Of a DNA stretch of 64,000 nt, positions 1-64,000 are shown piece by piece; positions within the stretch are counted from its first letter, which is position 1, and each line of letters opens with the position of its first letter. The stretch lies in the NCBI GenBank assembly GCA_025765595.1, contig JAIVFH010000029.1:248001-312000 (forward strand), written 5' to 3'. The stretch comes from Obelidium mucronatum. Lineage: Eukaryota > Chytridiomycota > Chytridiomycetes > Chytridiales > Chytriomycetaceae. The notes under the pieces were generated by a model that did no database searches, was not told the DNA's origin, and saw only the letters and a program-made list of their open reading frames with translations. Made by a program: the position numbers and the translations under genes.

Positions 1-1869
1 AATATCGTACACTGTATATCATCGTACGGATCAGATGCTCTTGGGTTTTACCTGACAAGGATTCCTGTAACCAAATTTGACTCGTTCTATTTTGACCCAT
101 TCACTCCAAATAGCCGTGATTGGCTTCTAACTCGACCCTCAATACTCCAAGAGAAAGCTTTTAATTTTATTTGTCGAAATCCAGGAAGGTGGGAGTATGA
201 ATCAAAGGACGTTATTCAAGTCCTCAGCTACCTGCGTCCAAACACATCTGCTGCAGCGCAAGAGATATCAAACTCTTGTATTTCATTCAACCAGTTTTTG
301 TTGGACCCTTTGTCCACAACGAGCTTAGCCTGGTTTTCTCAACAGCAGCCCAACCAACAACAACGGCATTGTGTACTCGCTCTCTGCTCACAATCCTCCA
401 AATCTACAGACGAATTGGCCGATATGTCTTCTACAATACACACATCGATGAAGCTGGATCCAGAAACTATTGAATTGATGTTGATGTGTTTGCAAGTCCG
501 AGACGTTGAGACGAGTTCAATGCTACTAAGTTTCTTTGAAACACCCTTGCCGCACGATGCGTTAGTTTGGTACGCTAGTCGAAACGCATCGAGCAAATTG
601 AATCTGATTGGTTATTTGGCGGCTGGGTTGGAATATCCCCTCCTTCACCACATCTTCACACTTACGGAATTAAAAAGGATCTTCCGGGAGCTGTTTGCGT
701 ATCTGGAAGCCTCCATGATGGGTGTACATCAACTCGAGTTTCGGTTCAACACTTACATGACGTATTTCGAAAATTATAATCTGACGAGGGAGTTGGAAAT
801 AATGAATCGAGAGACGTCTTGGTTTCATCGCGTTTGGTTTGCTTCTTTGAATGCCACGGATCGGTTGCTTGTGATTGATTATGTATGCTCGGATCCGGTG
901 GCTGATTTACAAGTTGTTATGGATCTTTTTACGGACTATTTCTTGTCTTTTTCGGACTTGTCTGCGCTGGCTATTGAAAAGATGAACGGATGTCCAAAAA
1001 TACACGCGGTAATGGCTGATAAATGGATTGAGTTGTATGTGTATATCTTTTGTGCTGTGGCGAGTACGTTAATGATTGGTTGGACTGGAGTCATGGCGCT
1101 ACATGAATTGAAATTCAAGAATGATCAGCATCATCAACAACAACGCAAGCTCTCTCCATTCTATATCGCCATGTTTCTGAGCAGTTTCGCTTTATTAGGA
1201 ACTGATATTACATATGCAGTCTATTGGAACATTCTCCTCAAGAACTTTAATGTCCTGACACCCAAAACGATATCCGCACAGGCAGCATGCTATATACTCA
1301 CGTTCATATTCACAAGTTTATGGAGTCAAACATACCTCCAAATTTCCTATGTCCGATCCGAGTCACTAATTCAAACCGTTTTCCCTAAACACTTTACAAG
1401 AATCAAGACCCTCTTTCGATTGAGTCCGATTCTGATATTCAGTCCTGTTTTATTCAGCTCTCTTGAAGTGCTTCGATTCACTGGGTTCCTGGCGCCCACA
1501 TTGACGTGGGCGTCTCAAGCCATCAGTGAAGCAACATTGTTGGGGTTGGACGTGATTCTCTTGATGACGTTCTTGAAATTCGTGACGGGTTTGAATGAGG
1601 CGATGGAAACGGATACAACGCGGTTCAAGATGATTTCTCAGTTTGGGACTGTTGCGAGTGTTTTGTGTTTGTTTATTTGTATTGTTTCGTTGGGGAGACC
1701 GCTTTTGACGACTTTTTGGCCGATGGAGTCGTTCTTGTTGCATTTGTGTACGGTTGTGATGGTTTGTTTGATGCATTTGGTGGATTTGGTCATGTTGTGG
1801 ATGAAGTGGATGCTTTTGAGGAGGAAAGGGTCGAATGTTGTGGTTGTGGGGACTAGTGAGGCGAAATAA
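1..1869 (+). CDS. WFxxQ-repeat seven-TM receptor-like protein, 5' truncated by window edge
   Basis: The reading frame is open from base 1, so the N-terminus lies outside the window. The first residues already align with the middle of the ectodomain of the next two genes (a PFTPxSRxW block near residue 40). At least four repeat units ending in C or G are visible, with cores such as AWFSQQQ and VWFASLN. Seven hydrophobic helices follow: roughly residues 345-367, 385-407, 425-447, 460-482, 498-523, 540-562 and 572-597. The motif SYVRSES follows helix 3. Basic residues in the loops after helices 1 and 3 and in the tail suggest N-out/C-in topology. This copy has no intron where its neighbours carry a phase-1 intron. 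I do not recognise the family; a GPCR-like sensory receptor is inference. Confidence 0.8.
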   Translation, partial: NIVHCISSYGSDALGFYLTRIPVTKFDSFYFDPFTPNSRDWLLTRPSILQEKAFNFICRNPGRWEYESKDVIQVLSYLRPNTSAAAQEISNSCISFNQFLLDPLSTTSLAWFSQQQPNQQQRHCVLALCSQSSKSTDELADMSSTIHTSMKLDPETIELMLMCLQVRDVETSSMLLSFFETPLPHDALVWYASRNASSKLNLIGYLAAGLEYPLLHHIFTLTELKRIFRELFAYLEASMMGVHQLEFRFNTYMTYFENYNLTRELEIMNRETSWFHRVWFASLNATDRLLVIDYVCSDPVADLQVVMDLFTDYFLSFSDLSALAIEKMNGCPKIHAVMADKWIELYVYIFCAVASTLMIGWTGVMALHELKFKNDQHHQQQRKLSPFYIAMFLSSFALLGTDITYAVYWNILLKNFNVLTPKTISAQAACYILTFIFTSLWSQTYLQISYVRSESLIQTVFPKHFTRIKTLFRLSPILIFSPVLFSSLEVLRFTGFLAPTLTWASQAISEATLLGLDVILLMTFLKFVTGLNEAMETDTTRFKMISQFGTVASVLCLFICIVSLGRPLLTTFWPMESFLLHLCTVVMVCLMHLVDLVMLWMKWMLLRRKGSNVVVVGTSEAK

Positions 1870-1892
1870 TATGTTATTTACATCCTGATTCT

Positions 1893-1893
<1 letters not shown>

Positions 1894-1934
<41 letters not shown>
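1894..1934. repeat. poly-T run of about 41 bases
   Basis: An uninterrupted T homopolymer follows the stop codon of the first receptor gene by about 25 bases, within the intergenic region before the next receptor. It may be a relic of a retrotransposed poly-A tail (minus strand) or a simple slippage tract. Its exact length is unlikely to be reliable in any assembly. Confidence 0.8.
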
Positions 1935-1935
<1 letters not shown>

Positions 1936-2127
1936 GTTTCTTGGTTTGCGAAGAAAGACTTTGATTTGTGATGGGTCAAAACGGCATCTCGTAAAATTGA
2001 TACTATGATGTTTGATTGTAAATGATTTGTGATTGAACCACCCAGGTGTCAAAAATAAATCTCATGTTTGGTTTCCCTGAGTGTTGCCTCTTTTTTGATT
2101 GGGTCAAGTCCAAAGAATGAGTGTCGA

Positions 2128-4303
2128 ATGAACTCAACATACTTCATCGAACATTTCAACGAGCTCTTTAGCTCGTATTCTCCACTCACGAATACAAGCG
2201 TATGGTGGTTCAACTCGCTGGATCAGCAGCTTCAAACCAATATTGTTTCTTTGCTGTGCACAACAACAACTATAGACACAGCAGTAGAGGGGACGACAAT
2301 ACAAACAAACCTCGACGCGTTATTGATTCTGAATCAAACATTCCTGCTTGGAGATAGCGTTCAATCAGCCATACAGGAATGTGTAGCCCAGGACTACGGC
2401 GGTGGTCGCATCGAAGCCGTTCCGCCAAACCAGAGTTTAACCGAGGGCGCTTTTGCGTTCAATCCGTTTACACCTGGTTCAAAGAGATGGTATTCGGAGC
2501 AGGATGAAGAGATCCAATCGAGTGCTATCGAGTTTGTTTGTGCAAATTATCAACACGTTTGGAATTATACCCCTCAACAAAGTCTGCAAGTCGTTGGATA
2601 CTTATCTGCAAATACTTCGGAAGATGCGATACAGTTGATGCAGGTTGTGAATGAATGCGTGGCATCATTGAAATTCTTGCAAGATCCAGTGGAGAATAAG
2701 TTGTGGCTGAGAAGTCAAACGGATTTAATGCAGCAGAGCATGCTGATTCACTTGTGTGCTGATCCGAATCAATCGACTGAGTACATGAGCTGGTTGCTCG
2801 CGTTTTTGCGGCAGTTTTTGTCAAATAATCCGCGAGTCCAGGATATGGCTTGGGACTGTGTTTTGACACGGGATTCAGACCCGAAGAAATCATTTCAGAA
2901 CTATTCTAAAGCTCCAATGGATCGTGCTATGCTGACTTGGTTTAGCTCTAGGAGCTTGAAGGCGCAACTGTCTGCCATGGAGTATCTGTTTGAAGGTAAA
3001 ATGACGCTGATTTCATGTACACAGCATGCCTAAAAAAAACGAACAACATACAGGCTCATCCATAATAGATTTTAGTGTGCCTTTTCGAATTCAAGATTTG
3101 TATCAGATCTTCAAAACGTATTTGACATTCCTCGACTCTCTGGACATGTCCACAACCCCCCATCTCAAGAAGTTAGATACCCTTTTGCGGAGATATTATT
3201 CATATAACCTTAGTTCAGAGTTAACAACTCTGACAACTGAACGCGCTCTGTCTGTTAATATTATCTGGTTTTTATCCCAAAATGGAGTTCGCCAAGGTAC
3301 TGCAGTCGATGAAATGTGCTCCGCGTTCGATTCAAATCAAGCGGTGACAATATTTGGCTACTATTGGGTTCTTTTGGGGACCGCTTTGAATCCAGTCATT
3401 TACAAAAAGATGATATCATGCCCTCAAACAATGAAGGCATTATTCCAGCTCAGACTCGAAGTTTATTTTTTTATTGGATCCAGCATTACGTCCGCTTTGA
3501 TGTTGATTGGATTGGTGGTGATGGTGGTGCGAAAGGAGGCAGGGATTAAGGCACTGGCATCAGCGTTCACTGTATCCATGATGATCAGTCTTTTTATCTT
3601 GACTTGCCAAAATGCTGTCTTTGCATATTATTGGAGCATCTGGCTGGGTAATTTCAATCAAGTTGTTGCAGCAACGAAATCCACAGAAGCCACATGTTAT
3701 ATTTCAATTTTGGCGCTCACATCGCTTTGGGACTTGACATATCTATACGTGTCTTACATTAGGTCTCGAGAGTTTATCCGTGAAGTATGGCCAAAGAATT
3801 TCCAAGTGATTCAGTGGGTATTTGCCTTGTCTCCACTACTGATTTGCAGTCCAGTCGTTGTGGGGGTTTTTGAATCTCTGAACTTGGTAGGAGTATCAGC
3901 GATTGCGACATGGTCTTTCCAAGCGGCCAGTGACGCTTGTGTTTTGCTTTTGGATCTGTTGCTCCTGACCACATTTGCCAGATTTGTCGCGAGCCTCAGC
4001 CAATACGTGTCCGACGATTGCAGACAGTTTGAAATAATATCTTGGTACGGTGGATTCGCAAGTATTGGTTGTGCTCTGATATCCATCACGTCCTTGGCGA
4101 AATCGTTTCTCTCAAAGTTGAGACCTGATGACTTTCAAAGCATGCATTTACCTGTTCTGACAAGAACACTGCTTACTTTGGTTATTTCCGGGATTTTGTT
4201 GACTATGAAGTATCAGTTGTATAGGGAGGAGGATAGACCCAAAAGTCATGATGCCATGTCCAATTATGATTTATCGAAAAGGGAATCAACTAATCGGGTC
4301 TAA
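2128..4303 (+). CDS. WFxxQ-repeat seven-TM receptor-like protein (two exons)
   Basis: Exons 2128-2995 and 3054-4303 are joined over a 58-nt phase-1 intron, giving about 705 aa. The start was chosen because MNSTYF matches the MN-x-[ST]-YF start of the paralogues. Five ectodomain units carry W-[FYL]-x-x-Q/S cores (SVWWFNS, RWYSEQD, LWLRSQT, TWFSSRS, IWFLSQN), usually followed 8-14 residues later by a Gln and a Cys. The intron lies just after unit 4. Seven predicted helices follow, with SYIRSRE after helix 3 and VWP shortly after it. The tail is basic (RPKSHDAMSNY). No N-terminal signal peptide is seen although several N-x-S/T sites are present. It is tandem with and closely similar to the next gene. 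Function unknown; receptor role inferred from topology. Confidence 0.85.
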
Positions 4304-4417
4304 TTAAATAAAAGTAAAAAATGATATCCACAATTTCAAAACGCAAATGATGAAAACTTTCTGATTCTGATTGGACCAACGAACAATACCCAAATATTAC
4401 AATATCTCCTTTACAAC

Positions 4418-6578
4418 ATGAACGCGAGCTATTTCGTCAATAATTTCCACACGATATTCAGCTCATACACGCCTCTGACTAATATCAGCGTGTGGTGGTT
4501 TGATGCTCTCCAAATTCAACCACAATTGGATATTGTCTCTTCAATCTGTAAACCGAAAATCGAGCCAACGGCAGGGGAATTAGACACACTTTGGATTCTG
4601 AATCACACTTTTTTGCTTGATTTGAGCGTACAATCTTCAATCCGAAGCTGTGTTGAACGGCATGGGCTCTCAGCACTGGCCTATTATAATGACAAGGATC
4701 CAAATATCCCTGAGCAACTTTTCACCATAAATCCATATAGTCCTGGAAGTCGCCGATGGTTCTTACAGCAGAGTCAGTCGCTACAGTCGCGTGCTGTTGG
4801 TTTCATTTACGCGAATCACCGATTCATTTGGAAGTATTCACCTGAGCAAAGCATCCAAGTTCTTCAGTATTTATCTCTGCAAAACTCTGTTTCAGGAATT
4901 CGTGAAGAATTTGAAGAATCGAGTAACTCCTTGAGATTCCTTGCACACCCTCTTGAATATACTGCTTGGTTCCAAAACCAAAATGATTTCAAACAGCAAA
5001 CATTAATCCTTCAGATTTGTGCCATTGCCGAAAAATCCACAAATGAGTTGGATCAGCTATTCGCAGTTCTTCGAATTTATGCTTCAACCAACCTGAAAGT
5101 CCAGGAAACAATGAAGGATTGTTTGAAAACAAGAGACTTGAGCATCACCGATGCTGTTCGAGGCAATTTTATGCGTACCACAGAGAATCCAATGACGACA
5201 TGGTTTGCCTCGAGAAGCCTCGATGTTCAACTTTCCACTATTGACTACTTTTTTCAAGGTGTTTATTATTTTCTCCCCCACACTGATGTGTGAATGAATG
5301 CTTACACCACCTCTAGGGCAGACTATAGACATTTCTATAGTGTTTACAATTCAAAAGTTGTTGAATATTTTTACCACATATCTCACGTTTCTGGACTCCA
5401 TGTGGATGACCACCAACCCACAAGTAAAAAGAATTCGCGTTCATATCGATTCATACACTTCATACAACCTCACAGCCGATCTCATGAATTTTCAGATGCC
5501 AAAAGTTCCAAAAGCCAATGTCGTTTGGTTCCTATCGCAAAATGCAACCAGACAGTTGGAGATTGTTGATGAAATGTGTGCGTTATTAGAAGTGAAGCAG
5601 GCCTTTCGAATATTTGGATTCTATTGGAGGTTATTTGGGCCTCAATTAGATCCAGCGTTTTACCACAGAATGAAATCGTGCACAAAAATCCAAGAGGCAT
5701 TGCAACCGATGAGGCTGGAATTTTATTTGTTTGTAGCTTCAGGGATTTTATCTGTTTTCATGCTGGCTGGACTGGTTGCTCTTGTGGTGCATAAGGAATA
5801 TGGATTTAAGGCACTTAAATCACAATTCACATCTTCCCTGATCTACAGCCTGCTCATTCTTCTTTTTCAAAATGCCGTCTTTGCTTATTACTGGAGCGTG
5901 ATGATGTTCAATTTCAGTCAGGTCACCCCGTCCACAGTAACAATCGAAGCCATTTGCTATGTCACTACAACTTTATTTTCTTCTTTTTGGGATATGGCTT
6001 ACTTGTACTTGTCGTACATACGATCTCGTGAGCTCTTGTGCGAGGTGTGGCCAAAAAGCTTTGGATTCATTAAGGGGTGCTTTCTTTTGTCGCCAGCTTT
6101 AATTGCTAGTCCTGTTATTGTGGCTGTATTTGAAGCTTTCCATGTTCCAGGCGTCACCGCAACATTGACTTGGTCATTTCAAGCCGTTGGGGACACAACA
6201 CTCCTGATTCTCGATATCTTCTTGCTTTCAACATTTGTAAGATTCGTGACGCAGATAAATAAGCTTGTTGTCGCAGATTGCAATAAGTTTCAGATAATAT
6301 CTTGGTTTGGAGGAGCAGCAAGTGTCGGATGTGCTTTGATTTCTATTGTTTCACTCATGCGCCCCGTTTTGATGAATCTGAATCCAGGCGATTACCAAGT
6401 CGTGCATAGTACTGTAATGACCAGAACTATTTTAACGCTGGTTATTTCGGCAATCCTTCTTGTAATGAAGTATCAACTCTACATAGAAGAAGAGCGACCA
6501 AAAAGCAACAGCGGAATGTCCAACTACCGCCTTTCTAAAACCAATCAAAATTCTTCGATGAATAACCTTAAAGTATAA
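4418..6578 (+). CDS. WFxxQ-repeat seven-TM receptor-like protein (two exons)
   Basis: Exons 4418-5258 and 5317-6578 flank a 58-nt phase-1 intron with the same position and length as in the upstream paralogue; the protein is about 700 aa. It starts MNASYF. Five repeat cores are visible (SVWWFDA, RRWFLQQ, AWFQNQN, TWFASRS, VWFLSQN). The seven-helix half is very similar to the upstream copy: SYIRSRE followed by CEVWPKS after helix 3, and a tail with RPKSNSGMSNY. The shared tail motif [RP]PKS-x3-MSNY is conserved outside the membrane and may be a cytosolic docking or phosphorylation site. Together with the two preceding genes it forms a head-to-tail array with about 110-260 bp between members, consistent with recent tandem duplication. 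Confidence 0.85.
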
Positions 6579-6634
6579 GCGTGTGTTCGAGATTTCAATA
6601 ATAGATTTGTAAAAACAAAAGATCTCAAAAAACC

Positions 6635-6973
6635 ATGGCTGTTATCAAACACTCGGGGCTGCAAAAAGACGTTCTGGGCATTTATCGAACTCTTTTAAAG
6701 ACTGTTTCCACGGCTATACAGCGGTCCAATACTGCTGCATCCATCACCCCGACTGACGACATGCGCAAGAAAATCAACGTCTATGCTTCAATCCGATCTG
6801 AGTTTCGCACAAACAAAACCAAGATTGCATCATCGAGCCACGCTGCAATTGAGCATTTGGTGAGAAAAGGAAAGAGGAGTCTTGAGTTGGTCAAGCGGCT
6901 CAACGAAGGAATGGATGGTATTTCAATGCATGATGAAGGAAGCAATAAGACAGGAAGAAGAAAGTGGGCGTAA
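6635..6973 (+). CDS. SDHAF1: Succinate dehydrogenase assembly factor 1 (LYR family)
   Basis: A 112-aa single-exon protein of the mitochondrial LYR (complex 1 LYR) family. Near the N-terminus SGLQKDVLGIYRTLLK carries the LYR-type tripeptide (here IYR), followed by an IRSEFR helix and the terminal block LVRKGKRSLELVKR typical of SDHAF1/Sdh6. This matrix chaperone helps deliver iron-sulfur clusters to the Sdh2 subunit of complex II and protects it from oxidants (family knowledge). The protein is slightly longer than animal versions because of a linker between the LYR helix and the next helix and a short basic tail. It ends 27 bp before the convergent SYLF gene. Confidence 0.88.
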   Translation: MAVIKHSGLQKDVLGIYRTLLKTVSTAIQRSNTAASITPTDDMRKKINVYASIRSEFRTNKTKIASSSHAAIEHLVRKGKRSLELVKRLNEGMDGISMHDEGSNKTGRRKWA

Positions 6974-7000
6974 AACGCAAATAAACTGATATTTATTCAT

Positions 7001-8483
7001 TCACTTTGGATACATCCACGAATTTGGACCCATGCTCTGCTTGGCCATCTGGATCTGTTGCTGTTCTTGCTCCAACTGGCTGGTTTGCTGCTTCAGCCGC
7101 CTCAATTGTTCTTCTAGGGAGAGAGTCCCGACATTGAACGATGCCGAATCAATTTGGTGCTGTTGTTGGGCAATCAAGAGTTCTTGGGAAACCATAGTTC
7201 CCGAATTCATTCGAGGGGTCGCGCCCAGAGGAACAGGATTAGAATAGCCACCCATTTGGGCTTGAGACAAGCCAGGAGACATCATTTGAGCAGAGACCAT
7301 CGATGGCGACATATATCCTCCAAATTGTTCTTGGCGTTGTGGGAAGTTGAACTGGCCTGAAGTCAGAGTAGGTGAGAGGGGGCCGCCGCCACCGACTAAC
7401 GCTCCTAACCCTCCATAACCTCCAGCCAATAGAGCAGTTTGAGAAGGTTGCTGTTGCTGTAGAATTTGTTGTTGCTGCAAGTACAGTTGCTGTTGCTCCA
7501 TTTGTTGTTGCATTAGTAATTGCTGCATGGCTTCCTGCTGCTGACGCTGATGCTGCTCGGCCAACTGAGCTGGTGTTGGTCCAGCAGGTACTGCGACGCT
7601 TGCCCGAGGGGCGTCGCCGTCCAATCCAATTCGTGTGGGAAGCTTATCCAAATCTGCAAAATTCTTTCGTCCATTTACTTCGATCACTCCCTGGCTGTTT
7701 CCACCTGCAGCAATATTCACCACTAGGTAAAGCGCGTTCCCGATACTGGAGCGATCAACTGTGATTTTGTTCTGCGAAAATTCAGTTATGTTTTTGTGCT
7801 GGTTCACAAACCATCAACACGTCAGCCCAAGTCACTTCGAATCCGTGCCATCTTGCATGACGCGTCATGTCTTCACGAACGCCCCATCCAGCCATGCTGC
7901 TCAACAGAGAGGCAGGTGTGAACTGGTTGTTGAAGCGGACATACGCATAGATATCTGACAGCATACGTTAACAATCGTCAAGACACATAATTATTTTTGC
8001 CAGACCATTCATTGGATCGATCCTTCCGGAGGCGGAGTAAATGCCTGCTTGGAACTTGTGTGTTCCATCCAAAATCAACCTCGTTCGAGCAACCAACGCC
8101 AAGACGCTTGATTCAGTCATAAACAAAAGTACAGAATCTTGGCCTGGCTGTACTGAGCCGCCATGGGGCACTTCAAGGATAATAGCGCAAGGGGCAGACC
8201 AATCTAAGGCCACTCAGCAAAGACACACTAACCAACCATCGGTGCTAAACAAACCTCCGGACTTTAAGCGAACCATGGCCACCCCGTTTTCGCCGCGGAA
8301 GATCGCAATGGCCATTGCCATCGAAATGAAGTTTCTTCCCATGATCCAAATTAGTCTCCACACACAAGAAGTCATTGGAACTCACTTTGGAATGCAGTCA
8401 CCGCCAGATCCAGTTCCGGTAAAAGCAGAGAGCGCCTGAGCCGCTGCTTTGCATTCTTCCCCAGCAGTGAGAACAGGTGCCAT
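7001..8483 (-). CDS. SYLF (Ysc84-like) domain protein with Gln-rich tail
   Basis: Five exons are proposed: 8386-8483, 8255-8355, 8006-8203, 7812-7954 and 7001-7771 (436 aa). All phases are consistent, although two introns use GTTTGT donors and one is only 40 nt. The first about 180 residues resemble a SYLF/DUF500 lipid-binding domain: CIPK, then a small-residue stretch, then DWSAPCAII, which corresponds to the WSAPSAI signature of Ysc84/SH3YL1, then a beta-rich segment ending FQAGIYSASGR. SYLF proteins bind phosphoinositides and, in yeast, actin patches during endocytosis. The C-terminal half (about residues 250-330) is a Gln-rich coiled coil of QQQ runs, then a Gly/Pro/Met-rich stretch. There is no SH3 domain. 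The family match is reasonable but divergent. Confidence 0.65.
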
Positions 8484-8589
8484 TTCAACAAGGTTTTGTG
8501 CAGGGTTTTGTGTATCCAAAAATAGGATCAGGGGTAAACACAGATCAAGTAATAATAGTCCAAAGTTTATTGAATAGAGCTACAGATAA

Positions 8590-10432
8590 CTACAAGTAGA
8601 ATGACTCCACTTCAATGTCCACTCTAAACCCAGTGTGTTCTTTTCGGAAAGTGTTCACTGCCGTAAGTGATCCCAAAGCCAACCCCTTTGGCCCACAAAC
8701 AAATACGCCCACGCTCAAAACCTTTTCAGAAACATCGAGTGGGGCGACATGATTCAGCAGTAATTGATTGAGATCCGGTCGAGTTCTACTTGAAACAAGC
8801 TCGATACAAGACTTCTCATCTTTCACGACCGGAGTAGCAATGGTATCACAGCTGTCTCCCGTGACCCATTCTTCCGTTTCCTGGCTGCCTTGCCCAGTTT
8901 CGAATAAATGAATAGTCAGTCGACTTCCGCCATTTGAAGAAAGTCCCTTCAGCAGAGACAACTCTCCCAAGTTTTCAGCGCGACTTGTCCAGAAAAGGAA
9001 AACATGGGCGTCTTTCTTTTCAGAGAGAAGAACGCGTTTAATGGCAGCGGTACTTGCTGCAATTCCAGTCCCTCCAACACAAAAGACCAACACGTCAGGA
9101 GAGTGAGAAGAGAGTGAAGAAAAAGGAGACCAATCTTTAACCATTTCAATCTCTTTTCCGAAAGGTCCTTGTAAGCATGCTTCCACTTGGTCAACCTTGC
9201 CTTCTGAATCCATCCGTTTCAAGTATTCAACCACCAAAGAACTCCATTCCTTTTCGCTTTTGTCGCTCTTCACAAACAAGAATGTCACGCTTGTATCTGA
9301 TGAATCGACTATAGACCATGGATGGAACTCAAGTTTGGAAACTGATGGGAAGCAGACGCGCATAAATTGGCCTGGAAGTGCTCGTGCGGCTTTTGTGGTA
9401 GCAATAGTAAGTGTGACATATCCTGAGGTTTCAAATGTCACGGAAGTAAGATGATCTTTTTTAGGGGCGATGCGAGAGTGAAGGCGGAGGAAGCCATCAA
9501 TGGTATAGAGTAACAGACCTAGAAAAAAGAAATGTTTTTTAGGTGGCATATGTATAACATAACTACATACCAGGAAGGGCAAAGTAGATGCAGCTGGAAG
9601 CATGAAGGTATGCAAAGAGCATAAAGGCAAACACCAAGACATGTGTGTAGAAGAAGGTGTTATACCATCGGCGTCTCACATAATCCAAACTTGTCATAGC
9701 TACAAAAGTGAGGGAAAAGATAGCTACGAATCCCATAACAATGTAGTACTCCTTCTTTCCCCAAGGCTTTCTGTTGTCAACTTCGAAATAGTAAACAAGA
9801 AGTTGTTTGCTGTTTCGTCCAATAACCAGCAGATACGCAAGACCAGAGCCAAAGTGGAACCACGAAGTCCAGAAAAGTCCTCTGCTGAACCAAATGTGAA
9901 ACTGAACCAAGGATGTGTAAGGAATACCCAAAAAGGTGGCCAAGAAAGAGTTTTTGGAGACAGGAAAAATGGACAGGCCCATAAGAATGGCGCATATGTC
10001 TCCCGATGCATTGTAGAGGTTGTCTAAGATGAGGCCTGCGAATGGCTTTCCGTCTTTCACCCATTTCTGAACTCTCCTATCATGAAAGTACTTGTAGTTC
10101 CAAACACTCGCAGTGATGACCATGATGAGCATCAAATACGAGAAACCAAGCTCTCCAACAGAGATTGTTGATTTGGCGAGAGGTTTCTTGCTTAGAATTC
10201 GGTTTAGTGCTGGTATTCTTGTGGCGAACAACGCGACGACTCCAGCAAAGGCAAGAAAGCCATAGAACAGCCATAGATTGGTACGTATTAAGAGAGGCGA
10301 AGATATACACCAGTCTGAAAAGCACGACCACTTTGGGTTGTCAATCAGATACCAAACAAAGCCGAGGGATGCTGGGAAAATGGCCAGAGAGAGTGCTCCA
10401 AAAAAGAATTCTTGTCGAGTGTGAATAGGCAT
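8590..10432 (-). CDS. Ferric reductase / NADPH oxidase-family transmembrane reductase
   Basis: Two exons, 9571-10432 and 8590-9518, give 596 aa. The start is the first ATG (MPIHTRQ). The N-terminal half has six to seven helices. Paired haem-ligand histidines lie at about H179/H193 and H264/H277, the usual FRE/NOX two-haem arrangement. HPWSIVD (the HPF[ST]-type FAD motif), GGTGIAA (NADPH pyrophosphate binding) and CGPKGL follow in order. The enzyme moves electrons from cytosolic NADPH via FAD and haem b across the membrane to Fe(III), Cu(II) or O2. Which acceptor is used cannot be read from sequence. There are no EF-hands, so a calcium-regulated NOX is unlikely. The SYLF gene lies 106 bp downstream on the same strand, and a decayed copy of this gene lies just upstream. 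Confidence 0.85.
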
Positions 10433-10706
10433 GGTTTTTCGGTTTGAGTATGCTTCTGTTTGACGTAGATTGGACGTGCAAAACAAGCGAGGGTTGGCTT
10501 TTATGTTTTGGCTTCAAAGTAAAATTTGAGGGATAACATGATCCAATCAGAATTCAGGACCAAACAAACAGGCACGGAATGAAACATGCTCATTGGCGGA
10601 GAGACATTTACGCTATCTGCATTGAATCAAAATGAAATGTGATTGGAGCCGTGAATGTGTAACCAGATTCAGACTTCAGTAATTTTCTTTAATGCTGTGT
10701 AATATT

Positions 10707-11106
10707 CTATAGCTCAAACGATTCCACTTTCAACTGCAATATGAAACCCTGGGACTCTCCTGTCGAAATTTCTCAGTTGATGTTATTGCCTTCATAACCG
10801 ACCCCTTTGGGCCACAGACAAAGATACGCAGTCACAATAATAATCCAGTGGAGTTATATGCTTCTACAACAGCTCATTCAAGTCGAGGCGTTTTTTGAAA
10901 CAAGACACATATTCAGATTTCGCGCCTTTTAATAAAGGTACTCTGGCAGTGAAAAGGTTGACACCATCGGCGGTAACCCATTTGTTGTCAGTTTTCTTGT
11001 GCCTGGTTTCAAACTGCTCAATAATCAATGGGGAAGTGACGCGTTTCAAATTCCATTTTAGCAGAGTATTGAAAATTTCCTTGAACATACAAGCCATAAA
11101 GACACC
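10707..11106 (-). pseudogene. Relic of a second ferric reductase (C-terminal NAD-binding part)
   Basis: Read on the minus strand, this stretch matches the last about 110 residues of the neighbouring ferric reductase. SEYVSCFKKRLDLNELL parallels CIELVSSRTRPDLNQLL. It is followed by an in-frame stop, then KHITPLD, RIFVCGPKGS (parallel to GVFVCGPKGL), and, after a frame change, GFILQLKVESFEL and a stop (parallel to GFRVDIEVESFYL). At least one nonsense codon and two frame changes mean it cannot encode a reductase. The membrane and FAD parts are absent. It lies between the functional gene and the exonuclease gene, consistent with a tandem duplicate that has been mostly deleted. Confidence 0.8.
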
Positions 11107-11146
11107 GTGACGAGAAGGAAAAGAGCAACAGCCTAAAAGACCAACT

Positions 11147-13967
11147 TTATTTAATTTTCTTAGACTTCTTGGGCTTCTTCACCCCTTCACTGGCTTCAGA
11201 GTCTTCCTTCTTTTCTCCTTTCATTCGTAGAATTTTCTTGTTGGGCTTGTCCAACGTTTCCGACTCGGTTTTTGATTTGTCAGATTTGAACTTCTTTGGT
11301 TCCAAATCTTCTTCAGATGGCTCATCTGGCCGTGATCGCTTTTTGGATGTTTTTATCTGGACTGATACTGCTGCTTCTTCCTCCTTCACCTTCTTGGCCT
11401 TTTTGACTTTTTTCGATGAAACTTCTTGGACTTCTTTAGATTTCTTCTGATCCCGTTTGGACTTTCGAACTGGAATAAGATCCGAGACAGGAGCGTCGAC
11501 AGGTGGGGCCAATGGTTCTTCGGCGTCTTTCTTCGATTTTTTCTTCTTTTGAACCTCTTGCACCACAACTTCCGGAACTTTCTCCGACTTTCTCAATGCT
11601 GGTTCTGCAGACTTTTTTGACTTTTTGGATGGTTTTGGCAAGGGAACTGGTTCATCCTGCTTCAACGGTTTCTTCTTTGAAACTTTCGGTTCGGTTGTTT
11701 CCTCCTCCAAATGAACTTTTGGGTCTTTCGACTTTTTGGACTTTTTGGACTTTTTGGACGCCTTCTCAACCACAGGCTGCTCGTCAGTAGCAGGATCATC
11801 CTTGTTCCTTTTTGATTTGGGTTTGGTTGTCTTTTTCTCCTCATTCACACCGGAGGTGTTGTCTTTCTTGGGAGAAACTTCAGACTTTTTTCCCACAATC
11901 TCAGGCTCCACTCCCTTCCCAATTTTATCCACCTTCGTTTTTTTCTCTTTTTTTGATTTGATTGGCTCAGAGAATTCTTTCGGTGCATTCACAGACGGAG
12001 TCGTAGTATCAGCAGCAACGGGTGAATTTACGGTGGCTACTGCTGCGGTCGCAACCTTCAAAAACTCCTTGACTGCGGCAACAGTAGACTCGGCACCACT
12101 TCCGACCTTGAGTTTCTTGGAAGCGTGAGTTGTTCCCAAATCACCAACAACACCTTCAGCAACCCCGCCTTCCTTTGCAGCAAGTTTTGCCATAAACTCG
12201 TGTCGTTTGATCTTTTTCCTGGCGTACTCTCGCTGCTTCTTGGCTTTGTCCTTTTCGTCCATTCGTTTGACCCATTCCATTGATCGTCTCATTCTCCCAG
12301 TAATTAACGGTTTCTCAGTTGCTAGCTTCTCTTCCTCCTTATCCACAGGAATATTTTCAACAGTTTCCGCGTCCTGATTCGCCTTTTCTTCACCCTCATC
12401 GTTGTCATCGTCACCGTCATCATCACCCCTTTTCCGTTTCGACCCACGCTTCTTGCCTGGACCACTGGTATTGACCTTCAGACTCTCCAACACTTTTTCA
12501 ACAGAGACTTGGTTCAAATCTGGATCCACGATGGTTCCACTGGGAACAACCCAAAAGGGTGGACCATTCAAACGGAGGAGACCTTTCCGCTCTGCAGCTT
12601 TCAACGCCCCGTGAACTGTCGACGGGTAGAACGCTTTGATGATGTCTGTCGTTGTAAGGGATGGGAGGTTCGAGGGACTGTCTGTGGGTGGTGGGGGTTG
12701 GATAATCGGGTACACGATTGTGGGAGCTGTTGCGACGGAGGCAGCGTTTTGAGGATCTTCTGATTCGAATGCTTCCCTTTGATTCAATGTTGGAATAAAA
12801 ACAGACGCCGCTCCATCCGTTGATATTCGTTCTGGTGGGCCAGTCATTGAGAATCTGACGGGAGCCAGAACCGTCGGCGGAGAAGCTGCATCCATGGTGA
12901 ATCGAACGGGTTCCAATATTTTGGGATCGGAGCGAAGGGTTTTTGACGCGGGAGAAAGGTCGGGGGCAAATGTTCCAGCTTGTGGGACTGATGGGGCTGC
13001 TTGTCCTGGTTTGTAGGATTGATAATGGGGAGCTGGGCGTTGGTGGTTCTGAAGTTCTTCGACTGCGGTTTTGAAGCCGTCTGGTAGCTCTGGGAGGAGA
13101 GGGATGGGCGGTGGGCGAGGGTCCCAATAGTTTTTGGGATATGGATCATGGAGTGGATGTGTGCGTTCCCAAATATTGCGAATTTGGCGATATACTAAAA
13201 GAGCCGTTCTTGCATCAATGACCTTGATGGTATTCGGTTTAGATGTTGTAAGTACGGGTTTTATATTTACAAACCGAGTCGTGCTGGCCATCTTGAATCT
13301 GCAACCCAAGACACCAACTTGCAATGTTTTTAAGGCCAAATGTTCTAGAGTGGGGATGGAAGCGCTGATAGAACAGAGCTGTATCTCTGATTCTGTTCAT
13401 GGGGACGTGAACCTTCATTACTTTCAAATCATTGTCAATAGATTGACCCACGACATATGAATCTTCAGTTATTATAGCGTTGATTTTCTTGGAAATGTCG
13501 GCAAATGAAGGAGCTGATGTTGTGAATTTGTGTCAGGTTTCTTTTTCTCATGGCAAGGCCGATGGCATACCTCCTTCCAGCTTCTCTTTTGTGATCCCAG
13601 ACCACTCTGTTCGATAATCAACGATCGGGTCTTCTGGAAGCACAAAGGAATCCAACACAACGTTTCCATTAACATCCACGATTGAAACACGGGCCAGTTG
13701 AGACTGCAACAGGGTCTTTGGACGGCCACGCAATTCCAGAGGAATGTTTCTGGATTCTTCTTCTTCTTTTGAGAGGTAAATGACCGAAGCAACTTCCACC
13801 ATTTCACAGTCAACAGCCAACAGAGAAGTTAGAGGGGGCACTGAAGACAGATCCGACACAGTGTTCTTTAACTCCTTCTCGACTTCTTTTTCCTTGAGAT
13901 GCAATGCTTTGAAGTGGTCTGCAATTGGATCATCAGCAACTGTTTCGAACCAGTTGGTTGTTGACAT
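11147..13967 (-). CDS. REX4: REX4-type 3'-5' exonuclease with about 690-residue lysine-rich tail
   Basis: Exons 13571-13967, 13275-13513 and 11147-13222 (introns 57 and 52 nt) join in phase to about 903 aa. The DEDDh active site is complete only after splicing: D53/E55 in AVDCEMV, D161 in IDNDL, and H210/D215 in QHDSVIDAR, where intron 2 falls between HDS and VID. REX4/REXO4 enzymes act in nucleolar pre-rRNA processing. Yeast Rex4 is under 300 aa, but here the third exon continues for about 690 residues. These include a possible winged-helix-like stretch (STVHGALKAAERKG ... PFWVVP, about residue 440) and then long SKKSKKSK-type Lys/Glu tracts to a PKKSKK end. Such tails are typical of nucleolar proteins. 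The last exon alone looks like a separate gene; the splice evidence argues against that. Confidence 0.78.
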
Positions 13968-14165
13968 TTCGGTTTTTTTGAACAAAAAAGAAAGAAAACG
14001 AGTGACTTTATTATTGAGGAAGGAAAACTTGACGGAAACTATCGATCCAGGTTATTCCGTGAAAAAGGTGTATTGCTATAATTTCGTTATTTTTTTATTT
14101 TTTTTTAATTTTTTATTTAGATTTGAGGGTACTGGTTGTCTTTATTGAACTTCTTAAGGACTTCG

Positions 14166-16023
14166 TCAAACGGTTAATCCACCAAAAGAGGTTGCGCTTT
14201 TGACTGAGCCACCGATAATGCTCTTGATGGCAGGGAGCATCCACGAAACCAATGAAGAAGACTCCTTTGCAGTACTGCTGGAGACAGAGAGAGACATGCG
14301 AATGGGAAAAGATCCAGCGTGGCAAAGAGTGTGGACCCAGACATCGGAAATCTCCACATCAACAAAAGCGCTTGGCTTTGCGTAAGCACTCATCAAGATT
14401 CCATCGACAACCACCTTGTCTCCGAACACAACTGGACTAAAGATACCCAAACGCGTCTCTTCAGAGACAGCGATGACTTGGAGAGGGATAGCAGAGTTAA
14501 CTGATGCGACAAACATTCCTGGTTTCACGTTTCCAGCCTGGTGAGCGACCAGCGAATCCACATCTTTGGTGGGAGATGCAAACAGCATGTGGTTTGGAGT
14601 CAAAGAAGCATTGGATCCATCGGCAAAGGTAAGAACTGTGAAGCTGCGGCTTGCATCTGGGAAGTGGTCGTACCATCCAACCACGCGTTCAAATTTGGCA
14701 TCCTTGGCAGAGACACGAATATAATCACCGAGTTCAACAGTACAAAGTTTGATATTTCCAGACGGTGTTTGAACCATGGCGTCTCCGGGAAAGCAACCGC
14801 CTTTGGGTGGGGGACGGATTCCCGTACCGGTATACACCGACGGTCGGATTGCCGGACCGGTATACACCGACGGTCCTTGAGAAGCCAATTCTTGGTATGC
14901 TCGTATCGGTAGACCAATAGGACCGGTCAATATCATTAATTCCTGCAAACTGGGTTCTCTGGCTTGAGGTTGTTGTCGGGGCACTGGACGTGATTCGTAA
15001 GAAGCCTGCCTACTGTTATACTGATTCTGAAGATGCTCCATTTCACGGCGCTGTCTCTCACTTTCCGCTTGAGCTAATTTGCGGATACGTTCCGATTCAG
15101 CCTTCTCTTTTTCAAGTGCCTTGGCCTGATCCTCTTTGACTTTTTCCATGCGATTGTAAAGTTCGTCTGATAAAACAGAAATCGTTCCAATCTAGTCATT
15201 GCGACAATAACGAAATACGAGATTAGCTTGTATTACTGATTCTCACTGGTGCACCTCACATTTTTGGCATCGACGTCATTGAAAGGCAATTGGTTGGCAA
15301 ATTCAAACAGCCCTTTACTTGGAGTCCACGATCCTGCTTTGTTTTGTATGCCTTCGAAGTAAATTCTCGGGATTTCGTGTCTTCCCTCCAGAGGTTCCAA
15401 GGCTGGAATAAACCGACATTAAAAAAAAATACGGTTGAAAGTGACAGAAAGGAAGCAAGCCCCCCCGCCTCACCTTCATAAACCTGATTCCTCATTTTTT
15501 CCTCGTTGGATTTTACTTTTAACGCCTTCATCACATCCCTTGGGATTTGGTTCACAACTACACCAAACTCGACTCTGCTTTTGATGGCCCGAAGAATGCA
15601 CTTTACAGTTTCCAAGTCCTGTTTGACAATCATACCGTTCATTTGTGTTACCATGAATATCAATTTGAATGGACCAAACGGCATCTGAAGGGCCTGCGTC
15701 ACTGCATCGATCGCCTAGGAAACACGATTTTAATTTTAAGGATGAACGCATTTGGGAAGTAATTACAACAACGCAACCTCATTCTGGAGTGCAGAATCAG
15801 CAAGCCCAGGAACATCGCAGTAGGCAGTCACACCCATTTCAGACTCAGCACGGAACTTTTGCACTTGAAGTTTGTCGGTGAGTCCTTGTCCAATGGAGAT
15901 TCCTGCTTTGAAAGGCGGGGCTTCTTCGAAGCCATTTTGGACCAACAACGCATTGAGGAAACTGCTCTTGCCGGCACGGGCATTGCCAAGAACTAGAATC
16001 CGGCGGCTATGGTCACCTCCCAT
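14166..16023 (-). CDS. AIG1-like GTPase fused to Hedgehog-type Hint (Hog) domain
   Basis: Exons 15778-16023, 15474-15714, 15247-15402 and 14166-15166 give 547 aa. The N-terminus is a P-loop GTPase: GNARAGKSS (G1), DVPGLAD (G3) and VVNQIP at the G4 position, resembling the AIG1/septin-like TRAFAC group. A charged coiled coil (about 220-275) and a Pro-rich linker with a duplicated PSVYTG unit follow. The C-terminal third (about 339-485) is a Hint domain. It begins GGCFPGDA with the nucleophilic Cys339, has the TPNH block-B motif, and has a strand block VVVDGILMSAYA parallel to the Hedgehog SCYAV end. Hint domains cleave their own backbone by an N-S acyl shift at the Gly-Cys bond. The same GTPase-Hint order is known for GIN1 of the mycorrhizal fungus Glomus mosseae (from memory). 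Self-cleavage here is predicted, not shown. Confidence 0.85.
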
Positions 16024-16227
16024 GATTTTTTGCGGGGGAGAAAAGATGGATTCAGAAGTGCTCGTTTTGTACTATAGACAAGCAAAGCAGCTCCAGAGCT
16101 TTGGCTCCAGAGCTCCACTGCCGTCCATGAGAATGAGCAGCGAGCGAGTTCAAGCAGACATCAAAGCGGCAATGTCACATTTTAGCATACATTGATGGAT
16201 GTGCACACTTTTAAACCTGGCTGTTGC

Positions 16228-16310
16228 AACAGCAAATCGATGCCCTGGGATTCTCGGAGAATTCCTCAAGAATTCTTCAGGAAGCTATGCATTCCCCAAG
16301 AATTCTCAGG
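16228..16310 (+). repeat. Left terminal inverted repeat
   Basis: Begins AACAGCAAATCGATG, then CCCTGGGATTCT and GGAGAATTC, then several AAGAATTCT-like subrepeats. It is inverted relative to the right end near 22210-22307. The internal GAATTC-containing subrepeats resemble the subterminal transposase-binding repeats of CACTA elements. Confidence 0.8.
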
Positions 16311-16390
16311 ATGTCCTTTGAAATATACAAGTTGAGGTTCACATGCACAAGCATGTGCATACATAACATATATATATATATATTTATAGA

Positions 16391-16792
16391 TTACAACAGT
16401 TCCTCCGCTAAATCGATAACCAAAACATCGCCATTAAGAGTTCTCAGCGTCTTCAGCTTTCGAATAAAACCTCTGGGCGCTTCGGCCACAAAGAGTTTGC
16501 AATGCAATAGTTCACCACTACAAAGCAACCACTGCAGGGCACCATCCTCCCTCTTTTCTTTGATAACCATCCTTGCTGGTTTGCGAAATAGCATCAAGTC
16601 TGCCTTAGCCCCATTTGTTTCTGACGTCACCCCCTCATAAACACCAAGCACCACATCCCCGCTTGTGTCCACTAGAATCCAGTCACCCTTTGCAAGATCT
16701 TGCCAATTCAGTCGCGCTGAGCCATTGGAATTGGTATACAGCTGCTGGGTTCGCCATTGTTCGTCATTGTGAGCATCAAAAAGACTCCAAAC
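16391..16792 (-). CDS. Unassigned 3' coding fragment inside the CACTA-like element
   Basis: An open frame of about 134 codons with no ATG near its start, just 3' of the transposase frame on the same strand. Visible features are NDEQWRTQQLY, LAKGDWILVD and VLGVYEGV, then a basic/hydrophobic stretch ending DLAEELL and a stop. I do not recognise it. Its place and mixed beta-type composition suggest a last transposase exon or a decayed C-terminal domain, but I could not find a convincing in-phase intron joining it to the frame ending at 16850. Confidence 0.45.
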   Translation of the reverse strand, partial: VWSLFDAHNDEQWRTQQLYTNSNGSARLNWQDLAKGDWILVDTSGDVVLGVYEGVTSETNGAKADLMLFRKPARMVIKEKREDGALQWLLCSGELLHCKLFVAEAPRGFIRKLKTLRTLNGDVLVIDLAEELL

Positions 16793-16849
16793 GAAAATTC
16801 ACAGATACACCTGGAAGACTATCCCTGTTGTATAGATAGCAATGATGAA

Positions 16850-19351
16850 TTATTGAACACTATCAATAAGGAACTTTTTAGGACATGAGTTCACACGGCC
16901 GGCAATCTGCGCCAACAGCTCAATAAACATGACAGTCAGATCTCGACGATAAACACCAAAAGAAACGTTGATGTTGTTTGTGTTCAGGTAGAAGGCTTTG
17001 AACACACCAATTATATGCTCAAAAACAAAACACCAATGATAGCGAAGCAAACCAAACTGCTCCATGTAATCGAGTATATGATGGAGGAAGTGAACATTGG
17101 ATGTAACCAGCTGCGGATGGTATTGCCCGTAATATGGTAGAATATTATTGATGCGAGACTTCAATTCCTTGACAAGGGCAACTGAGATACTGTGGGCACA
17201 CAGAATCCGAAATATACGGATGCAAACACAGTACATTGTAAATTCCCGTGCCAACACAGGATCAGCTTGTTCCATGAATCCGCCCAAGACAATCAAGTAA
17301 GGGGAAACCAAATAGAACTCCTTCAATCCGTTTCCCTTCAATCCCTTCAGACTATTCAACGAATCAAAATCATACCGAGCAGACAGGTAGTTACGCTTTC
17401 CATACTGACCAAATAACTTGCTTAGCTTCCGCATGAAGTGTTTTGGTTTGAACAAGACAGCAAGGATTGCGAAATGGTGGTTGAGCGAACCAAGAGGGTC
17501 CAAATGCATCAAGTCAATGACACAACCATGGGGGACATTTGCGCCTGGCCAAGTGGCAACTACTGAGATTTCTTCAATGCCCATACTATTTGCAAGCCCT
17601 TTGTTTGCTCCTTTGATTGTTCCTGATTCCCCATTGTTGGCATCAAGCAGCTCCTTGAAAAATGACGCAGGGCGGTTCTGACTGAGTTTGGTGGGATCCA
17701 AAGCGCATTTAGCAAAATCTCTGACAGGTGTTTCACAAGTAGGACAGGGAAAAGTGTGAACAACAGAAACGTTGAATCCAAACCATCGTTTCCTTGCCGG
17801 AGTATCTCCGAGAGCCTCATACTGGTGCAAAAACACTAAGTACTCCAATCCATTCAAATCAAACTTGATACCTTTTGAAAACTGTCTCAATTCGTTGGTA
17901 TACTCCCCAAGAACACGATTTAACCCCAATTGCTTGATTACAGAGGACTTTGTCAGCAATATCGGCACATTACCAAGACCAGTTGGAGAAGCGCGTATTC
18001 CAGGGTGGATTTCGACAGCGGAGGCAATTAAGATTGTTTGGCCTTTTTTGGAATTCACCAAATTCATCCACCCAAAGTCGTCTTGATACAGCAACAAGTG
18101 CAAGAAAACAACAATAGCAGCCTTTTCTCCACGCGCCAAATTACTCTGATAATTTGGAAGCCATGATTCCTTGTCTCTCACAAGAATCTTCAAAAACTCG
18201 GAGCAAGTTTCAAGACTTTCCAAGCCGTATCTTGTAGCATAGCATTCACACTCAGCAATTCTAGCTTCCAATGAAGCAATTGGGTCAATTTTTGATAGAT
18301 AGGGAAATATAGCCCTTTTGTTGGATTGTTGGATTGAGTTGTTGATAGCTGGAGACAGGAGCCATATGAGAACTGTAGAGTGGATGGAGATATTTGGAGT
18401 GTTGTGAATCTTTCCATCTATTTCAATTCTCATGGTTCTTAGTGGAAGAATTGACTGGACAAGTTTAGATATTCGACGTTGAAGCGTTTTTGAAAAGTGG
18501 CAGGGGCATTTGACAGCTGTAGAATGGAAGTCTTCGAGTTGGCCGCAAGATTTGGTATTTCCATATTGACTAATTCATAATATTCTGCGTGTGTTACTCT
18601 TCTTTTCATGCAATGGGCGTAGAGGTTAAATTGGAAGTTCATCGATGCATCCGTTTCCAAAAGTGTGTTTAGTTCCAACAATTTGCTGCAGACTACTTGT
18701 TGAATTGCTTTAATAAATAATGCTCCAATTGATAATACAAATCATTCCTTCTTCTGGCGTGTCAGTGTTGTTGGGTTGGTCTCCTTCATCATCATCGTCA
18801 AGGCCAAAACCACCACCACCACCACCACCGCCGCCGCCGCCACCGCCACCGCCGCCGCCTCCGGCATCGCCACTACTATCACTTTCATTGCTTCCATGGC
18901 TTCTAATGTCATCATTATCATCGCTGTTTTTGTTGGCATCATGGAGTCTGTATTCCTGATCTTCGTCATCATCACTCAGTCTTATCTGATATGCCTCATC
19001 ACTGTTAGAGATGAAGTCTTCATTGTCTTGTTCCATCACATTCGAGTCTTGGTCCAACATATCAGAATCATGTTGTCCTTCAAGTTCTTCAAGGCAATCA
19101 GCAGCTGAGGGGGGTTCTGCGTGGGTTTCAAATATTGGTGCTTCAAAAAGAGCAGGCTTTGATCTGAAGATATGGCTCTCCAGATGTGTGGTGATGATTG
19201 TAGGTGTGACAATATTCTCCAGATGTTCTTGACAGCGAGGACAATCCCATCCAAAGAGAAGCTGATTAGCATGCATATTGGAAGACACGTGAGAAATAAG
19301 CTTGTTGACAGACACCAGTTTTGTCTTGCGACTGTCAAATGGGCAGTCCAT
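16850..19351 (-). pseudogene. CACTA/Tnp2-like transposase, frame-broken
   Basis: From 5' to 3': two C2H2-type fingers (MDCPFDSR ... H; DCPRCQEH ... H) in the first about 60 residues, an acidic stretch, an 18-residue polyglycine, then the core. The core frame (16850-18433) has LYQDDFGWMN, a block like the YYDDFE motif of Tnp2-type transposases, then HTFPCPTC, HGCVIDLMHLD, and a C-terminal block (YYGQYHPQLV ... FVFEHIIG) resembling DUF4218. Between about 18740 and 18430 the plausible coding frame changes at least three times (NDLYYQLEHYLLKQFN, LLELNTLLETDASMNF and YGNTKSCGQLEDFHST lie in different frames) without clear introns. It is therefore decayed or carries sequence indels. Transposases of this group cut and paste the element at its inverted repeats. 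Confidence 0.7.
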
Positions 19352-19377
19352 ATTTGGATTGTTTGAATCTTTCAAAA

Positions 19378-22123
19378 ATGGATATGTCTTCTTCGCCGCG
19401 ACAACTTTCAACAGCTTCTTCCCCCATAATGCCCACCTCTTCAGCTTTTACCCCAGTAATCTTAACTAGTACGTCCACGAGAATCAGAGAGCTCGAAATG
19501 CACAACCGTCAATTGGAGTCATTATTGGCCGCCAAGCAGCTTGAAAACAACAGACTCCAATCCTACATTGATAAGGACCACGATGACCACAAACGAAGGC
19601 ATAACAAACTATAAAGGTTAGTGATGCCATAATAACCTTAAGAGCGGTAACTGATTGGTTTCAAAGTCTGATTCAACTCAAGTCTCAACTTGTTCCATTG
19701 CCGCCAGTTGTTTACAAAGCTGAGAATACAGCAGAACAGCCATCTGAAGCCACAATGAAACTGGCTGTCATACAAGTGAGTTATCCTTTGTTTGCACTGT
19801 TTCAATGTCTCCAACAAAGACTGAACCACAAATTTCAGGATGCTAATATTGTCTTCCGACTGTTTGCCGCTGACAAGCATGGCCGCAAGCACAAGGGAAA
19901 TATTCGCCTGAAACATGCTCCCGACCTTGGCTCTGCATTGGGCAATGACTTTGCTATTGCTTTGGATCCCCTTCCAGCTATGACTGTTGTAAAGGCGTTT
20001 GAAAAGCTGAGCATCACAGCTGCTGCCCAGAATACCGACATTGTAGTACTCTGCGTCAAGGGAATAGTGTCCAGCCTATCTGGGGATCTGTTAAAGTACT
20101 CATTTGCACTGTGTTTGTTGAAGTTGGACATTCAGACTCCTGCATTCTCCACATTTCAATCAATGATTTGGGCTGCATTGGTTCCAGGCATGCAAACTGT
20201 TAAGACCACTGTCAGTGGTTTACGTCTTTCTTTTCAAAAAGGTGTGTTGTGTTGCGTATTTTGTCTAAGCGGTGTGGAATGTAGGTTTGAAATCCACCTA
20301 AAACCATGAGAATTATTGGGTTCGATTGATCGGTTAAACTCAAGTGCGTGTGAAGACAACACAAAAGTCTGGCGTGATCACAAATGAGTACTTAAATCCC
20401 AGCGTAGATTTGCTTTTAGATACAAACGATCCGATTGATTTCGATGGTGCTGGTAAGTAAGACTGAGTTATGAGCGCGTTTGCTTTTGAGGTGCACGTCT
20501 GACAATTTATTTAACTTTTCAATAACGATAATAAATGCTGAAATAACGACTAAAGAATACGCGTAATAAACTCCATTTCCGACCACTTTCCAAATGACTC
20601 TCCACAGCGGTCTTCATCTAACAATAGCAATTGACAATAGAAGCTCCGCTCAAAGCCACTGCTATAGCAAAGATTCCTATAGCAACCGAAAACAGGGTGC
20701 CGGATAGCGATGATGAAGACAAAGAGCCGTTGAAGAAACCAAGCTTCCTTTGGCAGAAGGAGCGACTTGTATATCAGCCCCCGTCTGTATATGCCTCCAC
20801 AGCTGTCAACAAATACATTCAAGGTCTTCACGGGAGCTCCATCAAGAATGAGGAAATTTTGAGTGTTCTTGCTGCTGTTGAGAAGGCCATGGTAGATGGC
20901 CAGGTAAACTGAGCACTTTTTCACTTCCTGTATATTTTTATTCTCTAAAACAGTACGAATTTCAGCTGTTGAGTGCGCAAGCTATCCATCTTATGTCATA
21001 CAAGCCTGCGGTGATGCAACTTGTCATGCGTGTGAATCGCCTTGGTTGTCCCTTCACAGTCAATCAATTCATCGATGGTCTACTTCCAAAAGTTCTTGGC
21101 TTACTCTACATTACACACCGATCAAATTTCACCAGTACAGTGGCTGATCTTCTTTGTTCAAATACGTTCAAGCATGAAACCAAAACCGATTCCTCTGTGT
21201 CTGAAATTCTAACTCATATCAACTCTAATGCACCAGCTGTTTCTCTGTTTCCGCAACTTCTGCAAGCTCTAGTGCAAAGTCTTATACCAGATACCAATCT
21301 TGGGGATTCTCTTACATGGATGCATAATCTGATGACCGACTTGGGCTTGAATTGTCGAGATTCAATCAATTCAAACAAAAAAAATGGCCGAGATGATGCT
21401 ATCCACATACTCTGTGTGTTACTGTTGCAATCAGATTTGGACAATATTGGAGTTGAAGTCGAGGAAAATATCGCAACTACCAGTGTGGGTGTGACAGAAT
21501 ATTCTGTTTTCTGGGCGTTACGAACAGTGGGGAATGCTTTGATTCATTTGATAGTTAAAGGGTGAGTTGGTTCAGTTTGTACACAAACTTGAACTTAAAA
21601 TCCACAAAACAGTGGTGATGCTGCTGGGTTCTGGTCAATTTGGCCCATCAAGCCGTCAAGATCATTGAATGGAAATGTGATTCAATTGTTTGGTGTTCCG
21701 CAATTTGTTTCATCACCTCCCTCCAATACCATTCCTACGATCTCTGCCATCTCTTCCTCTTCAACTATGCCTGTTGTCTCAACTGGAGCGTCAAAGGCGT
21801 CGACTTTTCTTAGTGTGTCCAGCCCACCGATCATGCCTGATAATAGTGGACCCTCAGCCATTTCTGTGCCACAAACAAGAGCCCAAAAAGGGCAAAAGCC
21901 ACTCACATTCAGTTGCCGCAATCAACTCTTACTAAACAAGGTCATGGTGACAGCTTGGGTGATTGTTTGGTGGAAGCAAAGGAAGAGCTTGTTCAAAGAG
22001 GGAGGAGCACATGGTATAACAGAACGTATGCTGAGTCGGATTCTGACCATTGAGACTTTGTTGATATTAGCATGGGAAATTGATTTAGCGTTTACAAAGA
22101 ATAAACAAAGAATTTTTGCATGA
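19378..22123 (+). CDS. Unrecognised second gene of the CACTA-like element (about 7 exons)
   Basis: The first open frame (19378-19614) encodes a Ser/Thr-rich leader and a coiled coil (RELEMHNRQLESLLAAKQLE). Further exons joinable in phase are about 19643-19775, 19839-20241, 20345-20452, 20641-20903, 20966-21561 and 21613-22123; the junction after the first frame is unresolved. The later exons contain VFRLFAADKHGRKHKGN, a DSDDEDKEPLKKPSFLW acidic/basic patch, a long helical region and a Ser/Pro-rich part. I recognise no domain. The gene is inside the inverted repeats and starts 26 bp from the transposase start on the opposite strand, so it is probably cargo or an accessory transposition protein. 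Its exons are intact, unlike the transposase. Confidence 0.5.
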
Positions 22124-22209
22124 TTACTCTATATTTCCTCCGTTAATTCTAGCAAATTTCTAATATCAGCGAGTGTCCTTGAGGAATAACCCAAATTACA
22201 GAGCTTTCC

Positions 22210-22307
22210 TCAAGGATTTCTTGGAGATTTCTTGGAGGATTCTTGCAGAATGCCTCGATTCGTACTCCAAGAATTCTCCAAGAATCCCAGGGGATCGATT
22301 TGTTGTT
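22210..22307 (-). repeat. Right terminal inverted repeat
   Basis: The reverse complement reads AACAACAAATCGAT, CCCTGGGATTCT, GGAGAATTC and continues with TTGGAG/CAAGAA subrepeats, matching the left end at 16228-16310 with a few substitutions. The arrays of CCAAGAATTCTCC-like units diverge more internally. Confidence 0.8.
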
Positions 22308-22466
22308 TGTCTTATTGGTTTTTTTTTGTTCCCCAACTTCCCAAGCCACTCAGTCTCCAGTGAAAACCACAGTACCTCATTGTAAACTCTTTCTTGCACC
22401 TCATACAGCATACGCTTTTGTTCCTCCGTCAATCATTCGCTTCGGGACACATCAACTTTATTGTAA
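22308..22466. other. Intergenic gap between transposon end and RING-CH gene
   Basis: No coding feature is seen here. A T-rich tract lies just outside the right inverted repeat, followed by sequence that must hold the promoter of the RING-CH gene. Nothing else recognisable. Confidence 0.5.
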
Positions 22467-24006
22467 ATGCACAAGACCTCATTTGTATCACGCCTAGGCG
22501 GCTTCCAGCAGCACACATTGATTCCAGTTGATTCTCCTTCAACAACGGACTGCTCTCCCGAATCACCCTTTTGTCGCATTTGGTGAGATTTGTTCTGATC
22601 GTGGTTTTCTGTTTTTCGGTCAACGACTTAACACAACTGCGAAGCTTGGGTTCAGAAGACCCCAAAGAGTTGTTTTCCCCTTGCAGATGGTATAAACTCA
22701 TTGTCTCCTTCTTTTAAAGCCCTGATTTCGTTTTATTGAACTTTTGATTTGGCTTGTGCGTGTGTGTTTGTTTGTAGCAAGGGATCATCGTTACATGTAC
22801 ATAGACACTGCTTGAAAACCTGGATCAATGTAATTCAACCGCCACAAGTTCGATTGGGACAACGGGATACGGAGCCAATCAAATGTTATAGTTGTGGATA
22901 TGTTTATCGATGGGGTGGTTCTGCTTTTGGAAGGATAGTGGCTGGTTATGGTAAACAACAACAACAAGAACATTGATCATTCGAAAAAAACTCATTCTCC
23001 CACACACACCACTAGCGAATGTACTTGGACTCTGTACTGTATTCTTGGTTTATTTGTGCATGGGCGATGTGTGGCACAACTTTGATGGAATCCATCAATG
23101 GTTTGGGGAGACGCAGTTTGAAAGAGAAGGCATAAACTATACTAGCGTTGCCGGATTTGTTGGTGAAAACTCTTGGCAGCGATTGAATGCTTCGTATGCT
23201 TCCACTAGTTTGGAAAAAAGATACTGTGGGAATGATACGGAGTCCTGGTGTATACCTCAGTTCTTTCGGATATTCCAGGTGTGGATGGTTTGAGGGGGGG
23301 CACATGAATCCGTTATTTTCCTCTTGACATTTCTATTAGGATGCTTTATCGTGTATTATGGTCGGCATGTCACTGTCTTTTGAGGGATGGGTTCTCTCTC
23401 TCCTCATGCTGCGACCAGATGGATACTCCTTGCACCCCGTTCGTTATCATCTCAATGATTTTTTTTTGGATATGTTTTGATTCATATTGACATGTTTGTC
23501 TTCCATTTAAGGTGTTTCAATCAGTTCACATTCTCGGATACCTTACGGGTGGCTCACTCATGCCATTCAATGTCTTTACCTTGCTGATGGATGCGTCATC
23601 ATCAATCATTGATGTTATTATTACTGGCTTTACTTTGATAGTCTCATCTGCATATGCTGGAGTGTGTTCCTCTCTTGTGATACTCAACGAAATTGTAGTG
23701 TCACAAGGCGCAAGCCAGAACATTTTCGAAGCCATCACAGTCACAGCATCGACATCATTCTCGCACATTTACTTGAATGGAAGCTTTGCTGAAGAGTGCA
23801 AAAATATACCCGCGAGTGTGGCACAGCTGCTCGAAGTTCTTGGCGCTTTTGCCAAAGTTATGTGTCTGTTTTGGGTGTGGATGGTTGAAATGTACTACTT
23901 TTTGATGCTGGTGTTTGGCCTCTATGATTGCAGCGTGGAGATGGTTGAGTCCGTGCAGGTGGGGCTGTTGAAGCGGGTCGAAGAGGACATTTTGGAGTAC
24001 CGCTAA
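22467..24006 (+). CDS. RING-CH (MARCH-type) membrane E3 ubiquitin ligase
   Basis: Six exons are proposed: 22467-22582, 22645-22689, 22778-22950, 23016-23278, 23340-23438 and 23512-24006 (396 aa); the fifth donor is the least certain. Splicing of the first three assembles a complete RING-CH (C4HC3) finger: CRIC, PCRC, HVHRHCLKTW and CYSCGY, residues about 36-100. No single exon shows it. At least four hydrophobic segments follow (VLGLCTVFLVYLCMG, the LSLLML region, VIITGFTLIVSSAYAG, VMCLFWVWMVEMYYFLML). MARCH ligases ubiquitinate membrane cargo for endocytosis or ER-associated degradation. The 45-nt second exon carrying the middle of the finger is unusually small. Confidence 0.78.
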
Positions 24007-24026
24007 TAAACTATTGATAAAACAAA

Positions 24027-24039
24027 ATGCCGCCGCGCC

Positions 24040-24070
<31 letters not shown>

Positions 24071-26220
24071 AGCGGCGACGCCCGCCGCGTCCGACGATGA
24101 CAAATACGCGCGCAAGCGCCGCACGCCGCCGCGCTTCGGTCTGTGGACGCTGGCGGGCGCCGCCGCCGGCGCGCTGCTCCTCGGCGCGCTGCTGCTCTCC
24201 GCCGCCGCGCAGACGCGCGTTGCGGCTGCGGCGCAGATTGGCGCCCTGAAACTCTCGCTCGGCGACTCGTCGGCGCACGCGGTCGACGCCGTCGCGGCGA
24301 AGCCGGCGGAGTCGGTTTCTGCGAATCACGACGAGAAAGGCGACGAGAAAGAAAAGGAAGAATACGACGACGAAAGCGCGTTGGACGATTTTACTGCAGT
24401 GGCTCCTCCTATTCCCCCTGTTTTGACAGCTCCTAAAGAAAATATCGTAAAAGCCAACTTGGTGAGTCTGTGAGAAGAATTCACTCAATTTCTATTTAAT
24501 TGAATCTAACCTTATTCTGTATCTCTACTGTTGTGGTTTGAAACAGCCGGCCGGATTCCTCCTACTCCCCCCAATCTCAACACGCGCCTTGAAACCCAGG
24601 GCTGTAATCACTAGTCTTTTAGCCTCTTTTGATGATTCTCTAATGAATCGCCATCTTCTCATGGCGGTAGAAATGCAAACCTTCCTTTTTATCCACTCCA
24701 AACCATCGCCGCAACCCGCAAACGCGACAATCTCAACCAATGACATTGAATTCGTCGTTATAATGAACGCTCTCACTCCATCGTTTGTTCGCCAAAAAAT
24801 GCTGCTTCTTGGCGCACGTATCCTGATTGTACCCCCACTCACCAAACTTGGAAAAACCCCAACTCCAGACGCCCGCTACACTCTCCTTCAAATGTGGAAG
24901 CTCGAAAAAGTGTATGAAAGTATTCTTTACATTGACCCTTCCCTTGTATTCATGGGCCAAGACAAGAATTCCAATACTCCGTTACAAACGGCTGCCAAGC
25001 TTTGGAGACTGTTGGACCACAAGGAAGGGATGCAACAAGACAGCGCGTTTTATAACCCTGAAATGGATTTCATGGCTGCAGTTTTAAAACGTGTTGGACC
25101 CAGTGGTGCGGCTATTGATGAGGAGTTGGATAATATCATGAGAAGGAGAGAGAATCCTGAAAAACCGAAACCAAGTGCGGTTGTACCATGGCAGCCCAAA
25201 TCAGAAGAAGATTCTGTAAAAGAAATTTCTACCAATCTCAAAGCTTACCCCGGCGGAACTCGGAAACCCTATGTCTTTAAAAAGAGAGAGTTGGTTGCGC
25301 AAAGTGGCTTGATGCTCTTTAAACCAAAAAAGGCACTATTTGAAAAGCTTGTTGCAGAAGCGTTGAAGAATGTGGATGAAACGAACGAACTCCCCGACGG
25401 TTTTTTGCTAGAGTCCCTGGTCATTGGCAAACTCTACCTTTCACAAATGCCAACTTCATTCACAAGAATCCCGCGTTACTACAACATGGACCCCGCGAGT
25501 CCCAAAACCGAGATGGAAAAAATTGTGGGATATCGTCAATCTTTTTGGGGCGTTGGAAGTGACTTGGAACCGCCAATCAAGTTTGACGTGTACGCGAAAA
25601 AATTCCAAGAATTGAGAGTGTATGAGTTGGGTCTCTATAGCAAAGATCCAAAGGCGGGTGCTTCTCTACCGATTACGCCTCCAGTACCCAACAACTTTGA
25701 AACTTGGACAGCGGTTCTGCAGAGCCCGATTTGGCACCAAAAGATTGCCTTAATATCGGCCAATAATACTAGTGACGCCGAAGTGAAGCGCAGAGTTCAG
25801 GTGTCGCAAGTCCTCACCCAGGCTGACCATTCCATGACGAAAGTGACTGGTGTTTTGAAGGAGTTGGAAGTTGTAGGTAACGCTTTGAAGACATTTGAAT
25901 GGGTTTGGTTTATGGACTCGGCAGTGAAGGTGGGAGATGCGGCCACTATTCCACTGTTGCATGTTGAAGTGGGTCGAATCGCTCGCGCGTTTGAAAAAAG
26001 AATTATTCTTGTAAAGGACTGTTATGCTGCGGGTAAAGCACTTGTTCTTTTGAAGCATGATATTCGAGACAAGTTGCAATTGTTTATACAGGATATGATT
26101 GATCGCTTTGCTTTTAGTGGAGCGGCTGTGACATGGAAAGAGGTTATTGATGAAATGCAGTTGTTGTTTGAGGTTGAAACGTTGGTTATGGAAAAGACGA
26201 GTGTCGCGACGTGTGTCTGA
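24027..26220 (+). CDS. Type II membrane glycosyltransferase, GT8/glycogenin-like
   Basis: Exons 24027-24461 and 24547-26220 (702 aa). The N-terminus is a short basic/acidic cytosolic tail with a DADADADA repeat, one transmembrane anchor (LAGAAAGALLLGALLL, about residues 42-60) and an acidic stem. The lumenal part holds a GT-A-like core: YTLLQMWKLEKVYESILYID resembles the GT8 block F-x-K-L-x-x-[WL]-x-L-x-x-Y-x-x-[VI]-x-Y-[LI]-D, but the following DxD is degenerate (IDPSLVF), so catalysis is uncertain. A second, unassigned domain follows (about 450-700). It is probably a Golgi enzyme adding sugars to wall or surface glycoproteins (inference). Exon 1 is extremely GC-rich in contrast to exon 2. 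Confidence 0.6.
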
Positions 26221-26389
26221 GCCGTATACTGTTTTAACGGCGGAAGAATAAGGATATCCCCTGTACGCTTATTTAATTTTGTTTATTATTTAATAATTTG
26301 TTGTATTTTTTTTTTCTTTTGTGTCCAATTGAAGAAATTGAGTTTGTCAGATTTTTTTAATCTTTTCTATTGTAAAAAAACACACACGC

Positions 26390-28425
26390 ATGAACGCGAT
26401 CGAGCCGGCGGTCGTTGACGAAGAGATTCTGAAAAAGGCCACGAACGATCAAGCCAATCCCGAAATCGCTGAGATTGCGCGGAGAGAAGGGATCGATCCA
26501 AAGGAGACATTATCCTTACGTCTAGACTACAAAAGTAAACTGCTATTGATGCAAACCCCACTGCCGGATTCAAAGATTGATTAATTCTTGCACTTTTTTT
26601 TTTCTTCTTCGAATTATAGATATTCTCAAGATCGACAACCTATGGGCCTTTGAGAACCTCACAAAACTACAACTGGACAACAACATTATAGAGCGAATTG
26701 AAAACATTAGTTTCCTCAAGAACTTGCAATGGCTCGATCTCAGCTTCAACAACATTACGCAAATCGAAGGCCTCGAAAAACTGACTAGGTTGACGGATTT
26801 GACTCTCTTCAATAACCGGATTTCAAAGTTGGAGAATATGGATGATCTCGTTAGTCTTAATGTTCTTTCTATTGGGAATAATTTGTTGACTGGGCTTGAG
26901 AATGTGAGTTCTGAGGAAGTGTTTTTCTTTTTTTTGGGTTTGTTCTTTTTTTTTTCTTTCCTCCTGACAACCCCCGAAAAAACAGCTTGCATACCTGACG
27001 CGTTTTGAAAATCTGCGTGTACTCAATTGTGCCGGAAACGCACTTTGCAAGAATTCAAACTACAGACATTATGTGCTTGCCCATATTCGTGGCCTCAAGT
27101 ATCTTGACTATCGATTGGTGGATGAGGAGTCGATTGCAGCTGCAAGAGAGAAATACATTGATGATTTGATTGCACTTGAAGAAGAAGAAAAAGTTGCTGT
27201 TCAGAAAAAGGAAGAGACGAGAAAGCGGCAAGAGCTTAATAGTCTGCATTTGGTAAATAGAATGTTTGGGCAGTCTGTTTTTTTTTTTTGAGAGAGTTTT
27301 TCTCTGTTATTATGCCAGTTCTATATAAATCAACTTACACACAAATTTTACAAAAAAAAAAATAAGGCTGCTCATATAGAAGGAATCGATACACTCTACG
27401 AGGATATGTTCAATGGAGACCCTGACTACCAAAAGCTGTTACCAATCAACCCGGACAGAACCATGGACCTCATGGAAGAATACCGTGCCAAATTTGACGT
27501 GGTTGTCAATGAAATGAGGCATTACGCTCTTAAAAAGCGCAACGAAATGGATGAAGAATTGAATCAGTTCAATGAGTGTTTAAGAGTCACGAAAACAGAA
27601 ACGGATGGAGAATGTATTAAAATGCTCAACAACTATTCTCACTTCAAAAAAAAGGTGCAAATATTATTTTTGTTTCTCTCGATAGTTCGGCTCGTGCTTA
27701 TTAAATTGTGGGCTTTTTTTTGGTGTTGTTGTAGCTTTTGCGAGTTCTACAAACATCCAGAGACACAAAAGAAATTGATGACGCGATTAAAACTCTCAAA
27801 GAAGACACTTTGAAGCTTTCAGATGACCTAATGTCTATTGAAATGCAAGTCGTCGAGCAGTATGAGGATGTAATCAAGGAGTTTGAGGTAATGGAAACAC
27901 AAACCATCGATAATATACTTCTTAAACTAAAATAAATCCACGTCCCTTTTTTTTTTGAAAGAGAAACTTTACAGAGCATTGCTCGGCTCTTAACGAATAT
28001 GGCCAGTCCAGTTTCGCTCGAATGAGAGAACTGGAAAACGAATACCAAGAAAGATTTTCAGAATCTATTTTGATGACATTTGAGAGATTCAGTAAAGGAG
28101 ACATTGATGATATTGATGATGAGTTGCGTGATATCCTTAGTGATAAAGACGCGTTGGTGAATACCGTCAATGGGTCGCATGACTTTAGATTGGGAAAGTT
28201 TGATCATCAGGTGAGGAGCGATAAACTTTTGTTTAATTTATTCTAAATCAAAGATGTTTTCAGGAAGACCTTCTGGTGTCGGGTGTTGGTCAGGAACTAG
28301 AGACCCTTACCCGCAAACTTCATGATGCTGAAATACAAAGAGACAGAGATCGTGTCTGTGAAATTTTCACGTTCATTGACAAGTGCAATGTTGAAATTGA
28401 GCTTGCAGAAGAGAACGCTTACTGA
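26390..28425 (+). CDS. DRC3: Dynein regulatory complex subunit 3 (LRRC48)
   Basis: Seven exons (26390-26534, 26620-26903, 26986-27252, 27367-27654, 27735-27887, 27962-28210, 28264-28425) join in phase to 515 aa, the usual length of DRC3. The N-terminal 200 residues are leucine-rich repeats of the SDS22 type: [62 protein letters not shown]. An LRR cap with YRHYVLAHI follows, then a long coiled coil to the C-terminus. DRC3 is part of the nexin-dynein regulatory complex linking outer doublets and controlling flagellar bending, so the organism makes motile flagella. The ATG precedes a conserved MNAIEP-type start. No defects were seen. Confidence 0.92.
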
Positions 28426-28476
28426 GTTAATGAGTTTTTCTTATTACCCATAAAATTCATCAAATCTTTTTATTTT

Positions 28477-29877
28477 TTATTTTTTGCCTGCTGGCCATGC
28501 TCCAGGAATACTTAATTGGTTCCCTTTAAAATCAGACTCTATTTCAGGTGGTGGACTGGTTGGTCCCAAGTACACTGAATGCACACTTCCAGGTTCCCCT
28601 TGGAGCCCCGAAGCCCATGAATTTGAGCGTTTCGAGTTTTTGGCACTTGCGGCAGCCTGCAACATCCCACGAATCTCCGGAAGCGGTCCAGAGGGTGGAG
28701 ATATTGTAATTGGATTTGTTCCAGGAACTGTAAGGCCTCCGCCTCCAGTCATTCCTCCAGTACTTCCGAATCTCCCCAAGTCATCTTTGAAAGGTTCATT
28801 GTCTGATGCTACAAATTTAGTGTAGCCTTTGGAAATCAACACTCTGTGGTGTGTGTCTCCTTCCTGATTGGTTTCATCGTGTAAACCGACCGTTACTTCT
28901 TCCTGATTGGTTGATCCTTTTAAATAATTTCTGAGGAACGTGAGTCTTGCAAAGCGATTCGTTGTGGAGTAGTACTGTTTGGAAGTCACATCAGTTCGGT
29001 GAAAACAAAAAAAAACAAGCAAACAACAAAACCTCATCGCGAATCAAGTCAAAGTCGCTCATTTCTTTTTCAAACAAAGCCGGTTGATACATTTGATCTG
29101 AAGCTTCCTCAAGGACCTCTTTGATTTCTTTTCCGTAGCTCAGATATACGCGCTCTTTGAACGGAATGAATCGGGGATGCGGCGTTGCACAAACTACCAT
29201 GACTGGATGATCTGGCTCCCGTTTGGTTCTTGTTGGAATCACGCGTGGAAATAGAGAATATGTAATGATTTCTTCTGGACACATATCCTCCTCCTTAAGC
29301 TGAGGTGAGTATCCGTACCCAAAGGATCCATATGAATGGGTGAACTCGAGGTCGATGTCGCCAACCTTTTTTTTTGTAAGTTAGCTTTCAAAGGTGCATG
29401 AAAACCAAAAAAGAAATTTTCCGAACCTGGATATTATCATTCCATAAATCATAAGTCCCAGCGATTGGGTTAGCGCGAAGAATATCATGAATATGAAAGG
29501 ATATGGATCCGACTGAGACAATGTCAGATGTACTTAATGAAGAGTAACTGAATAACTCGATTCGAACGAGGTTAAAGGGATGTCTTCGATTTCTTACGAC
29601 CTAGTAATTGTTCGATATCGGAAATTCATCCTAAAAATATGAGATACATTATCTACTTACTTGGATGGGAAAGTGCTTTGATTGGTCCCACTTGAGTATA
29701 CCAGAAACACTTTGGGCCACTTGGGTTCGTTTTACAGAGTTCCGCACAGTTATTGTACAGTAAGATCCACCCATCGGAAGAGCGGATTCTGAGAATGTCG
29801 CGTTATTTACACTGCACTCATCCTACTTAACACTGCATTGCCAAATACTTGCTGTCAAATTTGATCAGCGAAGCCAT
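28477..29877 (-). CDS. C2-domain-like protein, possibly flagellar
   Basis: Well-supported exons are 29427-29600, 29033-29365 and 28477-28974, preceded by one ending at 29661 that starts near 29788-29820. The 5' end is uncertain: an ATG at 29877 starts a short frame (MASLIKFDSKYLAMQ), but I could not join it in phase. The first about 130 residues look like a C2 sandwich: SYCTITVRNSVKRTQVAQ, ILKWDQSKHFPI, HPFNLVRIELFSY, IGSISFHIHDIL-like spacing. The Asp residues needed for calcium binding are not evident. The rest is unassigned and ends in a Gly/Pro/Ser-rich tail. It converges on DRC3 (51 bp between stop codons) and is divergent from the MoCF gene, sharing a short promoter region. Confidence 0.55.
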
Positions 29878-30154
29878 CCTGATTTTAACGGCCAGAACCC
29901 CATGCTGTGAACTCTGATTAAGGGACAAGCGTATGAATACAATTCTCTCAGTCTCACCAGAGTGGGTCTCACTGAGTCCTCCTGGCCCAAGACGCGACTG
30001 GCAGCTGCCGCCTCGCTCAGCAGCCGCTTCTCACTGACTTGTGTCTGCTGTCGTGTATTATTTTTCCCTTTAAGATCTAGCAGCGACCGCCAGATTCCCT
30101 GTCTGTCAAAGAAGGCCATCGATTTGTTGTTTTTTTTGCTTGTTGAAGAAAAAG
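29878..30154. promoter_or_regulatory. Shared divergent promoter region (C2-like gene / MoCF gene)
   Basis: About 277 bp separates the outward-facing start regions. It holds no conserved coding sequence; an open minus-strand frame (to 30119) shows no family features and is taken as chance. No motif was recognised beyond the arrangement itself. Confidence 0.4.
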
Positions 30155-31065
30155 ATGATCCGAAGATACATGTCTTCTCAAGTACAGCGCAATCAGCACA
30201 ACATCGCGTGTCTCATCATTGGAGACGAGGTTTTGGGCGGAAAGACTATTGACTCCAACTCTTCGTTCCTCGCAAAGTTGTGCTTTCAGTCTGGTCTTTC
30301 CCTCCGGAAGATTGAAGTTGTTCCTGATGAAGAGACTGACATTGTGGAAGCCGTAAGACGTCTCTCGAGCGAGTTTGAAGGCGGCCATGTTATCACTTCT
30401 GGCGGCATTGGACCAACACACGATGACATCACGTTAAGCCATCTAGTCATGATTTGAAATTGACGTGTTGACAATTGAAACTCACCGACAGCTATTCATC
30501 CATTGCCAAAGCATTCAATCTCAGTCTCGTTCAACATGATCCTACGATTGCTCTCATGAAGCAAATATCTTTGGCCCGAACTCCTCCTACCCCTTTTGAA
30601 TTAAACACAGGGAGACTCAGAATGGCTACTCTCCCCACTCCTTCCGCCGTATCTTTTCCATGCAAGGATCTCTGGGTCCCTATTGTGTCCGCGAATGCCA
30701 ACGTTCATATTTTTCCTGGAGTTCCACGACTCTTTCAGCAGCTCGTCTCCCACTTTATCCAAGATACAATCATTCCTTCTGTGCCAGGACTCGCTCCTTT
30801 TATTCGAAAACAAATCGGCACTGAAAAGATGGAGAGCGAAATCGCGGATGTTTTGACAAAGTGGCAAGAAAAGATGGATCAAGGAAATGCTGGAATTAAG
30901 ATTGGATCATATCCAAAGTTCATGCCCATAAGTGTTGAAACCGTATCAAATGAGCCACGAATGCTGAGAGTCGTTATTTCTGTTGTTGGACGGGATGAGA
31001 AGGTTGTTGATGCAGTGATTTCCGGAATTCAAAATGATGTTGAAGGGGCGTTTGAATTTAAGTAG
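30155..31065 (+). CDS. MoCF/CinA-type molybdopterin-binding domain protein (FAD synthase-like)
   Basis: Exons 30155-30432 and 30492-31065 (283 aa). The Mog/MoaB fold signature is clear: IACLIIGDEVLGGKTIDSNS, then LAKLCF, GHVITSGGIGPTHDDIT and SIAKAFNL, the last joined across the intron. VHIFPGVP matches the later family block. It resembles the MoCF half of eukaryotic FLAD1, which hydrolyses FAD to FMN and AMP, and stand-alone fungal homologues; the PAPS-reductase-like synthase half is missing. Real molybdopterin binding is unlikely in this subfamily (family knowledge). The product is probably mitochondrial or cytosolic; MIRRYMSSQVQR is Arg-rich and could be a weak targeting peptide. It is followed after 98 bp by a receptor gene on the same strand. 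Confidence 0.8.
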
Positions 31066-31163
31066 GCAAAATAAAAAAACCAGATTAACTACGACCGTTG
31101 TTGTTTTGGCGTCGTTTCAACAATGGATACAAAGGCTTTTTTTCAAAGGGCACAATCACCTCA

Positions 31164-33299
31164 ATGAATCAAGCCTATTTTGTGCAAAACGCGTATCAAG
31201 TCTTAACGCGATATTCGCCATTGACGAATACCGCCATTTGGTGGTTTGAAGGGCAATCCGTCCCATCGCAAGCACAGATTGTATCCGACATCTGTCAGCA
31301 GCCCTTCCCACCTTCTCAAAAATTCTTGACATTTCACGCCATGAATCACACATTCTTGCTAGACGCATCCGTTCAATTGAAAATTTCGGGCTGTCAATCA
31401 ATAACTCCAGTGTCAGGACTTCCAACCCAGCTTCAAGTATGTTTGGTCAACGCATATACACCCAAATGCCGGGAGTTTTTCCAAGCCTCAAATACAAGTA
31501 TTCAACTCCAAATCGTAGCTATGACATGTGAAACTAAGTCTGCGGCGGATCATCTTGCTCAATTTGAGTACTTTAACAAAACCAAACCCCTGACCAGCAG
31601 CATAACGCGAGAGATAAAAAAATGCTACAAAATTGAGCTTTCCCGATTTCTTCAATATCCACTTGCGCCTCAATCGATATCTTGGTTTGCAAATCAGGAT
31701 GAAACTCGGCAATTGTGGGGAATCAACCAACTTTGCTCAAACAGGAGCCTACCAGACACTGACCTCGCATTCGTATTTAATAAGCTCAATGAATTTGCTG
31801 GCGTTCGTCCGGCCCCTTGGTCATTTGCTGAATCGTGCTTGAGCCTTCGAACGTGGACGTTTTTCGATATTCTATCAAACTATTACTCCGATCCCACGAA
31901 TCCAGTGGCGCTTCAATGGCTAGCAATACAAACTGTAGGTGAAGCAACGGGTGCAATTCGTAAATTATGCTCAGGGAGCTTTGGTTTAGCAGACACGCAG
32001 ACAAAGAAATTAGTTCCAGTATATAACGCTACATATTTGGAACAGATCTTTGACGCGTACATCAGATTTCTTGCCGGAGTGAATCCTGAGCACTTGCAAT
32101 CAGTCTGGATTGAAGTCGTCGATTGCAATAATTTCTATGCATACCAAACACCAAAGTTCTTTATAGAGCGTTGGCCAGAACCAATGGCCTTTGTTTGGTT
32201 TACAGGACAGACCTCATCTACTCAGAAAACTGTTGTCGACGAGGCATGCACTCTCGATCAATTCAATATGACTTTCTATGAGTCAATTTACAACTCCATG
32301 AAAAGTGTGGATGAGTCTGTCAAGTCAGCCATATATCAATGTCGCGATGTTACTGAAGCTCTTGATCCCAATAGAGCTGGAGTGTTTTATTTAGCATTGG
32401 CTATTGCTTCTTCGTTAATGCTGGGGATAACTCTCTTGTACTTGTGGCAGTACGAATGGTCTAATATGATGGCACAATTCAATATTTCTCTTCTAGGCTG
32501 TCTGCTATGCTTAGTACTGTTTTGCATATTAAACACAATTATTTGGAGCTCGGTTGTCATTGACGCATTTACTGGGGAACATCGTCAACTAGTCATGATC
32601 CTTCAAATTGGGACTCAGGTTGCACAGTCTTTATGGAATGTATTTTGCATCATGGCGTCCTATGCGAGAAGTGAATCATTGATTGAAGATATTTGGCCGC
32701 GATGGTGCAAGTTGATTCGAATCGTATTCCACGTCTCCCCAGTGTTTTATTTGGCGCCTATTGTTCCGATAGCAATCCCAATGATGGATCCATGGCAGAA
32801 AAAGGTGCTGGAGTTTAACGAGATTGAAATCAAAGACTACATTGGGCGTGCAATGGATCAGCGGAGGAATCTCGCTCTGTCGATATATATACTACAAGCG
32901 ATCAGTGCCGTTTGGTTCATGGTTTTGGACGCATTTTTCTTACGATGCTTCTACGTTTATATTTTGAAACTGTATGGCGATGTCGTTATTCCTGTAACCC
33001 CAAAGCTCTTGATTATTACTCGGTTTGGTTGTCACATCACATCAATTTTAACAATCTTCATGTCTGTTGTAGCGATTGTAAAAGCTGCATTTGAAGCAGA
33101 CGGTCGAGATATCAAGAGCAAGCAGCTCTGCAGTATGACGTATTTGATCTTGTCATTTTGCGTTGCCTTGTCTTTCATGGCGATGAAGTGGTGCATACAT
33201 TTAAGTAACAAGAATGAAATAGGCTCGAAATCTTCAAAAATCAATTCCAACTTGACAAGTATGAAAAAGTCGAATGCGACTTTGAATATGCGAGAATAA
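31164..33299 (+). CDS. WFxxQ-repeat seven-TM receptor-like protein, intronless
   Basis: Single exon, 711 aa, starting MNQAYF like the paralogues. Five repeat units are easy to count: AIWWFEGQ ... IC, REFFQASN ... TC, SWFANQDE ... LC, QWLAIQT ... LC, VWFTGQTS ... AC, each with Gln residues near positions +3 and +9 from the aromatic. Seven helices occupy about residues 415-690, with ASYARSESLIEDIWP after helix 3. A longer loop lies between helices 4 and 5 (MMDPWQKKVLEFNEIEIKDY). It is more divergent than the 2-6.6 kb copies but close to the partial copy at 63.6-64 kb (shared PxTPK and helix 6 region). It lacks the phase-1 intron. It converges with the disrupted minus-strand copy. Confidence 0.85.
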   Translation: MNQAYFVQNAYQVLTRYSPLTNTAIWWFEGQSVPSQAQIVSDICQQPFPPSQKFLTFHAMNHTFLLDASVQLKISGCQSITPVSGLPTQLQVCLVNAYTPKCREFFQASNTSIQLQIVAMTCETKSAADHLAQFEYFNKTKPLTSSITREIKKCYKIELSRFLQYPLAPQSISWFANQDETRQLWGINQLCSNRSLPDTDLAFVFNKLNEFAGVRPAPWSFAESCLSLRTWTFFDILSNYYSDPTNPVALQWLAIQTVGEATGAIRKLCSGSFGLADTQTKKLVPVYNATYLEQIFDAYIRFLAGVNPEHLQSVWIEVVDCNNFYAYQTPKFFIERWPEPMAFVWFTGQTSSTQKTVVDEACTLDQFNMTFYESIYNSMKSVDESVKSAIYQCRDVTEALDPNRAGVFYLALAIASSLMLGITLLYLWQYEWSNMMAQFNISLLGCLLCLVLFCILNTIIWSSVVIDAFTGEHRQLVMILQIGTQVAQSLWNVFCIMASYARSESLIEDIWPRWCKLIRIVFHVSPVFYLAPIVPIAIPMMDPWQKKVLEFNEIEIKDYIGRAMDQRRNLALSIYILQAISAVWFMVLDAFFLRCFYVYILKLYGDVVIPVTPKLLIITRFGCHITSILTIFMSVVAIVKAAFEADGRDIKSKQLCSMTYLILSFCVALSFMAMKWCIHLSNKNEIGSKSSKINSNLTSMKKSNATLNMRE

Positions 33300-33467
33300 T
33301 TCGGAACAAAAAAAAGATGCAAGTGTCTCATATTTACAAAAGCGTTCAAATAAACTTAACAAATCTTTATGGGCCAAAATCAATTCCACCGCTCCAAGCA
33401 CCTCATGCAACATTGAATGCTCGAGAAATTCTTAAAAAAACAAGAGTCGTGACTCTGTATTTATTCT

Positions 33468-35682
33468 TCATTTTGCTGAATTAGAACTCTTCATGAGATC
33501 CCGCAAACTGCCGTTTCCAGCTGTCCCCCCAGAGCTTCCAGGATTTCCAGCCGACTTTTTCACCAAGAAAACGTGAATCTTCATTGCAATTTGACAGGCC
33601 GTTACAAAATGCATGGCAAAACTTCCTGATAACGACCATATGTTCAAAAGCGAACTGTTGTACGGATTCACATAAATGGTCACAACTTTCCCCATCATTG
33701 AAACCGAAATAACAAAACAAAAAAGACACGTTACTATCCCGTATCGCGCAATGATTCCAAAGTTGAGTTCCATTTGATTCAGGTTCCCTGTTTTGGCTTC
33801 CAAGAGAAATTTCGCAAACGCATAAAGGAAAAGGCAATCAAGAACTAGCAAGGAAGAAGCTGAAATCAGTTGACAAATATAAGTTCCCGCAAAGCTGCTC
33901 TTATCCAGGTAATATATCTCAACGATATTAGCAATGACAGGAGTCAATTGAACGACTGGTGTGGATACGAGAATTCCCTTTATCACCTGCAACCACAGTT
34001 GATCAAAGACCCGGGAAATTTGGAGCTCACTTCGTTTAAAGCATAAGAAAATATAAGAAAGACGCCAAAAGACGCCAAATATTTGAGAACCCAAGTAGTA
34101 ATTGATGACACTCTCTGACGGAAACATTTTCATCACAGACAACCCCCAATACACAGAATACAGAGCATCCTGCCAAATTAAACACGTGATACTGATCAGC
34201 AGCGAAGCATTAAACGGAGTTGCCCAGATGGATCCCTTGGTTTCTGTGCTTCTAGTCTTGCGAGATTCAAAGTTGCCAATAAACCAGACAACAAGCAAAA
34301 GAAACAAGATCGAAACAGCTCCCAAACACATGTAGATATAAACGTTTGTGATTTGCCGTTGGTTGATTGGTGCAAAGGCGGGGCAAGTGACAATCCGGAA
34401 GCGAGGAGAAAAGCCTAGATATTTGTTGATACAGCTCATGTTTTGGTATGTGCCGACAATATCTTTGGGTGCGTTTGCGCAAAGGGCGTCTGCTACTTGG
34501 AGTTTGATTGGGTCTTGTTGAGAGGCGAACCAAATCACTGTTTTCATTGAGCAAATAGACTCGGCAGCTGATTTTGGGGTAATTAAAGTGTACGAGCTTA
34601 GGCAATCGTCCGCGGTGTTTTTTGCTCGGATTGTTAATCTGCTCGTTTCATTGAGATATTGCAGGTAGATATTCAAATCAGCTTGAATTTGCGACAATTG
34701 ATATGAACCTGGGAGGGGAAATGAAATCAAAAGAGATGAAACTAATTCAAAAAACCGTCGTTGAGTTTTCCCCAATAATGAAGAGATTCACCCCAACTTA
34801 ACTGATACACAAAGTAGCCAACGTTCTTGCTTGAGAAGATAAACTCTGTATTGAAAACCACTGAAGCGCCTGAGCAGATCCCAAATCATACGCCATACGG
34901 ACAGCTGTATAGTTCATGTTCTGAGTAGCAATGCAAGAGCCGATGGTGTCTGCAAAATCGGGCACTACTTCGAGCAGCGCGTTCCAGGATCACCTTCAAC
35001 TCGGATTGAAGCTTCTGATTTGCGCATACTTCAAGCGCGACACTTTTGATTTGATTCTCATTTGCTCGAGCTTCTTGAAGCCAGGCAAGTGAACTTCCCG
35101 TCAGTGGCGCCTCACTCACAGATAGTTTTGATACGCATACTTGCATGCGTTCTACAACAGCATAACTCAACTTCACAGCACTGCCACCATTTCCCCCGCT
35201 ACTTTGCAAATAATTCATTGTTGTATTAACTTCTACACTTTGTAACCAAGTTGAGTTGCCGACTTGGCTACCACTGCTGTCACCACTAAATGAACAAACT
35301 TGATTCACGAGCATCAACTGTGTATCCACATCTTGCGATTGAAACCAAGGTTCTACTTCTCGGCGCAAAGGGACACCATGTAAATGTATAAAGAAAAATG
35401 CTCTGTCCAACATTCGTGATTGAATACCGTCCTTGTGAAAGTTCACGAACCCATTGATTGACGGATGCAAAGATGAGGTGGATCCAAATCAAAAATCGAC
35501 GCGAGTGCTTGAAATTGGCTGGTTTTGGTTGTATTTGACAGTCTGGGGTCGCTCCCGATGAGGTTGATGAGTTGAGACTTTGTTGTGGTGTTTTGGGAGA
35601 GGAACCAGGAAATGAAAGGCTGTGGAGGTGGAGGGGTGTCAAAGAACCGAGCAAGGCCTTGACTGAAAGTAGCAGAGTTCAT
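33468..35682 (-). pseudogene. WFxxQ-repeat receptor family member with several frame breaks
   Basis: The C-terminal exon (33468-34708) is open and encodes one repeat unit (VIWFASQQDP ... LC), seven helices and a polar tail; after helix 3 the motif is CFKRSEL rather than SYxRS. A 94-nt phase-1 intron (34709-34802) sits exactly where the paralogues have theirs. The ectodomain half (34803-35682, start MNSATFSQ) needs at least three frame changes, near 35455, 35355 and 34980, to follow the family pattern: SWFLSQN, then PFAPRSR, then PWFQSQD ... VC, AWLQEAR ... VC, then QWFSIQS. None of these is an obvious intron. It is either a recent pseudogene or a real gene with several assembly indels. Confidence 0.7.
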
Positions 35683-35874
35683 TGTCTTTTGTTTCCTTGT
35701 CCTGAAGAGGAGGCCATTTATTTGTCACCTGGGTCAAAGTACAATGGAATCAAGCCAGAGGATGGGAAACAATGATAAATAGCACCTTTCCTCATTTTAT
35801 ATATTCACTTCATTCATATTTTCTTTAAATAATCAATCTACACACAAATCGGCTGCAGCTTGATTGCATCTTGA

Positions 35875-38521
35875 TCACTTGTTTCGGTTCCTTTGCTTGC
35901 TCTTCACCACACGTCCCTTTTCGAATTTAATAATCGTGTTCATTATACAGAATTGACCGAATTGTGTTGGTTCTGGTTCAAAAAAAAAAGAAAATTATTT
36001 GTAAAAGAGGAATATCATTAAACGCCTGGTGTACCTTTCAAAATAGACAAGGCAATCTCGACAGGATCCATCTCTGGCTGCAACACTTTGATTTGCTTTG
36101 CGTCGCGATCTGGTTTTTTTTTGAAGAATATTTTTGTCAGTGACAAGAAGTGCTGCCAATATCATTTACAAACTTTTGGCTTTCATTCCAGCAGCCAATA
36201 AACACTCATCCGTCAATTTAAAAGTCTTTGTCGAAGGATTTTTCGCTCGCAAATACGTGATGGAGTTGATGCTTTGCAAGTCTAATCGATCGATCGCGGT
36301 CTTCAACCCTTCTGGATCAATCACTTTTGGGGGAGGTAAGATAAAAATGGCCGGACAAAAAAAAGCGCTATGAATATCGATACACATACATTGTATATCA
36401 AAAGGCTTTTTAGCAGCTTCCAGTATCGGAATAATCAAATCCTTCAACACTTCGCGTATTATTTTAACATCCTCTTGATCGACAAACAGAATCGCTTGTT
36501 TCGCCAAAACCTCATTGGCATGGTTTCCCTTGAACGCCGCTGAAAGAAGCTTGATTGACCATTGACTGTTTGTAAACAGATCCGGGAATTCAATGTCAAT
36601 GTCTGTGAGTCGTGGCTCGCGTTTCGGTGGTGGCTTTGCGTAATACCATGTGACTACCACTTTTTTGTTTTCCCATACGACACCTAGAATGTGATGGAGA
36701 CTGATGGGAAAGCCTGCATATATTGAAGAATCTGATGGGGGGTTGGGATTGAGTTTGACAGATTTTTTTGCGAATGATTTCAAACCTTTCTGGCTTGTAC
36801 AGTACAGCGCTGCTCGACTTATAAAGAAATTGTAAGATCCCGATCCTATTTTCCCCGTCTTTTCCAAAATTGGCTGTGGAAACGACGAAAACTTGAGTGA
36901 AGTGAAACTGAAAAAAAAAAAGAAATTGTTTTCCGCACCTCTCGTGTTGGATATCCGTGTTCATTCAAGCCCTTTAAATGTTCGACACCTGTAGTTGCGA
37001 TATTTTTAGAGTCCATCCCAGCTTCATCCACTGTAACTGCTCCGGCAGAGTTACTGCTTCCTCCCCCCATGACCTTGACCATATTTTGAACAGTTCCAGG
37101 TGAAATGCTCCGTCGATCCCCTGAAAACATGGAGGCGGGTCTTTCTCTCAGTGAAGAATCACGCTGCTGCCTAAGCATTGCCACTGGGGGAGCGACATAG
37201 CCTGGCGAGGTTACAGATTCCCGGTCTTGGATGCTGGATATTGGCCGCAATGATCGGACTCCCGTTCGTTTAACGGGTACTGGACCATCTGTTCCTTGGG
37301 ACACTGAATCAGGCTGATTCACAAGTTTTGTGACAACGGGAGGCGGTAGATTTGGTATTTGTTGTGGAAGTGGCGGCGGAGGAGTTGCAAACTCCTCAAA
37401 CATCCGTTCGACCAGAACTCCCGTCAAAGTTTCTCGCCTGCCTCCGGCATCTTCGTATAGCATATTGTGATCTTCGCCAAACTGTTGGTTGTGTGAATGT
37501 CCTTGCACTGCAGTCGTTTCAAGAGATTTCGAAAAAGTATCGGTCGCTCCTGAAAGAGGCCCACTTCCGAGTTTGAAAATGCTTTTCGGTAGCTCGCCAC
37601 TGCTAAATGATTCTTCGGATGCCATGGAATGACCTGACTTATTGCTCATGGGACGAAGCGAGTTGTTGCTTTTTTCAATGGAAGAAAGAGAGAAAGAAGT
37701 TTCTGCTGTGGTTGGGATATGACGCGTCGAATAAGGCTGATGTGGGTTGTGATGATTCTGAGATGCGACAGTTGCCGTATTTCTTTGCCCCCCCAAAGGC
37801 CTGTTTGACAGTGGGGGTTGTACCGGTGCTATGTTATTGTCACTATAATGAGGGGATACCGTATTGCTGCTTTTCTTCCTTGTGGCAGTCTTTTTGTTGG
37901 CGGAAGCTGCTGAAGCAAGGGGTACTGGTAGAGGGGCATCTTCTTCCGGGGTTTCACCCAAATCAAACGAAAGGGCTGTCAGCATGTCATCCAGCTTCCT
38001 CAGCGCGCTTGTTTGTTTTACCGGAGAGGCAGTATTCCGCCTTGACTGGCTAGCCGTTGGCGTGGAACCAGCCGAAGAATGAGAAGATATATTTTGATCC
38101 AAGGAGGCCGCCAGGTCTTTGAGCTGCGATTGCGAAGCAGAAGCGGCAGTTGTCAGGGGAATACTAGGACTACTTGGAATTCCGGGCACCGCCGGAATAC
38201 TCTCGCCGCCCGCAGCGCCCAGCGCCGTTTCCGACGCCTTCCGCATTTTGCGCCTGTCTGCGGCGGCGCGGCTGATCGCGGCGGCGAGCGACCCGCCGGC
38301 GGCGGCGCTTTCGGCGTCGGCGTCGGCGCAGTTTTCGGCGCAGTTTTCGGCGCGCGTCGGCGGCAGCGCCTCGGCGGCGGCGGCGTTGTTTTGCAGCGCG
38401 CGGAGTTTGCGCTCCGTCTCGAGTTTCTTGACGATTTCAGAGACTTGGATCTGCGTGCGCCGGCGTCAGTCGGCGGTCAAACAGTTGCTTGGTGGAATTT
38501 AAATACCTCTTTGGCCGACAT
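35875..38521 (-). CDS. Unrecognised Pro/Ser-rich protein with conserved C-terminal region
   Basis: Six exons join in phase (38507-38521, 36939-38450, 36891 to 36390, 36174-36323, 36035-36109, 35875-35972) to about 783 aa. The first exon encodes only MSAKE. An N-terminal helix (VSEIVKKLETERKLRALQ) leads into a low-complexity half rich in Ser, Pro, Ala and Asn with PPPPLPQQIPNLPPP. The C-terminal about 250 residues are ordered, with alternating strands and helices: ILEKTGKIGSGSYNFF, IYAGFPISLHHILGVVW, FKGNHANEVLAKQAILFVD, LTDECLLAAGMKAK. They end with a basic tail (KGRVVKSKQRNRNK). A PH-like or adaptor fold is possible but I cannot assign it. The first about 250 coding bases are strongly GC-rich. 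Confidence 0.6.
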
Positions 38522-38684
38522 GACTGGCTGCGGGGGGTTCAGTGCTGCTTCGTGCTTCTGGAATCTGGAAGAAAAAGAATACTTTCACAGATGATTAATA
38601 AATGATTAAGAAATAAAGGCTTAAGTGATCTAATACACTCCAATAAGAATAGTAAATACAGGAGCGTTTAAAGTTTATCTCTGA

Positions 38685-39030
38685 ATGACTTCCCCTTTTG
38701 CTGCCGAAATTGCTTCCGACCTCGCTGCAACCCTGACACACATTGTGTATGAATTGGACATCAAAGTAGTGGCCGTGCAGTCCTCCCAGGCAGAGTTGAT
38801 TAAAGAAATGGACCACTTGGCCTCGGGTTCGTGCAGTCATTGTTTTTCGCGGCACTGATACGGTTCTTTAAGAGCTCCACTCACTCCTCGCTGCTTCCGA
38901 CCCGCCACCTATCGATCCAGTTCTACAAAGACTTCTTGTTTGCCGCAAGAGACTCTTGGCGGTGAATGCCAGCTTGAAATCATCACAGGACAGACTCCGT
39001 CGGATATCGTCTCTGCTTCTCAAGAATTGA
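38685..39030 (+). CDS. Snapin/SNN1-like BLOC-1 subunit
   Basis: Two small exons, 38685-38826 and 38873-39030 (46-nt intron, phase 1), give a 99-aa all-helical protein. The pattern AAEIASDLAATLTHIVYELD, VVAVQSSQAELIKEMDHLA, LHSLLAAS, DPVLQRLLVCRKRLLAVN, SLKSSQDRLRRI matches the Snapin/SNN1 family: an N-terminal helix, the sQ-x-x-L-x-x-x-I-D-x-L-like block, P-x-x-D-P, and the RKRLxxVNxxLxxxQxRL end. Snapin is a coiled-coil subunit of BLOC-1 in endosome/lysosome-related organelle sorting and binds SNAREs. It is shorter than animal Snapin. No long open frame covers it, so it is easily missed. Confidence 0.7.
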
Positions 39031-39153
39031 CCAAAATAAACTAATTTGTACATATGTCTATCTAGATTCACTTATGATCTTTACTGTCCGACTGACTTTA
39101 ATGTTGACCTTCTGACACCTGTCATTGTGGGACAAAATCGTCAACACACTGGA

Positions 39154-39390
39154 TGGAACGCGTCTAATTTCATCTCGTCTTTTCTTGAAACGTTTTCTGC
39201 GTATTCCGTGGCTACAAATCAGAGTGTCTGATGGTTCGCTTCTCAGCCTGATACATCACAGAGAGTACCATCATCAACGCCATTTCAAATTAGCAACAAA
39301 TCCAGCGGAGCAGATGCAATCTTCTCGATGCGGAAGCTAGATCTATCGTTTTTTCTATCGTTGTTTGGAATTTTATGACCAAATTCTCTC
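39154..39390 (+). pseudogene. Relic of the WFxxQ receptor N-terminus
   Basis: In one frame WNASNFISSFLETFSAYSV, ATNQSV, stop, WFASQPD mirrors the paralogue start MNASYFVNNF ... LTNISVWWF: the first Trp of the WWF core has become TGA. About 40 codons of weak similarity follow, and then the frame closes. No start codon is preserved. It lies head to tail just upstream of the intact-looking start of the next receptor, as expected for a decayed member of the tandem array. Confidence 0.75.
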
Positions 39391-39519
39391 AAATTCTTAG
39401 TAAGCAGTTAGGAGTCCACTCGCGTCAGATAAATCGAATTAAAACAAGGATTCGATGCTTTTTAAGTTTTTTTTTCTTGGTATAGTTGTCATTGTTTGGA
39501 AAAAAAGAAAAGGGAAACA

Positions 39520-41669
39520 ATGGACGCAACTGTATTCTTGACACACTTTAATACAGCCTTTTCAACGTATACGCCTTTCACGAACCAGAGTATTTGGTGG
39601 TTCGCAGCTCAATCGGATGCCATTCAAGTGTCAATCATCAACTCTCTTTGTGCCGCGAATGATACAATCGATGTCAAAATCTCAACTCTTGATATTGTCG
39701 AACAGACATTTGATTTGGCCAAAGCTCCAGAATCAGCTGTGCAAATGTGTTTGCTTGCATACAATATTAATGATCACATGAAGGATACAGTGAAATCGCA
39801 AATTCAACTTGGAGCCTTGAATCAGTTCTTGTTTTCTCCCTTTAGCCCAGGCAGCAGAAAATGGATTCGAAAACAAGATGAAGATACGCAAGTGGATGCA
39901 ATATATTATATTTGCGAGCAATATGGTTTTACGGCTGAGCAAATCATCCAAGTTACCGACTATCTGTTTGGGAGTGGTGGAATTCACGAGTTGAGTACCA
40001 AAACGCTAGGGGCTCTTACACTCTGCGCGAGTTCAGCATACTTTGTCCTTCATTCAGATTCAAATACAAGCATCCAATGGTTTGGTCGTCAAAATTTGGT
40101 GATACAGCAAAGGCTGCTTGTACGCTTATGTGCAGCAAAAGAAATACCCACTGGCAACCTGAAACACATTTTCGGAACTCTGCGACGGGATGCATCGAAT
40201 ACTACTATTCAACTCTATGATTTTATTTTCGATGGTTGTATAGCGACGCGAGAGTATAGCATGGCAGACATTGTGAAGCGATTTGCCGGAAACCTTGATG
40301 CAATGCCAGTGCATGTATGGGTGGCTTTCCAGAATATTTCTCAACAATTGAACTTTATAGATTATATGTATTCAGGTATTTCATCTATCGGTTTCAAGGG
40401 AAAGATAAGGCAACTGACCATTTTTTTAAAAAAAAGGAAAGTCGCTGCTTGACCACCAGTTTTTTTATTCCTACTCAGTCATTTCCAAATTATTCACATC
40501 GTACACCGACTATCTGAGTTCAGTCGGAATAGCAACAAAGTATTTGACATACAAATCTAACCAGTGGGAAGATTTTTACGCGTCAATGGAAGATTTCGAA
40601 AGCGATATTTCATTTCTCGGCAACACCGTTTGGTTTGGCTCACAAAACCTAACCACCCAAATACGGGCCATGAATCACCTCTGCGCGGATCAAAGTTTCG
40701 ATTCAGACTTACTTGTGAAAATGTTTCATAACTTGGTCTTATTGACAAATGCGGACTTTCCGCTCCTGGATGAAATGCACAAGTGTGAAAGATCAGAGAG
40801 CCTTCAGCTTGACACTCGAGTCAAACTATACGCTTTCGTTTCATATGGAATATGCTGTCTGTTAATGATTCCTCAGCTATAGCGTAATCGTGTTTCGCCA
40901 ACAAAGTCAATCCAAAACTCCAAAAAAACAATCCAAAACTCCAAAATTGGCCAAATTTGATATCATTATGATAATTAATCTGTTGAGCTTATTATGCTAT
41001 GACATTGTAATTGCAGTGTTTTGGGCGAATCGGGTGTACACCTTTTTCAAAAGTTTGCCTTCTCAGCGCGTCAGTCAAGGAATCTTGTACGTTCTCATAT
41101 TTGTGTTTACATCGTCATGGAATATTTCGTACCTCCATTTGTCATATATGCGTTCGGAAACAATTTTGAAAATGATTTGGCCGAATTCAGTTCGTTTGAT
41201 CAAGTTGTTATTCAAGTATTCCTTCTTGATTCTGGTTAGTCCAGTGATATTCAGTATATTGGAGTTTTTAAATAATGATATAATCTGGAATACATTGACG
41301 TGGGCGACTGTGGCCACAAATGATATTGTTCTGCTGATTTTGGATGGGCTTCTTGTATACACGTTTGCAAAGCATGTGTCAGAGATTAGGAGGGATGTGG
41401 ATGTCCCAAACAAGCATTTGGATATTATTTCCAGATGGGGTGGGGCGGCAGGCGCAGTTGTCGTTTTGATTTCCATTTCTTCTATTACGACAATGTATGG
41501 GCTGATGGCTGGGGAAGGGTCTTATATGATGACTTCGGTGGTAATAATGGCTGGTCTTATGCATGTTGTTTCGGCACTTTTGCTTGGAATGAAGTACCGG
41601 CTTTATAGAGAGTCTCTTCTCGAAACGGCCCGTACAGTTTCAAGTAATCAAACTGCTGTCAGAAAATGA
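39520..41669 (+). CDS. WFxxQ-repeat seven-TM receptor-like protein with one frame break
   Basis: Exon 1 is 39520-40375 and exon 2 starts at 40479 (phase-1 intron of 103 nt at the family position). It starts MDATVFL. Units: IWWFAAQS ... LC, RKWIRKQD ... IC, QWFGRQN ... LC, VWVAFQN, VWFGSQNLTTQ ... LC. Inside helix 1, near 40865-40885, the frame shifts by one base: VSYGICCLLMI continues as SYSVIVFRQQS in another frame. The remaining six helices are open, with LSYMRSET after helix 3. A direct duplication encodes QSKTPKK twice in the loop after helix 1. Because only one base is wrong, an assembly indel or a very young lesion is likely. Confidence 0.72.
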
Positions 41670-41735
41670 AAAAATATTAAAATTGAATAACGTTGGTTGG
41701 AACCCAAATACAATAAATTTTTACGAAATGAAACA

Positions 41736-43800
41736 ATGAATACGACGTACTTTGTCCACAACTTTGACGCGTTATTCTCCACATATTCTCCACTGACAAA
41801 TCAAAGCGTTTGGTGGTTCAATAGCCTCACTGAACCCTTGCAATCACAGATTGCTGTTTCTCTCTGTCACGAGGCTGTTCCTGTCAACTCGCTTTTGACC
41901 TTCAGCCAAACCTTTGTTTTGAGCGAGACAAATCAGCATATTATTGACTCCTGTACACCAAGCGAGTGCTCACACCACAGCAAAGTTCGAAACAGATCTG
42001 ATTGTTGCGAACCCATACACGCCAGGAGCGAGACGGTGGTTCCTGAAACAAAAAGCAGAGGATCAAGTTGGTCTACTATCATATATTTGCAAATCCTGGG
42101 GATATTCGCCATGGCAGACGGTGCAGGTGCTGGAATACTATCTCCAAGACAAACCCACTTTGCCAAAGGATGCTCAAGTGGCGGCAGATACGTGCATTTC
42201 ATCGGCTCGATTTCTAATGTTTCCATATGTGGATTTTCACTGGGATTGGCTCGCGATTCAGACTGAAAATACAAAGAGACGACTATTGGTTCTTTTGTGC
42301 GCGGACATGACCGTTGGTACCTTGGAGTTGACGAAAATCTTCATACGACAGCTGCAACGGAATACAACAATACACGAATCAACTGCGCGCTGTATTCTCA
42401 TGCGAGATATGACAATTCATGATGTTTATAGACAGTATCAGCTCAAAAATACTCTATCGGATGACGCCAAATTCTGGTTTGCTATACGGAACTCAACAGA
42501 AAAGGAGCTGACGATTGACTATTTATTTGGAGGTGTGTACATTTATTCGTTTCGTTCCCATGAGGTTTAATGAATCCCCAAATATTAATAATAAGGGTAC
42601 ATCTTCTACGATCAAGGACCACCCATTATCTATACATTACCACAATTAGTTGCCATAATGAACGGTTACATCAAGTACCTATATGACCTTGAATTTCCAG
42701 TTCAGTCACTGGCGGATCGTGCCAATGCATGGTTTTTCGAATACATGAAGTTCAAGAGCTTTCCGGGAGAGGGGCATTGGGGATTCAACCTTGTATGGTT
42801 CGGGTCGCAGAATTCGAGCGTTCAGCTTGAAGCAGTGAGAGAATTATGCACGAATCCTGTGTACACCCCTGCAACTGTTTATTCTGTCTTTAAAACATTC
42901 TTTCGATTAATTCCTCTGGAACCAGAGATTCACAATGAAATGAGAAGATGTCCGAAAGATAAACAATCCATGAGTGACCATGTCGCGCTTGTTTCGATGT
43001 TCTTGGGTTGTGCAGGGTTCTGTGGATTAATGATTGTTCTGTTTAGCCTCATTTTATACCTGGAGTTCAGAAGCTTCGAGAAGCCCAACGAGGCGGGATT
43101 CTCGCATTTTAATTTGGTTATGCTCGCAAGTCTTTTGTGTCTCCTTGGCGAGGATATTGCAAACGCGTGGTTCATAAACTCGGCGATTTATAACTTTGAA
43201 ACAATGATATCATCAACGATAACGGGAGTTAGTGTCGTCTACTCTCTCACATTTGTGTTTAATTGTGGATGGAGCTTTTCATTCTTGCATCTGTCCTATG
43301 TACGGTCTGAGTCTCTTGTTCATTTAATCTGGCCGACCACGTATCAATACATCAAGAGGGCGTTTTTAATTTCTCCCATTGTATTCTTGGCTCCGATTAT
43401 AATCAGTGCTCTCGAAATTGCGGGTGTTGCCACGGCAACATTAACGTGGACTTCTTATGCAGTTTCAGAAGTTTACTTATTCGTTTTGGATTTGGTGTTG
43501 CTTTTCACGTTCATCAAGTTTGTTCGAGGAGTCTATGTTGATTCAGATATCTCAAATCAACAGTTCAATGCAATTTCGCGGTTTAGTTCTGTGAGCTCGT
43601 TTCTCTGTTTGTTGATTACGCTGAGTGCTTTGGCAAGACCGATTATAACAGAATATACTACTGGAAGCGATACAAGCAATTTATATATGCGTGGCGGTTG
43701 GGACGGTTCTTATGCATATTTCTACATTTGTTGTACTGTGTTTGAAATGGAAGTTGTTGCGAGACAGGATTTCAAAAACAGGAACGCTCATTTAAAGTAA
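41736..43800 (+). CDS. WFxxQ-repeat seven-TM receptor-like protein with one frame break
   Basis: It starts MNTTYFVHNF. Exon 1 ends at 42532 and exon 2 starts at 42617 (84-nt phase-1 intron at the family position; GPPIIYTLPQLV opens exon 2). Between IIDSCTPSE and KFETDLIVANPYTPGARRWF (about 41965-41985) the frame changes by one base with no room for an intron. The rest reads through: units RRWFLKQK ... IC, DWLAIQT ... LC, FWFAIRN, VWFGSQN ... LC, then seven helices with LSYVRSESLVHLIWP after helix 3. The C-terminal tail is short and basic. It is the head-to-tail neighbour of the previous copy, and both carry a single-base break, which may point to sequence quality in this segment. Confidence 0.72.
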
Positions 43801-43953
43801 TGACTTTCATGCAATGCTTATAATACATAATACTGTTCAAATTAAAGTTAAATGACCAAAAAAAATGAGGCAATAATTATATTTATCCATAGTGTTTCTG
43901 AGCTTCCCTCCTCATTCTGATAAACTTCCGCCGCATCCACCTTTTTATTGGGA

Positions 43954-46388
43954 TCAGTAAGTCCGCCTCATGCTCCTACTGCCACCAATTGCATCAAAAC
44001 TGCCCCCACTGGACATGACAGATGTCCCTGCAAACCCAACCGACCCAGCAACACTTTTTCCAACAATACTAGCCGTTCGAACCCTCATCACATCAGCAGA
44101 AACCGCAGAAACGCCAGCAAATCCTCCCACTTCGGAATCACCCACGCCGCCACCGCCGCCGCCGCCCCCACTACTCACTCCTGTCCCCGTAGCCCCCCCA
44201 CCTACAACCACCCCATCCTCTTCTTGCTCCTCGTCGACACCATTCAGATATCGCTGGATAAACTCCTCTTCTGGCGTTTCCACCATATTCTTGCGTTGGA
44301 ATGCAACAAACATGATCAACATGCCTCCCAGCTTCGCCAAACAGACATACAAAGTCTCACGAAACACTTGATTGTAGAACATGCTGACAAGGGCGGCTGT
44401 GTATGCCGTCAATGTGACGATTGCACAGAATGGGCCAATGAAGGGACCCAAATCAAAAGGCCGTCTTGTTTTTTTTTTTTGTTCACCCGATCGAATGGAC
44501 GAATAAAAAAAAGGAAGATAAAAAAAAAAGAAGGGAAAGCATTAGATAAAAGGGTAAGGACGTGAAAATTGTGCGTCAAGAAACGTGATATTCACTTACT
44601 TTAAATTCGGGTAACTCCATCGCATTTGCAAGTACGCAAGGGAAACACTGATATAAGCAATGATTGCATACAGCAGACTTCCGTTTAAGAAAGCTTCTCC
44701 GACTACACCAGATGCTTCTGTAGAAGGAAAAAAAAAAGTATTTTGATTAATTTTTTTTTTAACTCTTTTCTCGATCTTTTCCTTAAAAAGCAGACTTAAC
44801 GGAATTGAAGCATCAAGGCAGAAGAGAGACACATGGCCATTGAAAAGAAGAGTGCGTATACGGGTGAACTAGTTTTTTGGTATACTTTGGCCAACTGGAT
44901 AAAAAAAATATTTTTTGTAACGGTTTTATATTTGATTGAAAGAGAGTCGCCATTACAAGTTTCGGATAATATCCAACTTTGCTGAGCGCGAATATTTGTC
45001 GTGATGTTGCGTATACGTAGATTGCGATGCTTAGGAGGGGTTAAATTATTAAACAAAGAAAACAGAAAGTAAACTGTTAAAAAATACTCCACTTACAACA
45101 ATAAAATACATGGTACATAGAGCACAAAATACAAAGCAGATGCAGTCATACTTGAACCCAGCCCACCAATCCCATACGAAGCCAGAAACGCGTCAATCAG
45201 TGGATTATTCGCCCCAACAAGCACCGAAATCCCCGGTGGAACACACGGAACCAACACAATCACGTATCCCAAAACCCCAAGAATAGATACAAGCGCCATA
45301 ATCATCAATCGAGGAGCATTCTGAACAAAGTCCTTTCCTTCCTCTGCACACAGAGGTGCCATTTCGAGCCCAGATATTGACCAGAGCATGCTGACCATGG
45401 CGGGCCATATCGGGGCGGTTCCAAATGGGAAAAGGAGGTCGATTGTTGATGGGGATTCGTTGATTGTTCCGTTGGCGAGTGTAAAGTTGACTCCTGGTAG
45501 GTTTACTGCGTCTTGGAGAGCGTTTTTACTGATGTCAAAGTACTTTAGAGAAGGAAGGACGACAGAGAGTCCGCCAAAGACGGCGATAAACAGTAAGGCC
45601 CCACAGAGAGCAACAAACGTCCGAACTCCTGTCAGATTTGCCCCGAGGACAATCACAGCAAAGGGAATCCAGTATAAAGGTGCCAATTCATTTGGAGTTC
45701 CGAAAATCTGGAATAATGAAATAAAATCAAGGTGTGCGTTGGTTTGTGGTGTTTTTTAGTAAGAGATTGCCAACCAAACGTCCATTACCTGCGAACAAGT
45801 GGATCCTATCATCCAAAACCCTTGCGCTGCAAAAAGAATATACTCCCACGCTTCGCAGCTTCCAACCAAAAATCCTGCAAACGGTCCAAACGCGGTCCTT
45901 GCAAAGATTGCCATCCCCCCATTCAAAGGCAACATGACCATCAATTCCAGCAAGATGCAGAAAAAGCAAATGTAGGTGGAGAAAGCGAGCGCAGAAGACG
46001 CAATCAGTGTTCCATAACCGGAAGAGAGAACCAAGTTCCAAACCGTGGGGCTGCTGATACAGAGGTTGCTTGATGCGAATATGATGAAAAGACCCCATTT
46101 CCCCAACGCGTCAGTTTGGAGTTCTCTCTCTTTGAGGAACGCTTGATCGACTTGTTCGTATTTGCACGCATCGGAACCGAGATTGGTTTTCAGAGAGGCA
46201 GGGAACTCGGAGATGGAACTGATGAGGGACGCGCTAATTTTTACCATAGATATGCCTCGACTTGTTCGGCGATTTGAAGTGCCAGTGTTTGGCGGAATAT
46301 TCTCGATTGACTGTGCAGCGGCTGGATAGGCGTCATTTAAAGGGACGCGTATCGATTGAAGAGGTTTGTTGTGTGGTGTTGTTGGCAT
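43954..46388 (-). CDS. APC-superfamily amino acid/ethanolamine permease
   Basis: Six exons in phase: 45789-46388, 45097-45707, 44957-45029, 44801-44894, 44600-44717 and 43954-44464 (668 aa). About 12 helices are spread over all exons, including the APC hallmarks ASSNLCISSPTVWNLVLSSGYG (helix 1 region), LNGGMAIFARTAFGPFAGFLVG and WSISGLEMAPLCAEE (helix 6 region), and YATSRQIFALSKVGYYP after helix 8. The arrangement fits the LAT/ethanolamine-permease branch of TC 2.A.3. The N-terminal about 110 residues are a Ser/Pro-rich cytosolic extension. The C-terminal about 110 residues are a Gly/Ser/Val-rich low-complexity tail with a run of eight Gly. The substrate cannot be decided. The five introns lie in the last two thirds. 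Confidence 0.82.
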
Positions 46389-46568
46389 GTTACTGTGAGG
46401 GCTTTTTTCTTTTGTTTCCTAGAAGATTGCCCGATCAGTTTTCAGAACTGTGTGCCTCAACCTTGATATAAGCATTGCCGTAGAAAAAGAATATTATATA
46501 TTGGAATGTCATTTGAAAACTCTGACATCCGCTTCAAGATTGCTTTGATTTATGCTTAATGATCCTTT

Positions 46569-47668
46569 CTAAGCAATAACACCCTTCTCCTTCAACTTTG
46601 AAATCAATTCGTCGACAGATTCCACCTTGACACCACCGGCACGTTTGGCGGGTTCTTCCACCGTCAAAGTGACAAGTTTTCCAGTGAAATCAACTCCGAG
46701 CTCTTTGGGGGAAGTCTTTTCGATGGGCTTCTTTTTTGCCTTCATAATGTTTGGCAGTGTTGCGTACCGAGGCTCGTTGAGTCTGATATTATATAGTATC
46801 AGTATTGACTTTACTGCCAAAGGCAGTTGAAAAGAAGAAAGAAAGAATATATCGCCTACGACGGTAACCACAAAAGAAGCCACCGCCCACGGCGTTAGAG
46901 ATCCGCCTTCGGCAGTAGAGACCCGCCTTCGGCAGTAGAGACCCGCCTTCAGCGGAGACCAAACAAAAACCTCAAATCTGCGGTAATAATAGCCGGAGTT
47001 TGCATTTTAATAGTTTCGAGTCCCGCCATCAATTTCTCTCACGACGGTAACAGATTTGTGGTCTGCAGCGACATCAATCTTTGAAGCAAAAGTAGCCTGC
47101 GGCCAGTCCAAGAGACCGGCGAGCATCTGACCGGTCTGGTTCGCATCATCGTCGATGGCCTGTTTGCCGAGAATGACGAGATCGGGCTTTTCCTTGTCGA
47201 CGATTGCCTTGAGGTATTTCGCGACCTTGTTGGTGAAAAAAGAAGAGTCAAAAAGAAGAGTAAAAAAAAAAGAAGAGAGAAGAAAGTAGAACACGATAGA
47301 ACACGATAGAAGAACAAAAGAACACTCACGCCCAGCGGCACGCTCTCGGCGTCGCCCGTGTCGACGTGCACCGCCTTGTCGGCGCCCAGCGCCAGCGCCG
47401 TCCGCAGCACTTCGACGGCCTTGGCGCCGCCGACGGACACGGCGACGATCTGATTGGCTGCGCGCGCCTCCTTCAGCCGCAGCGCCGCCTCGACGGCGAT
47501 TTCGCAGAACGGATTCATCGAGTGCTTCGCCGCCGCCGTGTCGACGCGTCCGTTCGCGACGCGGATCTTGACCGCTTTTTATTGGCGTCGTATTAGTAAG
47601 CGGCGGCGGCGTATTAGTAACTGGCTACCGTAGTCGACAACCCGCTTGATCGGAACGAGGATCTTCAT
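46569..47668 (-). CDS. ETFB: Electron transfer flavoprotein beta subunit
   Basis: Exons 47629-47668, 47330-47574, 46971-47225 and 46569-46782. The match to ETF-beta is unmistakable: [79 protein letters not shown] (AMP-binding and ETF recognition region). With ETF-alpha and FAD it carries electrons from mitochondrial acyl-CoA dehydrogenases to ETF-QO. In exon 3, right after REIDGG (about 47026-47031), one extra G in a GGG run breaks the frame before [17 protein letters not shown]. In such a conserved gene this is probably an indel error. Intron 3 carries copies of a GCCTTCGGC palindrome shared with the neighbouring carrier gene. The first exons are very GC-rich. Confidence 0.9.
46900..46960. 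repeat. Tandem GCCTTCGGC palindrome repeats in ETFB intron
   Basis: Three copies of a roughly 20-bp unit (CCGCCTTCGGCAGTAGAGA-like, the last degenerate) lie inside the third ETFB intron. A fourth, partial palindrome (CCGCCCACGGCG) precedes them. The core is the same as in the array in the first intron of the adjacent carrier gene. Confidence 0.85.
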
Positions 47669-47742
47669 TTTTTGGTTTTTTAATATTTCAAATAAAATAA
47701 AATAAAAGTAAAAATAAAAATAAAATAAAAGTAAAATAAAAC
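47669..47742. promoter_or_regulatory. Short AT-rich bidirectional promoter of ETFB and YHM2
   Basis: Only 74 bp separate the start codons of the two divergent genes. The stretch is almost pure A/T with repeated AAAATAAAAT units. Both products act in mitochondrial carbon/electron metabolism, so co-regulation from this spacer is likely (inference). Confidence 0.6.
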
Positions 47743-49363
47743 ATGGCCATCGCTTCTACCCCCATCGATCCAAACGCCCCTCTCGCAAAGAAACCAATCT
47801 CGTTCCAGAACTTGGCCATTGGCGCCGCGTTAAACATGTTTGAAGTCACTACACTGGGTCAACCATTCGAAGTCATCAAAACTCAAATGGCTGCAAACAG
47901 AGGACAGTCAATGGCGGCTTCTATTGCAACAGTTTGGTCTAGAGGTGGCGTTTTTGGTTTTTACCAAGGCCTTATTCCTTGGGGTGAGTTTTGTAGTTTT
48001 TGATTGTTGTTGTTTATTATCGTTTGGTTGCTGCATGCAAATATGACGTGATGGATTTCTTTTTTTTTTCGTCTCTCTCATACCGCCGAAGGCGGTGCTC
48101 TAATCGCCGAAGGCGAAACCCTACCGCCGAAGGCGGGACCACACCGCCTTCGGGCGGTGTATTCTTTTTTTTTCAATTCTTCTGGCGCCGAAGGCGGGAC
48201 CCCACCGCCGAAGGCGGTGTATTCTTTTTTTTCAATTCTTCTGGCGCCGAAGGCGAGACCCTACCGCCGAAGGCGGTGTATTCTTTTTTTTTTTCAGTGA
48301 AATACCGCCGAAGGCGGTGTATTATCCAACCGGCCATTTCTCAATGATAATTCTAACATTTTTCCTTCTTCTTCTTCTTCCTCTTCTTCTTCCAAGCTTG
48401 GATCGAAGCGGCAACAAAGGGCGCTGTTCTCATGTTTGCAGTTTCAGAGTTGGAATACCAATTTAGAGTTCTTGGTGCTTCCGTTCCTGTTGCTGGTATC
48501 CTGGGTGGTATGGGTGGTGGTATTGTTCAAGCTTATACCACAATGGGTTTTTGTACTTTTATGAAGGTATTTTAAACTACCTTACCAACCGCCACAGGCG
48601 GTATATCCTTCCTTCTCTTCTTCCTTGTTTTCATTTTCCAAAAATTCATCTTTCTTCAATATTTTTACCAACCAGACAGTCGAAGTCACACGCCACAAGG
48701 GAGGCTCCGGCCCCTCAACAATCCACCGTCCAAGTCGCGCTCGAAATCTTCAAACGCGAAGGCTTCGCTGGAATCAATAAAGGTGTGAATGCAGTCGCCG
48801 TTCGTCAATGCACAAACTGGGGGTCCCGGTTCGGGCTCTCGCGTATCGCTGAAGACTTGATTAAAGGAAAAGACAAGTCGAGAAAATTGTCGGATTTGGA
48901 AAAGGTGGCCTGCGAGTAGTTTGGGTGGGGCCTTGAGTACGTGGAATCAGCCGATTGAGGTGATTCGAGTCGAGATGCAGAGTCAGTTGAAGGTGGCTGG
49001 GAGACCAGAGAAGATGACCATCAGTAGTGCTGTAAGTTGCCGTTCTACCTATATCGCCGAAGGCGGTTTATTTTTTGTTTAACTTGAATGTATTTTGCCT
49101 ATCTTGTGATTCTAAAATCTCACTCAATCAACTACTACATTAGGCTGGTTGGGTGTACAAGCAGAATGGAATTCTTGGATTCTACCGTGGTGTCACCCCT
49201 CGTATTGGATTGGGTATTTGGCAAACTGTGTGTATGGTTGCATTTGGAGACAAGGTAAAAAATTCCGCCTGTTTTTCTATCTTTTTCAAGTTCTGATCTT
49301 TGAATTATCCAATTCAATCTAATTATATCATAGGTCAAGGCGTACTTTGAGAAAAAGAACTGA
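47743..49363 (+). CDS. YHM2: YHM2-type mitochondrial citrate/oxoglutarate carrier
   Basis: Exons 47743-47983, 48397-48566, 48676-49031, 49144-49254 and 49334-49363. Three carrier repeats are seen. Diagnostic YHM2 blocks are [89 protein letters not shown] and [16 protein letters not shown]. Yhm2 exchanges citrate for oxoglutarate across the inner membrane, supporting cytosolic NADPH, and was first linked to mtDNA maintenance. Exon 3 has two one-base frame breaks: after VTRHKG (about 48695-48705) and after LEKVA (about 48908-48915, giving a false stop before [10 protein letters not shown]). Both are corrected by removing one base, so sequence error is the likeliest explanation. Intron 1 holds a palindrome array. 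Confidence 0.9.
48084..48322. repeat. Array of CCGCCGAAGGCGG palindromes in YHM2 intron 1
   Basis: About nine copies of a palindrome with core CGCCGAAGGCG (one in opposite reading, CCGCCTTCGGGCGG) fill most of the first intron. A higher-order unit of about 65 bp (two palindromes, then GTATTC, a T tract and CAATTCTTCTGG) repeats at least twice. Further single copies occur in later introns near 48586 (degenerate) and 49053. Each can fold into a stable hairpin with a GAA loop. Confidence 0.9.
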
Positions 49364-49541
49364 AGACTGCGGCTTTATTTTTTGCTGTTTCTTTGTTTTA
49401 GGTTTTTGAAGAACCTCCTACTGCTTTTTTTTTCCATGTTTTGGCATGTTTCTTTCGTATTGAGCAATGTAACAATATACGGATTGTTTACCCCTTTCTT
49501 ATTGAAGCATTTCGATTTGTTTTTGAATCCTTCACAAAAAG

Positions 49542-51244
49542 ATGCCAACAAAAACACAATTAAAAAAAACCAGCGCCTGTTTCTCAACCAATCACAACCA
49601 ATTTCTATTTGGACTTTCGAATGGATCTCTCCTGACGGCTTCCGGATCCGAGATTGGAACAAAGGCCAAATTCATCACACACATTGGCGCTTTAGCAAGT
49701 CGAGGTGCGTGGTCCGCTCTTCATGTTGAAAAAACAAGAAAAAGCAATGACTGACGGATCTACTTGCAATAGTTATTGTCATTGGATGTTCTAGCGATGG
49801 TCTTGTTGTGGCTGTGGATGTTGGGAAAGCCAAGACTGTCTCCTCTGCCCTGATACCATCGCAACTGCCGATTTCTGCATTGTTTATTGGAGGAAAAGAG
49901 GAAGATATTTTTGTTGGTGATATAGGCGGGACAGTTACGCGACTCAGATTGAATCCATCGTCCCTGCTGACTGTTGAGGACCGGTGAGGGGAAGCGCGCT
50001 ATTGGGGAATCGACTTTTTTTCTGATTTTGGAAGAATCCCTCAGATATCAAGTATCTCCGGATGTCTATTCTCGTGCAGTAACTGCCATATCGGAAGGAT
50101 TCTTTGGATCCGGAAAAGACTATGTTATGGTGGCAACTGCGGCAGCTTCCACAATCCATTTCATTCACAATTCCAAGACAGAATTTGTATTAAGTGTTCC
50201 AGGGGTTGTTACCTCAGTTGAGTGGACTACTTGCCTCCCCTCCGCTACTCTAAACAACCAATTTGAATTTTGCAGCTTCTCGCCAACGAAACCAAATCCA
50301 TAATTTACGCGACAACATCCACTTTACTCCTTGCAATCCAGACGGCGGACTCGGTGCCAGTCACAGCCTCGTCACCACCCAGAGTGACATGTATTCAATC
50401 CTTTTCATCCGTAATCACAAGCTGCATCATTCTTTCATCAGTAAACGGGTTCTCCTCGGGACACCATCTGCTTGTTTCCTGTCAGGACTGTGCCATATAC
50501 CTGGTTTCATTTGAGACCCCCACCCCAACCACCAATGACAACAACAACAACAGTGACAATAGCCCCCAGCATCCACCACCGCCGGCACAACCACCGTCAC
50601 CTCCTCCCATCCGACAGATCCAAACCCGCGTCGTGGTACCCGCGAGTGAATTTGGATCTTGCGCTTGGGTTTCAAGCATGTGTTTGAATCGGGAACCCGA
50701 AAAACCTGTTATTGTTGCTGCGGCGACGGAGGGGATGGCGAAATTTTTGAAATTGGCGGTTGTTTGTTCGGATGGGACTTTGACTGCTTTTGACGTTGTT
50801 CGTGGAGGTGGCGGCGGTGGTGGTGACAGTGGTGATGTGAGTGGTTATCATGATTCTATTCAACTTGTAGCGATAAGGAAAAACGAGCTGAAACGCGCGG
50901 GGTCTAGTGGTAGTAGTGGAGGAGTTGGTGGAGGGGATGACGGAGAGAAAAGGCGGGCTCATGCGTTGGATTCTGTTCTACGTGTTGCACGAGGGGACGA
51001 TGATGTTTTCATGTGGAAGGAAGGCGGTGGTAATGGAGGTGGAGGGGGGGAAACGGGTGGTGAAAGTGTTGCAAAGCGAAGTCGTGTGGTTCAGGGAGAC
51101 GGCATGGAAGATGTTAAAATTGATCATGTCGTGGCTGCAGTTTCTTCAGGTGAGACTGGGACTCCGATGGTTGGCGTTCAGCAAGGTGGGAAACCCGTTG
51201 TACACAGCTGACGAGGATGAAGAGGATGGGGAGATTGTAGAATA
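49542..51244 (+). CDS. Putative beta-propeller protein with Gly-rich C-terminal half
   Basis: Proposed exons are 49542 to about 49705, about 49773-49983, 50045-50216 and 50276 onward. The first about 200 residues show the strand-turn rhythm of WD40-like blades: FLFGLSNGSLLTA, VIVIGCSSDGLVVAVDV, DIFVGDIGGTVTRLRL, DYVMVATAAASTIHFI. The fourth exon continues with IIYATTSTLLLAIQT and LAVVCSDGTLTAFDVV, then long Gly/Asp-rich and Pro-rich inserts. The frame ends at 51211, but the +1 frame ends in an acidic DEDEEDGEIVE tail at 51244 that looks genuine, so one more frame break or a tiny intron is suspected. Propellers of this sort occur in ciliary and DNA-repair scaffolds; no family is assigned. Confidence 0.5.
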
Positions 51245-51311
51245 ACAGTGACAAGTGCAAATTGTTTACTTCTTCAGTACATGTGAATCTATTTATTCTA
51301 ATTCCATCAAA

Positions 51312-52286
51312 TCAACATCTGGAACATGAAACTTGTTCCTCAGAATGAGCCATGGCCGAACTTTCATCGTATCCGTAGAGTTTTAAGTTTAGTGAGCCTG
51401 AAAATCTCCAGCCGGTATCAACTCTTCTGTGAATTTGATTTCCGGACACATCGAAAAGAGTCAATTCATGCAGATTCCCAAACCCATTTGGTAGTGGACC
51501 TGAAAGTAGATTGCAAGACAAGTCCAGTTGTTGCAGCTTGGCTAAACGAGCAACAGAGCCGCATGTCCCGTGGAACTGATTCCTTGACAGAAGCAAGTCT
51601 TTTAAGATTGCTCCAGCCTGATGGATTAACTGTAGCCTTGAATTTGATTAGTCGCTCAGGTCAAGGTGCTCCAGTTGCTCGAGATTCTCCCATTCCGTTG
51701 GTACAACACCACACAAGCGGGAACGTGACAAATCCAAATGTCTCAATTTACGACACTTGCCCAAAGCCCGTGGAAGCGTTCCGGATAAGTTGGTTTTGGT
51801 TATCACGAGCCACTCAAGGCAAGACAGTTGGCCCAAACTTGAAGGCAAGTCGCCAACCAACGATGGAATATCTTCCAACCAGATATCCTTCAGATGCTGC
51901 ATTATTCCTATTGCAGATGGAATCTTGAGGGTTGTTTTAGACTCAAACCCGTACAGCGCCCAATGGGTCGTTGTGTCTGAACAACGAGATGCATAAGACC
52001 ACTGATAAGATTCCCTCCATTGCATCCACCGGCTATGCTGAAGGTACCCTGGCAAAAAGCATTCACTCTCATCATCGAATGAATCTTCATTCATTGTTGT
52101 TAACGTCTGGCAGTTGATTCCAGCTCGTTGCAAGTTGATTGTCGCAAAATAAGGGTCGCAGATGCAATCGTTGATCAAACGACAGAGTCGTCGATACTGT
52201 TGGACTTTCTGGAATGGAATCAGACTGAAAATTGATTGGATCATTTCTCGGGGACAGTCATTGAAGGCATTGATGTTGTTAGCCAT
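51312..52286 (-). pseudogene. LRR protein with F-box-like N-terminus, disrupted
   Basis: It starts MANNINAFNDCPREMIQSIF, an F-box-like helix pattern (CPREMIQSIFSLIPFQKVQQYRRLCRLIND). It is followed by plant-type leucine-rich repeats (LVGDLPSSLGQLSCLEWL, NLSGTLPRALGKCRKL, LCGVVPTEWENLEQLEHLDLSD). The frame then meets a TAA where the Asn of the LxLSxN motif is expected. Downstream, further repeats (LLLSRNQFHGTC, LDLSCNLLSGPLPNGFGNL) resume, and pieces in other frames (NPSGWSNLK) fit the repeat, so one or more indels have hit about 51610-51665. It is paralogous to the intact gene at 60.7-61.7 kb. F-box/LRR proteins select substrates for SCF ubiquitin ligases; here activity is doubtful. Confidence 0.65.
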
Positions 52287-52486
52287 CTTGGTGCCCTCTG
52301 TGATAAAAAAAATCTTGAAAGAAAAAAAAAACGTCAAGCACAAATCAAATGATACTGTCCAGAATCAATGTGTCTATTAAATGTAATACTCCAAAAAGAA
52401 AAAAGAAAATTCAGGATCATAGCGCGAGGCGCATAATTTGGGTTATAAAAGACATTAATAACAATCCGAAACACTTGTGGGAAAAA

Positions 52487-53697
52487 ATGAATGCAGCCCA
52501 ACTTCAAACAGACATTGCAGATGCCAAGCTGGCCATGAACACAGCCCAAGCAGAGCTCGACAGAGCTAAAGCAGCCATTACCGCTGATTGGAAAGCAGCC
52601 CATCCAGACAGCACAGAAGGTCAACTGATTGACTACTTGGCTGCAAAGCCCGCCCTTCAACAGTTGAGAGAGGACTTTGTTCAAAGCAAGAAGTTATATA
52701 ATGACGTCGTCAACAAGTTTAAGCTTGCTGATGCTCTCTCGCTCACGTTTCCGCACCCCGCTGACAAACAGAAGAAGGCAATGAAATCGCTTATGACTAC
52801 CAAACCGTCAGTTTCTTTTTCGCATGTGACGTTTGATGATTGCAAGAGAGTTGATGGCTTAAGTTTGGATTTGGGGTTTATCGAGCGCGGAAAGTCTTCC
52901 CGTGCCACGATTCACTTACCGGAGGAAGTAAAGCAGATGCAAATAGAACCCTCGGCGTCCCTTTGCGAATATTTGTCCAAGTTGGACTCATTATGGGCTT
53001 TTAATTCTGAAATGTCATGTCGAACAAGGTAATTCAGTAACAGAAACAATGATCATCGTTCAGAATTGACGTTAAAAATTGACAGGATTGATGCTATTCT
53101 CGTAGAAGCTCTTCATCTATGTGACGCCCCGCTTCTTATCTTTTGTGAACTCGAGAATGATTGGAGTGGTGATGGAATTGATTATACAGGAAATGTTGAC
53201 TATATGATTGGTTCTGCACCCAGTGCCGATGCCACAAGCAAAGTGGACTCGTTCATTCTGGTTGTTGAAGCAAAAAGGGAATGGCCTGATAGGTATTGGG
53301 TTGATGTAGAGTGTTTGTGCTAAAATTCTCTTTAAGTGCTGTTGCTCAAGTATTGGCCGAGGCTGGTTGCTTACTCAAGAAGCGGCTTGCATCCAACAAA
53401 AACACTCCCGTATTTGCTGTTCTCACAAATGGGAGACTCTTTCAGTTCTTTGCACTTGATATGAATGGAGTTGTTTTCTGTTCAGGCCCACTTATTGCTT
53501 TAGGGCAAGGCGACAACGGATGGGTGGATAGCCCTTCCTTAATTGAAATTCTAAGGTGGTTAATGTGGTTTATTAATTGTATGAAGTTGGTGTCTCCAAG
53601 AGTTCCTGCAGTTCAATTGACTCATCAAGACGTGAATGAAAATGTTCAAAAGATAATTGAATGCTTTGGCTCAAACAAGAAGGCAAGACATGATTGA
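52487..53697 (+). CDS. PD-(D/E)XK nuclease-like protein
   Basis: Three exons, 52487-53028, 53086-53292 and 53337-53697 (369 aa). An N-terminal coiled coil (ADAKLAMNTAQAELDRAKAA, about 10-90) precedes a restriction-endonuclease-like core: RIDAILVEALHLC, CELENDW, NVDYMIG supplying the Asp, and VDSFILVVEAKREW supplying the E-x-K motif. Then a helix (QVLAEAGCLLKKRLA) and a strand pair (PVFAVLTNGRLFQFFALD) follow. This order (alpha-Asp-beta-ExK-alpha-beta) is the PD-(D/E)XK fold. Similar fungal proteins are expanded in early-diverging lineages and also form the C-terminal domain of some Crinkler-type proteins (from memory). No secretion signal or Crinkler header is seen. The actual substrate is unknown. 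Confidence 0.6.
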
Positions 53698-53913
53698 ATT
53701 TCATGAATATGTCATATGTGTTCATAAGTACTTAATTTTGTTAATGCACCCATCAGTCGATGTATCTCTTAAACTGATAAATAAACTATCACAAATATAA
53801 AAAATGATACACTGCATGCTGTGAATGAAATAGGGAAAATTGTTGAAAGCAGAATCACGGATGATTGTATTAATAATAACTTAGAAAAAAAAATAGAGCT
53901 ACGACAACCTAAT

Positions 53914-54595
53914 TTAAAAATCAATAACTGAATCCATCGGAGCAAACTCTTTGCGCTCAACCAGTCCAAATTCTTTCACAAAAAGAATAAAATGCCGGAA
54001 ACTCGTCCAAAAGTGAGATTCCTCGCCCAATACAACAACCGTCGCAAAATGCGCGTGCCACATGTGAGCATACACGCGGAACAAGCGTTTGAATATTGTC
54101 TTCACGGTCGCCATAAAGTGTTTGGGGAACGGCATAGATGGTTTTGTTGGGAATAAAGTGTCATCTTCGAGGGCTGTTTGAATAGAGGTCAACAGCGTGT
54201 CAATATATTCTGGCGCTGATAGTCGAATTGGTTTTTTGAAGAGGGTCGAGTCTGACCATAAATAGTCGAATTTGGGACCGGCCGACATTGTTGGGCAGGA
54301 TTCAGGTGTGCAAAACTGGGTGACTGATCTGTATTGTTTATGTGCAAAGAGATGTGCGAAACGGAATATTAAGACCTGCTTTTTAAAATTCCTGAGCTCT
54401 GAAATACCCGTAGATTAAATTGACTTGGTTGTAGAAGTCGGTGAGGTTCGCTGCGATCCACTCCTGAAGATCCTCTCCCTGGGGAAGCAGAACTGCCTGA
54501 CGAAGAACTGCATCCGGAACTAGCAGTGAGGCTGTGGCTAATGCAGTGGAGGGGTGTTGGGGCTGGGCAAAGTGCGTGGCTGGGAGCGACGCCAT
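53914..54595 (-). CDS. MOB1: MOB1-type kinase activator
   Basis: Exons 54408-54595 and 53914-54328 (79-nt intron, phase 2) give 200 aa. Mob family landmarks are complete: [36 protein letters not shown]-x4-C in [33 protein letters not shown], and H-x4-H in YAHMWHAHF. The two Cys and two His form the structural zinc site. MOB1 binds and activates NDR/LATS kinases (Dbf2/Sid2 in yeasts) in mitotic exit, septation and morphogenesis. The Cys pair is encoded at the start of exon 2, so the splice is needed to build the zinc site. The start is the first ATG after the TTG-initiated open frame. Confidence 0.92.
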
Positions 54596-54875
54596 CAATA
54601 CGTTTTTTAAATATTCGCTAACAGTCTAACAATACGCTGCTTGCCCTGGGATGCCTAAACAGAAGTAACGACACAGAAGAAATGATACAGTAGTGATCAT
54701 TGTTTTTTTATTATTACATTGGAGAGTCAGCAAGAGTGAGAGAAACAGCTAAAAAGAAGGAAATTGTGGGTTATGCAGTAAAACAGATACAGAACAGGTA
54801 AAGAAACAGCTAAAAAATTAATCGGACCCAACTCAAAACTCGAGTTTAGGTGATTTTTCCCAACAATAGTTTTTT

Positions 54876-55617
54876 TCAGACGTAGTGGGACTTTTCGCCG
54901 TTTCGAACAGCAAGCTCATCACGCTCAGTCTCAAGCATGGCAATAGCTTCCGCATCCTTGTCATTTTGACGCTTCAATGTGGCCACCATTGACTCAAGCC
55001 TGGCGCGCTCTTGACTGCTCATCCGATTGGTCTTGTCCATTTCTTGCTTGATGGCAAGGATTTGTTTTTCAAGCGCAACTACTTTGTCGAGTGAGTGTTT
55101 TGGGCTTGGTGGGCTTGGTGGGCTTGGCGCAGGACGAGCAACGACAGTGACAGTGTCTGGAATGCCGCATTAAGAAGAATCCGAAGGGAAGAATAATAAG
55201 GCGATGGAAGCAAAAAGGTGATTTACCAGCAATGATCATATCGGTAACTCTTCCGGACCGGGCGTTCACAACAGATTTCGCCATTCCGTCAACAAACACA
55301 CGGTCTCCCTTTGCCACTTTATTGTAAGCGTACATGGCGTGCATCAGCGGCTTTCGATCGTCAACAGTGTACCAACGGCCATCGTCTGTTTGTAACGAAA
55401 ATGACCAAAACCCAATCCGATCATTTGAAATTGGACGAGATAGGATCTCGCGGAAACTTGGGCTTCTGCCAACAGTTCCATAGATGGAAGTAAGAGAAGA
55501 AGAGGCTGCATGTCGTTCAGGAAGGGATGTTAATTTGTTGGTAACATCTGGGAACGGCTTGTCCCGTGAAAAGGTCTTTTCATGGAAATGCACCATTTGC
55601 AACACAAATAAATACAT
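54876..55617 (-). CDS. OB-fold single-strand DNA-binding protein, RIM1-like, with coiled-coil tail
   Basis: Exons 55227-55617 and 54876-55156 (70-nt intron) give 223 aa. The middle resembles a mitochondrial SSB OB-fold: SIYGTVGRSPSFREIL, IGFWSFSLQTDDGRWYTVD, VAKGDRVFVDGMAKSVVNARSGRVTDMIIAG (strands 1, 3 and 5 with the KGDxVxVxG turn). Unlike classical SSB, the tail is not acidic. Instead there is a PSPPSPPSP linker and a charged coiled coil (VVALEKQILAIKQEMD ... LESMVATLKRQND). A mitochondrial role in mtDNA replication is likely but inferred. The N-terminus (MYLFVLQMVHF) is weakly hydrophobic; an upstream exon is possible. It lies next to the Plavaka-like element. Confidence 0.65.
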
Positions 55618-55804
55618 TCTGATATATTAGAAATGCACATTCTACATTGCGTATGGGCCATATGGCTTTTACATGCCTGGAAAATTTTAAAAATGCATTT
55701 AATATCTAAACACGCTATGTCAAACCACTTTAGATGCATTGTCGCAGGTATGTTGATTTTGTTATGAGTTTCAATTGGCAAGGATATCTGTTCTTATTTA
55801 TTGC

Positions 55805-58627
55805 TCAATCCATATCTTCATAGTCAGTTACGTCATCATCAGAATCTGCGACTGCTGCAGTACGATCCACGCTGCTAGGAATAATTGTCCACAGATATCG
55901 ATCCGCGTATGTGTTGAGATAGTATTTTCCAGACTTTCCTCCTTGCCCATCCTGGAAATAGGGAATGACATGTGCCCTGGCAACAATTGAACTGATTGGA
56001 ACAATAACCAAAGAATGAACAGGTTCCACAATGAATAGCCCTGTCAGATTTTGCTCCTCCAAAACTCGAAATCGTTGCAGGACAGCAAAGCTTTTTTCTT
56101 GGATAATTAAAAAGTGAGCAGATAATCCCAGTAAGTACACACTGCCCCCCAAACCAGACTCAAGGACAGGCGGTCGAAGTTTGGTTGTTGTATAGATGCA
56201 GTATCCATCCCCAGCTTGAATATGAATTGTGCTTTTGTATTCTTTTCCATCTTCATCAAAGTCATTGATGCGTAACGTGTTGAAGAACGGATATCGAGAG
56301 AACTCATTGACATCAACATAAAACCCAAGTTTTGCAGAGAAGCCGTGATACAAATCATTTGAGCTATTGTCCAAGTCATCCAAGAATAATTTTCCTGTTT
56401 CTCCAAGAAGACGATGGTTTGTTTGATTCTGAGGAATTTGCTCCTGTTGCGGTCTGTGGCTAAGTAAGGTCTTCATAGCAAAAGCCTTGTCGATACGAGT
56501 GATGTGGCGGATCATTTGTTCGGCAGAGTCTTTATGATTAGATGCCAAATATGCCTTCACCACATTACTTCTTTGAGTGGATTCCAATGTTTCAGTCCCA
56601 AATGAATCAGCTGCGCCAAATTTTTGAATCGCCCCAACAAATGATGCCAATATATGCATTTTGGGGAAGTCCATTGATTTAAACGGTCGAAAGACTTCAA
56701 TTTGCGTTTGGAAAAGACAAAGTTTGTCTTGTAAATCAGAAAGAGACAAGTCTGAATGACAAGTTGAGGAAACCAGCATTGTAATATCCAAGAAAGTACG
56801 AAGGCAGCAGGTTACTTGGACAGGAACCAGGTCATAAATGCATGGTAATATCTGCATCATAATACTCGCGTAGTCTTTTTTGGTCAACTTCTCAAGCTTG
56901 ACAACACCTCGCATATATTGATTGAATCCAGGGTATGGCAGAATTGAACGGAATCTAGAATCAACTGCGTCAAGGCCATCTTGTCCATGCACTTCCTCGA
57001 TAATGGAATGGAGAATTTTCCATAGATGGAAGCCAAAAATTCCAATGTAAATTGTGTGCAATGGATCTGCCGTAATAGCACTATGGATACAGAATCGTGG
57101 TCCAAAGTCATAGAAAGCATTCCTCACATATGGAAACTGCCCTTTTGAGGCAAACGAATTCTTTTGGGCAACAAGAGAACGTTTTCGAACCGAATTTTGA
57201 TGATTTCTTGCCATTGCAGCAGATGTCTTTAATCCCCATTTTGAACAAGGAAAGCCACATAGACTCAGCTTGTTTTTTGGAATCCAGCAGCAAGGCATTG
57301 GGGAATGCTTGTTATTAGGCTTGACAGTTGCCATAAGCGTCAATTCTGGATAGTCTCCATTAAAATTGAAGAGAGCTGGGAAAACATGTCGCATCTTCCC
57401 GTCTGGACAAACAAGCCGTGAACCAGTTTCAATCCACTTTTGGATGTCACTCAAGACAAGACGGACAGCTGCATGATGGACAGCTCGGCGAAACATTCGA
57501 AAGAATTCTGATTTTGTATCACTTGCCACTGCTGGTGAAAGAACCGGAAGGTACGTAATGAGAGTGCTTGTAAAATGGCTGAGGCTTTTTCGCCATTCCT
57601 TGTCAATATTGCCAAAGTCGAGAGTAAAAGGGTGGAAAGACTGCTTGCCAATTTTAGTTGCAAGAGCGGCATCAGAACCAAAAATAAGTAAGAGCAGAGT
57701 ACCACCGGGCGGAATCATCCCTTGGAGCGTTTTGCAGTAGTTGCTTGAGTATGCTTGTTCATATAGCCTTTCACCGTTGGAACCACGCTGCTCTTCATAG
57801 CAATACTTGAAATGGGATTTCAATGATGGATCTCGGAGTTTGGTTTCAATGACTTTGCTGATAGGTCGAGTGTACAGAGTTTTGAACAAGTGATTGGTAT
57901 AGTAAACACGAGCTTTAGCATGAAATTGACGTGGCATACTGGCCAAAATGTCATCAAGCTTTATTGTCAGTTTGACATAGTCCTTAATACAAGATTATTA
58001 AAACAAGCCGCAAAAGCAACTACTGCTCACCACACTCAATCCATCAAATGAATCCAACGCCTGATGAAGTTCCTTTCCCGTCTTGAACGTTGGAACATGT
58101 TGGGGAAGTAGCCTTGGCCGATCAAACTCAAGCTTCAGCGTAATGGCATTTTGACCTTGTGGGTTATCCAGTATTACATGCTGAATCACATCAATATCAG
58201 GTTTTGAAAAACGGCGCTTGATCCGTTGAATAAGGCTAGTTTGGGTATAGCAGCGGTTGTTGATTGGAATTCCTATATGATTGATTAAATCAGCTGACAG
58301 TTCAAGAAGTTGAATAAAAGGGTTACCATACGCCGCAGGCGGAACGTAGAAACGCTCAAATTCGAGTGATTCCAACTCTTCTGCCTCGGGTTGGTCCTCC
58401 CATTGTTGATATACAGCGTGGTATTCTGTGGGATTACTGTATGGAGTGATAACGTCTCGCAAATCATCTGTATCATTCCTGGAATCGCCGCTGTTTTCGT
58501 TGGTGAAGATGCTTGTTGATTGCAAGCTGGATAGAATCATTGCCAGGTGCTTAGTCTGGCAGTGTTTGTCAAGCCCGACTTGTGTACGAAACATCATCTT
58601 GCATCCATGAGGGCACTGGAACGGCAT
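55805..58627 (-). CDS. Plavaka-like (CMC superfamily) transposase
   Basis: Two exons, 58031-58627 and 55805-57982 (48-nt intron), give an intact 924-aa protein. It opens with a C2H2 finger (CPHGCKMMFRTQVGLDKHCQTKH), as Plavaka transposases do. After an acidic linker the core shows MIPPGGTLLLLIFGSDAALATKIG, FHPFTLDFGNIDKEWRKSLS and TLITYLPVL, corresponding to the Plavaka pattern LPPGTT..P....SDKT.L, WPVYLTIGNI.K..RR and .L..YLP. Later SAITADPLHTIYIGIFGFHLWKIL matches the D-x-LH segment preceding the insertion domain. Plavaka belongs to the CMC (CACTA/Mirage/Chapaev) group of cut-and-paste transposons of fungi. It is divergently paired with the gene starting at 58725. Confidence 0.82.
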
Positions 58628-58724
58628 TTGAGTCAGTTTGCGTCAGAAATCGTCAGAAAGGGTTGCTGCTATAAAGGCAACGGTGAAACAATGGTGAAAT
58701 ATTTTAAACAATAATAAAGACTCG
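58628..58724. promoter_or_regulatory. 97-bp divergent promoter of the Plavaka-like element
   Basis: The start codons of transposase and partner lie 97 bp apart on opposite strands. The spacer has a repeated GTCAGAAA-type word (twice near 58635-58660) and an AT-rich part; a short shared promoter is inferred. Confidence 0.45.
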
Positions 58725-59998
58725 ATGTCTTCCAAACAAATTCGCAAAACGCAGCACTCAAACAAGTAAGTCGTCAGTTAGCATATTGGAAATGCTGTAA
58801 TTGTCGAAAACAACAGAAGCTTTCTTCAGTTGCCAAAGAGAAACCGTCCATTGCCAGTGTCTCAAGATGTGGATATGACTCAAGATGAAGACACAGATTG
58901 CAGTACAACTGACGATGAAAATACCAGCCCATCCAATCAAGTGGGCTCATTATCGAAAGCTCAAAACAATTGCCCTGCAGGAAGCTCTTACCCATCCAGC
59001 GCCAATGCTAGTGCTAGAAATGGTAATGACATAGACGTTGAAGCTTCTCAACAGCCAGACGACTTCTTATCAATGATTACGGCAAGGTTTGCATGTTTCG
59101 TAATTTATTTTCAGTTAACAATCTATTTGATAGTCAATATCAGGAGATTCGACGTATTTGCCATCAGATTTGCGTCAGGACCACTCTGTTTGTCCACAGC
59201 TTGCGCGGCACAGTTGATGATAGCGCGATGGTTGACCGACTTTGGAGTATCCTGAGCTTGGCGCTCATGCAACCACTTCATTCTGTCAAAGAGACCTACA
59301 AGGCTATTCCTAGTGCATTGCCAAGAATGGTACGTTGTGAGCTGCAGCTCTGCTACAACTCTGATGTATTTTCGAAACAGTACAAATTTGAGGTGCAATC
59401 CTTCCGCAGTACAATCCTTCACGACTTTCAGCAAATATTCCAAATTCGCGATCCTTACAACCTCCACGGAAATCGGGATGCTGCTTTGCAGCTCATTGGC
59501 AAAGAGCAACGGTACGGAACGCTTGATACTTTCACAATAACAATTAAAATCGTTTCTTTAGTTTTCTCTATGGTGAAGAAGACACTGAAGATGGAGGGAA
59601 GCGGCGGGTATTGTTCATGAACCCTTCATTCCTATCTTGTGCATAACGATTTGTCACAATGAAGTCCGTATCTCGTGCATTGCAGCTCCATTTGTTCGTG
59701 AAGAAAAGGGCCATTCACCCCCTTGCTGTCATTGTCTGCATGGTAAGATTCGGTTTTCTGTCTTATTGTGCTGTTAACATACAATTAGGTTCGTCACTTG
59801 ATTGACAGAGTTGCTCACGAGAATCTCTCATTGAAATCGACTTCAGCGTCAGCCCATGTGTACCATCAGCTCCTCCAACGAGCCGCAAACCAGGAAAACA
59901 ATGCTGCTATTCTCTATGGCGTCAACGCCTTCTACAATGCAATGTCTTCTCACTTCCGTAACGAATTGAATCCAGAAGAGCAGTACGACTTTGATTGA
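58725..59998 (+). CDS. Partner gene of the Plavaka-like element (DUF6532-like, tentative)
   Basis: Six exons join in phase: 58725-58765, 58817-59086, 59134-59511, 59562-59607, 59665-59742 and 59789-59998 (340 aa). The N-terminal about 100 residues are acidic and Ser/Asn-rich. The helical rest contains RRICHQICVRTTLFVHSLRG, FEVQSFRSTILHDFQQIF, HPLAVIVCMVRHLIDRVAHE and HVYHQLLQRAANQ. This order (a helix bundle followed by a P-L-A-x-I/V-x-x-x-V helix and a terminal Y-x-x-LL helix) recalls DUF6532, frequent near transposons of higher fungi, but the match is from memory and weak. All exons are open, so both genes of the element look functional. Its role in transposition is unknown. Confidence 0.55.
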
Positions 59999-60197
59999 AT
60001 AAGATGCAAGTTCTGCTGTGTATTATGCTCCTATGAATAAACTTGTTTGTATATTCGAGATTTTCACTATTCCTTGCAAATGCAATCGATTTTATTCAAA
60101 ATGGTATTCCATATATTGAACTCCTTTCGTGGTGCTGTCAAATGGACTTCAAACGATTGAAATGATTCCTCACATTTCGTATCTGTTTCCCATGGCA

Positions 60198-60584
60198 TCA
60201 ATCCATACTGTGCCATTCCTTGAATTCCGATCGCGTTTCAGACACACTCATTCGGATTTCTGACATTTTTAATGCCTTGGCAACCCGGGGGGGTGACATA
60301 ACGAACATTTGGCACATTGTAAGGCATGTTGACCCCTTCACAGGCCTTGGCATTTCGTTCCAATGAATTCCGCCCCTCCCCAGATGAAGGAAAGGAGGCA
60401 ACATTACCCTTAAGATCATCGAGTAATTGATCCATGCGGCACAATCATGGATCGTCAGTTTTAACAAATAATGCACAAGATGCGCCATACCCGTGTCGTT
60501 GTTGCTGGCTTCAGGTTGTTGTAAAAGTGGCGAACCGCTTGGAGCATTGAATTTAGGAGAATTTTTGACGAGTTGACACGACAT
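60198..60584 (-). CDS. Small hypothetical gene, possibly two exons
   Basis: An ATG frame (MSCQLVKNSPKFNAPSGSPL) runs for about 40 residues to a GTATGG donor. After an intron of about 80-90 nt ending near 60413, a second frame (GNVASFPSSGEGRNSLERN ... NMPYNVPNVRYVTPPGC ... NPNECV) ends at about 60238. Unspliced, the frame continues to 60198. No domain is recognised. It lies between the Plavaka-like element and the intact LRR gene. It could be a genuine small soluble protein or chance. Confidence 0.35.
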   Translation of the reverse strand: MSCQLVKNSPKFNAPSGSPLLQQPEASNNDTGMAHLVHYLLKLTIHDCAAWINYSMILRVMLPPFLHLGRGGIHWNEMPRPVKGSTCLTMCQMFVMSPPRVAKALKMSEIRMSVSETRSEFKEWHSMD

Positions 60585-60667
60585 TCACAAAAGAATACAC
60601 ATCATACACATCATACATTCACTTTATATTTACATTTTACACTGATTAAAAGATAAGAAAAGATACG

Positions 60668-61666
60668 TTAATAAACACAAAAGGAGCAAAAAAAGGCATA
60701 GCAAGTTTTGTTATCGTGAAAGCCGACTGTGGTCAATACTTCCCACAGTCTTTCTTCCATCTGTTCTAAAGATTCAGGACGAATATTGACTCTCGACGGT
60801 ACCACTGCATCATTGGGGGGGCCACAAGGCTTCCTTCCACAACCAAGCCTGCGGTCAATCTCACAGGCTTCATCCACAGTAAAATGCTCCAGACTTTCAA
60901 GCCGGCCAAAGGAGAGTGGGATTCTCGGGGGCTTCATGTTGTTGTTATCGACAAACAAGCACATCAACGCACTCAACCCCCCCAACTCGAAAGGCAGGGG
61001 TCCTGTCAGCTGGTTGCAATCTAGTTTGAGAGAAGTCAAACGTTTCAGGTTTCCGATCTCTGGTGGGATCTCGCCCGTTAAACAGTTTTTGTAGAGATGC
61101 AGCGTCTGCAACCTGCGTAGGTTTCCGAGCGAGGGAGGGATAGGGCCCGAGATGGTAGTTTCGTGGATGCTGAGACGCGTGAGGCTGGACAGGTTTCCCA
61201 GCGAAAGAGGGATGGACCCGTTCAGTTCGGTGCCACTCAGTTCCAGCGACTCGAGCCGCGCCAGTTCGCCAAGCGCCTCGGGCAGCGGGCCAGCGAAGCC
61301 GCAGTTGGCCAGACTGAGGCGCGTCAGCAGCGCCAGGCGCGCGATCGTCGGCGGCAGCGGCAGCGGCAGCGCGCCAGAGTTCACCGCACCGCGCCAAGCA
61401 ATCGCGCGCAGATGAAGTCGGGCGCCGAGCGCCGCTGCCGCCATGAAGTCCGGCGCGCGCAGCCACAGCGCGTCCAGGGCCGCGGGCCGCGTCGACTCCG
61501 GCGAGGCACAAGCGGGCGCAAGGCGGCGTACGGCTTGGCGCGCAAAGCAGCGGTCGCTCAGCACGACCTGCAGGCGGGTACTCAGGCGTCGCAGGACCAG
61601 CGTCTGCGCGGGTTCGACCCAGACAAAGATTAAGTGGATCAGTTCGGGCGGGAGGCGCTCGATCAT
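60668..61666 (-). CDS. LRR protein with F-box-like N-terminus
   Basis: Single exon, 332 aa. The first about 45 residues (MIERLPPELIHLIFVWVEPAQ ... RLSTRLQVVL) are a good F-box-like pattern: LPPEL, hydrophobic helix, then R-x-S-x-x-x-x-V. Six to seven plant-type 24-residue leucine-rich repeats follow, with the GxIPxxLGNLxxLxxLxLxxNxLTG consensus (PLPEALGELARLESLELSG, SIPLSLGNLSSLTRLSI, PIPPSLGNLRRLQTLHLYKNCLTG, EIPPEIGNLKRLTSLKLDCNQLTG). A Cys-containing C-terminal cap follows. Such proteins may act as SCF adaptors, recognising substrates through the LRR (inference). The 5' half is very GC-rich, and its paralogue at 51.3-52.3 kb is AT-rich and broken. The repeats' plant-like consensus is notable in a fungus. 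Confidence 0.75.
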   Translation of the reverse strand: MIERLPPELIHLIFVWVEPAQTLVLRRLSTRLQVVLSDRCFARQAVRRLAPACASPESTRPAALDALWLRAPDFMAAAALGARLHLRAIAWRGAVNSGALPLPLPPTIARLALLTRLSLANCGFAGPLPEALGELARLESLELSGTELNGSIPLSLGNLSSLTRLSIHETTISGPIPPSLGNLRRLQTLHLYKNCLTGEIPPEIGNLKRLTSLKLDCNQLTGPLPFELGGLSALMCLFVDNNNMKPPRIPLSFGRLESLEHFTVDEACEIDRRLGCGRKPCGPPNDAVVPSRVNIRPESLEQMEERLWEVLTTVGFHDNKTCYAFFCSFCVY

Positions 61667-62003
61667 TATTTGTGTAATGGAATTTCAAATTTGAACACAT
61701 ACGAATTCCCCGCTTCAACCTCAACTCTGGGTAACCATTTTCACACTAACGGTATTAAACAAGTTATTTTACAAGTTATACGATTTATTTTCGCCTGAAT
61801 AATGCTGAAGCAGTTGACAAGATCGCAGCAAAGCTAAAGGAGTCTCTCATCATTCATGTTACCTGAAGCAAAACCCAAAACTGTCCTCTTTTCCATTGAA
61901 AATCGCGGTATAAATCGATGGCCGGATGTTGTGGAATCCAAAGTCAAACCCCCCAATTTTTTGATTGGTAGAATCCCTATCACCAAACCCCAACCAACAA
62001 ATC
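61667..62003. other. Intergenic divergent region
   Basis: 337 bp between the start codons of the minus-strand LRR gene and the plus-strand RNI-type gene. Open frames here show no family features. It must carry both promoters; no specific motif was recognised. Confidence 0.5.
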
Positions 62004-63424
62004 ATGGCCGTGAAAAAGTCCGCAGGAGGCGGAAAGAACAAAAAGAAGGGTGGGAAAATGTCGGCCAAGAAAGGAAAGGCCAAAGAGAACGAGGAGGAAG
62101 TTGCCGCTTTAAAAGCCGCAGCGGTCAAGAAGGTCAAGGCTGACTACCCAATACAATGCAAGAAGTTCATATCGGAACCGTTGCAACTGGTTGTAAAGCG
62201 AATCGATAAAGCTATTCAAGCAATGGAAGACATTGATAAGGTGAGAGTTTCTGAAAACCCTTGACATCCAGATTTACAGTTGCTCCTTCATTCAATGACC
62301 ACCTCACTTATCAATACCCCAACCAACTATCCCTATTACTTCTTTTAAAAAATTGTGAAACGCACACATAGATTATCATCACTTCTTATTCTCTGATTCC
62401 AAATGAAATCTGGGCGCTATACTACACGTTCGAAACGTACACATACCTCACATCACTCTGCCTCTGGACTTCCCCCATCGATGCTCGGGGTCTCGACGCG
62501 ATCGCGAAATTTGTTATCAACCATCCAACAATCACAATCCTCCACCTAATTGACTGCAAAATCACGCCAACAATGACTCCTCATTTAGCCCACATTGCAA
62601 AAGATTCTAAAACCTTGACATCGCTGGTCCTGGATCATAACGGACTGGGAAGTCTGGGAGCTGTGAATGTATTTATGGGGATTAGGGCAAACCCAGCAAG
62701 TCCTGGAATCTTGAAAAATCTTAGCATGAGATATTGTGATGTTGGATCTAAAGCTGCAGAAGCCATTGCAATGACTATTGCGTCCAATACTGGACTCATG
62801 TAACTTGTGCTTTATTTAACTTATTTTTTTCATGTACATATCTTGAATGACAACTGTCAGCTAACCCCATAAAAATGTCGCAGAGACATTGACTTAAGCG
62901 GCAACACAATTGGCGACGACGGACTCCCAACAATCGCCAAAGCCCTTTCCTCAAACACCACGCTCAAGAACCTGCGTCTAAGTGCCAACAATATCCAGAA
63001 TCGAGAAATGGGATACACCAGCTCCTATCAACCGCCACCTGGAGTTACATTACAAATCCAGCAACAACAACAACAACAGCTTCGAAGTCCTACCAGTCCC
63101 GTGAACCCATTGGCTCTCAATACGAGTATCAATACGCTGTGTTCGATTCTAGGGCAAGAGAATACGGGATTGGCGTTGCTGGATTTAACTGGGAATCATA
63201 TAGGACCGAATGGTGGACAGGCTATTCTTGAGCTGTTGAAGCAAAAGAAGCCGCAAGCTCAAGGGAAACGATGTGAAGCGTTGCAGGTGGAAATATCGGA
63301 ACGCATGGGCGATGAAATGTATGGAGATGTGTGTGATTTAAATGACGTGATGGATGAATTGGCGAAAAAGAATGCGAAAGGGTCTGGAAAGAAAGGGGGG
63401 AAAGGGAAGAAGGGAAAAAAATAA
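62004..63424 (+). CDS. RNI-type leucine-rich repeat protein with Lys-rich ends
   Basis: Exons 62004-62240, 62372-62799 and 62884-63424 (401 aa). A Lys/Gly-rich leader (MAVKKSAGGGKNKKKGGKMSA) precedes ribonuclease-inhibitor-type repeats of about 28 residues: ITILHLIDCKITPTMTPHLA, LTSLVLDHNGLGSLGAVNVF, LKNLSMRYCDVGSKAAEAIA, IDIDLSGNTIGDDGLPTIA, LKNLRLSANNIQN, LALLDLTGNHIGPNGGQAIL. A Gln-rich insert interrupts them, and the C-terminus is again lysine-rich (GSGKKGGKGKKGKK). Proteins of this build occur in flagellar and cytoskeletal complexes (LRRC34/DRC5-like), which would fit a zoosporic fungus, but the assignment is inference. Confidence 0.75.
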
Positions 63425-63564
63425 AAAAAATAAAGAATTTAATTATTATAGGGTCCAAATAAGTGAATAAAGTATAGCCTCGTATAACTTTATTTTTCGT
63501 TTCGCACTCCCAATTCTTTTTCTTTCCTCCAAGGGTAGCATATTTTTCTCACTTCACGAACAAC

Positions 63565-64000
63565 TTATAAAGGAACTGTTTTTACGGACTCTGTAACGTT
63601 CACAGTATTGCTTGAATTACCAGTCTTTCCTGCCGTGGTGTTTTTTAATCCTCTTGAACTCTCCATCAAATCGCTTCTGTGCAGGACAACTTTCATAACA
63701 ATCAGACCGAAAGTAACTAAATGCAGCAAAACCAAGCTAAGCATTCCAGCTACTGATTGTGCAGTAATATTCGGTCTGTCTTCTTCGCTGACAGAATTGG
63801 CCTCGGCCGTCAGTTTCACTATTGCGGTTGTAGAAAAAGCAATGCAAAGAACAGAAGTTAGGGTACCGAATTGAAGAATAATTCGGAACTTTGGAGTAAG
63901 TGGAATGTTAATATCCTGATAAATCTTGCTCAAGAACCGATAGAAAGTGATCAATGAGAGAATATCAAGAACCATCAAATGAACCGCCGACCACGTTTGA
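63565..64000 (-). CDS. WFxxQ-type seven-TM receptor-like protein, 5' part outside the window
   Basis: The frame is open to the window edge. It encodes the last three helices: TWSAVHLMVLDILSLITFYRF (helix 5), ILQFGTLTSVLCIAFSTTAIV (helix 6), GMLSLVLLHLVTFGLIVMKVVL (helix 7), then a Ser/Thr/Asn-rich tail. NIPLTPKFRIILQFG closely parallels VIPVTPKLLIITRFG of the intronless copy at 31.2-33.3 kb, making these two a subgroup. The ectodomain is not visible. Confidence 0.75.
   Translation of the reverse strand, partial: QTWSAVHLMVLDILSLITFYRFLSKIYQDINIPLTPKFRIILQFGTLTSVLCIAFSTTAIVKLTAEANSVSEEDRPNITAQSVAGMLSLVLLHLVTFGLIVMKVVLHRSDLMESSRGLKNTTAGKTGNSSNTVNVTESVKTVPL

Follow-up and report, generated by a model that had tools for sequence, protein, structure and literature searches.

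A 64,000-nucleotide stretch of the Obelidium mucronatum genome (C29:248001-312000, in an assembly of 48.3 Mb and 694 contigs), hereafter the window, opens with three similar genes in tandem. What kind of protein do these genes encode, and does it belong to a known class of receptor? We consider it probable that they are cell-surface receptors with a GPCR-like seven-helix core, one branch of which carries an outside domain of five alpha-helical repeat units. So far, such proteins have been seen only in Obelidium.

Family members in the window and in the genome

The initial annotation had described three tandem copies at 1-6578, five further copies and a relic. Gene models with open or spliced frames could be built for all three tandem copies. 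A seven-helix profile search of the window found eight copies, the five others being matched at 31089, 33471 (minus strand), 40869, 42595 and 63568 (minus strand). With the base-reversed window as a control, the ectodomain and A3 profiles gave no match at E ≤ 1. Each copy listed below has an HMM match.

1-1869, plus strand: copy 1, one open frame; AlphaFold model m82c9bcfe7aba
about 1015-1824, plus strand: seven helices of copy 1 in the AlphaFold model
1345-1362, plus strand: SYVRSE motif of copy 1
2128-2995 and 3054-4303, plus strand: copy 2, two exons, 705 aa, spliced frame unbroken
4418-5258 and 5317-6578, plus strand: copy 3, two exons, 700 aa, spliced frame unbroken
31164-33299 (profile match 31089-33296), plus strand: copy 4, single exon, 711 aa; ectodomain model m99f35dbdf594
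33468-35724, minus strand: copy 5, with its membrane part in a single frame (33471-34787)
39520-41669 (profile match from 39466), plus strand: copy 6, seven-helix match at 40869
41736-43800 (profile match from 41691), plus strand: copy 7, seven-helix match at 42595
63565-64000, minus strand: copy 8, C-terminal helices, the remainder lying beyond the window end (locus L010)

Copy 1 encodes 695 aa from its first conserved methionine, 219 bases upstream of the window. The single introns of copies 2 and 3 (2996-3053 and 5259-5316, both GT..AG) interrupt the protein at an identical position. Copy 6 consists of three open pieces (39466-40449, 40430-40882 and 40869-41669), which two introns would fit. 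The ectodomain units of copy 5 are spread over the frames 34801-34989, 34889-35488 and 35446-35724, reflecting introns or decay. In copy 7 the frame changes from unit 1 to unit 2 and helix 7 lies in a different frame (43649-43792); this copy is probably decayed. A separate relic was not identified; it is copies 5 and 7 that look decayed, or that may instead be spliced. The window also encodes ferric reductase-like pieces in two overlapping frames (8593-10513, minus strand; PF01794, PF08022, PF08030), a Hint (hedgehog/intein-type) module (14169-15191, minus strand; PF01079, E 1.4e-20) and a Plavaka transposase (55808-57994, minus strand; PF18759).

Contig C325 is 97% identical to the window and collinear with it over 8.2 kb at copies 1-3, and was taken as the probable second haplotype. 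Between the two, pN/pS of the ectodomain pieces of copies 1-3 ranged from 0.06 to 0.36 (0.06-0.10 in copy 2; pooled 0.16). The membrane parts gave 0.025 in copy 1, where the ectodomain gave 0.15, and 0.165 in copy 3, with a pooled value of 0.09 from which the membrane part of copy 2 was excluded on account of two single-base gaps. These low values indicate that copies 1-3 are maintained as genes. The values would fit weaker selection on the ectodomain than on the membrane part, but this reading was rejected, as the difference is not significant (p 0.24). The second haplotype of copy 4 (L018, at the end of C325, compared with window 31164-32661) has eight single-base gaps near the contig end; it may be a broken allele, but we did not rely on it, since the gaps could be assembly errors.

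Searches of the genome with P0006 and with L034, a bare member without the ectodomain, gave 59 and 87 matches, corresponding to 103 stretches on 49 contigs; this number is not a gene count, because it includes second haplotypes and split exons, and only the best candidates were scored. From 29 fetched loci and the window, 43 membrane domains with at least 200 profile positions were obtained. Removal of 14 domains more than 90% identical to another left 29 rows for a tree without an outgroup. All repeat-bearing rows fell into a 13-row clade (99/98), including seven window copies, of which copies 1-3 were represented by their C325 alleles. A local clade of six C29 members (98/98) was nested inside it, and copies 2 and 3 were sisters (100/100).

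Counting the 29 loci and the window as 30 sources, the ectodomain profile matched 14. Of these, L010, L014/L015, L018 and L025 are the four with no row in the tree, because their membrane part is split or cut or lies at the end of a contig. No match was obtained in the other 16 sources, namely L019, L022-L024 and L026-L037; among them, L019 starts at a contig end and has a near-identical partner, L020, that carries repeats, and L022 was too short for the tree. Repeats were absent from 16 of the 29 tree rows, namely the 15 of the other large group and L023. Most simply, this distribution would reflect a single gain of the ectodomain by an older bare seven-helix family; as the tree has no outgroup, the other group may instead have lost it. 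Two members had other arrangements. L033:2709-4652 (minus strand, C49) is a 648-aa open frame with two family seven-helix domains head to tail, and L029:1664-3010 (plus strand, C61) has a cysteine-rich N-terminal part that the repeat profile did not match.

Repeat ectodomain and membrane topology

The five-unit repeat proposed for the ectodomain was borne out by profile comparison. All ten unit-unit comparisons gave probabilities of 66-97%, against at most 4% in every control (20 reversed and 15 with the membrane part). The WFxxQ-type pattern first written for the unit did not survive in its literal form, with one match in seven full proteins, and profiles were used in its place; a loosened form gave 33 matches against 3.5 in shuffles. 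The AlphaFold model of the ectodomain listed 26 helices and no strand. Sequons and paired cysteines are located in the N-terminal half of the proteins, although the sequon excess of copies 1, 3 and 4 was non-significant when each was taken singly. One putative disulfide probably staples each unit.

In the membrane part, the AlphaFold model predicted helices at residues 339-376, 386-414, 421-460, 465-490, 497-534, 540-572 and 577-608. The seven helices of the initial annotation thus find support in the model, but simple hydropathy alone yields six or seven segments, mostly missing helix 3 and, for copies 2 and 3, calling a spurious segment within the ectodomain. Helix 3 therefore rests on the AlphaFold model, and the structure predictions were built on shallow alignments (16 and 12 rows). 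The positive-inside loops noted earlier were confirmed by counts of K and R, with 143 of 906 residues in loops 1, 3 and 5 and 61 of 862 in loops 2, 4 and 6. The direction was alike in 16 of 18 sequences, the rule being broken by copy 4 and the bare member L028:5601-6647. Loop charge and sequons together predict an outside N-terminus and an inside C-terminus. The arginine of the S-Y-x-R-S motif recognized after helix 3 held throughout, being invariant in three alignments of 7, 18 and 24 members (overlapping sets that include some near-identical alleles). An MK motif of the membrane part was also invariant.

No signal peptide was visible in the full copies, which begin directly at repeat 1, and a search for an upstream hydrophobic start exon in eight genes found nothing recurring. 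This is odd for an outside domain of 400 residues. Possible reasons are that the first helix pulls the 400-residue tail over the membrane, that a short initial exon was overlooked or that the predicted topology is wrong. The sequons, the paired cysteines and the loop charge favor tail translocation or a missed exon.

The Foldseek rows shown for the seven-helix part were GPCRs, the closest by fold being class A and class T (TAS2R), and no match was as good as E 0.001. Neither insect odorant receptors (OR) nor class C GPCRs were among the matches listed by VIA-align and Foldseek, which is not evidence of exclusion. In its predicted fold, the seven-helix part has the helix arrangement of GPCRs. 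By the refuting test named at the outset, a strong structural match, the membrane domain is therefore not of an unknown kind, while no sequence family claims it. Pfam gave weak matches only, to unrelated families with no family recurring among the 24 members, and no GPCR-type family was among the matches listed for 10 window proteins at E ≤ 10 and the 24 members at E ≤ 1. Because HMMER filters discard weak matches, a distant kinship to known fungal GPCR classes may have escaped notice. PDB sequence profiles gave no relative (one chance-level match for each search), nor did the viral contigs searched. The protein database returned Obelidium proteins only (0, 5 and 1 matches); its coverage of other chytrids was unchecked, and absence elsewhere is not claimed. 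The literature search found no description of the family in the portions of the papers it covered (PMC12842992, PMC8778642, PMC12115818 and PMC7746228 included). The earlier claim that the architecture belongs to no known family thus stands for family names from Pfam, PDB sequences and the protein search, but not for the fold, which is GPCR-like.

Candidate function and rival explanations

On the strength of the predicted fold and topology, we file the family as GPCR-like, outside any named GPCR class, and it most plausibly works like a GPCR. The solenoid would bind an outside ligand such as a peptide, a glycan fragment or a surface protein, and binding would shift the helices. At the inner end of helix 3, the arginine motif, together with the positive inner loops, may then couple to one of many G-alpha proteins, which could serve, for example, zoospore or rhizoid sensing. 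The repeat, the predicted topology, the resemblance in fold, the selection and the expansion come from computation, and the disulfides, ligand, coupling and cell stage are inferred here.

The genomic setting is consistent with such a role. Most fungi have few G-alpha genes, and Obelidium shows more: 147 genome stretches match PF00503, among which 51 non-overlapping rows covering the same core were picked by eye on 20 contigs, with haplotypes included and two weak rows (E 3e-5) left out. For the class C GPCR domain 7tm_3 (PF00003), 150 genome stretches were listed, and on each of C46 and C368 a family member is flanked on either side by class C genes. As Obelidium lives as a chitin saprotroph, the host-sensing role once suggested for the family is unlikely. 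The chytrid Rhizoclosmatium is akin to it. Zoospores of Rhizoclosmatium globosum show chemotaxis to GlcNAc (PMC12115818, 2025), and the mechanisms of chytrid zoospore chemotaxis have been termed poorly understood (PMC12115818). Given the many diverged tandem copies, the many G-alpha and class C genes and the chemotaxis of R. globosum, a chemosensory function by analogy is a natural hypothesis, not a result. A bolder version, which we put forward tentatively and regard as somewhat less probable than its negation, is that the family constitutes a novel G protein-coupled chemoreceptor class of chytrids or of this lineage. Its disulfide-stapled alpha-solenoid would have been gained once and its tandem expansion would have run alongside the exceptional G-alpha set, with zoospores using the receptors to find chitin, other food or mates.

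The strongest competitor, though an unlikely one, is that these are seven-helix recognition or adhesion proteins acting in cell-cell, substrate or mating contacts, with a binding solenoid and a membrane part that serves as an anchor or scaffold without G-protein signaling. The large repeat ectodomain and the spread of tandem copies would suit such proteins. However, the membrane part is under constraint no weaker than that on the ectodomain (pN/pS 0.09 and 0.16, a non-significant difference) and occurs without repeats in more than half of the tree rows, and its invariant inner arginine and MK motif fit signaling better than anchoring. Less probable still are seven-helix transporters or enzymes of internal membranes that share merely a GPCR-like bundle; the weak Foldseek E-values and the missing signal peptide would agree with them, and fold alone does not give function. 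Inverted-topology ligand-gated channels, like the insect OR/GR proteins and the GR-like (GRL) proteins reported from two Spizellomyces species (PMC7746228), share the seven helices, a chemosensory-like expansion, presence in chytrids and an N-terminus that, with no signal peptide seen, could be inside, but they are very improbable here, since the loop charges indicate the opposite topology, sequons and paired cysteines occupy the N-terminal half, repeat-bearing members reach about 700 aa and the fold rows shown are GPCRs.

With a GPCR-like receptor as the preferred reading, the family members are candidate chemosensors of chytrid zoospores. Gene models and a testable topology are at hand for them, and the Obelidium genome is rich in both G-alpha and class C receptor genes.

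Comparison with known receptor systems

Class A and class T GPCRs are alike to the family in fold, with no sequence relation detectable, and both differ from it by its alpha-helical repeat ectodomain. The hallmarks of class A are the DRY and NPxxY motifs. DRY differs from the residues around the family's arginine, and inspection of the alignment by eye showed nothing like NPxxY where helix 7 ends. The class A model PF00001 gave no match in the 10 window proteins at E ≤ 10 or the 24 members at E ≤ 1.

A large ectodomain followed by seven helices is common to the family and class C GPCRs. The class C ectodomain is a Venus flytrap, whereas that of the family is modeled as all-helix. The abundance of class C genes, and their position beside family members, led us to consider a class C origin. 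It was rejected: the profile comparison with 12 class C members of the same genome gave 0.3-0.4%, no better than the reversed control (0.3-0.7%), and the family places were absent among the 150 PF00003 stretches listed.

The known fungal GPCR classes (STE2, STE3, Git3, cAR-like, Pth11/CFEM, RTA1 and others) are seven-helix receptors with lineage expansions, as here, and none of their Pfam models was among the matches listed for the 10 window proteins and 24 members. A survey sorted fungal GPCRs into 14 classes plus Rhodopsin, Glutamate and Frizzled and found class C enriched in Chytridiomycota; its main text does not name Obelidium (PMC12842992). For GRL proteins, the criteria are an intracellular N-terminus and a length of about 350-500 aa (PMC7746228). 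The family is predicted to have its N-terminus outside, and its repeat-bearing members are longer than this range, which the bare members (310-349 aa) come near.

In its general helical-repeat architecture, the ectodomain model is similar to ARM/HEAT-type alpha-solenoids such as importin alpha, COPI and Vps35. We know of no other seven-helix receptor with a cysteine-paired helical solenoid as its ectodomain, and none was described in the literature search as judged from its listings. The family may add this solenoid to the ectodomain types that occur on seven-helix receptor-like cores.
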